64,000 bases of DNA from Sipunculus nudus (Eukaryota; Annelida; Sipuncula; Golfingiida; Sipunculidae): contig CM049306.1 of assembly GCA_026874595.1 (NCBI GenBank), positions 89,942,642 to 90,006,641 on the forward strand, written 5' to 3'. Both the position numbers and the translations under genes were made by a program. Below the pieces are notes generated by a model. The model was given only the letters and a program-made list of their open reading frames with translations. It was not told where the DNA came from and made no database searches. This document shows positions 1 to 64,000 of the stretch, one piece after another; the first letter of the stretch is position 1, and each line of letters opens with the position of its first letter.

Positions 1-76
1 AAATATTACTTTAAATTCATCAACTTGGGCAATAAACATATTTTAGAAATAGAAAATAAATAACTACGTTACTAAC

Positions 77-219
77 CTGGCTAATTTCATATGAGCAGCT
101 GACCCTCACGTGATCATTTTCTCCACAGTTATGGGTCCCCATGCCATTGCTGAAGCAGTCCGAGATCCTAGCCTCGTTTCCAGTACACCTCACCTCATCC
201 AGCAAGAAGTCATCCGTCA
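77..219 (-). CDS. Gene A exon 5: C-terminal half of SRCR domain
   Basis: 143 bp, 2 nt + 47 codons, ending phase 0 at a GT donor. Shows LLDEVRCTGNEARISDC, THNCGENDHVRVSCSYE: the last four Cys of an SRCR domain. It directly follows the lectin exon; the 220-443 intron has no SRCR N-half. The rest of the gene is off the window. Confidence 0.85.
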
Positions 220-1257
220 CTGTTAAAACCCATCATACGTAACCGGAAGTAATAGAAAACTTATCTGAATAATTATATATAGAAATTCTAAATATTAATA
301 TGGGTGTTCACTACGAGAGAGCAAATTAGCAAAATGCCCTATTCCTTGTTTATTATATATAAAAAATAAAGAGCTCTAACAATGATATTAGAACAACCAT
401 GATTACTCTAATTTATATCTCTCTCTCACTTGTTCATACATACGTTTGTCTCTTGAGCAAAGCATTTGAAATGTCCAGGAGCATGGAACATCGAACCAGA
501 CGCCCGACGTGTCCACGGCGACGCATTGCTCCGGAGAGTGTTGGTTATCTGGCTCCCCGTCTTTTCCTTGCTGCCAGTTGTTAAAGGTCAACTAAAAAAA
601 ATCAGGACAATCAAAATACCCAACAGCAATCACAGTAAATGCCGGTCAAAGAGGGTTTTTAACATATAAACGACAGCTTTTTTCAGCGTTTCCGCTATTT
701 CGCTTGACATATAAACATATGTCATTCAGGCCTATTAAAAGCAAGATAGCCATTAGAACGTCCGCACGAAAAAACACGAGTTTTTTACTTTCAAAAGTGT
801 AAACTTACTCGATCCCTGGAACCATATTCAAATTCGCGATCTTTTCTGAGACAGTTTGCCAAAATAAATGAATGGTTCCTTATAAGCGTCTTGATAAAAT
901 CATTGGTGCCTGTATCCGGTATCCTTGCAAGGTCCCCACCAAGTTCTTGACATTTCTTGCGGGCGGCGGTTCTGTCGTATTGTCCGGGCACATATCGGAA
1001 ACACAAACTTCCAAACCCGCGCCAGAAAAGTGGACATGCTGTTAAAATAGAGTCAATCGAAAAATGTACATAATGCAGCTAGCATGCCATGTGCAGGTGT
1101 ACACATTTGTAGTCAGTGGCGTCAATTTGTCTTCAAGGATATGGGGATTACTTGCACCTTTACACACCCACACACCCACACACACCTTCACCATTACCCA
1201 CACACACCATCACACACATATAAATTCCAGCATTCCACAATAAAAGGTATATGCTAG

Positions 1258-1314
<57 letters not shown>

Positions 1315-4300
1315 TTATCATAAAATACACGGTTTTAAAAAAATCAGGTATTATGTTTCAAGTATATGTTAATTCTAAATTAGATTTAGACAATAAATTT
1401 TGTTTTCAACTTACAAGCGGACTTCTGATCAATCTCTATCGGTCCACTTGTGTGTCCCCCTGTGTCAGGTGAGGTACACGGAGTCCTTGTGTCCGCCTGC
1501 AGAATGTACATCTGGCCTGCGCACACGTATGATGACGTCATGTTTCTTGACACCTGTACCCCGTGTGTTATCTCTTCTGCCTCCACCAGTCGGAGGTCAC
1601 CCGGCATCGCCTTCAGAGGAAAAAAAAATAAAACAGGCATTTGGGCCTATTTACCTGTTAACGTTGAGCTACATTTAATTTACTTGTGATCGGTGGCTGA
1701 TTTAGGACACCGAAAGAATTATCTCCAGATTTCAAGATATAATTTCATTAAAAAATGTGGGACCCAGAAAATAAAAAGTGACCAAGGGTTCATGACGCTC
1801 AGCTGACTAGGAAAACATTCACAAAAGGATTTTTATCAATACCAAATTTTGTAGGTGGTATTCCCATTCAACTTAAGCACAACTCAGATGATATTGGTAA
1901 CAGAGACCTTATTTCAGGTTTCGAAGGAGATTTTTCATGGGCCTCCCTTGATGTCAAGTTAGAAGATTCCAGGTGCTATGGTTACAATTTGTGCCTTGCT
2001 AACAGGCAACCAGATCTTTGAAGGTCTCAAGATAATGCGTAAAAGATTGAAAAAAACTCCAGCTGGTGCAACCAGTCTGCAGGGACTGATAAAACACTCC
2101 ATAATGAATGTGCATGCAAAGAATTATGGTGATGAAATCATGAGTTGTTCAGAAACTTGAGGTTTTATAAAAATGTTCAATTATACTGAAGGGTACTTAT
2201 AAACCCTATAACTCAAAGGATATGGGCAACAGAGACCTAATTACAGATTTCCAAGGAGATTTTTTTTCATGGATGTCTCTGCATTTTAAATTAGAAGATT
2301 CTAGGTTGAGTGGTTACCATTTGTACCCTCTTTAAAGACAACTGCATCTTTATAGGTCTAAAAAATTGAGAAAAAAATGCATAAAAATTCGAATGAAAAA
2401 CCAGGTTGCACAACTAGTCTGCAGGAACTGATGAAATAATCAATCATGAATGTGCATGCAAAGAATCATGGTGATGAATTCATTAGTTGTTCAGGTACTG
2501 GAGATTTTGTATCATATTTTTAATTATTCGGGGGGGGGGGGGTTATCTTTGAGCCCCATAGCTCAGGTTATGTGTAACAGAGACTAATTTCAGATTTTCA
2601 TGGAGATTATTTATGGCCCTCCCTGGATGTCAAGTTAGAAGTTTCCAGGTCCAATGGTTACAATTTGTGCACTATTAACAGATGACAACATCTTTGGAGT
2701 TCTAAAAATAGAGAAAAAATGGGTAAAAAATTGAAAAAAAATCCAGTTGGCGACACCAGCCTGCCGGAACTATTAAAGACTTCATTATCAATATGCATGC
2801 AAAGAATCATGATGATAAATGCATTAGCTGTTCAGACAATTGAGCTTTTTTATCACATTTTTATTCTTCTGGGGTGTATTTTTGAGCCCCATAGCTCAGA
2901 GGGTATGAGTAACTGAGACCTAATTTCAGGTTATCGTGGAGATTTTTTATGGTACTCCCTTGATATATATTTAGAAGTTTCTTAGTCCAATGGTTACAAT
3001 TTGTGCCCTGTTAAAAGATGACCACATCTTTTAAAGTCTAAAAAACAGAGAAGAAAAACTACATAAAATAAAAAAAAAACAAGGTGGCGCCAGCCGTCTG
3101 CCGGAACTAATTAAAGACTCCATGATCAATATGCATGCAAAGAATCTTGATGATAAATGCATTAGGTGTTCAGACAATTGAGTTTTTTTATCACATTTTT
3201 ATTCTTCTGGGGGATATTTTTGAGCCCCATAGCGCAGAGGGTATGAGTACCTGAGACCTTATTTCAGGTTACCATGGAGATTTTCCTGTTACTCCCTGGA
3301 TGTTAAGTAAGAAGTTTCTAAGTCCAATGGTTACAATTTGTGCCCTGTTAACAGATGACCATATCTTTGAAAGTCTCAAAAATAGAGAAAAAAAAAACTA
3401 CGTAAAAAAAGAAAAATCAAGGTGGCGCCAGCAGTCTGCAGGAACTGATAAAATATTCCATGATCAATATCCATGTAAATAATCAAGGTTATATATATAA
3501 GTTTTTCAGATACTTGAGTTCGGATACTTTTTGTATCAAATTTTCCATTTTTTTTTTTTTTTTTTGGGGGGGGGGGGGGTACTTCAGAGCCCCATAGCTC
3601 AGAGGTTATGGGTAACAGAGACCTAATTTCAGGTTTCCAAAGAGACTTTTTATTGGCCTCCCTGCAAGTCAAGATAGAAGATTCTAGGTCAAGTCTTTAC
3701 GATTTATGTCTTGCTAACAGATGACTGCATCCTAGGAGGTCTCAATACTAGAGAAAAAAAATTTCGTAAAATCGAATTAATATAGGTGGCGCCACCAGAC
3801 TGCAGAAACTGATGAAACATTCCATAGTCAATATCCATGCAGATAATAATGGTGATCAATGCATTAGTTGTTCAGATACTTTAGCTTTTGTATCAAATTT
3901 TACATTATTCTGGGGGGGGGGGGTTCTTCGGACCACCATAGCTCTCAGAAGTTATGGGTAACAGAGACCAAATTTCAGGTTTCGAAAGAGACTTTTCATA
4001 GGCCTCTCAGTATGTTAAGTAAGAAGTTTCTAAGTCCAATGGTTTCAATATGTGCCCTGTTAACAGATGACCATATCTTTGAAAGTCTCAAAAATAGAGA
4101 AAAAACTACGTAAAATAAAAAGAAAAATCAAGGTGGCGCTAGCAGTCTGCAGGAACTGATAAAATATTCCATGATCAATATCCACGTAAAGAATCAAGGT
4201 GATATATACAAAAGTTGTTCAGATACTTGAGTTCAGATACTTTTTGTATCAAATTTTCCATTATTTCTTTTTTTTTGGGGGGGGGGGGGAGAGGGGGGTA

Positions 4301-7300
4301 CTTCGGAGCCCCATAGCTCAGAGGTTATGGGTAACAGAGACCTTATTTCAGGTTTCCAAAGAGACTTTTCTTGGCCTCCCTGCATGTCAAGAGAGAAGAT
4401 TCTAGGTCTAATCTTAACGATTTGTGCCCTGTAAACAGATGACCACATCTAAAGAGGTCTAAGAAGAATTTTGTTTTGGTTAAAATCGAATAAATATAGG
4501 TGGCATCACCAGACTGCAGAAACTGATGAAACATTTCATGATCAATATCCATGCAGATAATAATGCATTAGTTGTTCTGATACTTGAGCTTTTGTATCAA
4601 ATTTTCCATTATTCTGGGGGGTGGGGGGTACTCCGGAGCCGCATAGCTCAGAGGGTATGAGTAGGAGACCTAATTTTAGGTTTCCTGATCACCTGTAGTA
4701 GATCACAGTTTTGGTACTGAATGTGAAAAGGTATGTGATGGTAGTCTGTTCCACCAGTAGGTGCCCACTGGATTTTAGCCATTATTCTCTTAAACTAAAA
4801 TAATATCACAAATTTTGACCCTAAAGCTGATGAGGGACCATAGGCCTTATATGAGATGTAAAACGTCATAACAAAAAACAATATTATTATTTTGCAGCCT
4901 TCTAGCTTTTCTGAATCTTGTGGCCGAGTGACATAGCGCTTAACGTGGATTAGTTGCCTCACTTTGACAGTCAAAATTTTAAGAATATTTATGACACTAA
5001 ACAACCAATAAGGAACTTTCATATGTAGTTGCTTGAACACGTGACCACTGACCTTAACCTTCATGGATGAGGTTGAGATGTTGCGAAAAATAGTCTGTGT
5101 ACTCAGATATTGATTCTGACACAATTCTTAATTATTTTGCAAGGCATGATTTTAATTGAATTATATAGTTAGGCCTGTTCTACATTACTTAATTGCATCG
5201 TCTCATTTGAAATTTATGAAATGCTGCCAAATTTTCAATGGACATCCCATCGTGAAAAAGACTTTAATAACACTCGTCGCCATGATCTCAATACGCCCAA
5301 TCATTTGACCTTCATGGTGTATCTGACGGACAAGATATACATAGGGTGTTTACAAGGGCATTTCCCTGACCAGCAGTATCTTAGATAAATGGTTCTTGTG
5401 AAAAGGAACGAAGCTGTATTAGTGCTGATTACTATTATTATTACACTTCTTGTAATTGTTGTTGATATCATGATGAGAAAAAAATCAATATGTTGATTCA
5501 ACGTCAGATAAATCAAGTTTTATACAACTGTATAAAAAATATGATTATGACTTGTAAAGTGTAGTGTCTGTTGTTGATGTTCAGAGTGTTGTAAAGGGTG
5601 AATTTATAGAAAGTATTAACATTTTAGTTCATATTCAAATAGTTTATATAATAAGAGACTTTATATTTAATATACATGATTTATCACTATCTACATTTTG
5701 AACACGTCAAACAACCCGGCTTCCTTCCACAAACATGATAATAATTATTTTATAAATCACCAGTGAGGGATGAGAGAAAGAGATAACAGATATTGGAAGT
5801 AATTTACATTCAAAATCTTGTATGCATTTCGTTTTCAAGTTCACTTTCATTAATTTGCACATTAGAAAGTAACGAAACATGACTTTACGGCTAGATATAA
5901 AAAAGTTGTGATATTTTGAATCCGGTGAAATCGTTGTAATATTGGACAATTTTATTATATTTTACAAACTTTATCAAAATTAACGTTAACCCATATATTT
6001 CCTATTCTGTTTAATTTGTGTATTTATATTTTGTGTTACTTTCCTATTTTGCTGAATCTAAGCATGAACTGAAAATAATCTAAAGTTCCTGTTACAGCAA
6101 CTGGAAAATGAACCCTGAAAAAATAGAAACACACTCAGAGACAATTGTTTTAAATTAAAAATTAGAAATTAAACATTTATGCTTTAAATAATATTTTGTT
6201 GAAGCAGGTCACCTTCTAAATGTTCCGGAAGATTCTCCCTGATCCTAACAAAATATTACCAAAATCCGTTCATTACTTTTGAGTACGTTGCAAACAGACA
6301 AACCTACCGACGCCGATACCTCCATGCGGAGGTATTAATAACATGTCGAATAAATACATCTGGCAGGAGGAACGGTGACTTCATAGCAAAGACTGAAATC
6401 ATCTGAACACAATTTTTTTGTCAAATGATTGGTCGTGAATATATTAGTAAAAATATCTTAATGATATCAAACAGAAATGAACATGTGAAGTGAGCACAAG
6501 TGACTAACAATATTATCGTTTATTTTATTTATTCTAAAATAAAGGGTCAGTCATAACATAATGACATAGATATACAATATGTCAAATGTATTTCACAACA
6601 TAACAAAAGAAATTCGAGTGTCCTATCAATAGATCATATGCCCAATTTACTCTGCTGAATTTTTATTTTCATATGATCCGTGGTTAATTTGAATAAGCTC
6701 TCTTAAATAATTTTTCCAAGTTTGCGGTTTCTTAATTTAGTCTTTATGTTGCTTTCTCACAGTTCAAATGAACTCCGATCTCTGGCAATTACACGTCATG
6801 GATGTATATTACAATGCCTTTTATATATTACAACAGCATATATTTTAACCGAACGATGAATTTATATTTATCAATTGTCAACTGTCAATTTATACTTCTG
6901 TTTAAAAGAATATATTAGTGTTTTATTTTCGAAGTTAAGTGAGATTAATAAAGGTTTGTTTTTGAATTCAATATTTAATCAATCAAATCTACAGACATGA
7001 TATCAAAGTTTAAAGAAGCCAATCATTCCACGTGACTGGTGGCAGAGATCATGTCGACAGAAAATTTTAACGTTCGTTACCAAAGTATACCCAAATTCTT
7101 TAAGAATACAAAAAAAGTAATGAGCGAGATATGACCATACGCATTTCCCCTACGTTTCCTGGACCTTGGTTTTTCAGATTTTGCTTTTCAGTATGATTGT
7201 TTCAGAATATGATGATTGTTTGAAGGGACCATCATAACTTAACATAATTCGACAGAAGATAAGACTTAGTGTATAACGTTTAGAATCTTTCTTTTCTGAA

Positions 7301-7338
7301 AATTTTTATATATAAATAAAATCAATCGGTAGCAGAAC

Positions 7339-7393
<55 letters not shown>

Positions 7394-7880
7394 TAATATT
7401 TTTACTTATGTTACCGTGATGAACAGAAATCGCACTGAAAGATATTGAATTAATGATCTTGATATGACTCTCTCAAGAAAATAAATAACTGTGTATATAT
7501 CTTCAGGGATACTAATAATTACACTATGTGATAAGGAAAACCTTACCGAAATAATATTGCCAATGTTTATAATGATTAAGCTTCATTTATTTAGGTGTGC
7601 TAGTATATTTTATAGCCATCGTCTGGTATTCAGTCCAGTCATGCAGTCATGGTCAATTCTGATGCAATCTCATCCAAAATCGCTTATCCAAGCGAACATT
7701 TATCCGAACAAAATTATTGTTCCCAAAACAGGTCGGATTATCGACGCTCTGCTGTATTTCATTGTATATATCCCTCAATAATCACACAATCAATTTACTC
7801 ACTAAGTGTCCATAAGATTAACTTACCCCTTCGACCTCTAAAACAACAGATAGCAGCAGCGTAGCTGGCACCAGTATCAT
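77..7880 (-). CDS. Gene A: 5' part of CTLD-SRCR-EGF type receptor (3' end beyond window)
   Basis: Five exons on the minus strand: 7827-7880 (signal peptide), 1415-1610 (exon a), 809-1038 and 444-591 (C-type lectin domain), 77-219 (C-terminal half of an SRCR domain). Together they give 771 nt, exactly 257 codons with no stop, and every junction has GT/AG and matching phase. By comparison with gene C the missing 3' part should encode the SRCR N-half, the four-Cys exon, EGF repeats, transmembrane segment and tail. The product is inferred to be a surface recognition receptor. No lesion is visible, so this copy may be functional. The 6.2-kb first intron carries a pearl-like repeat array (1.8-4.7 kb). 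The signal exon is assigned because it lies upstream on the same strand, ends in phase 0 at GTAAGT, and no other candidate was seen. Confidence 0.75.
444..591 (-). CDS. Gene A exon 4: C-type lectin domain, C-terminal part
   Basis: 148 bp, phase 0 to phase 1, donor GTATGT. Contains NNWQQG, GEPDNQ at the sugar-binding-loop position, EQCVAV, VWFDVPC and MLCSRDK. The loop reads EPD rather than the mannose-type EPN. The last two Cys of the fold are present. Confidence 0.85.
809..1038 (-). CDS. Gene A exon 3: C-type lectin domain, N-terminal part
   Basis: 230 bp, starting with 2 nt and ending phase 0 at GTAAGT. Shows the CTLD signature: an early Cys, CFRYVPGQ, RKKCQELGGDLARIPD, TNDFI and FILANC. 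Continues into the EPDN exon at 444-591. Confidence 0.85.
1040..1414. repeat. Gene A intron with CA-rich stretch and (TA)n microsatellite
   Basis: A run of CACACCCACA-type repeats at about 1160-1216 is followed by an uninterrupted (TA)n tract at about 1259-1302 grading into TTTATA repeats. Short ORFs over it are compositional. Confidence 0.9.
1415..1610 (-). CDS. Gene A exon 2: conserved 'exon a' domain
   Basis: Phase 0 start (AMPGDLRLVEAEE), phase 1 end at GTAAGT, 196 bp as in genes C and E. It carries the shared GVQV and NMTSSYVC motifs (a potential N-glycosylation site) and a second Cys before TSPD. I do not recognise a known domain. It always lies between signal peptide and lectin domain. 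Confidence 0.75.
1777..4690 (+). mobile_element. Pearl-like tandem-repeat element, copy 1
   Basis: Starts with a left-end module (AGTGACC...TCATGACGCTCAGCTGACTAGGAA) shared with copies at 30456 and 53763. It continues as about eight diverged monomers of roughly 340-370 bp, each with the landmarks GGTGGCGCCA, CTGCAGGAACTG, ATTATTCTGGGG, CATAGCTC, GGGTAACAGAGACC and ATTCTAGGTC. Homopolymer G runs of 6-13 occupy the same place in several monomers. The right-end hairpin seen in the other copies is missing, so this copy is 3'-truncated. No transposase ORF is present. The pearl comparison rests on architecture, not on sequence search. Confidence 0.7.
4700..7336. other. Gene A first intron, non-repetitive part
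   Basis: AT-rich sequence with no exon, tRNA or convincing mobile element. A short inverted motif around 6305-6340 (ACCTCCATGCGGAGGT) resembles the ACCTCCG-type end of the element at 60.6 kb. Confidence 0.5.
7338..7391. repeat. (TA)n microsatellite
   Basis: Near-perfect TA dinucleotide tract in the first intron of gene A. Confidence 0.95.
7827..7880 (-). CDS. Gene A exon 1: signal peptide
   Basis: Encodes MILVPATLLLLSVVLEVEG from the ATG at 7880, a typical hydrophobic secretion signal, followed at once by the donor GTAAGT. It ends in phase 0, as exon a requires. Linking it to gene A over a 6.2-kb intron is inference from strand, phase and the equivalent exons of genes C and E. Confidence 0.6.
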
Positions 7881-8411
7881 TTTATCGCAAGGTATTTGAG
7901 GAAATTAAGTTAATTTCTAGCTACCTCGTCATTTTGTCTCTTGGTTCCCAGCAGGTTAGTTGTGCATTCAAATGCGTGTTCATGCCTGGAGAGTGGAAAT
8001 TCAAGAATATAAATAATTTGATTAAAATTGACAGGCTTTTATTTGCTAATTAATTTGAGTTGTTAATTGAACTGTGTATAATTGGCGTAAACCATCTGTA
8101 CAGATGCCAGTAATTGTTGTCGTGTATGTGCCAGTGACTGTTTGGATGATAATTATTTCACCCAGTTGCAAGTGACAGTTATGTACATAACATGTGGTTA
8201 TGTACATAACGTGTTGATTGGGTCACTCAGGGCTTTCTAAAAAAACCCATAAAATTGTTTTTATTTATATGACAGGTGAAATTCAGGTCCCTCCGTATCT
8301 TCCTGTCATGTTGTTCAAATGTGAATCTTATTCTCGATTGTAAATTCAGTTCTCAACATTATAGTATTATTTACTTTAAATAAATAAAGGTTAAACATTA
8401 TTTACTACTGT

Positions 8412-8413
<2 letters not shown>

Positions 8414-8451
<38 letters not shown>
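8414..8451. repeat. (TA)n microsatellite
   Basis: TA dinucleotide tract upstream of gene A. Confidence 0.95.
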
Positions 8452-8454
<3 letters not shown>

Positions 8455-9348
8455 ATATATACATCAGTACAATAAGTGAATCGATTATGAACAGATGTTG
8501 TGTATAAATAGCATGTATTTTGTTGTTTATAAAAGTAATTTAGAAGGAGATATCATTAATTAATAACATGTATTTCATTTGCGCTTTATTTTTGAAAATT
8601 CAAATTTATAAATCTTATTCTTATAAATGTTCACAGGCGGCTTCTCATATTGTGGAAAGATGACATTAAAGAGTAAAATCGCGACAGGATTTTTTTAATC
8701 ACAACTCGACCGTCTCAGCTCTTTATAAATATGTGAGTTGTCTTAAAATCATATTTACCATATATGTGCAGCAAAGTATTCTACATCAATCATATGAAAA
8801 TCATTATTTTTCTTGGGAAACACTGTTATTAGGTTCACAAAAAAGAGGGGCTGAACCCCCTTGCACATGTACACACGTGTGTCTGGAGTATTAGCAGCCG
8901 TCATACATTCACTACGCTTCGGCCAATTGAAATCAGCTTGGCTAAGTCGAAACAAAAGGCTAGTGAATGTCATCTTACCTAACCATGACATACGATGTAT
9001 GGGAAAAAAACGATCTGAGACAAAGTTCGTCCCGATCATTTTGTTATTTATCATATTTTATTCTATTCCCCAGACTTTATAGGTCGGAAAAGAGGGTTCA
9101 CGCCCCTGTTATCCTTCCCTGTAAAAACAGAATCAACGTTAGCAGTTCTTGAAACAGTGAATTTCATTCCCATGAATATCGAAATGTGCGAATTCCAGGC
9201 ATCAACGAAGTTTTCAGTGAAATACATTATAAATACATCGTTGTTTTTATTTTAAAACAAAGACAGGCTAGGTGAGATACACCGGCTGGCAGAGTGAGAA
9301 CCTAGCGATTTTACCATGCATGGGCGAAATTTGGTGAGGTTTAGGAAC

Positions 9349-9415
9349 GGGGGGGGGGGGGGAGGGGGCGGACTTTTTCAAAGAAGGAGACATACCGTAT
9401 TGACCCCCCCCCCCC
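9349..9415. repeat. Poly-G / poly-C inverted pair
   Basis: A G14 run, an A and a G5 run (9349-9368) face a C12 run (9404-9415) across about 35 nt, able to form a GC-only hairpin or quadruplex/i-motif structures. Run lengths may be unreliable in an assembly. Confidence 0.8.
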
Positions 9416-10488
9416 ATCACACACATTTTGTTAATCAAATGAACGTCACATTGGTATTAAAATGAGGTCTTATTTCATAGTGTCAAAGTTCCTGAAACAT
9501 TAAGGAACTGCACTCTTTACAAAATAAATGAAATACCAAAATCACTAATAATGTAACACGATTCTACATTGTTCATGATAGTGACATTAATTCATGTTGG
9601 TTTTTATAATGCGAAAATATATACTCATATATATGTTATTTATACCAAAACTAACTCCCCTTCCCCCAACTCAGAAATCGATTCTGAATCCACCATTAAT
9701 AACATTTTTATGTATGATTACACTATTGAGAGAAACGGGTGTTAAATATGACATACCCAGATACAAGGGGGTATATATATATGTGTGTGTGTGTGTGTGT
9801 TTGGGTGTAGGGGGATTCATTTAACGTCATCGTACCCTTACAATGGAGACTGGGTATATAAGCTAATGAACAACTTTATCCGTTTGAACAGGATTAAGTA
9901 AGTACATAGACACTTAATCTGACAAGTATATTTGGTAATCAAACAAAGCTTTTATGTGGGCCGGAGTGGGAAAATAGCGTTACCCTAAATTGCTTTTTTA
10001 ATATTTTTTAAAATGCTGACACGGCGATTACAACTATATTGCTGTATAGTACAAACAGAGGTAAATATTCCATTGTGTGATTCACATGGGTCCTTTAATA
10101 GCAATTGGTTGACTATAAAGTATATATTGTCCCCGGTTTGTTATTTTCTGAAATACATCTATTAAAATTTAGTAAACTAACACAATAGGGAGTAATTAAT
10201 GATATGGAAATAACCTTACGCCATAACCCCCCCCCCCCTCAAAAATAAAGAAAAACAACAACATACCAAGTTTTCAATGTATGCATAAGCAAACAGGCAT
10301 ATAGCTGTTGCAAATCCATGTTTTCACGATTTTAGACATACAACTTGATGTCTAAATACCGATCACAACAACCAATGTCAATCACTTGCCAAAGAATAAG
10401 GAAAAGGAATTATCATGTACCATATCTACATTGTTTAATTTCAAACCAAATACACATTAAAAATACCGCCTTAAGCTCTGACACAAAG

Positions 10489-11530
10489 GTGTAGCGATTT
10501 CAGATTATCCCCTGACGTTTACAGATCACCCCCTTACAATTTCAGATCACCCCCTTACGATTTCAGATTACTCCCTTACGATTTCAGATCACCCCTTACG
10601 ATTTCAGATTACCCCCATACGATTTCAGATCACCCCCTTCCGATTTCAGATCACCCCCTTAAGATTTCAGATTACCCCCTTACGATTTCAGATCACCCCC
10701 TTACGATTTCAGATTACCCCCTTACGATTTCAGATTACCCCCTCACGATTTCAGATTACCCCTTACGATTTCAGATTACCCCGTTACGATTTCAGAGCAT
10801 CCCTTACGATTTCAGATCACCCCTTACGATTTCAGATCACCCCCTTACGATTTCAGATCACCTCCTTACGATTTCAGATCACCCCCTTCCGATTTCAGAT
10901 TACCCCCTTACGATTTCAGATTACCCCCTTACGATTTCATATCACCCCCTTACGATTTCAGATCACCTCCTTACGATTTCAGATCACCCCCTTACGATTT
11001 CAGATTACCCCCTCACGATTTCAGATTACCCCGTTACGATTTCAGATCACCCCCTTAAGATTTCAGATTACCCCCTTACGATTTCAGATCACCCCCTTAC
11101 GATTTCAGATTACCCCCTTACGATTTCAGATTACCCCATCACGATTTCAGATTACCCCGTTACGATTTCAGATCATCCCGTTACGATTTCAGAGCATCCC
11201 TTACGATTTCAGATCACCCCTAACGATTTCAGATTACCCCCTTACGATTTCAGATCAACCCCTTACGATTTCAGATTACCCCCTTCCGATTTCAGATTAC
11301 CCCCTTACGATTTCATATCACCCCCTTACGATTTCAGATCACCCCCTTACGATTTCAGATTACCCCCTTACGATTTCAGATTACCCCCTTACGATTTCAG
11401 ATCATCCCCTAAGGATTTCAGATTACCCCCTAAGGATTTCAGATTACATTCTTTAGCTTTCAAATCATCCCGTTAAGATTTCGGATTACTCTCTTACGAT
11501 TTCAGATTACCCCTTAAGATTTCAGTATTT
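10489..11530. repeat. 21-bp minisatellite
   Basis: About 48 tandem units of TTACGATTTCAGATTACCCCC with T/C alternation (GATCAC or GATTAC) and occasional one-base length changes. It lies between genes A and B. The left boundary AGGTGTAGCGA and an inverted TCTCTACACC near 11730 suggest that the array sits inside a small inverted-repeat element, and a reverse-oriented unit (GGGGTAATTTGAAATCG) lies at about 11660-11676. There are no unique spacers, so it is not CRISPR-like. Confidence 0.95.
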
Positions 11531-11744
11531 GTCATATATTGATTCCATTTTTTTAAACTCATATCCTTCACGTGGTTTACTGAAATAATATATCACGGAT
11601 TAAAAGCATATGGGTTTATCAGTTAGAAATAAATATGCGGAGGTAACCTGAATTAGGTTCAGGGGTAATTTGAAATCGATTTAATGTTAGGGGGGGGGGG
11701 TAAATGAAATGGGAGTAACCTGATAAGTCTCTACACCAATTATA

Positions 11745-12258
11745 TCATTCATTATAAGTATGAGAACGTGACCCTGTAATCGCCACACCTTCAAACAGTG
11801 TAATAATAACATACACTAACATGTCACGATATTGAAATTAGTTTTCCATGGGACCGTGCAGGCCATGAGTATATTGCGACTGTTATTACTTTAGTGCAAA
11901 CGTGCTTATATATGTACACGATATTATATCACTTCTGGATGTGGCTTGGTATTTAAATATTGAACTCTGTGCCTAAATTTAAATCTGTTACATAGCTTGA
12001 TTCGAGAAGGCATATAGCATATTCTTTGTACATGATGAAGAAGTAATGTTGTAGAGTAGATTCGCATTACTGCGTATGTCATATTATATTAAGTAAGCAA
12101 ACAATATAGAAGATATTTCATGTATACATTCATATAATACCAATAGTCATTTGTTAACAATAACGATACTACAGTGGATATTTGTTAGTATTTTGCCCAT
12201 TAAATCTCCATATGTATGTATATCTGTATGTATTTTGTCCATTATGTTTCGTCATCTA
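11745..12258. other. Intergenic region 3' of gene B
   Basis: AT-rich; no gene or recognisable repeat seen beyond the end of the minisatellite region. Confidence 0.5.
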
Positions 12259-12313
12259 CTAGTGGTCCATTTGGTGTATTAGTCGCACACTTTGCTGCTC
12301 CAAAGTAACTCCT
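12259..12313 (-). CDS. Gene B: possible tail exon
   Basis: After a pyrimidine-rich ATACAG acceptor, 1 nt + 18 codons: GVTLEQQSVRLIHQMDH then TAG. It is 55 nt, like the gene C tail exon, and starts with the same Gly-aliphatic pair, but it lacks the basic cluster. Tentative. Confidence 0.4.
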
Positions 12314-12602
12314 CTGTATAAAGATTTAGAAAAACACAATTAAACATAGTAAAAATCATATAACATTCATTCAATTAATTTTAGAATCTATTTTATATTA
12401 TGCCATTACTGCCAGAAGGTCGATTCGAAACTGCTAATATATATTTCGACGTAGATAGTTCAAATTCGTAACTTTACTATTTGTATATGAAAGACTTTCC
12501 CAATAATTGCAAAGTTTCAAACAGGTATAGATTTTGTAGGGAGAGGAATTCGAATAGGGGAGCTTGAGTTAGAATTTGGCGGTATATAACAGATCCACAT
12601 AC

Positions 12603-12813
12603 ATCTTCAGTAACGCCATGCCGACTACTGTAAAAAAGGCCACGAGACTGGCTGCACATATCGTCGGATACACCCAAGCCTCGATCTCACATGGCGGGAA
12701 GTTGGTGTCCGCTTTCCTGGCTTCGACTCCGCCTCCAGCGTCTCCTGTCTGACCACACGTCGTCGTTTCGCAGACAGGGCATTCTTTGGTACAATCTTTT
12801 CCACCTCCGATTA
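12603..12813 (-). CDS. Gene B: Cys cluster and transmembrane exon
   Basis: 211 bp, 2 nt in, 2 nt out at donor GTATGT. Contains the family motif KECPVCETTTCG, an acidic/Gly linker, then a helix starting AWVYPTICAASLVAFF. If the donor were not used, the frame would run to a TAA at 12569-12571. The phase-2 donor shared with genes C and D argues for splicing. Confidence 0.8.
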
Positions 12814-12874
12814 CTACCGAATATAAACACACACTCTGTACTATTTACCAAATGATGTTCTGTTACTTAATAGC

Positions 12875-12935
12875 AGTGGCGCCGCTAGCGGTTGTGCCGC
12901 CCGGGGCGATAACAGATGTTGCCGCCACTCTAAAA
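12875..12935 (+). mobile_element. hAT-type terminal fragment
   Basis: CAGTGGCGCCGCTAGCGG followed by GTGCCGCCCGGGGCG resembles the common CAGTGGCG... terminus of animal hAT elements. A degenerate same-orientation relative lies at about 14658-14697. No opposite end or target duplication found. Confidence 0.4.
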
Positions 12936-14754
12936 ACACTATAAAACTGGAAACATACCATAATATATGGTCACTTTTCTTCCTTATAGATGTTTTGTAG
13001 ACAACACAATTATCTTGTGTAATTAATTGAAAAAACGTTTTTCGCCCCACACAAACTGAAATTTCTATCTGACATACTTCATACAAGGATGTTTATTACG
13101 CAGTTCACGGGAAAGGATAATCCATTAATGGAGAAAATACAATTATATTGCATGTTCCACATATAATATGGTAACATAATATTTCGCGTAATCACGATTT
13201 ATTATTATCTTAAAACCAACCAGAGTAAGACCTTATTTTGTGTGTAACATATGGTTGAATTCAGAAACTGAACATAAACATCTTGTAACTTGTTGACCTC
13301 TCTGTTACCGGATATATGTACACCTAATAGAGCTTTTTGATGGTCTTGCAGCAGAATGTTATGTCATATGCTATATGTGCATAACATTTTATTTTTTTAA
13401 ATAAAAAGTGAAATATTTGGATAAATTATGAAAACAAGTTTGTTATATTATCCTCAAAGTTAACAAAATCATACTTTTAATTTAAGTCTACATCATATCA
13501 AAATATTTTTCCAGCTCTTCGCGCAATTTCATTTTAAAATGAGTGATTTGCTTAATTTTATATCTAAGATTATTCAGTAATCATTTACATTTTGTATTAA
13601 ATTCCAGTTAAGTTACCAACTTGGATGGATACCATTGTTGTTAATTTAAACTGTTTCACAAATATCGGTAATTAACAATTCATTGGATCAGCTGAATACA
13701 ACAACATGCAAATATATTTTTATTTCAGTTTTGAACCCTATAAAAGTAGTACTGATACTTGATACGTAGGCCGATATTGACCGTGTGGAACAGCGGCCAG
13801 GGGGCCTCCTCCTCCGCCACCCTGAACGTTTATTATAGAAATAGTTTATTTACTATCACATCTGCCACCTTAAAGATACAATACCTCATACACAGGTCTT
13901 GGTGAAATATTGGGGTTATTCACTTTTAATTAATGCTCAGGTCATATTAACACCAGATTTAGTCACCAGTAATACATACACTGTAGTCGGAATTCTGGTA
14001 GTCCTTCCGATGTTCAGGATGGTGCAATTGTATTTTAACATGACTATCGTTTGAACATTGGGAAATACGCAAGAGGCATTCTGATGTTTTTAAAATATGA
14101 GCTAGGTCTTTTAAAAATCTAGGTCTTTAAATACGATGGTATCTTGGTGAATCCTTGCAGGGATAGACATTCTTAATACATAACAAGGAGACTATATTCA
14201 ATGTGACTGTACCATAACATTTTCCCACAATGTGTACCCCACTGCCCTAACACCCTCCCCATCGAGGGACATTGGTCAAGTAGTGTTTGTCCCTGGTTAA
14301 CGGCCACCTTGGAATTTCTGCCTGAATACAACCTTGATCTACATGCTTTTGTTTGACGTTCTGACATTGCCAGACCACTATTATTTTTTTCTTCTAATCC
14401 CGTGAAAAAGGACCATACGCGAGTCATTTGATTGTTTCAATTGTCCACTCAGTAATTCATGGAATACCTGAAATGGGGCCCTCTGTATATAGGATTAGAC
14501 ACACGTTAGTTATAGAACTTTGTCATGGTTCGGGAAACACAACCAAAAACCACAAATCCAAACTGAAAAAAAACGCAGCCAAATTTGTACAAATGAATTT
14601 GGACCTTTCTGGTAAACGCGTCATGCTACATATAAAAACTAAACCTTTCCAACAAAGTGCCGCCCCCTAAGCGTGCCGCCCGGGATCGTATCACGATCGT
14701 AAGCAACATCTGCCGGACCCCGCGTTCGAAGTAGACTCTCCTGTATAATTTTGA
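12936..14754. other. Gene B intron between EGF5 and transmembrane exon
   Basis: AT-rich, with no exon. A GC-rich stretch near 13790-13830 (CCTCCTCCTCCGCC) and the 14.66-kb hAT-like fragment are the only landmarks. Confidence 0.5.
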
Positions 14755-14822
14755 CCTCATACCTACACTGTAGTACCCGCTCTGTACCTACTTTGTATAG
14801 TACCCCTCTGTATAATACCTAC
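14755..14822. repeat. Degenerate 30-bp minisatellite seed at EGF5 donor
   Basis: Two to three poor units with the landmarks ATACCTAC, CTCTGTA and GTACC abut the EGF5 splice donor. The same motif forms the large array next to EGF5 of gene C. Confidence 0.65.
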
Positions 14823-14960
14823 CTTGGTCACATCTCTCTCCTTCGTATCCTTCCTGACAGACTCCTTTAGGACATCGGCCGTCTGTGACGTCACAAGCCC
14901 TGATGTAACACATGCTGCATTTTTTTGTACAGTTTAAGCCCCAAAAACCTGGTTTGCATT
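14823..14960 (-). CDS. Gene B: EGF-like repeat 5
   Basis: 138 bp, phase 1-1, donor GTAGGT. CKPGFWGLNCTKKCSMC, CDVTDGRCPKGVCQEGYE; all Cys present. The intron starts with a few degenerate units of the same 30-bp repeat that is amplified at this position in gene C. Confidence 0.85.
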
Positions 14961-15429
14961 CTGAGGAAAAAGACCATAAGACTTTTTAGGGTGCCCTGGT
15001 TAGGAATATTTACTTCAAATTATTCACATGACTAGCTGTAGTGTTAGATAAATATTATATTTAGACACTTATCTCCTGTACAAATCTACAGGGTATATTT
15101 TAAGAAAATTTTAGGACTTGCACACTCATTTTAATCTAGCGTTCTATGGCCCGCGTAAAATCAGCCTATAGGACCCACCTACAAAGCACTTAAAGGGATA
15201 AACGAATATATGACAATGTATATAATTATTACAGAAATATAACAGAATGTTTGAAAACTCCTACCAGATCAAATAATATAGTGTATAACGTACAATACGT
15301 ATAACACAATAACGAGTGATTGATAATATTCCTTTATTTACTCATGGGCATAAAAGTGGGTTTTCAATCTGTCACGTGACATATTTGCCTTCGCCAGGAG
15401 AGTATGCATTTATTTCCGTTCGTGTGTCT

Positions 15430-15650
15430 ACGTGTATATTTGTGTTTATGTTTGTGCGTTTTCCCTTACAAAACTCAAGCGATCAGGAACGGAATCTCAT
15501 GAACGTTTCAGGGCATTTGTGAATGGACCAATGAAGAATCGATTATGTTTTAGTGGGGATCCGGCACATGATCCGGATACAGGAACGTCGTCAAGGAAAA
15601 TTCACAGATGTGCAGAAACGTATACACAAATGAACTTGGGAATATGAGCC
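15430..15650 (+). repeat. Dispersed repeat, copy 1
   Basis: Shares GGAATCTCATGAA, GGxCCAATGAA and ACACAAATGA in the same order with 39690-39930. Origin not recognised. Confidence 0.6.
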
Positions 15651-15809
15651 GAATAATTGAATGGCAGAGGCTTGCATTCAATGCAGATTTCTAGTTTTCT
15701 ATAAATTTTTGAATTGCAAATATATAGTGTTATAACTGCACATTTCGCTGTAGAAATGCACAGATAATGGTCAACTGCACGTAAGAATATACACTACTAC
15801 ACAGCTTAC

Positions 15810-15947
15810 CCTGCAGACATTTCTTCCCTGTAAAACCTTCTTGACAAACACTGGAAGGACAAATGCCGGTCGTGACATGAAATGCTTGCCCTTTACACTG
15901 ACCGCAGTGTCGAGTGCAATTTTGTCCCCACGTTGAATTGTCGCAAG
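15810..15947 (-). CDS. Gene B: EGF-like repeat 4
   Basis: 138 bp, phase 1-1, donor GTAAGC. CDNSTWGQNCTRHCGQC, VTTGICPSSVCQEGFTGKKC. One Cys present in gene C (PCDV) is Phe here (AFHV). Confidence 0.85.
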
Positions 15948-16481
15948 CTACAAGAAACACTTAATTAACACTATATTGTGTGCGTTATTATGTCACCAGT
16001 TATTTTAGGCCAGTGTAGTAGTCAGCGTTATTATATCAATAAGTTTACATATAAACTCCTTGGTTATATGTATTTTGTTTTAAACAGAATGCTAGATTTG
16101 CTAAGTGTTAATCCCAATGATCCATTCAGATTAACAGTGGTCCTGTTTTGGACTGGATTATTCTGCAAGTTCTGCGGTTCTGTAGTCTCAGATGGCATTA
16201 AAGGATAATTTGTGGATGAGGGCGCGGTCATCCACAGAGTGTTCTTCAGGCTTCTACTTGGAAAATACGGACTAAATGGTCAGCAGATTCTCTCCGCAGG
16301 TAGATTCCCTCTTTGGGATGCCATCGGGGTACTTTCATGCTCTATTTCCGTGCCCGTATCAAACCCTGACCTCGTAACAATTTCGAAACCGCCCAATGGG
16401 GGCTACTCTTTTGGTTAAAGACTAAAACTCGTATGTCGCAGGTTAAATAATGGAACGAGTTTTGGAACTTTTTTTTAAATT

Positions 16482-16664
16482 CAGAGGGGAACCGTGGGGG
16501 GGTGTGGTCAAGGGGGTCCGGACCACCTCCTTTTGAGCCGCAACAACTTTTTTTAAGATTCTAAACCATTTTTTCCGGCCTGGACCCCTCCCATTTTTTA
16601 GGTTTTCATATATGTCTTCCTGGGTTGGACCCTCCCCTTTCCAAAATCCTGGATCCGCCCCTGT
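16482..16664. mobile_element. Short hAT-like remnant
   Basis: The right terminus CCTGGATCCGCCCCTG is the reverse of the widespread CAGGGGCGGATCCAGG end. The left side is CAGAGGGGAACCG, and the interior is GC-rich. No clear target duplication. Confidence 0.4.
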
Positions 16665-16938
16665 CTATAGTGTTACGGAATAAAAGCGTGACTGATCAGA
16701 TGCAGGACTGCTTGAGAAAATTGCACAGTGATCAATGGGTTAACCACTGGCACATCTTGTTTTAAATTAACTCTAAATTTTCACTACATTTAACTACATC
16801 TTGAAATATTTTTTCTTCAGCAATGATCAGGAACAAAAAAAATAAATATTCTTACTTTTTTATTCTTTGAATCTAAGATCTGAGATGTAATTTCCACTAC
16901 AAAATTGAACCTGTTCTCTTTATAATTTTTTATCATAC

Positions 16939-17067
16939 CCTTATCACACCTGTCGCCTAGGTAACCGTTTACACACCTGCCCGTCATACATCTGACGTCA
17001 CAAGCGTCTCCGATACATAAACCACATTGCTCGCTACAGCCAGGGCTCCATCTGCCCACAGGTCAGG
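16939..17067 (-). pseudogene. Gene B: EGF-like repeat 3 with in-frame stop
   Basis: 129 bp, phase 1-1. The second position after the acceptor is TGA where the paralogs have the first EGF Cys (TGT). The remainder reads normally: WSPGCSEQCGLC, CDVRCMTGRCVNGYLGDRC. No alternative acceptor in the right phase avoids the stop. Confidence 0.75.
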
Positions 17068-17370
17068 CTACAGTACGTAACATAAGCCTTGATAAATAAG
17101 TTACTTCCATAATAAAAATTAAAAAAATTAAAACAATGCACACTTTCTTTCAAATTACCTTTAATTCTATATCACGAATTAATTAGATAATGATCGAAGT
17201 TATTTAATTATAATCATAATCATTATGTTTAATTTTGCACACAGAGAAATATTCAGGTAAACGCACGGAATTTAAAATATACTTTGATGTAAATAATATC
17301 TCCCTCAAACTTAGTCGGCGGTGGTAATTAAGAAAAAGGTCAAATTTAAAAGAATGATCGAATGGCTCAC

Positions 17371-17506
17371 TTCGGTTACACAGAAGTCCTAAATTTCCGT
17401 CCTGGCACCGCCCCTTGGGACATCTGCCGTTGATGACATCACACGGGGATGCCGCACAATTCCCACTCTTCTCTGCAATTGCTTCTCCAATGTCCGATGT
17501 CACACG
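17371..17506 (-). pseudogene. Gene B: EGF-like repeat 2 with 2-nt deletion
   Basis: Acceptor and donor (GTGAGC) are intact. The first frame reads CDIGHWRSNC; after it the match to gene C (EKxGxC...CDVINGRCPKGRCQDG) continues only in another frame. The exon is 136 nt rather than 138, placing a 2-nt loss just after SNC. A Cys codon is AGT (Ser). Confidence 0.8.
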
Positions 17507-17656
17507 CTGAGTGTCAAATATATGAGATATGTCAGAAAGACTGAAGAAGCTTAAAGGGGCCCATTCCGAGAAACGATTAGTAACAATGTGTCTTGAAAAA
17601 GAGTTATTGATCTCTCAATATACATCTTTATAACTGATAAGAACATTTGTACCTAC

Positions 17657-17801
17657 AAGTATCACACTTGCTTCCTTGGTACCCTGGTTTACATCCTCCG
17701 TCGGGACACTGGCAGTCACTTGACGAGCACCTGCCCCCGGCACACTGACCACACACACCACTACAGTCATCACCGTATCGGTCCCGGGCACAAAGCTGTA
17801 C
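17657..17801 (-). CDS. Gene B: EGF-like repeat 1
   Basis: 145 bp, phase 0 to 1, donor GTAGGT. DRYGDDCSGVCGQC, GGCKPGYQGSKCD; nearly identical to gene C EGF1. SREC/MEGF-type Cys spacing. Confidence 0.85.
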
Positions 17802-18129
17802 CTGATAATTTTAATAATCCGTAAATTCTAGAATAATGGAAGAATTTTAACATATATCTAATCAAACTCATTTCTCTTCAGACGTAGAGGGAACTTCATC
17901 TGACAGTATGATGCTCATTTTAATTTACACTCAAAGTTATCTAGGTTAAAGCTCTGGTTAATAATAGTAAGAGACAAAAATTCTGTACAACCGAGATCCT
18001 TTTTTAACTGCGTTGTATAAAATGAAACATTACAAAAGTTAAAGGAAATTTAAACATAACTACATAGAAATCCCGTTTTTAGAATGCATGGGCTATAACC
18101 TACAGTTATATGTTCATATTTGTTTAGAC

Positions 18130-18257
18130 CTGTGTGCATGTGACTTCATGAGGGGCATCAGGACAACTGAACTTGCCGTTCTGTCGGGATGTACAAGCCA
18201 CGCCCTCTTTTGATCCCCCGGCGCAAACAACTTCATACTTCACCAGCCTGTGAGTAC
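18130..18257 (-). CDS. Gene B: four-Cys linker exon
   Basis: 128 bp, 2 nt + 42 codons, same length as in gene C. VKYEVVCAGGSKEGVACT, GKFSCPDAPHEVTCTQ. The shared pattern is C-x-G-G, E-G-x-x-C, S-C-P and V-T-C-x-Q. I do not recognise a named domain. Confidence 0.75.
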
Positions 18258-18421
18258 CTCTCAATATAATGTGATAATGTGACAAAGTTCTGTTAAATAT
18301 GCCTGGTTTCGTACACACTTTGTCTTAAGTTCTATGTTAATGATCATATGTTTGAATAAAAAGTGAGTGCAGGTATTTCATATTTGCAATACAATTTGGT
18401 ATTATTTGCGCATTTGTTCCG

Positions 18422-18422
<1 letters not shown>

Positions 18423-18469
<47 letters not shown>

Positions 18470-18506
18470 TATCATTATATTAGTTATTATTATTATAAAA
18501 ATAATA

Positions 18507-18556
<50 letters not shown>
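18423..18556. repeat. (TA)n and (TAC)n microsatellites
   Basis: A TA tract (18423-18463) and about 16 TAC triplets (18508-18555) in the intron between SRCR N-half and the four-Cys exon of gene B. Confidence 0.95.
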
Positions 18557-18557
<1 letters not shown>

Positions 18558-18921
18558 ATGTACAACTACTATTAATGATAATAAAAAACAGCAAACATCT
18601 GAGCCATGCTGTAAGTAAATAATATTTTACATTGTATAAGTTGTTTTCTCCTTGGGGAATGATAAAATGAATCTTATTTGGAATTTTATTTGGAGTCTGC
18701 ATTGAGAATTAATAGGAATGAAATGTTTGGTATTCGCGCTTCTTTTTGTGCAAGTTGGTGAAGCAATGAATGCATTATGTGGGCAGGTTTGCAGGTAGCT
18801 TTAGCTCCCGTCATACGCTGCGCTTTTAGAGATCCTTCATACCTTATAAATGCTGCCAGTTAACGGGCCGTGCGTAATGGAAACATTATATAGTTATAAA
18901 AAGGAGGGAAAAGTTATTTAC

Positions 18922-19078
18922 CTGCTGTCATGCCGGATAACTTGTACATTACATGAGGGATGTTCCTCAGTTGCCGACACGCCACCTGGCTGTCACGGAG
19001 GTCAAAACTGTGGTCACAGACATAACGCCAGGTGTTAGAGTGGTACATCTGTGGGACGCCCTCGTAGGTCGTGGTGCC
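18922..19078 (-). CDS. Gene B: SRCR N-terminal half
   Basis: YEGVPQMYHSNTWRYVCD, FDLRDSQVACRQL: the first two Cys of an SRCR domain, placed after the C-half exon. The start uses the acceptor ending GAGCAG at 19079-19080, which keeps phase 0; another acceptor about 20 nt upstream would not. Ends phase 1 at GTAAAT. Confidence 0.8.
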
Positions 19079-19449
19079 CTGCTCAGTGAATAATATGAGG
19101 TCTATAAATATAACATAAGTACACATTATATATTGTACAAGAAAAAAAAAACGCGTGAAAAGAAACGTCACAATATTCATTCTGTTTTATCACGGCAATA
19201 TGCATTAACTGTTTTTTATCTGTCATTGTGTAAAGTGAGTTTGGAACAATGGAATTTTCGAAAATATCATCGAATGTTTAATACAAGGTAACATTAGGGA
19301 TCCTAGCCATACCAATGTGTAAATAAATGTAATTGAATCAAAGGCAACATGTCAGAACATGTTTACTCTAAAAAAAGAACTACCATGAAAATATTTCGAT
19401 CATTTTATTTTTACTGAAGTATATTTGTGATTTTGTTTTATTTGCCGAC

Positions 19450-19586
19450 CTGTTGCATCTTGTAGGAACACATGATTCTCCCGGCATCACTTTCTGTACA
19501 ATGGCGCACGTTCCCCCCGGTGCGGGGACAGTCAAAGATCCTGTTCTCGTTTCCAGAACATTCTACGTCATCGGTCCACAAACCCC
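19450..19586 (-). CDS. Gene B: SRCR C-terminal half
   Basis: 137 bp, 2 nt + 45 codons. GLWTDDVECSGNENRIFDC, VRHCTESDAGRIMCSYK: four SRCR Cys. The lectin exon is directly upstream in the gene. Confidence 0.85.
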
Positions 19587-20857
19587 CTGTCAAACAGAGA
19601 TTGAAGGGGCCTATACCATTATCTGAAACATATTAACTAAAGATAAACCCTTTAACCTTTCAGTACGTTTTGTTTATATCCGCGTGTTGATAACATGCGC
19701 GGGGCCCTAAAAACTTCGAAACACATTAAAAAAAAAGGACAGTAAGACAAACCAGAGTCTTGCAATTTGCGTTTTCCAGCTAGTGACGTTTCAGCTTTCA
19801 CACATATGCAACCGACCACCTCAAGTTGTCTAGATTTTCCTTTTTTTTCAACATGGACGCATGTACGGTGTTTACTAACAGCTTGTACATAAACAAGGTC
19901 ACACATCAAGCCGTCACAGAGGCATAATTAGAACCTTTTCTCAACAGGAATTTACCTACAGTGTTTCATTGTGTACACAGGGTAAGCTAGAAATTACATA
20001 AAATCTACAGAAAAGGCGGGTGAATAGCTGGCTTTGAATTGCTCCTGTCAACAGGTAATTATTACTAGTAGTGTGCCAATTAATAGATTATTTCGATGAT
20101 TGGTCGTTTTGATGAATATAAAAACCAGCTCGATGTCAAATGAAGGACGGGTTCCTTTACAGTTTACACTAAATCTAAGACGGAGAGTCTTGCTAAATTC
20201 CTCAAATATTAATGCACTACGGTCTTTTTATAATGAACTAAAACTTGCGGTCAGTTGCCTGTACACATTCCTCATCTATTTTGAGATGAAGCTTTCGCAA
20301 CTTGTGTCTTGCAAATGTGACATGATGGCATGTTTTTTCTGCGACATTTTGGAACCAACCCATTAAATACAGATGTTAAATATTTCATGCAGTTTCATGG
20401 ATTCATTTTATATATTTTATGACATATAACTGAGTTGGGGTCAAATATAATACCCCCTTCCCTTTTGATATAAGATAGAAGATACGGACCCGACGAAATT
20501 TGACCGATTATTGTCATTACGTCCACCCTCCCCCAAGGGTGTAGCTAGGATTTATAGAAGGGGGTGCCGGCGGGGGGAGGGGTGGTTGTTCACACCCGTA
20601 TATATATAGAGAGAGAGAGAAGAGAGAGAGACCGAGACAGAAAATGCGAGAAAAATGTAAATTCTGTAGAAAATCTGCCAAGAACTCCAATATTTTTGTA
20701 TATTAATATTAAAACAAAGAGAAACAGTTGCTATACCATAAATGGAAAATGAGGATGAGTGAAAAGTGTTAATTATTACAATCAGTTTAACTTTTATATC
20801 ATTGGTTTGGAATGCTTGATTCCATCAAATGGATAATGTGCTTGATATAATACATAC
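19587..20857. other. Gene B intron between lectin and SRCR exons
   Basis: No SRCR N-half or other exon seen, which matters for the permuted domain order. A fragment at 20535-20600 (AAGGGTGTAGCTAGGATTT, then G-rich) looks like another hAT-type end; a (GA)n stretch follows at 20608-20632. Confidence 0.55.
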
Positions 20858-20996
20858 GTTTCTTATAAGAGCACAAGACTCCTTGTATGTGGTTGCACTG
20901 GACGTCCTGCCAAGCACCATTGGTGTGCAGCCAGACACAGTCTCCTGGCGGGGCCTTGTTGTTGGGCTCTGTAGGGTACCAGTCAACGTAGCCTAC
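20858..20996 (-). CDS. Gene B: C-type lectin domain, C-terminal part
   Basis: 139 bp, phase 0 to 1, donor GTATGT. Shows VDWYPTEPNNKAPPGDCV, AWQDVQC and VLCSYKK: a CTLD long-loop region with EPN. No first-half lectin exon was seen upstream. Confidence 0.8.
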
Positions 20997-23828
20997 CTAT
21001 GTGGAATAAAGTATAAATCGTGATGGCACTGAAGTATACTTTTAACATTAAAATATCCTTTTGCGATCGTTCAGTTATAGGATCAACTGACAGAGGCCCT
21101 GTCCAACAATTTGAATTCCATTCTGATTGGTGAATAGTGTCTCGGGGTAATTTTCAGTGATTTACGGAGGCCTGTCCCGTCTGGATGTTGGCAGTCAGTT
21201 AAAAGGGCCTTCAGTCGTAGTTACCGATACATAAATCCCAGATATATCATTGATTGTGACACACTGCATGTTTCTGTAATAAAAAAGGGATTAAGCCCTC
21301 TTTTTGTTAATATAAAATCTTCATAGATCAGACAGTGTCAATGAAATTGAAGTGCATTATTTTTACTTTGCCTGTAAAATATTTTTTGCAAGTACATGTA
21401 ATCCTTTGTTCACTATATGCAGTATTTTACTCGCTATCCATTTTAGTCTTCAGACAATACGCAAGAAAAGAAAACAGATATATGGGGACGGGAATATTAA
21501 GTCATTTAAGGGAGAATGTGAGGGAATCTTCTGAGGATAAACTAAGAATTTAATCTTAAACAAGTTAAAATATGAGGGATAAAGGCAGCCGAAAGGAAAA
21601 CGTGACAGAAGAAATACGCACATTTTATAATGCAGTATTCTGTATAAGATACGTTAACAAAGGAAGTTTATATGGATGGAATACTTACTCAGCTGTGGGG
21701 CTTGCCGATAATAATATAAGTGAAACGGCAATGAAGCTTACCTTAGTTACACAGAGAAGTTACACAGAGGGATGTAGCGCCATTTCGGCCCTCTACGAGT
21801 CTACGACCAGCGTATTAGCGTCAGAGTGCCTTTACATCTTGCCACGAGAACCGCACTTTAAGGCTCTATATGAGGATACAGCTATTTTCGTCCTTTTGGA
21901 AAACCGCTCATGGCTATCACTTGTCATATACATTAGACCAATCGTTAGCTTTTTCAGTATGCTTTTTATCAATACCTGCCATTTGGGCGAGCAAATTACC
22001 TCAGCATATTGGTAAATTCATCTGCATGTACGTTGAAATTCTGACCGCATGGATCCAAGCATTGTTCGCACTGGTTACTGGATGGCGGCCAACTCGTACG
22101 CAATACAGGTTTGATTTTAAGTGCAAATGTATTTTATAAAATACATTTAAGTTAAGTCGGTAGTATCGGTAGATGCGAGGGTGCTGCCGGCTGGAGTTTT
22201 CTTTAAATCCAACAGGAAAACTCGGCTGCAAAAATCCTTGCAATATCAAAGATTGTCCGGCCGATCATTATCCTGCCGGAAAAGTCGGTAGATGTGATGA
22301 CGGAACCGAAAAATCCTGATTTAAAACCTACGTTTCCTTCTTTTTTTTTATCATTCCGAACGCCAATAGCAATCCTTCTGGAGGTGAAATCAATCAGCTA
22401 TGACCAAAATGACCGGAAAATAAGGTGATCTGCAGGGGAAATCAGTAGGTCTGCTAGCACTCGCCGGCCGGTGAAACTTGTACATTTTCCGGTCGACTAC
22501 AAAAATATCAGCAAAGAAAAAAAAACTCGGTAGATGGAAGGAAGGCATCGAGGTTACCAGGCCAATATAAATGCCTACTGAGTCGTGTAATCACGGCTAA
22601 GAGAGATGCCGCTGATATGCATGTTTTACGATGAAGCCTGAGAATCCCTCCTTCGGAGCTAACTTATCAATGAAGCTTTTATATATGAAGTAACTAAAAC
22701 TGACTCGAGTGGTTCCAATATTCCCATGATGTGTGTTCCGGACTTGATTACTGTCTAAATATATCTTTTAGTGATAATAAAATTTTCTGCTCATTCAAGA
22801 TTTGGGCCAATGTTTTCCTTTGATCACTGATATGTTTTTTTTCTCCTGTGTTTCTTTTATGTTAAAAAAGTAAAATTTCTATTTTTATTATATCTTTAGA
22901 TATAAACACGATAAAGGAAAACGAAAAAGTAAAATTTTGAGATATAGTTTTATATTTTAAAATATGCTTACTGTTACTTGGTAAAAATTTAAATATTAAA
23001 TGTTACAATATCATATGAAAATTAATGAAAAGTTTCAAATAAATAGGGCCTGCCATCAGAAAGATCACTGCACTAGCTTTAAAAGAATGTATACTTTATG
23101 GAGGTCTAATATGAGTCCACAACAAATTTCAGGACCCTACTAAATAAGAGAATATCCCGCATTGTACAGAGCGAGACCGACATATTAGTCTATAAGCACA
23201 TATACATACGAAATCAACAATTGAAAACCAATAATTTCCCTGTTTGCTGTAACTATACAGTAGATATCAGCATGGAGATAATAAAGCCCAGCATAATCGG
23301 AACAATTTAACAACAGCGTACCAAATGAGTTAAACGTAGGGAAAATGTGAGCATGGACTAGGGGCACTGTGTGTTATCCACGAGTGTCAACGTTGTATAA
23401 TCATCGTCAAATCCCTGAACCGTTATATTCATTCACATATCTGAATAACCGCTATTACGTATATTTTTTAATTCAAAGCGACTAATTAGGAGATCTCATT
23501 GTTTGGCCCCTAACAAACATACATTTGTCTGATATGTTTGCTCAATTGCTATTAAATATTTGGGAGACACATCTGAACACGCCTGCGTTTCCCTAATTAC
23601 AATTTTCTCCTCATGTTTAACATCTCAACTTTTTTTTTGTCATTGTTACTGAATCAATATAAATCAAGAGAATAAACGTTATTTCACGTGATCCTGTCAC
23701 TTGTCAGGAAATGTTGACATAACCATGTCATAAATATATAATCACGAATCATACCTTTACCTGCTCATATGAGACTAAGATTCTTAAACAAACTCCAATA
23801 TTTACACTGATGAAGTACTTTCATGTTT
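20997..23828. other. Region upstream of gene B, no receptor exons found
   Basis: Where the signal peptide, exon a and first lectin exon of gene B should be, none of their conserved motifs appear. A 147-codon ORF at 21572-22015 (+) shows no recognisable features. 22.15-22.56 kb contains the recurring motif TCGGTAGAT. Confidence 0.5.
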
Positions 23829-25400
23829 TAGCTCAGCTGATTTTCAATAAGGCTGAGGCACAGCGATGGGTCTTTGTCCGCCGTCCCTTTTTACCGGACG
23901 TCCTAAGTTACAAGGCACACACTGTAAACGTTAAGTCCAGAATGTTTTGCTCAATATCGAATCAGGTCCTCGTAAAATCTTCTTGCGTACCCAAATTAGG
24001 TCGGAGTGATGGATGGGCAGTTAAAATAGGGGTAAGATAAGAATAACATCTCTTCTAAGCATTAAAGGCTGTTGAACAAATATCCACCATGGGGTCGCTC
24101 ACTTAAAATAATGCATCCCTGTCATCATGCATAATTGAAGGAAAACTTTTGAAGTTTTAAACCTCACTCGGACATTTTGAGAAAATTTAATGTTAACCTC
24201 TAATTGACGCATGACTTGCTATAAAATTTGACATGCGTGTTCATTTTGGACAGGTACATTGTTGATATGTGAAAAATGGCGCCACCTACTTTTTTTAAAT
24301 TATGCATTTTAGACTGACAAATTACAATAAAAATGCCATTTCTAGGCAATGACTTGAGTTTTAAAAAAATAACCCATTTTACATGTATTTTTGAGTTTGA
24401 TAAAGAACAGAAAACGTGACAATTGATTTAGTAATGAATACATGGACTGTCTTAATTTTAAAACTTTGCTTGTAATCGCGGGCTCATTGATCATGTCATT
24501 TTCACAGATGTGCGTTCAGGTATTGTCCTTGAAATTTGGTATGCATTTTGATGATGGATAGTTTAAAGAGTGGAAAAATAATAATGCAAAAATGCATCAA
24601 TCATGTCACTTCCAAAGCAGTGGATCCAATAATTGTTTACAAAACTTTGTAGGCTATATGCTTGAGATAAGAGACTGACAAATAGCAGTCATGTATGTAT
24701 ATATGTTTTTTGTCCGATTTGATCCATTTTAAATTGATATACATAAACTAATGTCTCCCCACACGAGGTGAGACAAGTTGCTTTTAGTGGCATCGTCGTC
24801 GTCAGTCGTCTTCTGAGGATCTCTTGTGAAAGCGATAATTTTGAGGCGCTGCATATTTTTTCCTGAAATTTGAAACACAATCTTTTTACCAAAATCTCGG
24901 ACGAGTTCGAAAAAAGATTACCTTGACCTTAATCTTAAAGGTCAAATCTGCCGAAATGTAATATTTATGTGAACCCCATAACTTTTGAAGTGTTTCACAT
25001 TTGGTCCTTAAATTTGTTACACGACTTTTTTTTAACGACGGTTCTTGGACGAGAATGAAAACTGGTGATCTTGACCAAGATCAATAAGTAGGACTATAGT
25101 TAGTGTTTTGTGAACACAAGAACTTTTGAAGTATTGGGTATATACCCCTCAGATTCGAGATTTCGGAATAATATGGGTACTGGTGACCTTGACTTTGATC
25201 TTCAAGGTCAATTCTGCGCAAATCTAGAATCGTTGTTTTGAGATTGGCATATATCTACCCCTAATGTTTTTGGATTGCCCAAGTGCGAAAACAAAGCCAT
25301 TCTATTTATCTGTCCAGGCACTACTGCGCGTGTTAACATATGGGTGACAAACGGACGACACATCGTCGCTATAGCTCACAGATGAGCTTAACTGAATAAC
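23829..25400. mobile_element. Non-autonomous element with inverted AGCTCA-type ends
   Basis: The left end (TTTTAGCTCAGCTGATTTTC ... TCTTTGTCCGCCGTCC) and right end (ACAAACGGACGACA ... TCGCTATAGCTC ... AGATGAGCTTAACTGAA) are inverted relatives of the right-end module of the pearl-like copies. The interior has repeated CCTTGAC...CAAGGTCAA blocks (24.9-25.2 kb) common in bivalve repeats. No transposase. Confidence 0.6.
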
Positions 25401-26148
25401 ACATAACTATCACTCATACATTATTTATTAAACTAAAGTAAAAAAAAATGCATCCTCATTCAGATTTATTCCGCTCATCATGCAGAGTGGGAAAACATTT
25501 GGAAGAACTAGTTCTGCAGAATTATTACAGAAAAATCTACAAATTCATGGTTTGAAGGTTATTGCGCCTCATTGTAGATGCAGTAGTTAATGGCCTGCAC
25601 CCGCAGAGACTTTATGACTTTAATCGGCTAGTATATGAAGTATAATTTTACACAGCAAATTTCATGGTAAAATAGAAGGTATATAATATACTCGATCATC
25701 AATGGATCATCGGTAGTTTTCCTCGAACAGGATTTCACAAAAAACTTCCTACCAGTAGTATTTGAACTTTATGCCGAGACAAATTTGGGTTATAATATAA
25801 TATTTGGTTCCATATGGTTACCGATTTTGACTTCAAAAGTAAACAGGCAATAATGAGAACATTTACACATAGTTTAACAATTTAACTGGGAAAATGAAGA
25901 AAAATATATATTTCCATTTAAAAAAAATCAGGTTTTATTTAAATCCACATTTACAATTTTTTTATCTGAGAACTGATTGAGTCTTTTAATAAAACAAAAG
26001 AGAAGGTATTTTTCTTTTCAGATTATTTAGAAGATAAGTAACCCTGTGGTTAAACTCCAATAAGGCTTGGTCATACATTCAATATGCAATTACTTGGGTA
26101 TCTGGTACCGGGTGAACTTAACCTTCATTGGGTACATCTTAATATTTC
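25401..26148. other. Intergenic sequence 3' of gene C
   Basis: AT-rich 3' flank. An AATAAA on the minus strand lies near 25930, but I cannot assign a poly(A) site. Confidence 0.4.
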
Positions 26149-26203
26149 TCATGTATCTGCAAGACTTGCTGGGCTTATCTTCTTCTTTCTAGTCAGAATG
26201 CCC
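26149..26203 (-). CDS. Gene C exon 14: basic tail exon
   Basis: Acceptor CTCCGCAG, then 1 nt + GILTRKKKISPASLADT and TGA. Phase fits the preceding exon; the basic stretch fits a stop-transfer signal. Reached only if the upstream frameshift is absent or bypassed. Confidence 0.65.
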
Positions 26204-29200
26204 CTGCGGAGAAATGGTGGACATTTTATTCAGAAACCATATATTCTAGTACTGAGCTTGAAAGTCATTTTCTAACAACAAATATATAATATTTTAATTT
26301 CATGTGGACCTTTTACGTCAAAGATCATATATGTTACTGGCATGACAATATAAACTAAACTTTAAACATGAAATGTATTATGAATATAATACATTTTTTA
26401 TGTAAACCCATTTATATTCATTACATGATCAGGAAAACACTGCAACCTACCTTTTCACAGCATAGACCCACTGTGAAATGACGCCTGCGATTGCAAGTAT
26501 GGTGATTACCCTTGTCAGACATAACGTCGGAATTACCCAAGCCCCAAGGTCACAGAGAGGCACGTCACCGTCCTTCTGCTCGGCAACAGCTCCGACACCA
26601 GCGGCCCCTGTCTGCATGGCCGCATGTAGTAGTCTCACAAGCAGGACATTCTTTGGTACAAACCGGCACACTTCCAGAAACTATAGAATACGAAGAAAAA
26701 CCGACCAAGTGTTCTTGCACAAGCAGACACACAGGGGTATGCATGCCACAAACTATGACTGCAGGTAAAAGAAAAGAAAGGACAAACGAAAGAAAGAAAT
26801 ATGTTATACCAAATATACAATAACCAGGGGTAAAAAAATGAAGCCGTTCTCCGTGATTGGTAACACGTTCCGACCCCTTCATATTAGATGGACTTTCGGA
26901 CAAATATAAAGACGCAATTTTTTCATAAATATATCAGTGATTCTTTGTGGAAATATGTTGGATTAATGAAAATACCCCCACATTTCAGTTTACTGTTTTT
27001 TTTATTTTAATACATTTATCATAAAAGAAGACAAACAAACATCAAATAGTCATACAGATTTCATATTCAGTTTATATTAGAAGCTTTCATAAGCCAATTA
27101 AGTAGGCTAAATTGGTAAATAAGATAAATAATAAAATAAGAAAATGAAACATGGAACACATCTGAATGACTTATTATGTGGTACAAAGAAATGTATACCT
27201 AATCATTTATTATGTAAAAGTTTCAAAGGGATATTATCTTTCTGGATCGGCAATTCCGACCTTAACACACGAAATATGACTAGTCGTCAATTGAATGCAT
27301 GTTCCCTTAAACAAACTATGATACCTACCCTGTTACACCAACTCATAAAACCTATCACAGACAGCTGCTCCTAACCACTTACTTTGCCCTACTTACTCTC
27401 TATACAGCCATACAGCAGACATGTTAAAACCCATCTGTAATACCACCTGTTTAGTACTAGTCCATAATACCAACTACTTGTAGTACACGTATATCCTTTA
27501 TAAAACCCACTCTGTAGTTCTCAGTGTTAAATACCCAGTCTGTAGTTATGAGCAAAAAAAAAAGATGTCTAATCTCCTTTGCTCAAAATGAAAAACGTAT
27601 CCGGTAGTGCCCGATATAATACCATCACAATAGTACTGACTCGGCTGTACCTACTCTGCAATCCCCACTCAGTATAAAACCTATCATGTTGGACTCAGCC
27701 TTTGATACCTACTCTGTATGGTACCAACTCTGTAATACCTTATCTGTATGATACCAACTGTGTAATACCTACTCTGTATGATACCCACTCTGTAATACCT
27801 TACCATGTATAATACCCACTCTGTAATACCTACTCTGTGTGGTACTAACTTTGTAATACCCACTCTGCATGATACCAACTCTGTAATATCTACTCTGTAT
27901 GGTACAAACTCTGTAATACACACTCTGTATGATACCAACTCTGTAATGCCTACTCTGTATGGTACCCACTCCGTAATACCAACTCTGTATAATACGAACT
28001 CTGTAATACCTACTCTGTATGGTACCAACTCTGTAATACCTACTCTGTATGGTACCAACTCTGTAATACCTACTCTGAATAATACCCACTCTGTAATACC
28101 TACTCTGTGTGGTACTAACTCTGAAATACCTTCTCTGTATGATAACTCTGTAATACCTACTCTGTATGGTACTAACTCTGTAACACCCACTCTGTATGGT
28201 ACCAACTCTGTAATACCTAATCTGTATGGTACCCACTCCGTAATACGAACTCTGTATAATACGAAATCTGTAATACCTACTCTGTATGGTACCAACTCTG
28301 TAATACCTACTCTGGATAATACCCACTCTGTATTACCTACTCTGTGTGGTACCCACGCTGTAATACCTACTCTGTATGGTACCAACTCTGTAATACCTAC
28401 TCTGTATGGTAACAACTGTGTAATTTCTACTTTGTATGGTACCCACGCTGTAAGACCTACTCTGTATGATACCAACTCTGTAAAACCCACTCTGTAAGGA
28501 ACCATCTGTGTAATACTTACTCTGTGTGGTACCCACTCTGTAATACCTACTCTGTGTGGTACCCACTCTGTAATACCTACTCTGTATGACACAAACTCTG
28601 TAATACCTACTCTGTATGTTACAAACTCTGTAATACCTACTCTGTATGATACCAACTCTGTAACAACTACTCTGTTTAGTACCAACTGTGTAACAACTAC
28701 TCTGTATGGTACCAACTTTGAAATACCTACTCTGTATGGTACCAACTGTGTAATACTACTCTGTATAATATCCAATCTGTAATACCTACTCTGTATGGTA
28801 CAAACTCTGTAATACCTACTCTTTATGTACCAACTCTGTATTACCTACTCTGTTTAGTACCATCTCTGTAATACCCACTCTGCATAGTATCCACTCTGTA
28901 ATACCTACTCATTATAATACCTACTCTGGTCACATCTTTCTCCTTCATATCCTTCCTGACAAGTTCCTTCAGGACACCGGCCGTCTGTAATGTCACACGT
29001 TGTGTTGTAACACATCCTGCATTTCTCTTTACAGTTTAATCCCCAGAACCCTGATCCACATACTGAGACAGAAAAAAAACACATTACATTAAATTATTCA
29101 TGCACGTTGAGACAAAAGGTATTGTACGTAAGAATACCCCAGTTATAAATGTTGGATAAATTCAAACTCGTTATTTACGAAAGTAATCATCCATACCTCT

Positions 29201-32200
29201 TAGGCCAAAATTAAATATTAATAATAAAATAAAAGGTATGGTTCTCAGGCACCGCCCACACCAGTTTTTAACTCCCGCATTATTTTTTTATTTTGATTTT
29301 CAATAGAAACTTACCAATTTTGAGCTCCAGCCGATGAGACATTTTTCAAGAAGATAAAAACAATTTTGATAAAGTTTCCTTTGTTTTATAGTGCTTTTAC
29401 TTGTTAAGCAAAAAAAAATTTGTTATAATTATGCTTTTCCCTAATCATATGACATTTTTCTTTCGAAAAATACAAAACGGTATACCCGCCCGCATTTGTT
29501 GGCCTTATGGCTTATAAACCTTTTAGCGATAACCCAAAATTCTATAGTATTTATCTTTTCATCATGTAAAGTACTGTTTAACTTACCCTTTAGACATTTA
29601 TCTCCAGTATAACCCTCCTGACACACACCTGAAGGACATATCCCAGTCGTGACGTCACAAGGTAGTCCTTTACACCGGCCGCAGCGTTCTGAACAGTTTG
29701 GTCCCCATGTGTTGTTGCCACAGGCTACAATAAAGAAAACTTTTTGAGATTTGATTTTGGTGGAGGTAAGCGACTCTACTTTTTATACTCCTTCAGCTAA
29801 GAACTGTGTTCATGATCTGCAGGTTTCCATTTCGGTTCTGGACTTCTTGACAGGGGCTTACACGCGATAATCCTGGGGTCAAAACGCCTCAGAATTTCTT
29901 AGAATTCTGAGATGTACTCATACGCAATTTACTAAAGCTTATTAATTGGCAAAATGATATGCAATTTGGAGTAAAACAACATTAGTGTTTAGGTGATATC
30001 ATGCACACAATAAATAAACAATACACCTCTACCTGTCAAAAAATGACTTTTGAGCCTTATGACACAAATGAGAATACTCAAGACGTAAAATACAATTTTA
30101 TCAACATTAACAGATTATTCTGTTCTTGAAATTCTTGGTCTATTTATAATTTATTCAATAACTCGAAAACATGTGTAATCTCGTATGCGTTTGAACAAAT
30201 TAACATTCACTTTTATTATAATATATATAGTTTACCTATGTCGCACTTGTCACCTAGGTAACCATCCACACACCTGCCCACTGGACATCTACCGTTTGTG
30301 ACGTCACACGGACCGCCGCTGCACTCACCACGTTCACGTTTGCATTCTGAGCCCCATCTACCCGGGATACAGGCTACAAAATGAGTGATAGTTGATGATC
30401 ATTTTAATTAGTTATAATATTAGTTAATTAAGTTACAACACGATACCATAACAAGTGACCCATGGGTCATGACGCTCAGCTGACTAGGAAGAGATTCACA
30501 AAAGGAAATTTTATCATCAGAATGGTAGATACCCATTCAACTGAAGCATCAAACAGATTAACCAACAGGCCAAGATTTAGTCTGTATTTATATATCTGAA
30601 AAATAGAGAAAAAATGTGTAAACTTTAAAAACTAGAATACGGGTAGCCGACAAGTGACTACGTGTATCTGCCAAAATCAGAGTGAAGTGAGGCATGGATT
30701 GGGTGGCAAGGGGAAACAGAGTAAGGTATGTTGCATATTAGCATGGATGTCTGCAGCCTAAATGTGTATGTAGGTTGTGCAACCTACCACAAATCCAGAA
30801 AGCTGTCCAAGTTGTATACATATGCAAAATTTTAGGTAGAAAAGTCAAACCACTACATGGATATGAGTGATTTTAGCCCACGGCAGACAAACAGACAGAC
30901 GCTGTGCAAAAATGGTTGCAGTTTTGTGTATGATAAAGACCTATGTGAGATCTAAACACAAGCACAATTTTTACCCAATCGGTCAAATGGTTCCTGAGAT
31001 ATTAGCTTGGATGTGTGCAGCGTTAACTAGAATGTAGGTGGCGCCACCTGTCATAAAATCAAGAAAGCTATCCAGGATGTATAAACCTGCAAAATTTTAG
31101 GCAGTTATGTCAAACCACTACAGAGAAATGAGTGATTTTAGGCAACGGCAGACCAACAGACAGACGCTGTGCAAAATGTGCAAAAATGGTTGCAGGTGGC
31201 CCCTCCAGTTTTGTGTATGATAAAGACCTATGTGAGATCTATACACATGCAAAATTTTGGCCCAATCGTTCAAACGGTTCCCGAGATATGAGCTTGGATG
31301 TCTGCAGCATAAACTAGAATAAAGGTGGCGCCACCTGTCATAAAATCAAGAAAGCTATCCAGGATGTATAAAACTGCAAAATTTTAGGCAGATATGTCAA
31401 ACCACTGCCAAGATGTGAGTGACTTTATTGCGCGGCAGACAAACAGACAGACGCTGTGCAAAAATGGTTGCAGGTGGTGCCAGCAGTTTTGTGTATGATA
31501 AAGAGCTATAATAGATCTATACACATGCAAAATTTTGGCCCGATCGGTCAAACGGTTCCCGAGATATGAGCTTGGATGTCATCAGCGTGAACGTGAATGT
31601 AGGTGGTGCCACCTGTCATAAAATCAAGAAAGCTATCCAGGATGTATAGAACTGCAAAATTTTAGGCAGATATGTCAAACCACTGCCGAGATATGAGTGA
31701 CATTATTGCACGGCAGACAAACAGACAGACGCTGTGCAAAAATGGTTGCAGGTGGCGCCACCAGTTTAGCGTATGATAAAGAGCTAGGTTAGATCTATAT
31801 ACATGCAAAATTTTGGCCCGATCGGTCAAACGGTTCCCGAAATATGAGCTTGGATGTCATCAGCGTGAATGAGAATGTAGGTGGCGCCACCTGTCATAAA
31901 ATCAAGAAAGCTATCCAGGATGTATACGCATGCCGAATTTCAGGTGAATTAGTCAATTCACTGCAGAGATATGAGTGATTTTAACCAAAGGCTGATGAAC
32001 AGATGGACACTGTGCAAACATGGTTACAGGTGGCGCCACCATTTTTTGTGTATGTTATAGAGCTATCCAAGGGCTACATTAGTATAAATTTTATTTCCTT
32101 ATCAGTCAAACGGTTCCCGAGATATGAGCTTGGAAAGCTGATAAAATCAAGTCCCAGAGGAGCTCTCTGGAAACGAAGGCGGCAACGGCGGAGGAACCCG

Positions 32201-35200
32201 GTCAAAAACATAGTATCCACAAAACTTCGTTTTGGCGGGTACAAAAATACAGGTGGCTCCACCAGTCTGCAGAAACTAATAAAAACACTTACAAACATCA
32301 ATATCCATGCAAAGAATCATGGTGATCTCCCCATTAGTTGTTCAGATACTTCAGCTTTTGAATCAAATCGTCCATTATTCTGAGGGATACTTCGGAGTCC
32401 TATAGCTTGAAGGATATGGGTAACAGAGACCTAATTTTAAGTTTCCACAGGCACTTTTCATGGGCCTTCTTGCATGACAAGAATGAAGATTCTAGGTCCA
32501 GTTGTTTCGATTTGTACCCTGTTGACAGATAACCACATCTTTAAAGGTATCAAAAAAAGAGAAAAAAAATCGTAAAAATTTGAAAAAAATAGAGGTGGCG
32601 CACCCAGTCTGCAGAAACTGATGGAACAGGTCATGATCAATATGTATGCCGAAAATCATGACCATCAGTGTTGTAGTTATTGAGATACTGCAGTTTTTGT
32701 ATCAAATTTTTCATTATTCTGGGGGTAATTTGGAGCCATACAGCTTAAAGAATATGGGTAACAGAGACCTAATTTCAGGTTTCCATAGAGACTTTTCATG
32801 GGTCTCCCTGTGTGTCAAGAATGAAGATTCTAGGTCCAGTTTTAATGATTTGTGCCCTGTTAACAGATGTTCATAACTTTAAAGGTCTCAAAAATAGAGA
32901 AAAAATTCGTAAAAAAAACCGAACAAATACAGGTGGTGCCACCAGTATGCAGAAACTGATGAAACACTCCATGATCAATATCCATGAAAACAATTATGGT
33001 GATCTCTGCATTAGTTGTTCAGATACTTCAGCTTTTGTATCAAATTTTCCATTATTCTGAGTTGTACTTTGGAGTGCCATAGCTCAAAGGATATGGGTAA
33101 CAGAGACCTAATTTCAGGTGTCCATGGAGACTTATGATGGGTCTCCCTGTGTGTCAACAATGAAGATTCTAGGTCCAGTCCTTACGATTTGTACCCTGTT
33201 GACAGATAACTACATCCTGAAAGGTCTCGAAAATAGAGAAAAAAATTGTGAAAATTTGAAAAAATACAGGTGGCACCACCAGTCTGCATGAACTGATGAA
33301 ACACCTCTTGATCAATATGTATGCCAAAAATCATGACCCTCAGTGTTGTAGTTATTGAGATGTTGCAGTTTGTTTTTAACAAATTTTCCATTATTCTGGG
33401 GGGTTATTGGGAGCCCCCCATTGGTCAAAGGATATGGGTAACAGAGGCCTTATTTCAGGTTTCCATGCAGACTTTTTATGGACCTCTCAGTGTGTCAAGA
33501 ATGAAGATTCTAGGTCCAGTCTTTATGATTTGTGCCCTGTAAACAGCTGTTCACATTTTTAAATTCGTAAAAAATCGAAAAATTCAGGTGGCGCCACCAG
33601 TCTGCAGGAAGTGATGGAACATCTCATGATCAATACGTATGCCAAAAATCATGACCATCAGTCCAGTAGTTAATGAGATATTGAAGTTTTTGTATGAAAT
33701 TTTTGACTTTTCTGGGGGGTACTTTGGGGCCCCATAGCTCGAAGGATATGGGTAACAGAGATCTAATTTATGGTTTCCACGGAGACTTTTAATAGGTTTC
33801 TCAGTGTGTCGAGAATGAAGATTCTAGATCCACCGGTTACGATTTGTGCCAGGTTAACAGATGACAGCATCTTTAAACGTCTCAAAAATAGAGGAAAAAA
33901 TTGTAAAAAAATCGAAAAATACAGGTGGCGCCACCAGTCTGAAGGAACTTATGGAACATCTCATGATCAATATGTATGCCAAAAATCATGACCATCAGTG
34001 TTGTAGTTATTGAGATATTGAAGTTTTTGTATGAAATTTTTTACTATTCTGGGGGGTACTTTGGGGCCCCATAGCTCGAAGGATATGGGTAACAGAGACC
34101 TAATTTCTGGTTTCCAAGGAGATTTTTCATGGACCTCTCAGTGTATCAAGAATTAAGATTCTAGGTCTAGGCTTTACGATTTGTGCCTTGTTAACAGATG
34201 TTCACGTTTTTAAAGGTCTCAAAAATAGAGAAAAAAAATTGTAAAAAAATCGAAAAATACAGGTGGCGCCACCAGTCTGCAGGAAGTGATGGAACATCTC
34301 ATGATCAATATGTATGCCAAAAATCATGACCATCAGTCAAGTAGTTAATGAGATATTGAAGTTTTTGTATGAAATTTTTGACTTTTCTGGGGGGTACTTT
34401 GGGGCCCCATAGCTCGAAGGATATGGGTAACAAAGACCTAATTTCTGGTTTCCAAGGAGATTTTTCATGGACCTCTCAGAATCCCAAGTTACAAGGTTCT
34501 AGGTTCAGCGGTTACGATTTGTGCCTGGTTAACGGACGGACAGACGGACAGACGGACAAAGAGTGATCGCTATAGCTCAGATGACTTTCAGTCAGCTGAG
34601 CTAAAAAAATCTGAACTCATAATAAAAACTCACATTGCTCAGCACCTCCTTTGAATAAGTAGATTATAATAGAAGAATTTGCGATAGAAACATCATCTAT
34701 AAAATACCAACTCCTGCTGTGGATTTTCCAAAGCTGACGATATTAAAGCACCTTGTGTTGAACCTTCACCAAAACCGGTTTTCAATTGTATTGTCAATAC
34801 ATGTGAGATGCTTGTTGTGCACCCAGTTTTATATTTGTGTATTAACAAAAAGCGAGATGGTTTTCTTGTAGATGCATGATTTGTCAACGAAAAAGCATTT
34901 TATTTTGGAACAAAATGAAAAATGAACATTGAAAATTGCGTACTTTTTTTACAACGTGACCCGTAATACCCATCCTGACATCGTCCTCTGGAGCACCTGC
35001 CGTTAATGACGTCACACGGGGTCTCTGCGCATTTACCGCACTTCTCTGAGCAGTTGCTTCCCCAGGTACCATCCTGACATACTGACGGTCCCAGAATAAC
35101 ATATAATTTCGTTTTCAGAAAATTTTAATCATGCAGCATGTCTTGATATATTTTTGGTGGATTATTTTGGTCACAAAATTTGTCTAGACTCTGGATCTTC

Positions 35201-38200
35201 AAACGGGGAAAGATCATTTTTACATTACAACTTTGTCTGTATAATTGCCTTAATTTATTGTTATGCTGACTTAGGTCAGCCCAGAGAAAACGAATGAACT
35301 ACAGTTTATAGACCTTACCTTAAACAGATCTACTATATGATAGATGAAAGTATTCATATGGGCAGACGTACTCGTATATGACAAACTAGGAATAATAGAA
35401 GTAGAGATTTTGACCATTGCCAAATACTAACTCAATGTCATATTTTACAATTACAAAATATATATTTACACATTAAGAAAAATATATTTACACATTAAGA
35501 AATGAAATGTAAATGATATAATTTATCGATGGATCGATGTAGTTGATTTATCCATCTCTAAGCATTATTTGCGAATAATACATACACATACACACATCAC
35601 ACTTGCTTCCTTGGTATCCTGGTTTACATCCTCCGTTTGGACACTGGCCGTCACGTGACGAGCACCTGCCTCGGGCACACTGACCACACACACCACTGCA
35701 GTCATCACCGTAATGGCCCCGGTCACACACATTTGTCTTAAATAAAATAATATCAAACGTTTAAAGAAGCAGCATCTAGTTGCATAAAAATCAACTGTAT
35801 CAATCACGTCCATGTTTTTGTTCATTTTATTTAGTTAACATCTTCTTGGTAACCTTGTATCTGAATAATTAGACGTGGCAGTTCAGCCTGAAAGCTATTT
35901 TCATAACCTGGTGTGGCAGCAGGATAAGTGGCTTAGGTATAATACGTCGTCAATTTTAACGGCTATTTCGTCGTTTTCAAGTGCGTTTTGTATGAGCCAT
36001 GACGTAGCTGAACGCGAGGTATTGCAGTGTGTGTAAACAACAGATTACTTGCGTCCCACGCATAGACATACCACACCCTTCCATTATTTGGCCAATTGAG
36101 CAACTGGGGTCAAAAGAGGTTAGGCGAAGGGGTTATTTCTTCGATCTCAAGTGTTTCATGACAGCTTCGTATATTAGTAAATCTTTACCCAACTAGATTT
36201 ATCTTCTTTTAACAATCATTAGAAATTAATGAATTAACGGATCGGATACCTTGTTGTTACATCATTATTTTATTGGTAATCTATACACATAACACACTAC
36301 GTTCATTGCTAATACATGAAATAAAATGGAATATAGAAATTTCCAGTTTCATATTTGGTTCTATATTTATAACTACTCAACTTGTAGAAAATTTGCAGTG
36401 AATGTAAGATTGCATATGTCCATGTGTAAACGTAATCAAGTGAAAATACGCAAACAAATTTGTTACCTGGCTGCAAGTCACATCTCTCGGAATTCTGGGA
36501 CAGCTGTGCCTTCCTGACTGTTGTGGTTTACATGTCGCGCCCTCTGTGGGTCCGCCCGAACACCCGGCGTAATATTGGGTGATGTTTATGGGACCTGTAA
36601 TGAATTACAAGTATGCCTTGACTTATTATAATAGGAGGTTTTGCCATTCATTAACAGCAAGTTATTCTATAAAGGCAAATGACGCGAGGTTCATCAACGT
36701 CATATCTGTCTGTGAAAGAAGAAAGAACATTTTCGGGAGGTTCGACGTGTACGCGTTTGTCGGAAGAAAGCTATCATCCTTCCGGATGATACTCGCCGGT
36801 TACACAGCCGCCGCCGCGTTCGATTCTGGAGAACTCCTCTGAGACTCCTTAAATGGGCTTTCGGTGGGTCTGATGAGAACTATTGTCTAACAAAGATTGA
36901 TGGCGCCACCTTCAACCCTTTTTGCGTAGGGTCCGTCTGTGCGTCTTACTTAAGGGATAATAGCACATGGCTCAGGAGAGGTTGTATGGGCTAAAATTTT
37001 GCACGTCCATAGATTTGGGATACCTATATCTCCTACTCGGGACTGGTGGCTCCATCTGCACTCGCCTTTGCGTGGCGTCCTTAAGTGCTTTGACTGAAAT
37101 CACTCTTATCTCAGGAGCGGTTCAATATATTGAATTTTCATTTAATATTTAATTTTCCTTAAATCAATTCTTACCCAGTATTTATAATATCATCAATGTC
37201 TTTACTACATATAATATATTCAGTTAGTGTATCGTGGCGTAGAAGCCAAGGTACATTGTGATTCTGTACCCACAATCCCCATGTGCAAACGGCAGGATTA
37301 TAAGTTTTTTCGGCTCAGAGTGGAAGGATGCATTTCTAATGACTATAGGTATCGATACCCACAGAGAAGGGGGATCTTATCTGGTTACTTTAAACAAATG
37401 GTCGAACGTACACCACTTTAAAGTGCCGGTCATTTATCAGATGTATTATCTTACGTGACTGTAGTTCTCCGAGTGTGTATAGGGTGTGGGGCAACGTGCT
37501 CAGCTGACGACAAGCCACTTGGCTGTCACGAAAGTCGAAGTTGTCATCACACAAGTAACGCCAGGTGTTAGAGTGGTACACCTGTAGCAGGCCTTCATAG
37601 GTCATTGTGGCTTGGAAACCGGGCTGTTTACCAGCAGACGTCTAAAAATTAATCGAAAAGCATGATTATTAATAAATATATTAGAAATAACGATGAAACA
37701 TAACCTAAACATGAAATATTTCCCCAAAGTCTGCATCATTCCTCTGTGACGGATATGAATTAGTGAAAAAAAAATGTTAGAAAATGTCAGATTGATAGAT
37801 GTTACAGTTGATCCTCGTATGTTTACTCTTCCAGATTATTTTCTACAGCATTTCTGAATATTAGAATGTATTAAAACATTGATCTTTCTTTGAGATTTTA
37901 CGAGTTGAAATGTAGCTTTAGAAAACTTTAACTTAAGGTCGTCTAAAGTTTCCATTATGTATATACCAGACACCTTGTTAGTTTCGTAAGAACAGCTGAT
38001 CCTGACGGCATCTTCTTCTGCACAGTCATGTATTCCCCAGCCGTTGTGAAGGCAATCCGAGATTCGAGCCTCGGTCCCAGTGCATTCCAAGTCATCAAGC
38101 CAGAAGCCATCTAGAAACGCAAAAAGCATCACATTAATGCGAATAAATATAATTACATGCCATATTTATATGGAATACAATACATGATATATTATTTTTT

Positions 38201-39332
38201 TTTATGCAGTTCGTTCTGTTTGTTGTGCTTCATTTATGTATTTAGAGACATTACAAATCTTTGCTAGTTTATATTTTATTCTAGTTGGCCCAGCCCAGCC
38301 AAGCCTTTGGATAGAGCCTGAATCCTTCAACATTACATTGATCCAGAAAAGTTAAAACTAATCATGAATATAACATATCAGACACCTTTTGCTAAATGTG
38401 TTACTAAGCTTGAAGGACAAACAAACAAACTCTAATAAACGAACTCTAATAAACTCCACAGAAACTCTCATTAAATGACTGATTTTGGTCGTGTCCGCTT
38501 CAATTTAAGTTTCAAGGTCAAGCCCGTAGTGACAAATGGCTCTCCAACTGAGTTAACGTGAATAAAAATGCTGAAAATAATTGGAATATATTTGGTTGGT
38601 CGAGGCTATAAAAATACCTCAGTTTCTCCCAGTTTAAAACTTAACGTCCATGAAAAGAGAGAGAAAATAGTACTATAGGTGTATAGCACGAAAATCATTT
38701 CATAAAAATAATCATGATATTACACTGATTACTTATATGTAAAAATAAACTAGACGTTCCTTAACCAATCCCTCATAAGCATCAAAATAAAGTTTATCGT
38801 TTAAAATACAAAGCCTGATTGTTATGCTCCATATTGGATGTGTATACCTTTGCTTTCTGAGCAGACGTGACAATATTGAATGTGTATACCTTTAATTTTG
38901 AGCAGACGAGACAATATTGGATGTGTATACCTTTGCTTTTTGAGCAGACGTGACAATATTGGATGTGTATACCTTTGCTTTTTGAGCAGACGTGACAATA
39001 TTGGATGTGTATACCTTTGCTTTTTGAGCAGACGAGGCAATACTTCCAGTAACATGGCACATCGTACCAGACACCATTCCGTTCAATGGCAATGCACTCT
39101 TCCGGAGGAAATCTGTTGTCCGGTTCTCCTGGCTTGAAGTTTGTGTAAGTTAACTGCAACAGTCACAGAAAAAGTTCTCAGTAACCCGAATTGACTGTGT
39201 AACGCTATAAAGTTTAAAAATGATCAAAACACGCCTGCCTGTGTAAGCATTTGGTAATACATGAATCTATCCAATACGTCTGTCTAAATGCAATGCATAT
39301 TTGTGAATCATCTTGTAAATATAATCTTTTTG

Positions 39333-39382
<50 letters not shown>

Positions 39383-42300
39383 ACTATTAGGGGATGGTCA
39401 AAATGTAGCATTCATTGGAATTAAAAAATTTGTTTAGCTTTTTTGATAAGGGAGGCTTTTGAAAATACAACGACATGGTGCTGTTGCAGCATTAGAAAAG
39501 GGCCATAGCAGCTCCTTTCCATTTTTCTGCAGACAAAAGTACAGGGGAGAAGTCGGGTGAATATACTTCAACATAAAAAAAACATTCTTTCAGAATTCCA
39601 TGATAGCATGGGCAGATAAAGTTGCAGCTTATGTTAATAATCGGCCACAGCTTCAAAGGCTCAGAATGTATAATTGCCTCCGAAAATGAGGGTAAGCATT
39701 CATTCTCGTTCATGTGCGTTTGTGTGTGTGCGTTTCTTTACAATATAACTCACGCAATCCTAAAAGGAATCTCATGAAATTTTATGGGAAGTTTGGGAAT
39801 GGGCCAATGAATAACCGATTAGGTGTTAAGTGTAGATCCGGACGAGGATCAAAATCCAGGAATGTCATCAAAGAATATTCACTAAGGTACAGTCACATAT
39901 GCACAAATGAGCTTACGGAATGACCTGATGAATGCTGATTTGTATTTCTAACTTCATTGGAAGAAATAATTTTAGAACATTCCTTCAATTTTTGACACAT
40001 ATGATTCTATTTAATGTAATCCCAGACTTGTCCCTTCGAAGTAATTAGCTGAAACAACATACGGGATCCTTTGGTCCATATTCACATCGACGTCGGCTGT
40101 TATTCCGGCAGTTTGCTAAAACATAGCTAGAGTTCCTAATTATGGTGAGGAGGAAGTTGTTAGTGTCCTCATCAGGTATCTTCGCAAGGTCACCTCCAAG
40201 TTCCTGACACTTTCGCCGACCGGGTTTCCAGGGGTATTGACCCTCCACGTACTGGTAACAGTTACCGTTGAACTCAATCCAAGGAGCTGGACATTCTGGG
40301 TAAAGATATTTAAAAGTCTGGCTAAGCAAGATAAGAACAATGTGAATCTGATTTGTTATCCATTGTTGAACACGCGTTTAAAAATAAGTCGTGATTTCAA
40401 AATATCTAAAAGGTGACAAATGTGAAATACTTTATATTGTTGCATTTAAACGTAAAAAGTATATTTTTCATGGAAAGATATATGACACAAATATCAATAA
40501 AGATAGCGAATGTTGCAATAGTAATTAATGGTACTTTTAGACTTTCGAATATTAAACTGATATACTCCCCTCCACCTCCATTAACATTGCTTTTATATTA
40601 TTGCTCGACAAGATTTCATTAATGATATTCAGATGACCTGTGAACTTTTGTTCAAGTTCTGGTGATCGACTGGTGTGCCCCTCTGAGTCGGGTGAGGTAC
40701 ACAACTGCCTCGTTTTGGGCTGCAGGACGTCCATGTGACCGCTGCACACGTAGGATGACGTCATGTTTTCTGACACCTGCACGCCGTATGTTGTCTCCTC
40801 GACCTGAACGAGCCGCAGATCACCTGAATTCAGCTTTGAATCAGACCAGAAATAAATGGGAAGGTATGGATGGCTAATGACATTTATATGGCTTTTGACA
40901 TTAATTTGTGGAAATATAAGAAAAATTCCGTTCACATTGTTATTCCTTTAAAACGTCATTTTGCAGGTCGTTGATTTACATGGAGGATCTTTAATATTTT
41001 GATAACATGGTTAAGACAACTGGTGTAAACGGGTACATTCATGTTTGTTATATTCGTTAATTTATTTAATACAAATGCTTGTTAAAAACAATTGTGTGCT
41101 ATAACTGAAAGCTACAATAAATTAAGAGGTGTGTTTTTTACTTGTTACGTCTTAAGTAATTCTAAATATAATTGTAATAATTGTAGAAAGCATTCTAATA
41201 ATTTCTATTTATCTATTGAAATGTCCTTATATAATATATATATATATATATGTGTAATTCTCAGTATAGGGGTCAATTTCGAGTTCCCAAACAGAGGGAA
41301 AAAAGTTGTTGCAAAATTCATTTTTTCTTCTTTCCATTTCAAGCGGGATATATGAAAGGTCAAAAACTCCCATCAGCAGCGCACTTTTATCCATACTTGC
41401 TTTTTTACCACAATAGAAGAATAGCAGTCTTTAGTCAGCAAGTCAACTCCGTTACAGCAGTTTATTTTTTTAAAATCACAAAATAATGCGGTAAAAAAAG
41501 AAGAATGAATGTGTCACGTATGTAGATTTTACAAAAGTATGGTACACAATCATCATAAACACTAGAGTTTGATATGAAAATTATTCCTGACATTTTTATT
41601 AATGCTAAATAATAAGGTGATAGTGCACACAAATGTTTGACCCATAAAGTGCATTGAAGAGAACTTGCTAAAAGAGACAGGTAAACGCTCAATATTACTG
41701 ATCTCCTACAAATTGTCCATCATTTGACAATAGTTTGTAACGTTATCTTCTGCAAAGTCTGGAGGAAAACGGTCGAATATAGTTTTTGGCTAAAATGTTG
41801 CGCTGACTGGAATGTAACGGAGTTGATAACGCACTAAATTATTAAGATATTCTTACCTAAACTTTTAACACATTTGAACAAAAAGTAAACAGATAACTAT
41901 CAAGTTGTATCATGCTAAAATATATCGACACAAGTTACCCTGACCGGTAAACAAAAGTTTACCATATAAAGTTTATTTTAAACACATAAAGTCAATTAAT
42001 GTAAATTACTGCTAAATTGAACAACTCGGCTCGGGATTGTTGCGAGAAAGAACTTGCTAAATGCCTACCTACTAGGTATTTAACCATTTCAATATGAATT
42101 CAATAAAAACATATTTCTCCTTTAATGACAATAAAATACTTGAGAAAGTAAAGAAATGCCAACATTATCTAAATCCAGGAAAATATTGTTACAATTAAGA
42201 GCTGTAACGGAGTTGATCAATTTTCAACAAAAATGATAGTCTTGTTACCTTATAGAGCTGTGCTATATATGCAACTGGCATTAAAGGCTAGTGTCATCTA

Positions 42301-44974
42301 AACTAATAAAATATTACCATTAATTTCACAAATATTTAAAACATTAACGCAAATATTATAGTAAACTGATTCCAATTTTTGGATTTACAGTGAATCCTAA
42401 GTAAAAAGGGCCTGCTCGACCACTTAAAAGGTGTACACAGTAATATGTTCCAAAACTTTCTCCTAATTTAATGCAAAAGACTTCATGTTTTATTAAGAAG
42501 TCATAATTTCCTTGGATGGTCAATGCAATGCTAAAACGTGATGGAGCTGAACACTTTCAGCGGCCTTGTAATCAACCTGAATTCGTGTTACAATAAAAGC
42601 TGTCAGGTGTAGAACAGAGAACGGAATGCACAACACACAGTGTTCATATTTGGAATGTTCTCCCTTCGTTTGTGGGCTAAGGGGATATTCTTTCTTATAT
42701 AAATGCCTAACACTTCATTAGATGAATCCAACAGAAAATAATAATGTCTATATACCCTCATTCGTTCTTTTCCAGTCTTAGCCATGGTGATTAGCCTGTA
42801 AACCCAATGAATTTAAGTTATAAGCTCATAAACAAACTAGAGGTGCGGACCGGACCGCTTGGACCGATAACACAAAATACCGGACCGCTTATTCCTGGAC
42901 CGGACCGGTTGGACCGCCGAACTTAATGTTAAAAGGATTTAGTTAAACAAATGAGTTTCAGGATTTAGTTTCACCAACAATCGTGTTATGAACAAGGGGT
43001 AATAAACCATCTCAGAAAGACTCATTGGCTACATAAAATATATTTAAAGCAATGACAGCTGCAATAGTACAATTATATACGTGCACATGTATTATTTTAT
43101 TTTTTTTTCCATCGTGAGTAACAGTTAAAGTTCATTTTTTGTTATTAACTTATGATTGAAGTGACATGTTCAGCATTAGATCATTGTCCCTGCTGTGTTG
43201 CACAATGCTGATACTTTTGCTTAGTATAATAAGACCAATTTCTATACGATGAATACATTAAATATATTCTTTATATTAAATTATTAACAAAGGATTAATA
43301 AGTTTTCTGTATCAGATCGCACATAAACTATTACAGAACTTATCAGCTGATGTCAATCTGCATCCCTGCCCAGCATAATCGCCCAACCCTGCACATTAGA
43401 TTAATAAGTTTTCAATATCAAATCGCACTTAAACCGCTACAAAACTTCATCAGCGTATGTCAGCCCGCATCTATCCCCGCCAAGCAAATTCTTTAAATCA
43501 GCTCGCTCCACCCTGCACATTTGGCTTATATTCTAATTACTATGCCCCACACAGTAACACAAAATATTTACCACTGAAAAATTTATTAACAAAGACTGTA
43601 ATTTTAAATTTGTCATTAAAAATCAAACCCAGATCCTGCGATTAAAGTATAGATTATTATATTACATTTATAGCACGTTTTGTTGTGTATGATATTTGGT
43701 TTTGTTAAATATTTGAACAAATATATGTAATATAAAATATGTAGAACAAACGTTGAATAAAAGGAATTACAATATATTTTAATTTTGATGATATTTTAAC
43801 AAATGTGCCGAACCCCTTGGACCGGTCCACCTTATGGACCGGAACGCTTACAGCTGGACCTGACAAAAACAGGGCGCTTACTTGGTGCATCGAACGGTCC
43901 GGTCCAATCCGCACTTCTAAAACAAACTTATAAAATATGTCTAATATATAAGTTTTAATGTTTCTATTGCTGTCAAATTTCAAGACTAAAGCATTTTTTA
44001 ATTACCAAAATTAGTTATTTGTTTTCAAAGAGCAACAGTATTTTCCAGACCAAGATAAACGCATTAAAAGGGATTATACTATATATCAAGTGGTCAGTGA
44101 AGCTGCTTCTTATCTTCAGTGTGCTTATTTATAAATCCTCTCACCAGAGAATAATTTATTACTGGTTGGACTTTTCATAGAAAAAATGTTTGGTGATTCG
44201 TCAACTCCGTTACAATAGAATCGCAACGGAGTTGATCGTAACGGAGCTGATTATTTTTTAAATTTTACCTAATCAGCGGACATGATAGACATGAAATCCT
44301 TCAAACAAATATTTCAATTCTGATAGATTTACGATGCCTCTCTCTGTTCATGGATGTTTATAGGTTTCAACAATTACTTTTTTCACAAATGGCGTAACAG
44401 AGTTGATGGGTGAATTAAGCTACTTTACTTTTTATACACTTTTTCACTGATAAAAATCAAAACTCCGGATTGAAGCCATGATTCTTCACTTTGAATGCCC
44501 TACACTGTAACGAATGATATGATCAGCCACTCGATTTGTTCCACTGGATGGCTGTAGATGGCATATTGGTGCAGTTGTAACGGAGTTGACGAAAATTTAG
44601 GACATGGCTTCGTTAGTCCAGCGAGTGAAAAATACTGAAGAGCAGCTCATAGAAATTTTGTAGGAAGCACATTAGATCTTGTTTATAGTAAACAAACACA
44701 AAAATACCCGAATTATTAGTGATGGGTACTAAATTTATTTATATTTTCATTGGAACCTCTTATTTAGGACATATATTTTTTTATTACGGTTTCATTTTGG
44801 ATCTTAAAAATTGGCCTTAAAATTGTATCTGGACTTACTCTTGCAATATTACCCTCACATGGGGAATCGAAATAAATCGTCAAACTCATTCTGATATAAT
44901 TATAACCATGATTGTGTGTTAATAATACCCTATGAAGCAGTCGGACCCTATTTTGACCCTTATTTGATGAATTG

Positions 44975-45032
<58 letters not shown>

Positions 45033-46431
45033 ATAGTGGTTTAGGAAATATAAAAATACCTGGAGGTGTTTTCATAAACACGAAATACATTTGTATTTTA
45101 AAATGTATTGAATTACTATGGATGCAGAAAATATCGTGGGTTTCCAGTTTCGTGGTTTTGACCTGAAACAATGTTCGTTGATTAATCGTTCCTGGTTATG
45201 CTTTGTATCAAAATTAATATGTCAACAGACCTGGATATAAGCTAAAGATCAGTGTTTTTTTATTAAAATGCCTTGACTGTTTCAACTTTATAATTCGTTA
45301 AATATCAAGTCAGCTTCATGCAGTCCAAGTATAAGCGATAGGCTAAACTGAACGAATAAAATATCGGCTGACTTATCTGGCACGTGGGTGCAAATTTTAA
45401 GGTATATCTCAATAGATTTCTCAGGGATAATTCCATCTGTTTCTCTCAAATGAAACCATGTGTGTCCTAAAGTATTACTAGGTAAATTAGAGCAAGTCCC
45501 GGCGCTAGGTGTTGGTATGACGCATGTTCAGAAGATACCCCGTTTCGAATCCGGTGCCCCGAAACCAGGCCACAGTTAGACTGGGCTCCAGCTCATAATT
45601 ATGCTCAGCCGACCGTGATTTTTCAACCATCGGGGGCTACTTGTTTAACTCTGACGCACGGTTGAGCTCTTTGTTTGGTCATTAATTAACAGAATACAGC
45701 TAAAGGGTGGGGTTGCCTTGTTTTTATATGCTTTTTGTGCTTAGTTTAAAATTTGATTGGAGAGGTGGCAGTGTAGTGCAACCAATGATCCTGTAGGCCT
45801 TTACAGCTCCAATGATTGTCACAAAATTAAGAAAACGTTGTAAACTCAAAATTTTTATTTGAAAGAAATAGCAGTTTTTTTTATTTATTTTAAACATGGC
45901 ATTACTCTAACGAACTATTAAATAAGACCAGCAGTGCAAATGACCTTTAACTACGGCTTTAACGAGATAATATGAGAGAGAGCAAGACAACATATACCAG
46001 AGTGTGTGCAGACGCACTTTCAAACAGTTACTTATAAGTCCGACACTGCTGGAATCTTGATTTGTTTGCTCACCCCAAAGTAGAACTGAATATCTTTCCT
46101 CACAAAAAAAAATTATTAAATTTTTATTTTATGAGATACATATCGTATTCTGTGTGTTTTATATATCAGTACCATTTGCTAGTATGGACGGTGACAGTGG
46201 GCAAACGCGACGTCATAACGCAATGCACAGGGACGACCGACTTTCGACAATTCTATAATGAACCTAATAATCGTCGGCTTTTAATTTCGGGAATAAAAGT
46301 TACCCACGAATTCCACAAATATAATAATCGAAGGAACAATTATTTATCTACAGTATCCTGGCACCTACCGGGGTAACTCCGACCACATGAACAGCAGTCA
46401 TAAGTATTATTAATCGGTTAAATTCCATCAT
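26149..46431 (-). CDS. Gene C: CTLD-SRCR-EGF receptor, complete exon set, frameshift before membrane helix
   Basis: Fourteen minus-strand exons: 46369-46431, 40638-40833, 40063-40295, 39015-39153, 37974-38110, 37455-37641, 36467-36594, 35592-35736, 34944-35081, 30236-30373, 29587-29724, 28925-29062, 26451-26680, 26149-26203. Order: signal peptide, exon a, C-type lectin domain (two exons), SRCR C-half, SRCR N-half, four-Cys exon, five SREC/MEGF-type EGF repeats, Cys cluster with transmembrane helix, basic tail. The sum is 2,065 nt; removing a 4-nt insertion in the transmembrane exon would leave 687 codons. As written, translation stops at TGA 26565-26567 after 631 residues, before the helix, predicting a soluble form. 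A real null or decoy, or an assembly indel, are the alternatives. The 5.5-kb first intron holds a hAT-type insertion; the EGF2-EGF3 intron holds a 4.1-kb pearl-like element. Confidence 0.8.
26451..26680 (-). CDS. Gene C exon 13: Cys cluster and transmembrane exon, frameshifted
   Basis: 230 nt, phase-2 donor GTAGGT. The first frame gives VCTKECPACETTTCG then HADRGRWC... and stops at TGA 26565-26567. The family's linker and helix (LGAWVIPTLCLTRVITI, ending WVYAVKR) are in another frame. Comparison with gene B places a 4-nt insertion (CATG or a shifted equivalent) right after TGCGGC. Confidence 0.85.
26681..27679. other. Gene C intron, proximal part
   Basis: AT-rich with no exon; from about 27300 it contains increasingly recognisable, decayed 30-bp units. 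Confidence 0.5.
27680..28924. repeat. 30-bp minisatellite in gene C EGF5-TM intron
   Basis: About 40 units of TGTAATACCTACTCTGTATG plus GTACCAACTC, with more degenerate units back to about 27300. It starts right at the EGF5 splice donor; on the minus strand each unit carries AGAGTAGGTATTACAGAG, a copy of the exon-end/donor sequence. The period is a multiple of three, which creates long artificial ORFs on both strands (363 codons minus, 230 plus). Confidence 0.95.
28925..29062 (-). CDS. Gene C exon 12: EGF-like repeat 5
   Basis: 138 bp, phase 1-1, donor GTAGGT. CGSGFWGLNCKEKCRMC, CDITDGRCPEGTCQEGYEG. The donor lies at the first unit of the 30-bp minisatellite. Confidence 0.9.
29587..29724 (-). 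CDS. Gene C exon 11: EGF-like repeat 4
   Basis: 138 bp, phase 1-1, donor GTAAGT. CGNNTWGPNCSERCGRC, CDVTTGICPSGVCQEGYTG. All Cys present. Confidence 0.9.
29755..29905 (-). repeat. SINE-like 3' fragment
   Basis: GGTGGAGGTAAGCG, then ATCTGCAGGTTTCCATTTCGG and TTCTTGACAGGG align with the minus-oriented copy at 53.44 kb. The family's 3' end on its own strand reads CGxTTACCTCCACC. Confidence 0.55.
30236..30373 (-). CDS. Gene C exon 10: EGF-like repeat 3
   Basis: 138 bp, phase 1-1, donor GTAAAC. CIPGRWGSECKRERGEC, CDVTNGRCPVGRCVDGYLG. One Cys is replaced by Arg (CGT for TGT) before GEC. Confidence 0.88.
30456..34607 (+). mobile_element. Pearl-like tandem-repeat element, copy 2 (complete ends)
   Basis: Left end AGTGACCCATGGGTCATGAC (with the 14-bp palindrome TGACCCATGGGTCA) continues as GCTCAGCTGACTAGGAA. 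The interior has about five units of a 275-290-bp tandem family (30640-32130; landmarks CCTGTCATAAAATCAAGAAA, GGCAGACAAACAGACAGACG, CGGTTCCCGAGATATGAGC), then seven or so 337-bp monomers as in copies 1 and 3. The right end, at 34573-34603, is an imperfect hairpin TAGCTCAG...CTGAGCTA followed by an A run. It lies inside the EGF2-EGF3 intron of gene C. No transposase or Rep/helicase ORF. Confidence 0.75.
34944..35081 (-). CDS. Gene C exon 9: EGF-like repeat 2
   Basis: 138 bp, phase 1-1. CQDGTWGSNCSEKCGKC, CDVINGRCSRGRCQDGYYG. Intact reference for the deletion in gene B. Confidence 0.88.
35592..35736 (-). CDS. Gene C exon 8: EGF-like repeat 1
   Basis: 145 bp, phase 0 to 1, donor GTATGT. VCDRGHYGDDCSGVCGQC, GGCKPGYQGSKCD. 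Highly similar to gene B EGF1. Confidence 0.88.
35737..36466. other. Gene C intron between four-Cys exon and EGF1
   Basis: No exon or clear repeat seen. Confidence 0.5.
36467..36594 (-). CDS. Gene C exon 7: four-Cys linker exon
   Basis: 128 bp, 2 nt + 42 codons, donor GTAACA. ITQYYAGCSGGPTEGATC, GRHSCPRIPRDVTCSQ. Same length and Cys positions as in gene B. Confidence 0.78.
36600..37450. other. Gene C intron after SRCR N-half; repeat remnant
   Basis: No second SRCR C-half is present. About 36895-37090 is a remnant related to the tandem family at 31-32 kb (GGCGCCACC, GCTAAAATTTTGCA, TCCATCTG landmarks). Confidence 0.5.
37455..37641 (-). CDS. Gene C exon 6: SRCR N-terminal half
   Basis: 187 bp, phase 0 to 1, donor GTAAGA. 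TYEGLLQVYHSNTWRYLCDD, FDFRDSQVACRQL: the first two SRCR Cys, encoded after the C-half. No second C-half exon lies in the following intron, and the phase joins directly to the four-Cys exon. Confidence 0.88.
37974..38110 (-). CDS. Gene C exon 5: SRCR C-terminal half
   Basis: 137 bp, 2 nt + 45 codons, acceptor TTCTAG, donor GTGTCT. GFWLDDLECTGTEARISDC, IHDCAEEDAVRISCSYE: the last four SRCR Cys. Confidence 0.9.
38111..38840. other. Gene C intron between lectin and SRCR C-half exons
   Basis: AT-rich, no exon. In particular no SRCR N-half here. Confidence 0.6.
38841..39050. repeat. 42-bp tandem repeat containing exon end and splice donor
   Basis: Five units begin at 38841, 38883, 38924, 38966 and 39008 (periods 42, 41, 42, 42). 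Each carries the coding end of the lectin exon (…VCSKSK) and the GTATAC donor on the minus strand. Donors at 38971-38972 and 38929-38930 would add 14 or 28 residues in frame; the last two are out of frame because of the 41-nt unit. Confidence 0.9.
39015..39153 (-). CDS. Gene C exon 4: C-type lectin domain, C-terminal part
   Basis: 139 bp, phase 0 to 1. NFKPGEPDNRFPPEEC, VWYDVPCYWKYCLVCSKSK, donor GTATAC. The last ~20 nt of the exon and its donor are repeated downstream in a 42-bp array, giving further in-frame donors. Confidence 0.9.
39337..39375. repeat. (TA)n microsatellite
   Basis: TA tract in the intron between the two lectin exons of gene C. Confidence 0.95.
39690..39930 (+). repeat. 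Dispersed repeat, copy 2
   Basis: Same ordered blocks as 15430-15650, in the same orientation relative to the host gene. Confidence 0.6.
40063..40295 (-). CDS. Gene C exon 3: C-type lectin domain, N-terminal part
   Basis: 233 bp, 2 nt + 77 codons, donor GTATGT. CPAPWIEFNGNCYQYVEGQ, RRKCQELGGDLAKIPDEDT, YVLANC. Canonical CTLD first half. Confidence 0.9.
40638..40833 (-). CDS. Gene C exon 2: conserved 'exon a' domain
   Basis: 196 bp, phase 0 to 1, donor GTCATC. LNSGDLRLVQVEETTYGVQ, ENMTSSYVCSG, LCTSPDSEGHT. Two Cys and one N-glycosylation sequon are conserved with genes A and E. Confidence 0.8.
40834..42837. other. Gene C first intron, part with GTAACGGAGTTGAT motifs
   Basis: No exon. The motif appears at 41814-41827 and 42204-42217, and in reverse at 41442-41455; a (TA)n stretch is at 41236-41251. 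Confidence 0.55.
42838..43919. mobile_element. hAT-type non-autonomous element with perfect 8-bp target duplication
   Basis: The ends are TAGAGGTGCGGACCGGACCG and, read inward on the other strand, TAGAAGTGCGGATTGGACCG. The flanks are AAACAAAC at 42830-42837 and AAACAAAC at 43920-43927. An 8-bp duplication and TAGxGGTG-like ends fit the hAT superfamily. The 1,082-bp interior has subterminal GGACCGG repeats and no transposase ORF. Confidence 0.88.
43920..46368. repeat. Gene C first intron: motif cluster, (TA)n and SINE-like stretch
   Basis: Further GTAACGGAGTTGAT-type motifs at 44200-44212 (reverse), 44222-44252 (two abutting), 44394-44407 and 44577-44590; (TA)n at 44978-45029. At about 45500-45690 is a tRNA-like B box (GTTTCGAATCCGG) and a block CATCGGGGGCTACTTG that recurs at 16.39 kb. 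Confidence 0.6.
46369..46431 (-). CDS. Gene C exon 1: signal peptide
   Basis: MMEFNRLIILMTAVHVVG plus three residues, then donor GTAGGT in phase 0. A hydrophobic core fits secretion. Linked to exon a over a 5.5-kb intron by strand, phase and analogy with gene E. A second Met follows the first, so the exact start may be one codon later. Confidence 0.6.
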
Positions 46432-47068
46432 AATATTCTGTACTGTTGTCCTCAGCTTTCTCTTCTTTCCTGGGCTATAATAAGAGTTTACATACAGGAC
46501 TACTAATGACTCATAGTACGTTATTCGATCAAAGGAACAATTAAAGAACTTGTAATTGTTTCTCTCACACAACAAACCGGGCTGATTGCATACGATTATT
46601 GTTTGACATGGGTCATTTATCATCAAAACAGTGTCCCTTCATTAGGAAACGACCTGATGGACATTTGTTAATGAGAAATTACATGTTACATGATTATCTT
46701 TCGGGAGATTTCATATTCATATGCCCCCTTGTATATTCTTATGCCATTTATACATGTATTTTGGACACGCTTTTCCGACAAATAAGAAAACGCTATTCAC
46801 GAAACTGTTGATCGTACGATACAATGGATATTTTTTACTCTCCATGCAGTTTTAAGAATGGTTTGCTGATACGATTTCCGTGGGCGTGAGGGTAGCTTCA
46901 AGCCTGTCGTGTACAATTCTTTTGAACAATGTATCAAAGCGTCAGTGTTTTCCGGATCGATGAAAAAATGCCATGCTGACTTGACATATACCTAATACTT
47001 ACATATGTCATATGTGCCGTCTTAATTACACTCATTAATCACTGAGGACATAGGATTAGCTTATTATA

Positions 47069-47115
<47 letters not shown>

Positions 47116-49304
47116 TATATATATATAAATATATATATATATATTGCTTGTCATTTGCGACATCTACCGGCAATCAGAATAAATTCCTTGAAGTGATTTG
47201 ATTACTTGCAAATGTGTAGCCTTTTTTTCAGTCTCAGTTTCCACTTTCAAAATTCACATTCGTATATAACAGTTTATTATTTCGTAAATATAAATTTGCA
47301 TAGTTATTAAGGTTTTATCATTTCAAAATAATATTTAAATGTTTCTTTCAACTTTAATTCACCATATTTGGCATTGCTGGATATTAGCTATTCAATTATA
47401 AACCCTCACCTTTTACACTGAAGATAATAATATTATTAATAATATTTATTTTACACAACAACTGACTACAGTTACTTATCAATAAGGTAAGACACTTTAT
47501 TGAATATATAGCTTTTCCCGGCATCTATACGGATATATAACGAAATCGTAAAATTCGACTTTTTTTCAACATATTATTCTATATTTCGATATTATACATT
47601 ATATATGTATATAACACTTATGCTTCATTTCGTGGGATAACGCACGGCTACTCATCACGTTACCAAAAGTACAACATTACAAGAAAATTACCTAATTAAT
47701 GGTATAGTCTCTCTGGTATTAAAATGCAATGCAATTTTGCTACCGTGTAGCGTTTCAAAAAATAATTACTGTCTTACACCGTGTTAACTGTAAGATTCAA
47801 TTTCATTCTTAAGGAAAAAATGTAAATGTATTCATCTGTTGAAATTAGAATACCTTTTATAATTTTGTTTTGTACTTACAAAATGCAGCACAATGTACGC
47901 CAATTTAATGTTTGCAATTTCAAGTATGCACATAAGGCAGGATCAGCTGATATTGGGACTATATTTAAACTCAAACATGGGGAAAATCCCGTTTTCGAAT
48001 AAATACAAATTGCATTGTATATAGAGCTAAGGAAAATGCGCATATTTCATTGCCATTTATTTATTAAGTTACGGTTTATTGACAATTCACCTACATATTG
48101 ACATAAATACTTCAAATCCTTTAATATGAAGCACTACCTCATTTGACCACTCACCACATGCAAAAGGAACCTCACTCTGAAAACTACACATTTTAAATTG
48201 ATATATTTATATCATATTTTAAGTTGCAGCATCTGATTTTTTTAGGTAAAACTTACTTAATTTACAAATATTGATGGAAGGCATGCTTAACTGACTTGGG
48301 ACAACCTACGAGTACCAACGGGGAGTCGTAGGACCTTTCAACGACTACAAACGATTTTCAGGTCGTAGTTATGTAACTTGGCCCTAAGAAAGGAAAAAGT
48401 ATAACAGACACGTTTTGAATTTACAAAAATGAGATAAGATGTAATATTGTCAGTACTGTCTTCTTCTGATTGCTTAAAGTTTATAAATAAAATAGGGACT
48501 TTTCAATTATATTTTTTTAATTTTAAAAAGTGTACGAGGCTTCTTCAGATGTCTATGTATTCCTTTGTCTGACATTTTCACCTGACACGATGAATATTTT
48601 AATGCATTACGTCTGTACTCTGATCAGGTATTGTGGTTCTCATAATTGACACAGTCATCGGGAGACATTGACGTGCTTGATCACTTATAAACTCGTGCCA
48701 AAGATACAGCATGTATCAAAATAAAACTTTTCATTTTACTAAATATTGAATAATGTTCAGTTTAAGTGATGAATATGCGTTATTATTACGTATTTCAATA
48801 TTAAATAAAGCGCATGTATATATTTGTCGTCATACGCTAGATAAAAAAGGTTGTGTTTTGCCATTAACAAAGGCTCATGTTGTGCATGGATTAATTTCCG
48901 CATCACAAACTTATTTAGCCAGACAATGTGCAGCGAAATAGTACAACATGATGTGCCCACATTGTTTTTTTTTAAATTGACATTTTTTTTCTTCAAAGTT
49001 TTGTACCAGTTTATCTCGCAAAAATTCATAAAGAAATTCTACATAAGAGAATTAAAGAAAATGAACACGATGAAAATTAATAATAAAAACATTCTGGTCA
49101 CTTTCGCATATAAATGTTACAGTCTTCTAAATCGTGAAATATAGAATCTCGAAATGTGAGTTCTCAATCCTATCAGTGCAATAATCTACAAAAATGTAAA
49201 AAAGTGAACTAGAGGCTTTGTGTGGGTGGAGGGGTCCCAACCCTCTTGTTTCTCCGTCCAGATGTCGCGCGACTCCGGACCTCTGACTTGGTACTCTTTA
49301 TTTT
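46432..49304. other. Intergenic region between genes C and D
   Basis: 5' flank of gene C. Contains a (TA)n tract at 47069-47144 and otherwise AT-rich sequence without genes. ORFs at 48753-49144 look like chance reading frames. Confidence 0.5.
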
Positions 49305-49365
49305 TTATTCTCTTGTGCAGTATGGATAACCGGAATCCTTTTTTCGCTTTCTGGCAAGAACGCCC
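49305..49365 (-). CDS. Gene D: basic tail exon
   Basis: Pyrimidine-rich acceptor TTTTTTTCTTCAG, then 1 nt + GVLARKRKKDSGYPYCTRE and TAA. The basic run right after the helix fits a cytoplasmic anchor. The stop codon overlaps an AATAAA, with a second AATAAA 7 nt on. Confidence 0.7.
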
Positions 49366-51955
49366 CTGAAGAAAAAAATATCAATGATTTACAGACTTTG
49401 TCGCACCCAGCAAAAACTGACGAAACTACATTACCTGACATGTAGAATGTTGACAAATGACACGTGTCCTAATAACATTGTAAAGGTTTATTTCAGCCAA
49501 ATGTGATTAGATACAGCAGTGTTATTTTACTTGTAACAGTGTTTTTTATTGCCAAAATGATACTACGAAACAGAAGAATGTTTGGATTGGCGATTAGGAG
49601 TTTTTAATTTAAACGATATAGATGTTTAACATTCTCATACGGTCAAAAGGTTTTGGGGAAAATACAGGCATACTCGTTATTCAAATATGGAAATCATGTA
49701 CAATATAACTCGACATAATTAAGATATAATTCATATTGTATGAATTTTGAATTATATGAATGATACTTGAAATATATCTGAATATGCGTTGATATAATGA
49801 ATATAAATATAAATTTACTGCACACATTTGGTTCCCTAGTTCCTTACCATTTTAATGCATGGATCCACTGGGCAATCACACAAGTTGTTAGTAATACCGT
49901 GATGATGCTGGTAACATACAAGGTCGGATACACCCAGTCGACTACTTCACAGGCAGGTAACTCTGCGCCTGATTGTCTGGAGAGGTACGGGTCGTCTTCG
50001 GTCTGATCACACGTGGTGGTATCACAGTCCTGACATTCTTTATCACAGATTGGAATACTACTGACAACTGCGGGAAAGAGAGCATACAATAGATTAAACA
50101 GGATCTAGGAGCAAACAAAAGTGACTATAGACAGGTCTTAAAGCGGAGCAACAATATATCTCAGAGTACGGCCGAAAAGGGGACTATAACATGCCGTGGC
50201 TAAATGTATTCATGGTTTTCGAATCGTATTTTAAGGTGAAAAAAGTTGCTAGATTACTGTAACCAGCTGTTAGACAATGAGATGTTGTGATATCGAACAT
50301 GGACATATTCGCTAATTTCCTGGCCAGTCATGATAAAATATGCTTGTATAAAATGTTCAACACCGGGTTTCGGAGACAGTGATACTTCACCAAAGGTATA
50401 TCTTCCTAAAACCTACACCATTTTTAACCTTATTGGAACAGACAAAATAGAGGCAGCTAGGGGAATGACAAAGAAAATAATTATAGGAATAACGTTACGT
50501 TAACATGACGAGAAAAATGGAATTAACACATTGAAGTCTTCATGTCTGTTAAACATTGCATATTCCATCATATAATATAGCTTATATCGTAGTTTACTAT
50601 CCAATAACTTCTTGCACATAAAACATACCTATGTTACAATGTTCTCCATCATGCCCCTCTTCACAGACCCCGTAGGAACACAATTCATCTTTGGCTTGAC
50701 ACGTGTCATTTAAACAATTGCCACATCTTTCTGTACAGTTCAGTCCCCACCAACCTGAGTCGCATACTGAAATGAAACATTGTAATGATGGACAAAACAG
50801 TCTGAAGAGAATCAATGATGGAAAACAGAAATATATAAAAATTAACTGCATATAAGATATTTTGACAAGATTAAGAACAAAAAGAGCTCACACGTTATTA
50901 AATATATTATCGTGAGAAAAAGTATATATTGATCAGTAAGGTATTGCCAGAGTTACAATGTCAGATACATGAATACCTGCAACCTCTTTAAATACCATCT
51001 ATATAGTACAGATGTCTCGCGTTAAATAGTTTGCGCTTAACAATAATACGAATACCTATCTTTATTTTTAACATTGTTAGGTGTACACAATGATTGCTTA
51101 AGACCGCATGGTCAGCCTTAAGTTCAATAGGCTTTTTAGACTTTTTTCCTTTGTTTTTATTTAAGTGGCCATCTAGAACACTTCACATAATAGTCCGAGC
51201 CCATAACAATATAACATATTAACCATGTTTGTAAAAGTTCTTTAACCTTGTACACATTTTTCTCCAGTGTAACCTTCGTCACCTACACCAGAAGGACAGA
51301 CACTGGTGGTGACGTCACATCTAGGTCCCATGCAATGGCCACAGCTGTTCGTGCAGTTTGGTCCCCCGTTGTAATCTCCACAAGCTGTGTGCAAATAGAA
51401 AAAATCACGCACCGTTGTTATTTTAATTTTGAATTTAATACAGCGAGTTAATAAAAAGATAAACATCATACGTCACCTTCTAGGCCCGGGCAAGCTATAC
51501 CATCAATGGTCCATTGTCCCCAAGAAATAGCTTCATTAACAAAATAAATGTACCCATGTTATCTTGTTAAGGCAAATATATCAGCAAGTACATGGGTTTA
51601 TTTCAAATCCAACTTCAGCCTTGATTTGGAAGCTGACAACTTATTATTTTTCTTTTACTATTTTGTATGTATTTATCTGTTTTCTTTTTGAAAAATCTAA
51701 CTTGACCCCTTGAGGCATGTGTTGTGGATGAGTACCCGATATGCCCTATAGATGAAGCGGCATTAACTTAAATAGCTGTGTTATTACACAGGGTAAATTA
51801 AGATGTAACTCACTCACCCGTTTCACATTTTTCGCCTTGGTAACCGTCTTTGCACATTCCAGTGTCACACACGCCGTCTGTGTGACGACAGGATGACCCG
51901 TTGCATTTTCCACACTTTTTTAGGCATTCCTGCCCCCACCTTCCCGTTTGACATA
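49305..51955 (-). CDS. Gene D: 3' half of a CTLD-SRCR-EGF receptor gene
   Basis: Five minus-strand exons: 51818-51955, 51247-51384 and 50629-50766 (EGF repeats matching EGF3, 4 and 5 of gene C), 49848-50067 (Cys cluster and transmembrane helix), 49305-49365 (tail). After the first 2 nt they give 231 codons including the stop, with no lesion. No EGF1-2, four-Cys, SRCR, lectin or signal exon is found upstream on this strand between 52.0 kb and the opposite-strand gene E at 56.7 kb; that space is mostly mobile elements. The copy is therefore 5'-truncated, or its 5' half has been inverted and is gene E. One EGF Cys is replaced by Gly in the middle repeat. Confidence 0.75.
49848..50067 (-). CDS. 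Gene D: Cys cluster and transmembrane exon
   Basis: 220 nt, 2 nt in and 2 nt out at donor GTAAGG. ICDKECQDCDTTTCDQTEDD, ACEVVDWVYPTLYVTS and a helix ending AQWIHALKW. This is the intact reference for the frameshifted gene C exon. Confidence 0.85.
50629..50766 (-). CDS. Gene D: EGF-like repeat (EGF5 position)
   Basis: 138 bp, phase 1-1, donor GTATGT. CDSGWWGLNCTERCGNC, LCSYGVCEEGHDGEHC. Unlike genes B and C, no 30-bp minisatellite follows. Confidence 0.88.
51247..51384 (-). CDS. Gene D: EGF-like repeat (EGF4 position)
   Basis: 138 bp, phase 1-1. CGDYNGGPNCTNSCGHC, CDVTTSVCPSGVGDEGYTG: Gly (GGT) instead of Cys in GVxxEG. The donor is GTTAAA, weaker than in the paralogs. Confidence 0.85.
51818..51955 (-). 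CDS. Gene D: EGF-like repeat (EGF3 position)
   Basis: 138 bp, phase 1-1, strong donor GTGAGT. CQTGRWGQECLKKCGKC, CRHTDGVCDTGMCKDGYQG. All Cys present. Confidence 0.88.
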
Positions 51956-53436
51956 CTGCGAAGTTAAAGGAACGTATTTATGTTAAATATACATGAAGTA
52001 GCGCTTTTTTCTGTGTTTGAAACAGTATGGTGTCTGCCAATATGGTATCTGACAATGGCTCAATGTCGCGAAGTATAAACACATAGCGCGCATGCCACCG
52101 AGAGCTGTACCGCGCAACTTTACTCATGAAGATTTTCAAATTTCCATCTGGAGTTTCTTCTGTGTTTCTCCGTTCATTTTTCTTCACCTATTTAGGGCGT
52201 TGTAACGGATGTGCAAGATCGGACCTCTTGTCAGATAGTTTTGATAGAGAAAACAAACACACGCGGACTGTGGTTACACAAAGAACAAAAAAAAAAAACC
52301 AAAAAAAAAAAACAAAAAAACATTTGATATGGAGAGAGTAAGCACATGTTCCGAGATGGTTTTGCTGGGAAACTATTCACCCAAAATGAACTAATAATAA
52401 CTGAGATATTGCACAAAAATGGCTTTTCATATTATCAAGTTCGTATTTTTCAAGCTACAGCGCTCCCTGGTGGCCATGGCAGCATAGAAATCAATAAGGT
52501 TCTTTCCAAGGTCATGCATGACATTTCTTTTACCAAGTTTACAGACTTTGCCTTTCAGGCATGTCTGAGAAATTTGACGGACAAACAGACACGACCATAA
52601 GACTATATAATAATGGTGAAAGAATATGGTAAATGTAGCTTACAAGAAAACCATAATAGAGACGGACGTCAAAACATACTTCGCCATGGAAGTTTTACGC
52701 CCGCCCGTCTTTATACAATATCTATTATTCGTTCCAGTCTGAATTATTTACTGTATGTTAAGTGGTCCGGAAGAAATGTTTACCAAATTCATGGTATTGG
52801 TAAAGCTCTCAAGTGCAGTCAATACATATACATGCACAGTTAACAAGCGTGTGAGTGTGAGGCCAGGTTACCCACTAAAATCTTTTATAGTTTTTCAGCA
52901 CTTCAGGGTATGAAGCTGCCATAAACAAATGTAGCTTAAGGGACATGAGACAATGGCTATTCTTTGTGTTTTCCCCTACTATAATACCAATTCTTGTTAG
53001 AAATTCTCACTTGAGTTAACAACTTTTTTCTGTTACAATATTATTTTTTCTTCATTATTATACTATTTTATTTTTAAATATAAATGAACAATAACATTAG
53101 TAACACAGATTCTATGTTTGACATTTTTTCCCCTCCAAAATATGTCTGACATATGCTATATGTATAAATGATAGCAGTGGACGGGATAGTAATTTTACGA
53201 ATATTTACGAAACATATTCGACACATTAACATTTCATAATAAATTTAAAGTCGCATTCATTATTATCAAAACAAGTTTAGTCTTTATAGTCGAATGATGA
53301 TATAGTCAAAATTAATTTAATATTGTAATTTATATTTAACGTTCCTCAGAAGGACCTTTTGTAATTGACTAGCTGTCATTCACATAACATTTACCAATAC
53401 GTGGTATTCAGGATTTTTTTACAAATATCTTGTTGG
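51956..53436. other. Region upstream of gene D exons
   Basis: No receptor exons. A-rich stretch at 52287-52320; 52455-52600 resembles the interior of common bivalve repeats (TTTGACGGACAAACAGAC). Otherwise AT-rich. Confidence 0.5.
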
Positions 53437-53762
53437 TGGAGGTAACCGCCTGCATTTTTTAATGCGGTAACTTAACTACTTATATGTACATCTGCGGAAT
53501 TCCATTCCGGTTTCGGACAACGTGACAGGGTAGTATCACACGCTTCTTCTCATTTTATATCCTGGCCTCAACCAAGCCCGGTGACTATTGCACCTGCAGG
53601 CCCTGGTTGCGTAATCGTACCCATTGCTGGGTCATACCACCGAGGAACCCCCGAAAGCCGCACCCGTTTGTGAATGAAACACAGCCGTTGGCCACGGCCT
53701 CCCCATTTAGCCTGCAGAGTGCTCACCCCGAGTGTGGGCCGACCGTGAAAAAAACAAGATTA
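53437..53762 (-). repeat. SINE-like copy
   Basis: On the minus strand the order TTTCATTCACAAACGGGTG, CTTTCGGGGGTTCCTCGG, then a 3' end GGCGGTTACCTCCACC matches the tRNA-derived copy at 57060-57320. The tRNA head is missing or replaced. Confidence 0.6.
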
Positions 53763-55990
53763 ACAAGTGACCCAGGGGTCATGACGCTCAGCTGACCAGG
53801 AAGACATTGACAAAAGTAATTTTATCATCTGAATGTCAAATTTGAATGAAATACTTTTTCCAAACTTGACCTTTTGTATAAAATCATCCAATATTCATTG
53901 GGGTACTATGGAGCTCTGTAGCATGAAGGGTATGGGTAACAGACTCCTATTTTCAAGGTTTACAAGATGACTTTTCAGGGGTCTCCCAGCATGTCAAAAA
54001 ATAAAATTCTAGGTCCAGTTATTATGATTTGTGCTCTGTTAACAGATGACCAAATGTTTATTCTGGGGGGTATTTCAAAGCCGCATAGGATGAAGGATAT
54101 GGGTAACAGAGATGTAATTTCAGGTGCACAAGGAGACTTTTCAGGGGCCTCCCAGCATATCAAGAAAGGAGATTCTAGGTCAAGTCATTATAATTTGTGC
54201 TCTGTTAACAGATGACCAAATCTTTATTCTCGGAGCCATAGCATGAAGGATATGGGTAACAGAGACCTAATTTCAGATTTCCAAAGAGACTTTCCAAAGG
54301 CCTCCCTGCATGTCAAGAAAGAAGATTCTAGGTCCAGTCATTATGGTTTGTGCCCTGTTAATATATGACCAAATCTTTATTCTTGGGGGTACTTCAGAGC
54401 CCCACAGCTCACAGAATATGGGTAACAGGGACCTTATTTCGGGTTTCCATGTAGACCTTTTATGGGCTTCCCTGGAGGTGAGGACAGAAGATTCTAGGTC
54501 CAGTCATTATGATTTGTGCCCTGTTTACAGATGACCAAATGTTTAAAGATCACAAAAGTAGAGAAAAAAATCGTAAAAAATAAAAAAAATATAGCTGGCG
54601 CCACCAATCTCCAGAAATTGATGAAACACTCCATGATCAATATCCATGCAAAGAATCATGGTGATTAATGCATTAGTTGTTCAGATACTTGAGCTTTTGT
54701 ATTAAATTTTGCATTATTCTGGGGGGTACTTCAGAACCCCATAGCTCAAAGAATATAGGTTACAGTGACCTAATTTCAGGTTTACAAGGAGAATTTCCAT
54801 AGATCTCCCAGGATGTCAAGTAAGAAGATTCCAGGTCTAGCGGTTACGATTTGTGCCATGTTAACAGACAGACGCCTGGATGGCCGGTTGGACGACGGAC
54901 AAAAGGTGTTCCCTATAGCTCAGATGACTTTCAGTCAGCTGAGCTAAAAATTGAAAAAATACAGGTGGCGCCACCAGAATGCAGAAACTGATGAAACATT
55001 TCATGATCAATATACATGCAAAGAATCATGGTGATCAATATAATAATTGTTCAGATACTTGAGCTTTTGTATCAAATTTTCCATTATTCTTGGGGGTACT
55101 TCGGAGCCCCATAGCTCAGAGGTTATGGGTAACAGAGACCTAATTTCAAGTTTTTAAGGAGACTTTTCATGGGCCTCTCAGCATGTCAAGAGAAAAGATT
55201 CTAGGTCCAGTTGTTACGATTTGTGCCATGTTAACAGATGACCGCATCTTATGAGGTCTCAAAAATAGAGAAAAAAATTCGTAAAAATAAAAAAATACAG
55301 GTGGCGCCACCATACTGCAGAAACTGATGACACATTCCATGATCAATATCCATGCAAAGAATCATGGTGATCATTGCAATAGTTGTTTAGATTCTTGAGC
55401 TTTTGTATCAAATTTTCCATTATTCTGGGGGGTACTTCGGGGCCCCATAGCTCAAAGGTTATGGGCAACAGAGACCTAATTTCAGGTTTCCAAAGAGACT
55501 TTTAATGGGCCTCCCTGCATGTCAAGAGAGAAGATTCTAGGTGTAGTCGTTACGATTTGTGCCCTGTTAACAGATGGCCGCATCTTAAGAGGTCTCAAAA
55601 ATAGAGAAAAATATTGGTAAAAATCGAAAAAATACAGGTGGCGCCACCAGTCTGCAGAAACTGATGAAACACTCCATGATCAATATCCATGCAAAAAATC
55701 ATGATGATCAATGCATTAGTTGTTCAGATACTTGAGCTTTTGTATCAAATTTTTCATTATCCTGGGGGGTACTTCGGAACCCCATAGCTCGAAGAATATA
55801 GGTCACAGTGACCTAATTTCAGGTTTACAAGGAGAATTTCCATAGACCTCCCAGGATGTCAAGTAAGAAGATTCCAGTTCTAGCGGTTACGATTTGTGCC
55901 CTGTTAACGGACAGACGGCCGGACGGCCGGACGGACGACGGACAAAAGGTGATCCCATTAGCTCAGATGACTTACAGTCAGCTGAGCTAA
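53763..55990 (+). mobile_element. Pearl-like tandem-repeat element, copy 3 (two right ends)
   Basis: Left end AGTGACCCAGGGGTCATGAC, then monomers (some shortened to ~170-200 bp at 53.9-54.5 kb), a right-end hairpin at 54916-54946, more 337-bp monomers, and a second right-end hairpin at 55959-55989. This suggests one copy inserted into or unequally recombined with another. No coding capacity. Confidence 0.72.
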
Positions 55991-55992
55991 AA

Positions 55993-56078
55993 ATCTCACC
56001 GCATCCGCTGAGATTGGAACTCACGATCTCTCGGGTTGAATCCTGCGCTCTACCCCTAAACAATAGAAGCCGGCATGG
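55993..56078 (-). repeat. tRNA-derived SINE head fragment
   Basis: On the minus strand TAGGGGTAGAGCGCAGG (box A like) and GTGAGTTCCAATCTCAGC (box B like) match the plus-strand copy at 57.07 kb. It abuts the hairpin end of the pearl-like element. Confidence 0.6.
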
Positions 56079-56683
56079 TATTGCGATTTTTTATATAACA
56101 AGTATGATTTAGCTTATATAATATCTGCAACTTCTTAATTTCTAATTTCAGCATTTTTAGAAAAACAATCGTCGGTAGACACACTGAAAACACCAAGCTC
56201 GTCGTTTGGTACGTCGTGTGCGACCAAAGCACTTTGGAAACGTATGCATACAATTGATTTTCTTCTACTAACATTTTCAATATCAGGAGTAAAAGAGAGT
56301 TTTGTCATAGCTTATTTGTGAACTACAAAATAACTAGTAATTTAAAAACTACATTATTTAAAATACAGATTCGTAAAGGATATTGTTTTTTGTGTATCAA
56401 CAAAATACCATTCGCGAGTGTGGATTATATTTCGAGGAGTGATTTATCTATCCACGGTACATTTTTCTAATCCATGACACATTTGGTTTCATCAGCCATG
56501 AAAAAAAAACTCAATCTTGTATAAAGGGTCATGAACTTCCTAATGTTTATTTCTCTGCGGGTTTCCACCTATTTGCTACATTCATCGGCCCTAGTCGAAG
56601 CATCACGCAGGTGGTATCCAGCTGCTATATCACCTGGTACACTCACCTGCAGCCAGCACTTTTTTACCTCTAGATTCTACAGC

Positions 56684-56737
56684 ATGGCTCCAGGCTGGTT
56701 TATACTGGGCCTTTCCTTCATTATAACAGTTAATGGG
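56684..56737 (+). CDS. Gene E exon 1: signal peptide
   Basis: MAPGWFILGLSFIITVNG followed by donor GTATGT in phase 0. The open frame extends upstream to an earlier ATG at 56531, but the Met just before the hydrophobic stretch is the better start. Confidence 0.65.
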
Positions 56738-59700
56738 GTATGTATTTTTAACCAACATATAGTAACGTTACCAAGATTATTCGATAACAATGTATTCTCT
56801 TTGTTCATTATATTAACTTACATCTTGCCCATTCTCCTCACTATTTACTTGATAAATCTCCATTCCTTTGTGTCTGCATGCCCCTCCTTACGTTAACTAC
56901 CATTATATAAATTATTCAGGACTTCGAGCATTAAAATCTCTACCGTTGTATATGTGACAGATAAGTTAACAGCAAGGGGAACCCCGTACTCGCGTCTAGA
57001 TTCTATCCTCAAGAATTTGTGAATCCTCTTTTTTGTGATATTTCCATGATTTCAAAACCATTAAACCAGCTTCCATGTGGACCAGGGGTAGAGCACAGGG
57101 CTCTAAGACAGTCAAAGTCCTTGACATCGTGAGTTCGAATCTCAGCTAACGTTGTGAGATTTCGCAGGGTTGGCACCTACACAGGGGGTGGGGTCTAAAG
57201 GAGAGACTGTGCCCAACAGTCGTGTTTCACTCACAAACGAGTTTGCCTTTCGGGGTTCCTCGGTGTCAAGCAGGCGTTAACCTCCACCTTAATAACCTTT
57301 ATAAAAAGAATTACAATATAATCTTAATAATATATAATACACTTAACTGATCTTATTTACGTTATCTTATTTATTTTAAAAAATCACAGTAATAATTTAG
57401 AATATATTATGATATTTAAGCACAAATACAAATATTTGAAATATAAGAAGTGTATTATTTAAAGTGAAAGCAAGTTATCAATTCAATTGTAAGAAAGGTT
57501 ATAATTTTCCTATGGTTTACTTGGTTAAAATTCTTATAATCACCTTGATTGAAATGCCCCATGTGGGTATTGACAGTTTGAATCTGGTGATCTGCGGCTG
57601 TTAGAGGTAGAAGAGAAGACATACGGGGTACAGGTGTCAGAAAATATGACGTCAAGCTACGTGTGTCATGGTAACCTGCATGTACTCCAGCCGGGCGCCA
57701 GGGAGTCTTGTGATACGCCAGACCCAGATGGACACACCACTCAGCCTCCGGGACTAGACCAAAACGTAGCAAGTAAATTAATGTTAATATAATATAAAAT
57801 GCGATTTCAATGGCTTTGTTGAATCGATACCCCCCCCCCCCCCCCCCCAAACGGCAAGAATCAATAAAACAAGAAATAAAATTCAATGAAAGTAGCAGAA
57901 TAAAAAGATCACGTTAAAAGGTTTTCCCTACAACCAAAATCTTCTCAAAAACGTTCCAGACAGTTGATAGACAGCTCGTGACAGTTTGAGAATAATAGCT
58001 GGCCCCTTAAGGAAAAATTCTGTACATTTCTATGACTGATATCGAGATTAATGTTTTTTCACATGAATATCGGCATTTTATAAATAATCTCTTGGCGTTA
58101 ATCGATATTAACATTTACCTAATTGCAAGTATTGGGTTATTATAATGTTTATTTAGTATCTCCATGATTACACAGGTATATTCTGTTCTTTTTCATTTAC
58201 ATCTTCTTGCTTTGTCATCCCAAAGTCGATGAATACATTGTATGTTAAGGAGAACTTTGTAGGTTGCCATGAAAGCTGGACTGCCTTCAGGAATACATGC
58301 TTTAGATATATAGCAAACCAACGGACTTGGCATGAAGGTCGCAGAATATGTCAAAACCTTGGAGGTGACCTCGCTAGAATACCTGACAAGGCAACAAACA
58401 TGTTTATTTTGTCAACAATAAAATCCACATCTTTCTTTCTGGCCAACCGCCTCCGAGACCACCGGACTTGGGAATATGGGCCGAATGAACGGGTAAATTT
58501 TTAGGACTTTAAAACGTTATCAAAACGCCATCCGTATCATAAAGGCTGCGGCTTATAATGGTTTCTTTATGCTGCATCGATCAGTCCGTGGACCCTTACC
58601 GCATTAATAAGAATTTGACAGAATGGTCAATCTGTCTTGAATATTATTTCAAGGTTTATATGGCAGTTAGGGTAAGGACCGTTGGGAGTACAGGGTAATA
58701 TATAAATATAACTTTTATTGTTTAAATTTTAAATTTTTAAATTGTTATTTTTAGCAAAAGAACGAGCTATAACTCACATATGGCAGCAAATTTATATTTA
58801 TATATAATTTTATCTTAAAATATGCAGAAATATCTCCAGGTGTTTTTTAAAACATATTTATCATCTTTGAAATTCTTTGACAACTATAAACATTCTTTGT
58901 TTTAGATGGCCTGCAACTGCTTTTTTCAAATAAGATACAGAATAACAAATATGATTTTGACGAAATTAAGACACTAACTTAGGTGTGTTCTTTATATTAT
59001 GGGCTTATTGTGTTCATGTTTAAGCGACAGAATGGCCCACAGATAAAGTACCGTAACTGGAATTATATTTATTCATAACTGAATTTCTGTTTGATTCGGA
59101 AGAGGTCTATATCTTTCCGTAAACAATTATCATATTTAAAAGTTGGGCCACAGAAAAATTAGCCGCAAAATATTGGTTCAGTTAACAGGGGAGTATTTTG
59201 CAACATTTTTTAAAGCTAAATCTTCATGAAAACCTGCAAAAACATAGGCTCAGAATATTTATGAAAAGAATAAATCATTCGTTTTAAAATTAAGACAATG
59301 GAATCACATATTTCACAAAATTGACAATTACCATTGTGAACAAATATGGAAGCTGATAAAGAACTACAAGAATCATGGATGCCATCCTTTGTTGTCATAT
59401 TTCAATAGTTTGACAAGTGTCAATCGGATAATCACCCAAGATTTATTTACTGAAAGTTAGAAAACATCAGTAAAATTGAGTTTTAATCTGTTTTTTTTTT
59501 CACTTAACTGGCAATTTTAGCTGTCATGCATTCATTAAAATCATCGCACTTTTGACAAATTTGCTAGTGCACACGATCTTTGATTTCTCCGGTTAAAAAG
59601 GTGAGGCAACAGTGAGGGGGTTTCCACTCTATGTGAATCCATAAGTGGTGAACAGTTGATTCTACTCAGGTTCAAACACGTGACGTGCACAATAGCGGAA

Positions 59701-62700
59701 AAGTAGTTGTGGACCTTGAAATAAAATACATAAATTCATGGATGAATTCATGTACGTTTCTGACACCTTGAGCGTCGTATAAGGTCTAAAAAATAGAAAA
59801 TAAAAAATATGTTACATATAATTAAAAGGAAAATTACAACTTGACGTTCCGTCAGGACATAACACTAGAGGTTTGTCAGACCAGGGATCCGCTTGCAGTT
59901 CAACTTCGGAAAATAAAAAAAACGGATACTTTCCTACCCTAATTGGCTCAAATTAACTACTTGAGTTCTTGCAAGCTCACCTTATATGCGTTTAGTAAGA
60001 GTGTAGCCATTTTTACATCTCTTTCAAATACATTTGCGGAGGTTATGTGTTCAGCCCTGTTTGTCTTTCGCTTTGTTTGTCTAATAATATCTCCAAAACA
60101 TAACAATAATTTCCAAGGTTGACGTATAGGCCATAGGCCATTGGAGAATGAATTATCTTTGGGTAGACTTATCAAAGTTTCGTGATGACCTAGTTTGTAA
60201 TAATATCATTACAGCTACGCTTCACCAATTGGGGACCCGGCGAACCGAACAACATCAATGTTAGACTAGTTGAATACTGTGTTGCAATGAACATTCAAGG
60301 CCAATGGTTCGACGTCGTATGCGACAGACGACACGGATTTGTTTGTTCCAAGAAAAAATGTATGTACATATACTGTAAATACATAGTCGCTTAAACTTTA
60401 TTTTAATTAAACCTTGCACTAACTTAAACAGCAGAAAATCACTTTTCTTCTCCTCTGTGGACCATTTATAATTAAAGAGATGTTTAAGGAGAGGGAAGCA
60501 TAAGTATAACATGGGTCTGATAAAATATTAAGTTTTTATCAGACAGCGTAATAACAAGCAAGGGTTTATCGCCTAGTACTGATATTTTATTATCCCCTCG
60601 CAAAGAGATTCCAGGAGGGGATATAATAATACCTCCGTTCGTTTGTTGCTCCGTCTGTCTTTCAAGTCCGAATAAGGTATAACAAACAGAAAATAAAAAA
60701 GATGTTACATATAATTAAAAGGAAAAATTTTAACTTGACGTTCCGTTAGGACATAACACTAGAGGTTTGTCGGACCAGGGATCCGCTTGCAGTTCAACTT
60801 CGGGAAATAAAAAAAAAACGGATACTTTCCTATCCTAATTGGCTCAAATTAACTACTTGAGTTCTTGCAAGCTCACCTTATATGCGTTTAGGGTTTATCG
60901 CCTAGTACTGATATATTATTATCCCCTCGCAAAGAAGTTCCAGGAGGGGATATAATAATAATACCTCCGTTCGTTTGTTGCTCCGTCTGTCTGTCAAGTC
61001 CGTACCGAACTTTTCGTCTTGCACATAAGGCTCACCTACTGACTAATGAAGAACCCTATAGGTTTTGAGGTCACGGGGTCAAAGGTTAAGGCCAAAGGAC
61101 CCACTTCTTAAAGAAGCTTGTGGACGCATTTTAAGCGAAACCGTTTGACCAAAACGTTTCCACTTTGACATAAGGCTCACCCAACTACGGATGATGAACC
61201 CTGTCGAGTTTGAGGTCATAAGGTCAAAGGTCAAAGACCTGCCACTGTGTTAAACACCCAGTATAATTATGCCATGAATCCCATTCGAGGGGATGCTCCA
61301 ATTTGCCATGCCCTTGTTGAGCTTATCACACTATTTGTGATATTTTGTATATCCGGCACAATTTTTCCTCAATCCTTTGATCATGACAATTGAGTGATCG
61401 CTTGTGACACATTATGCATCTAACATGAAACTCACTCACAGTGTTATCAGTTACACTAACATGATCACAGTATGTATAGATATAACACGATACCACATGA
61501 ACTGGGGTATTACCGTTTTGTCGCGTTCAACCGGTAGGTCGATCGGCTTCGTTTTCACGGGACGAGTTTTCTATGGGTCGATTTGAAATGGGCGATGTTG
61601 ATTCGCAACATTTCTGATAAATGACACTGCGATCGACCTTTCGCAAAATAATGTAAAATGTCTAAAGATACATGGGAAATACGGCAAAGGACCCCCCTTG
61701 CGACAAACTTCAAGCCAAAACAGGTATTTTCGAAATGTGGCCTCAGAGGAGTTGCGGGACAAGTGCCACATCTTCAGTTATGTTATAGACAAACATATTA
61801 CCCCCTCTTGCGTCAGGACAGGTCGTTGGGACTTTGACCAGGTTGGGGCGGAGTAAGTTTTTTTCAGGATGTGAGTAGACATGGACAGAGATACCTGGTG
61901 GTCCGAGTTGCTCATATTAAATAGTCTCTGACAACTCGCGATACGATATCGACTTCATGGAATAATGTCCTATTTCTCAGGTATTATGAGAACTATGGAT
62001 AATTATCCAGTTTGGCGAAAAGTTGCACTGTTCCAAATTAATTTCAAGACCAAAATTACTCTCATTGGCTACAAAGAAATTATGATTGAGAGCCTTCATC
62101 GTCAATTGTAATACAGATCATGTTTTCTCATTTTGTTTACACTTGCAATAAGGTGGTCTTATTCGATACGGATATGATATGACTAGGTTTGCATCCAACG
62201 AAGTTTTCTTTACCCGATTGGTTAATTCATTAAATGAGCCAATGCACACATTCCTGTATGCTACATTTTATGTATATTTTCGTGCGATCAACGAAAGCAC
62301 AATACCCCCCCCCCCCCTCCAATATACACATAGCCTACAGACACACGTGACTCAAAATATTGATGATGCTGGTAAAATAGTTGACAGGTATTCATCTTTG
62401 TTATTTTGCATCGCTTAAAAGACATACTGACGCCAGTCACGCATGTTATTTACCCGATACAGGGCCCCTGCCCAACGCAATACGAAATATTGCTGGTTCA
62501 TATCAGTCAGACACGGGACCTGTACGTTCATGCTTACTGACGCACCTTCCGGAATGATGCAGCAAACATTGCGCGTCTTATGACGTCACTGTTCCCGGTG
62601 ACCTGCCCACCCTTAATGAAATGAATTACGAGTCGCGTGACGTCACTGGACTCTGTAACACACAGCCCATGCATGAAACTGACAAAAGCTAGGATCCCGG

Positions 62701-63940
62701 CTGTGTGAAGGTGCCGACGCATGTACACTTTCCAACTGTTACATTTTAGTACTGTATGAGACATGAGTGAATTTACCTCGCTGATTATCATATTTTAATA
62801 ACATAGGTGGTCCTTCAATAAGAATAATAGGAATCGGCCATTCGGAAAACCTCGGGCGAATCCGTTGGCTTCTAGCCCTGGATGTTTCTATGCCCCAATG
62901 ATACAACACCAATTATTGTGGAGTTCGCCCTAATCCACCGTGTGCCATTTTTACTGACTCATCTAAGAAAAGATCACTGTTTCCACAAAGAATACATTGA
63001 TTCGCCAAAATAATGCGTATTGTGTGGACTTGATATGTTGCAAAACATCAAGGATGACCAGGTTCCGACAGTAATTTGACTAGACACTTCAGTTTATGAC
63101 AAATGCCTCATACATCGCCAACTGGGATGGGCTTCCTGGCGTGAACTGTATTCTCGTGCGGTCCAAATCAGTATTCATGGGATTTTCCACACTGTTTCTT
63201 TGATACGTGTTGTCTTATAACTTATAGGTAGTATGTGTTTGGATTGGCAGGACATGTACGCAAAATTAAATCGTTTTTGCTCTTACAAAGCGCACCTCGG
63301 ATGTGCGGTTGACCTGAAATGGCCTTGACCTTGCATGAATACTTTCCATGGCGGCCCCCATTGTACATCCGAGGATAGAAGTGTTCCGAATGAGGAACCG
63401 GCTTGTTAGGTATTGCCTTCCTATTGGGTATGGGGCAGCCGTATCGTCCTTCGTACCCACGGGCTCAGGGCCGATACGCTGGTGACAGTCGGGGGGGGGG
63501 GGGGGGGGGGGGCAAATGTAGACCTAACTTTATCTTTGTGTTACTATTGCCCGGGGAACCGTGTTTTACAATCGATGTTATAATGCTTCATTCATTTAGC
63601 TGCAAGGTTTAGATTTACTTAAAAATGGGGATACAAACTTATGGAACTAAAGAAATAAATTTTAAAAAAGTACATTTTGTACCTGCAAATATGGTCTCCT
63701 CTCACAACGGTTCCATCGCCCTTTATTTTAAATCTGATAACACTTTTTTGTGACAAGATTTATCAAAGCTTCCAGTGATATAGCAGAAGATGATTATTTG
63801 CAGACGAATTTTGGCTTGATGACGTAGAATGCTCTGGGAACGAGGCAAAACTTAAAGCCTGTTCCCACAGTGCTTGGGGAACACACAACTGTTCGGCAAA
63901 CGACGCTGTGAAGATCAGCTGCTCTTATGAAAGAGAACAG
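56684..63940 (+). CDS. Gene E: 5' part of CTLD-SRCR-EGF receptor (3' end beyond window)
   Basis: Five plus-strand exons: 56684-56737 (signal peptide), 57577-57772 (exon a), 58263-58492 and 60215-60359 (C-type lectin domain), 63804-63940 (SRCR C-half). They total 762 nt, exactly 254 codons, with no stop and consistent phases; the last exon ends at GTGAGT, so the gene continues to the right. It is the only copy on the plus strand, and it starts where gene D loses its 5' half. The lectin loop reads EPNN. Introns contain a SINE, a poly-C run and a duplicated block around the second lectin exon. Confidence 0.78.
57060..57320 (+). repeat. tRNA-derived SINE
   Basis: Box A-like GGGGTAGAGCACAGGG and box B-like GTGAGTTCGAATCTCAGC about 45 nt apart, then a body with TTTCACTCACAAACGAG, CTTTCGGGGTTCCTCGG and 3' end GGCGTTAACCTCCACC. 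Lies in the first intron of gene E. It is not a functional tRNA: no foldable acceptor stem is seen. Confidence 0.7.
57577..57772 (+). CDS. Gene E exon 2: conserved 'exon a' domain
   Basis: 196 bp, phase 0 to 1, donor GTAAAT. FESGDLRLLEVEEKTYGVQ, ENMTSSYVCHG, SCDTPDPDGHT. Closest in motif to gene C exon a. Confidence 0.8.
57831..57848. repeat. Poly-C run
   Basis: About 18 C, just downstream of exon a. Likely polymorphic. Confidence 0.9.
58263..58492 (+). CDS. Gene E exon 3: C-type lectin domain, N-terminal part
   Basis: 230 bp, 2 nt + 76 codons, donor GTAAAT. CHESWTAFRNTCFRYIANQ, RRICQNLGGDLARIPDKAT, FFLANRL (Arg where gene A has Cys). Confidence 0.9.
58505..59780. other. Gene E intron within the lectin domain
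   Basis: AT-rich; no exon or clear repeat before the duplicated block at 59.78 kb. Confidence 0.5.
59782..59993. repeat. ~210-bp duplicated block, copy 1
   Basis: From AAATAAAAAATATGTTACAT through AACTTGACGTTCCGT to CACCTTATATGCGTTTAG. Nearly identical to 60683-60891, on the other side of the second lectin exon. Confidence 0.9.
60215..60359 (+). CDS. Gene E exon 4: C-type lectin domain, C-terminal part
   Basis: 145 bp, phase 0 to 1, donor GTATGT. RFTNWGPGEPNNINVRLVEY, CVAMNIQGQWFDVVC, FVCSKKK. EPN at the sugar-loop position. Confidence 0.88.
60566..61293. mobile_element. Element with ATCCCCTCG ends, interrupted by duplicated block copy 2
   Basis: A ~110-bp stretch (TTATCGCCTAGTACTGATAT ... 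TTTGTTGCTCCGTCTGTC) occurs at 60568-60670 and again at 60894-61000; between them lies copy 2 of the 210-bp block (60683-60891). TTATCCCCTCGCAAAG on the left and an inverted CGAGGGGAT near 61280 look like element ends. The interior has AAGGCTCACC and GAGGTCA...GGTCAAAGG repeats. Confidence 0.6.
61294..63803. other. Gene E intron before SRCR C-half
   Basis: No SRCR N-half or other exon seen. C-run at 62307-62317 and a G run of about 22 nt at 63491-63512. Confidence 0.55.
63804..63940 (+). CDS. Gene E exon 5: SRCR C-terminal half
   Basis: 137 bp, 2 nt + 45 codons, acceptor TTTGCAG, donor GTGAGT. EFWLDDVECSGNEAKLKAC, THNCSANDAVKISCSYE. The same length as in genes B and C. Confidence 0.88.
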
Positions 63941-64000
63941 GTGAGTAGATTAAATTTCCTAATCTATATAATTAATACGGAGTTGGGTTTTTTCTAGACC

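Follow-up and report, generated by a model that had tools for sequence, protein, structure and literature searches.

The window, meaning the whole 64,000-nucleotide stretch of DNA analyzed here (G000:C1:89942642-90006641 of a 1.43-Gb assembly), harbors four genes, A, B, C and E, in which exons for a C-type lectin domain are combined with exons that encode, or probably encode, halves of an SRCR domain. These half exons are labeled N1, C1, N2 and C2, and the usual SRCR cysteines are referred to as Cys C2, C3 and C5 to C8; in ordinary SRCR domains, disulfides join Cys C2 to C7, C3 to C8 and C5 to C6. The exons are as follows.

Gene C, 40638..40833, minus strand: N1 (exon 1), probable worn SRCR N-half; 196 nt, phase 0 in/1 out; acceptor placed by eye, lying 10 nt 5' of the phase 1 acceptor used in the frame join
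Gene C, 40063..40295, minus strand: lectin exon 1, first part of the C-type lectin domain; phase 1 in/0 out
Gene C, 39015..39153, minus strand: lectin exon 2; phase 0 in/1 out
Gene C, 37974..38110, minus strand: C1, conserved SRCR C-half; 137 nt, phase 1 in/0 out, Cys spacing 9-9-9
Gene C, 37455..37641, minus strand: N2, conserved SRCR N-half; 187 nt, phase 0 in/1 out
Gene C, 36467..36594, minus strand: C2 (earlier the "four-Cys exon"), worn SRCR C-half; 128 nt, phase 1 in/0 out, Cys spacing 9-9-8
Gene B, 20858..20996, minus strand: lectin exon 2; neither N1 nor lectin exon 1 was detected upstream
Gene B, 19450..19586, minus strand: C1
Gene B, 18922..19078, minus strand: N2; acceptor placed by eye (the script chose 19081)
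Gene B, 18130..18257, minus strand: C2; N2+C2 match Pfam SRCR
Gene A, 1415..1610, minus strand: N1; 196 nt, acceptor placed by eye
Gene A, 809..1038, minus strand: lectin exon 1
Gene A, 444..591, minus strand: lectin exon 2
Gene A, 77..213, minus strand: C1; start placed by eye (the script chose 219)
Gene A, outside the window, at about 6045-5871 and 5007-4882 of L045: N2 and C2
Gene E, 57577..57772, plus strand: N1; 196 nt, acceptor placed by eye
Gene E, 58263..58492, plus strand: lectin exon 1
Gene E, 60215..60359, plus strand: lectin exon 2; acceptor placed by eye (the script chose 60194)
Gene E, 63804..63940, plus strand: C1
Gene E, outside the window, at 6330-6500 and 6830-6957 of L046: N2 and C2

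In gene C, the six exons from exon 1 to the four-Cys exon form one open frame, with borders placed by eye. Downstream of these lie EGF-like exons, recognized by pattern (the Pfam match of one has an E value of 0.1), and a hydrophobic exon is found further on, at about 26.5 kb. Gene D (window 49847-51977, minus strand) also comprises EGF-like exons and a hydrophobic exon, and no SRCR or lectin exon was found around it on the minus strand between 41 and 64 kb. Arrays of a related repeat of 336 to 338 bp occur near the genes, at window positions 1883-3485, 32243-34533 and 54945-55908. Collections of viral, bacterial/archaeal and phage sequences yielded no relatives, and no match was obtained in Rfam.

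The initial annotation described an SRCR domain encoded in permuted order, with its C-terminal half first, and the order of these two exons was borne out. On the minus strand of gene C, the C-half (38110-37974) precedes the N-half (37641-37455), both with AG/GT borders, and in gene B, C1 (19586-19450) is likewise followed by N2 (approximately 19078-18922). The exon preceding the C-half is the lectin exon in genes A, B, C and E, as had been noted, and a profile search of the intervening intron in these four genes detected no N-half, on which basis an overlooked N-half at that position was rejected. The in-phase joining of the N-half to the four-Cys exon in gene C, at a phase 1 junction, was also confirmed. 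The N-halves of genes A and E lie just beyond the window (in L045 and L046, respectively), and both follow the C-half. Beyond these genes, the family comprises at least two dozen loci in its own genome (150 of 344 candidates were scored), and the order C1 then N2 was found in 19 of the 20 genome regions fetched, most of which were chosen because a genome search had shown such neighbors. Exon lengths of approximately 137, 187 and 128 nucleotides recur across loci; for loci other than gene C, borders were placed by a script which tried only splice sites in the expected phases.

What did not survive is the accompanying assertion that gene C has no second C-half. The four-Cys exon which follows N2 (36594-36467) is itself a second, worn SRCR C-half, designated C2, as judged from Pfam matches, shuffling, profile comparison, intron phases and cysteine spacing. 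When N2 and C2 are joined in their natural order, a near full-length match to Pfam SRCR (PF00530, 100 positions) is obtained in genes C (positions 5-99; 44.8 bits versus 33.6 for N2 alone), B (2-99; 43.6 versus 31.3, N2 being two residues shorter in the N2-alone scan), A (4-99; 44.8 versus 37.2) and E (4-99; 45.9 versus 37.2) and in L039 (2-99; 51.4 versus 38.8), such that the addition of C2 contributes 7.6 to 12.6 bits in these five genes; in L042 the joined pair matches positions 6-91 with 39.8 bits. An EGF exon in place of C2 adds nothing (33.5 bits). On a small CD163-based profile, the score of C2 was reached by 0 of 1,000 free shuffles in both gene C and gene B, and by 1 and 6 of 1,000, respectively, when the cysteines were held fixed. 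A profile of 14 C2 copies, from which L037, L038 and L042 (odd spacing) and L044 (partial) were left out, matched a profile of 21 C1 C-halves with a P value of 3.3e-4, a match equaled by 1 of 300 column shuffles and by 4 of 300 with fixed cysteines. Furthermore, C2 of gene C shares the phases of C1 (1 in/0 out) and nearly the same cysteine spacing (9-9-8 versus 9-9-9). The stretch between Cys C3 and Cys C5 across the N2-C2 join, at 29 residues versus 30 in CD163 domain 2, is that of an ordinary SRCR, which is counted against the explanation preferred below. Taken alone, C2 exons were recognized as SRCR by Pfam in 0 of 16 cases, nor did a PDB search with them return an SRCR. The C2 exons of L037, L038 and L042 have cysteine spacings of 9-10-6 or 9-8-6, outside the ordinary SRCR range.

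The exon preceding the lectin exons (40833-40638 in gene C) is probably the missing SRCR N-half, N1. Early tests of this assignment were weak, both for N1 alone and for N1+C1, which scored at chance on the CD163-based profile, and Pfam recognized no SRCR in any of the 13 N1 exons taken individually. Against the PDB, a profile of N1 returned no SRCR and eight matches, all of them to complement-control (sushi) modules, with a best E value of 0.051. A profile of N1+C1 from 10 genes, with the lectin omitted, aligned from positions 1-3 to at least position 101 with 19 of the 24 PDB SRCR sequences which it matched at an E value of 0.001 or better, its start coinciding with the RLV start of the SRCR; the R-L-x9-G start of N1 and both of its cysteines also fit an SRCR N-half. 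Compared with the N2 profile, the N1 profile gave a P value of 0.0078 (4 of 300 shuffles were as good, or 6 of 300 with fixed cysteines), and with the C1 and C2 profiles the P values were 0.24 and 0.11, respectively; L051 to L053 stand outside these profile comparisons and the cation-ligand counts given below. Over four CD163 domains, picked because they align end to end with the N1+C1 profile, shuffled N1 columns equaled the summed score in 2 of 300 trials, or 5 of 300 with fixed cysteines, and the N1 columns added just 0.8, 0.3, 0.1 and 6.4 bits to the score of C1 alone.

Joined N1+C1 sequences match Pfam SRCR at positions 2-99 of 100 in L042, 11-100 in gene C and 18-99 in L036, and partially in gene E (54-100), gene A (34-100) and L041 (54-100), the gain from N1 being little in the last three. 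In gene C the gain is 4.2 bits, with an E value of 8.9e-10 versus 1.3e-9 for the best of 20 cysteine-fixed shuffles scored, out of 30 made. Mixed N1+C2 joins match SRCR in one of six cases, a result which is counted against the explanation preferred below. If the acceptor 10 nucleotides upstream is used, N1 measures 196 nucleotides in genes A, C and E and has the phases of an N-half (0 in/1 out); by eye, such an upstream acceptor is also present in L036 and L050, and gene C, L035 and L036 possess a phase 1 acceptor for N1 as well. The identification of N1 as an N-half is moderately supported: it becomes fairly convincing only when the 10 to 13 paralogs are considered together, and the gain in bits is still small. 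N2 of gene C (37583-37641, minus strand) is without the RLVGG start of an ordinary SRCR, and the worn N1 retains RLV. If the N1 exon is indeed an N-half, the gene C transcript would hold 12 SRCR-type cysteines, rather than each of the usual six once as initially described.

The lectin module which lies between N1 and C1 is complete in gene C, where its two exons match Pfam Lectin_C (PF00059) at positions 2-107 of 107 with 43.3 bits; the module is of phase 1-1, and N1 exits and C1 enters in phase 1. N1 was identified in 10 of the 19 regions with the C1-then-N2 order, giving 13 N1-bearing genes with genes A, C and E of the window added, and a lectin is present in 10 of these 13 and absent from three. 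No lectin exon was seen in the gene's three frames between N1 and C1 of L036 (4846-6153, minus strand; 1,308 bases) and L050 (5211-5998, plus strand; 788 bases), which are sisters in the tree, nor in L032, where the end of the N1 exon is ambiguous. A 42-bp tandem repeat of 5.1 copies (window 38831-39042) starts in the end of lectin exon 2 of gene C, and its copies carry the splice donor of that exon. As 42 bp is in frame and the frame is open through several copies, the lectin tail could vary by units of 14 residues. In gene B, neither N1 nor lectin exon 1 was found upstream of lectin exon 2 (window 20997-26400), and this gene would be a truncated or decayed copy.

A C2 match was obtained in 17 of the 19 regions with the C1-then-N2 order (one of them partial), and in these genome-region counts some missed exons fall near region ends. 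In L047 (G000:C1:90017500-90027499), beyond the window, all six exon types are present, in the order N1, lectin, lectin, C1, N2 and C2. An order inverted with respect to the parent fold, with C1 ahead of N2, thus characterizes genes B and C as well as 19 of the 20 regions, N1 and C2 also being present in the family, and, as far as N1 is an N-half, both copies expected of permutation by duplication are represented: C2 matches C1, N1 matches N2, and both C exons of gene C are of phase 1-0. We are confident that the gene reads N1-[lectin]-C1-N2-C2, which would represent a tandem pair of SRCR domains, the N-half and the C-half of each being carried by separate exons.

Which halves fold together was approached through the cation site of the SRCR domain. 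In SALSA/DMBT1, the side chains of this site are D1019, D1020, D1023 and D1026 in the first half and D1058, D1059, N1081 and E1086 in the second (PMC7043408). Equivalent sites were placed by counting from the cysteines (Cys C2 +1, +2, +5 and +8; Cys C5 -4 and -3; Cys C7 -1 and +4). Among 21 loci, C1 keeps an acid (or N at 1081) at 1058, 1059, 1081 and 1086 in 21, 18, 16 and 14, respectively, and N2 keeps an acid at 1019, 1020, 1023 and 1026 in 20, 11, 14 and 20. The corresponding counts are 1, 0, 4 and 3 of 13 for N1 at 1019, 1020, 1023 and 1026, and 0, 2, 0 and 1 of 15 for C2 at 1058, 1059, 1081 and 1086 (L037, L038 and L042 being left out for their odd spacing). Cysteine spacing is distributed in a similar manner: it is 9-9-9 in 23 of 23 C1 exons and 12 in 22 of 23 N2 exons, C1 and N2 together having the usual six-Cys SRCR spacing, and it is relaxed in the outer halves, where C2 has 9-9-8 in 11 of 18 and N1 has 14 in 9 of 13 (L051 and L052 enter these counts for C1 and N2 only). 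When the 10 genes which possess N1, C1, N2 and C2 were compared pairwise, C1 and N2 each proved more similar than either outer half in 37 of 45 pairs.

Two of the ligand positions also change together. In all nine loci with R or I at 1020 of N2, position 1086 of C1 is Q or K, and in all 15 with D (12 loci), N (two) or H (one) at the former site, the latter is D or E; the three loci which retain D at 1086 alongside N or H at 1020 are counted against the covariation. In CD163, compared by eye, D at 1020 occurs with E at 1086 in four of four domains, and other residues at 1020 occur with E in one of four (domain 8, which is without Cys C7, being left out). Taken with the pattern among the paralogs, this suggests a link between the two sites inside a single fold. 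The eight R loci constitute one side of a single branch (support 54/98), with L053 unplaced, and the covariation may consequently reflect a single event. When N2 and C1 are placed in natural order, the rotated sequence scores 61 to 79 bits with Pfam in five genes, a value which merely sums two good halves. The ends of an SRCR domain meet in one beta-sheet (PMC7043408), such that C1 could feasibly be joined to N2.

Permutation by duplication is understood to proceed through a tandem copy and the subsequent loss of redundant outer parts, and working intermediates with both copies are predicted (PMC3320104). It is proposed that an SRCR domain was duplicated in tandem to give N1-C1-N2-C2, with every domain split over two exons, and that the outer halves, N1 and C2, would have become worn, retaining their cysteines and losing strict spacing and most of the cation ligands. 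The inner halves, C1 and N2, with ligands and spacing retained, would constitute the working SRCR unit, and the phase 1-1 lectin module would have been placed between N1 and C1 in most copies with N1. Ligands and rigid spacing concentrated mainly in C1 and N2 are the pattern expected if C1+N2 work and N1+C2 are redundant. The reading we favor, in which we place slightly better than even confidence, combines the tandem order with a fold formed jointly by C1 and N2, a circular permutation of the SRCR generated through duplication. Its further extension, namely, that this is a natural SRCR permutation caught half-way, with the tandem duplicate whole in the gene, C1+N2 as the cation-binding fold, the outer halves drifting and the lectin accepted in a now useless N1-C1 joint, is one we judge evenly balanced. 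The first proposal, of one closed SRCR in permuted form which predates the gene duplications, is most likely wrong at the level of the gene, where the order is tandem, yet the idea of a permuted fold has itself gained support from the ligands, cysteine spacing and conservation of C1 and N2.

The main rival, which we consider possible if rather doubtful, dispenses with permutation: N1 would pair with C1 around a lectin held in the middle loop of a first SRCR, N2 would pair with C2 in a second, and exon shuffling would have put the phase 1-1 lectin into the phase 1 intron of the first. This ordinary pairing needs no unusual fold and accounts for much of the above, including the phases (a phase 1-1 lectin between N1 and C1 junctions of phase 1, and N2 meeting C2 in phase 1 in gene C), the lectin-free L036 and L050, with N1+C1 of L036 matching most of the SRCR model, the N1+C1 profile which spans solved SRCRs end to end, the nearly full-length Pfam matches of N2+C2 and the near-ordinary Cys C3-C5 length across N2-C2 in gene C, as if that pair still folds. 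What it leaves unexplained is the concentration of ligands and rigid spacing mainly in C1 and N2 and their absence, for the most part, from the supposed partners, as well as the joint change of N2 1020 and C1 1086.

It is improbable, in our estimation, that the pre-lectin exon is a non-SRCR element, perhaps a sushi-like fragment, with C1 an orphan or paired with N2 and C2 a spare. The exclusively sushi PDB matches, the silence of Pfam in 13 of 13 N1 exons and the small contribution of N1 columns to CD163 scores are in keeping with this reading, whereas the R-L-x9-G start and both cysteines, the end-to-end N1+C1 alignment, the shuffles and the near-complete match in L042 argue against it. A single permuted SRCR (C1 then N2) formed by exon movement in a gene without other SRCR halves is highly improbable: among the gene C halves, only C1 and N2 are recognized by Pfam when taken individually, yet C2 belongs to the C-halves and N1 probably to the N-halves, and the N2+C2 matches contradict this candidate; it was rejected once C2 had been found.

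The pairing of halves, the splicing and the function are inferred here. Given the lectin domain, the downstream EGF-like exons and the hydrophobic exon beyond them, the product is likely to be a cell-surface recognition receptor, probably a membrane protein. SRCR cation sites bind anionic ligands (PMC7043408), and on the reading we favor, such ligands would bind at the cation site of the C1+N2 unit, which would sit next to the lectin and on EGF-like exons. If this reading is true, the family, with two dozen or more loci in a single genome, would be at an intermediate stage, and the sequence of steps in a permutation could be worked out and tested; should the halves instead pair in the ordinary way, these genes would still present an SRCR domain interrupted midway by a lectin domain, with lectin-free copies for comparison. 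In the literature collection searched, and as judged from titles and the opening lines of abstracts, no work on a circularly permuted SRCR, or on a C-type lectin exon inserted in an SRCR, was found. We know of no such layout of swapped SRCR halves with a nested lectin.

The nearest parallel in mechanism is provided by saposin/swaposin and similar cases, in which a tandem copy came first and the loss of outer parts followed (PMC3320104); in contrast to these, the outer halves are still encoded here, and the permuted fold is a proposal. With mollusc MEGF-type receptors, such as the MEGF/galactose-binding RPTPs of Biomphalaria SudRes1, the present genes share an arrangement in clusters of paralogs that encode single-pass receptors carrying EGF-like repeats, whereas SRCR is absent from the main text of that report (PMC12297450). 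Invertebrate SRCR expansions likewise include large tandem families, and sponge SRCR domains are split over exons, although the available portion of that account describes neither a permuted order nor a nested lectin (PMC10855680). As for SRCR domains in general (PF00530), such as those of CD163, DMBT1/SALSA and MARCO, the good halves are recognized as members, with the cysteine spacing of C1 and N2 and most cation ligands as in solved SRCRs; unlike in those proteins, the good halves stand here in the order C then N, the outer halves are worn, and a lectin module lies between N1 and C1.
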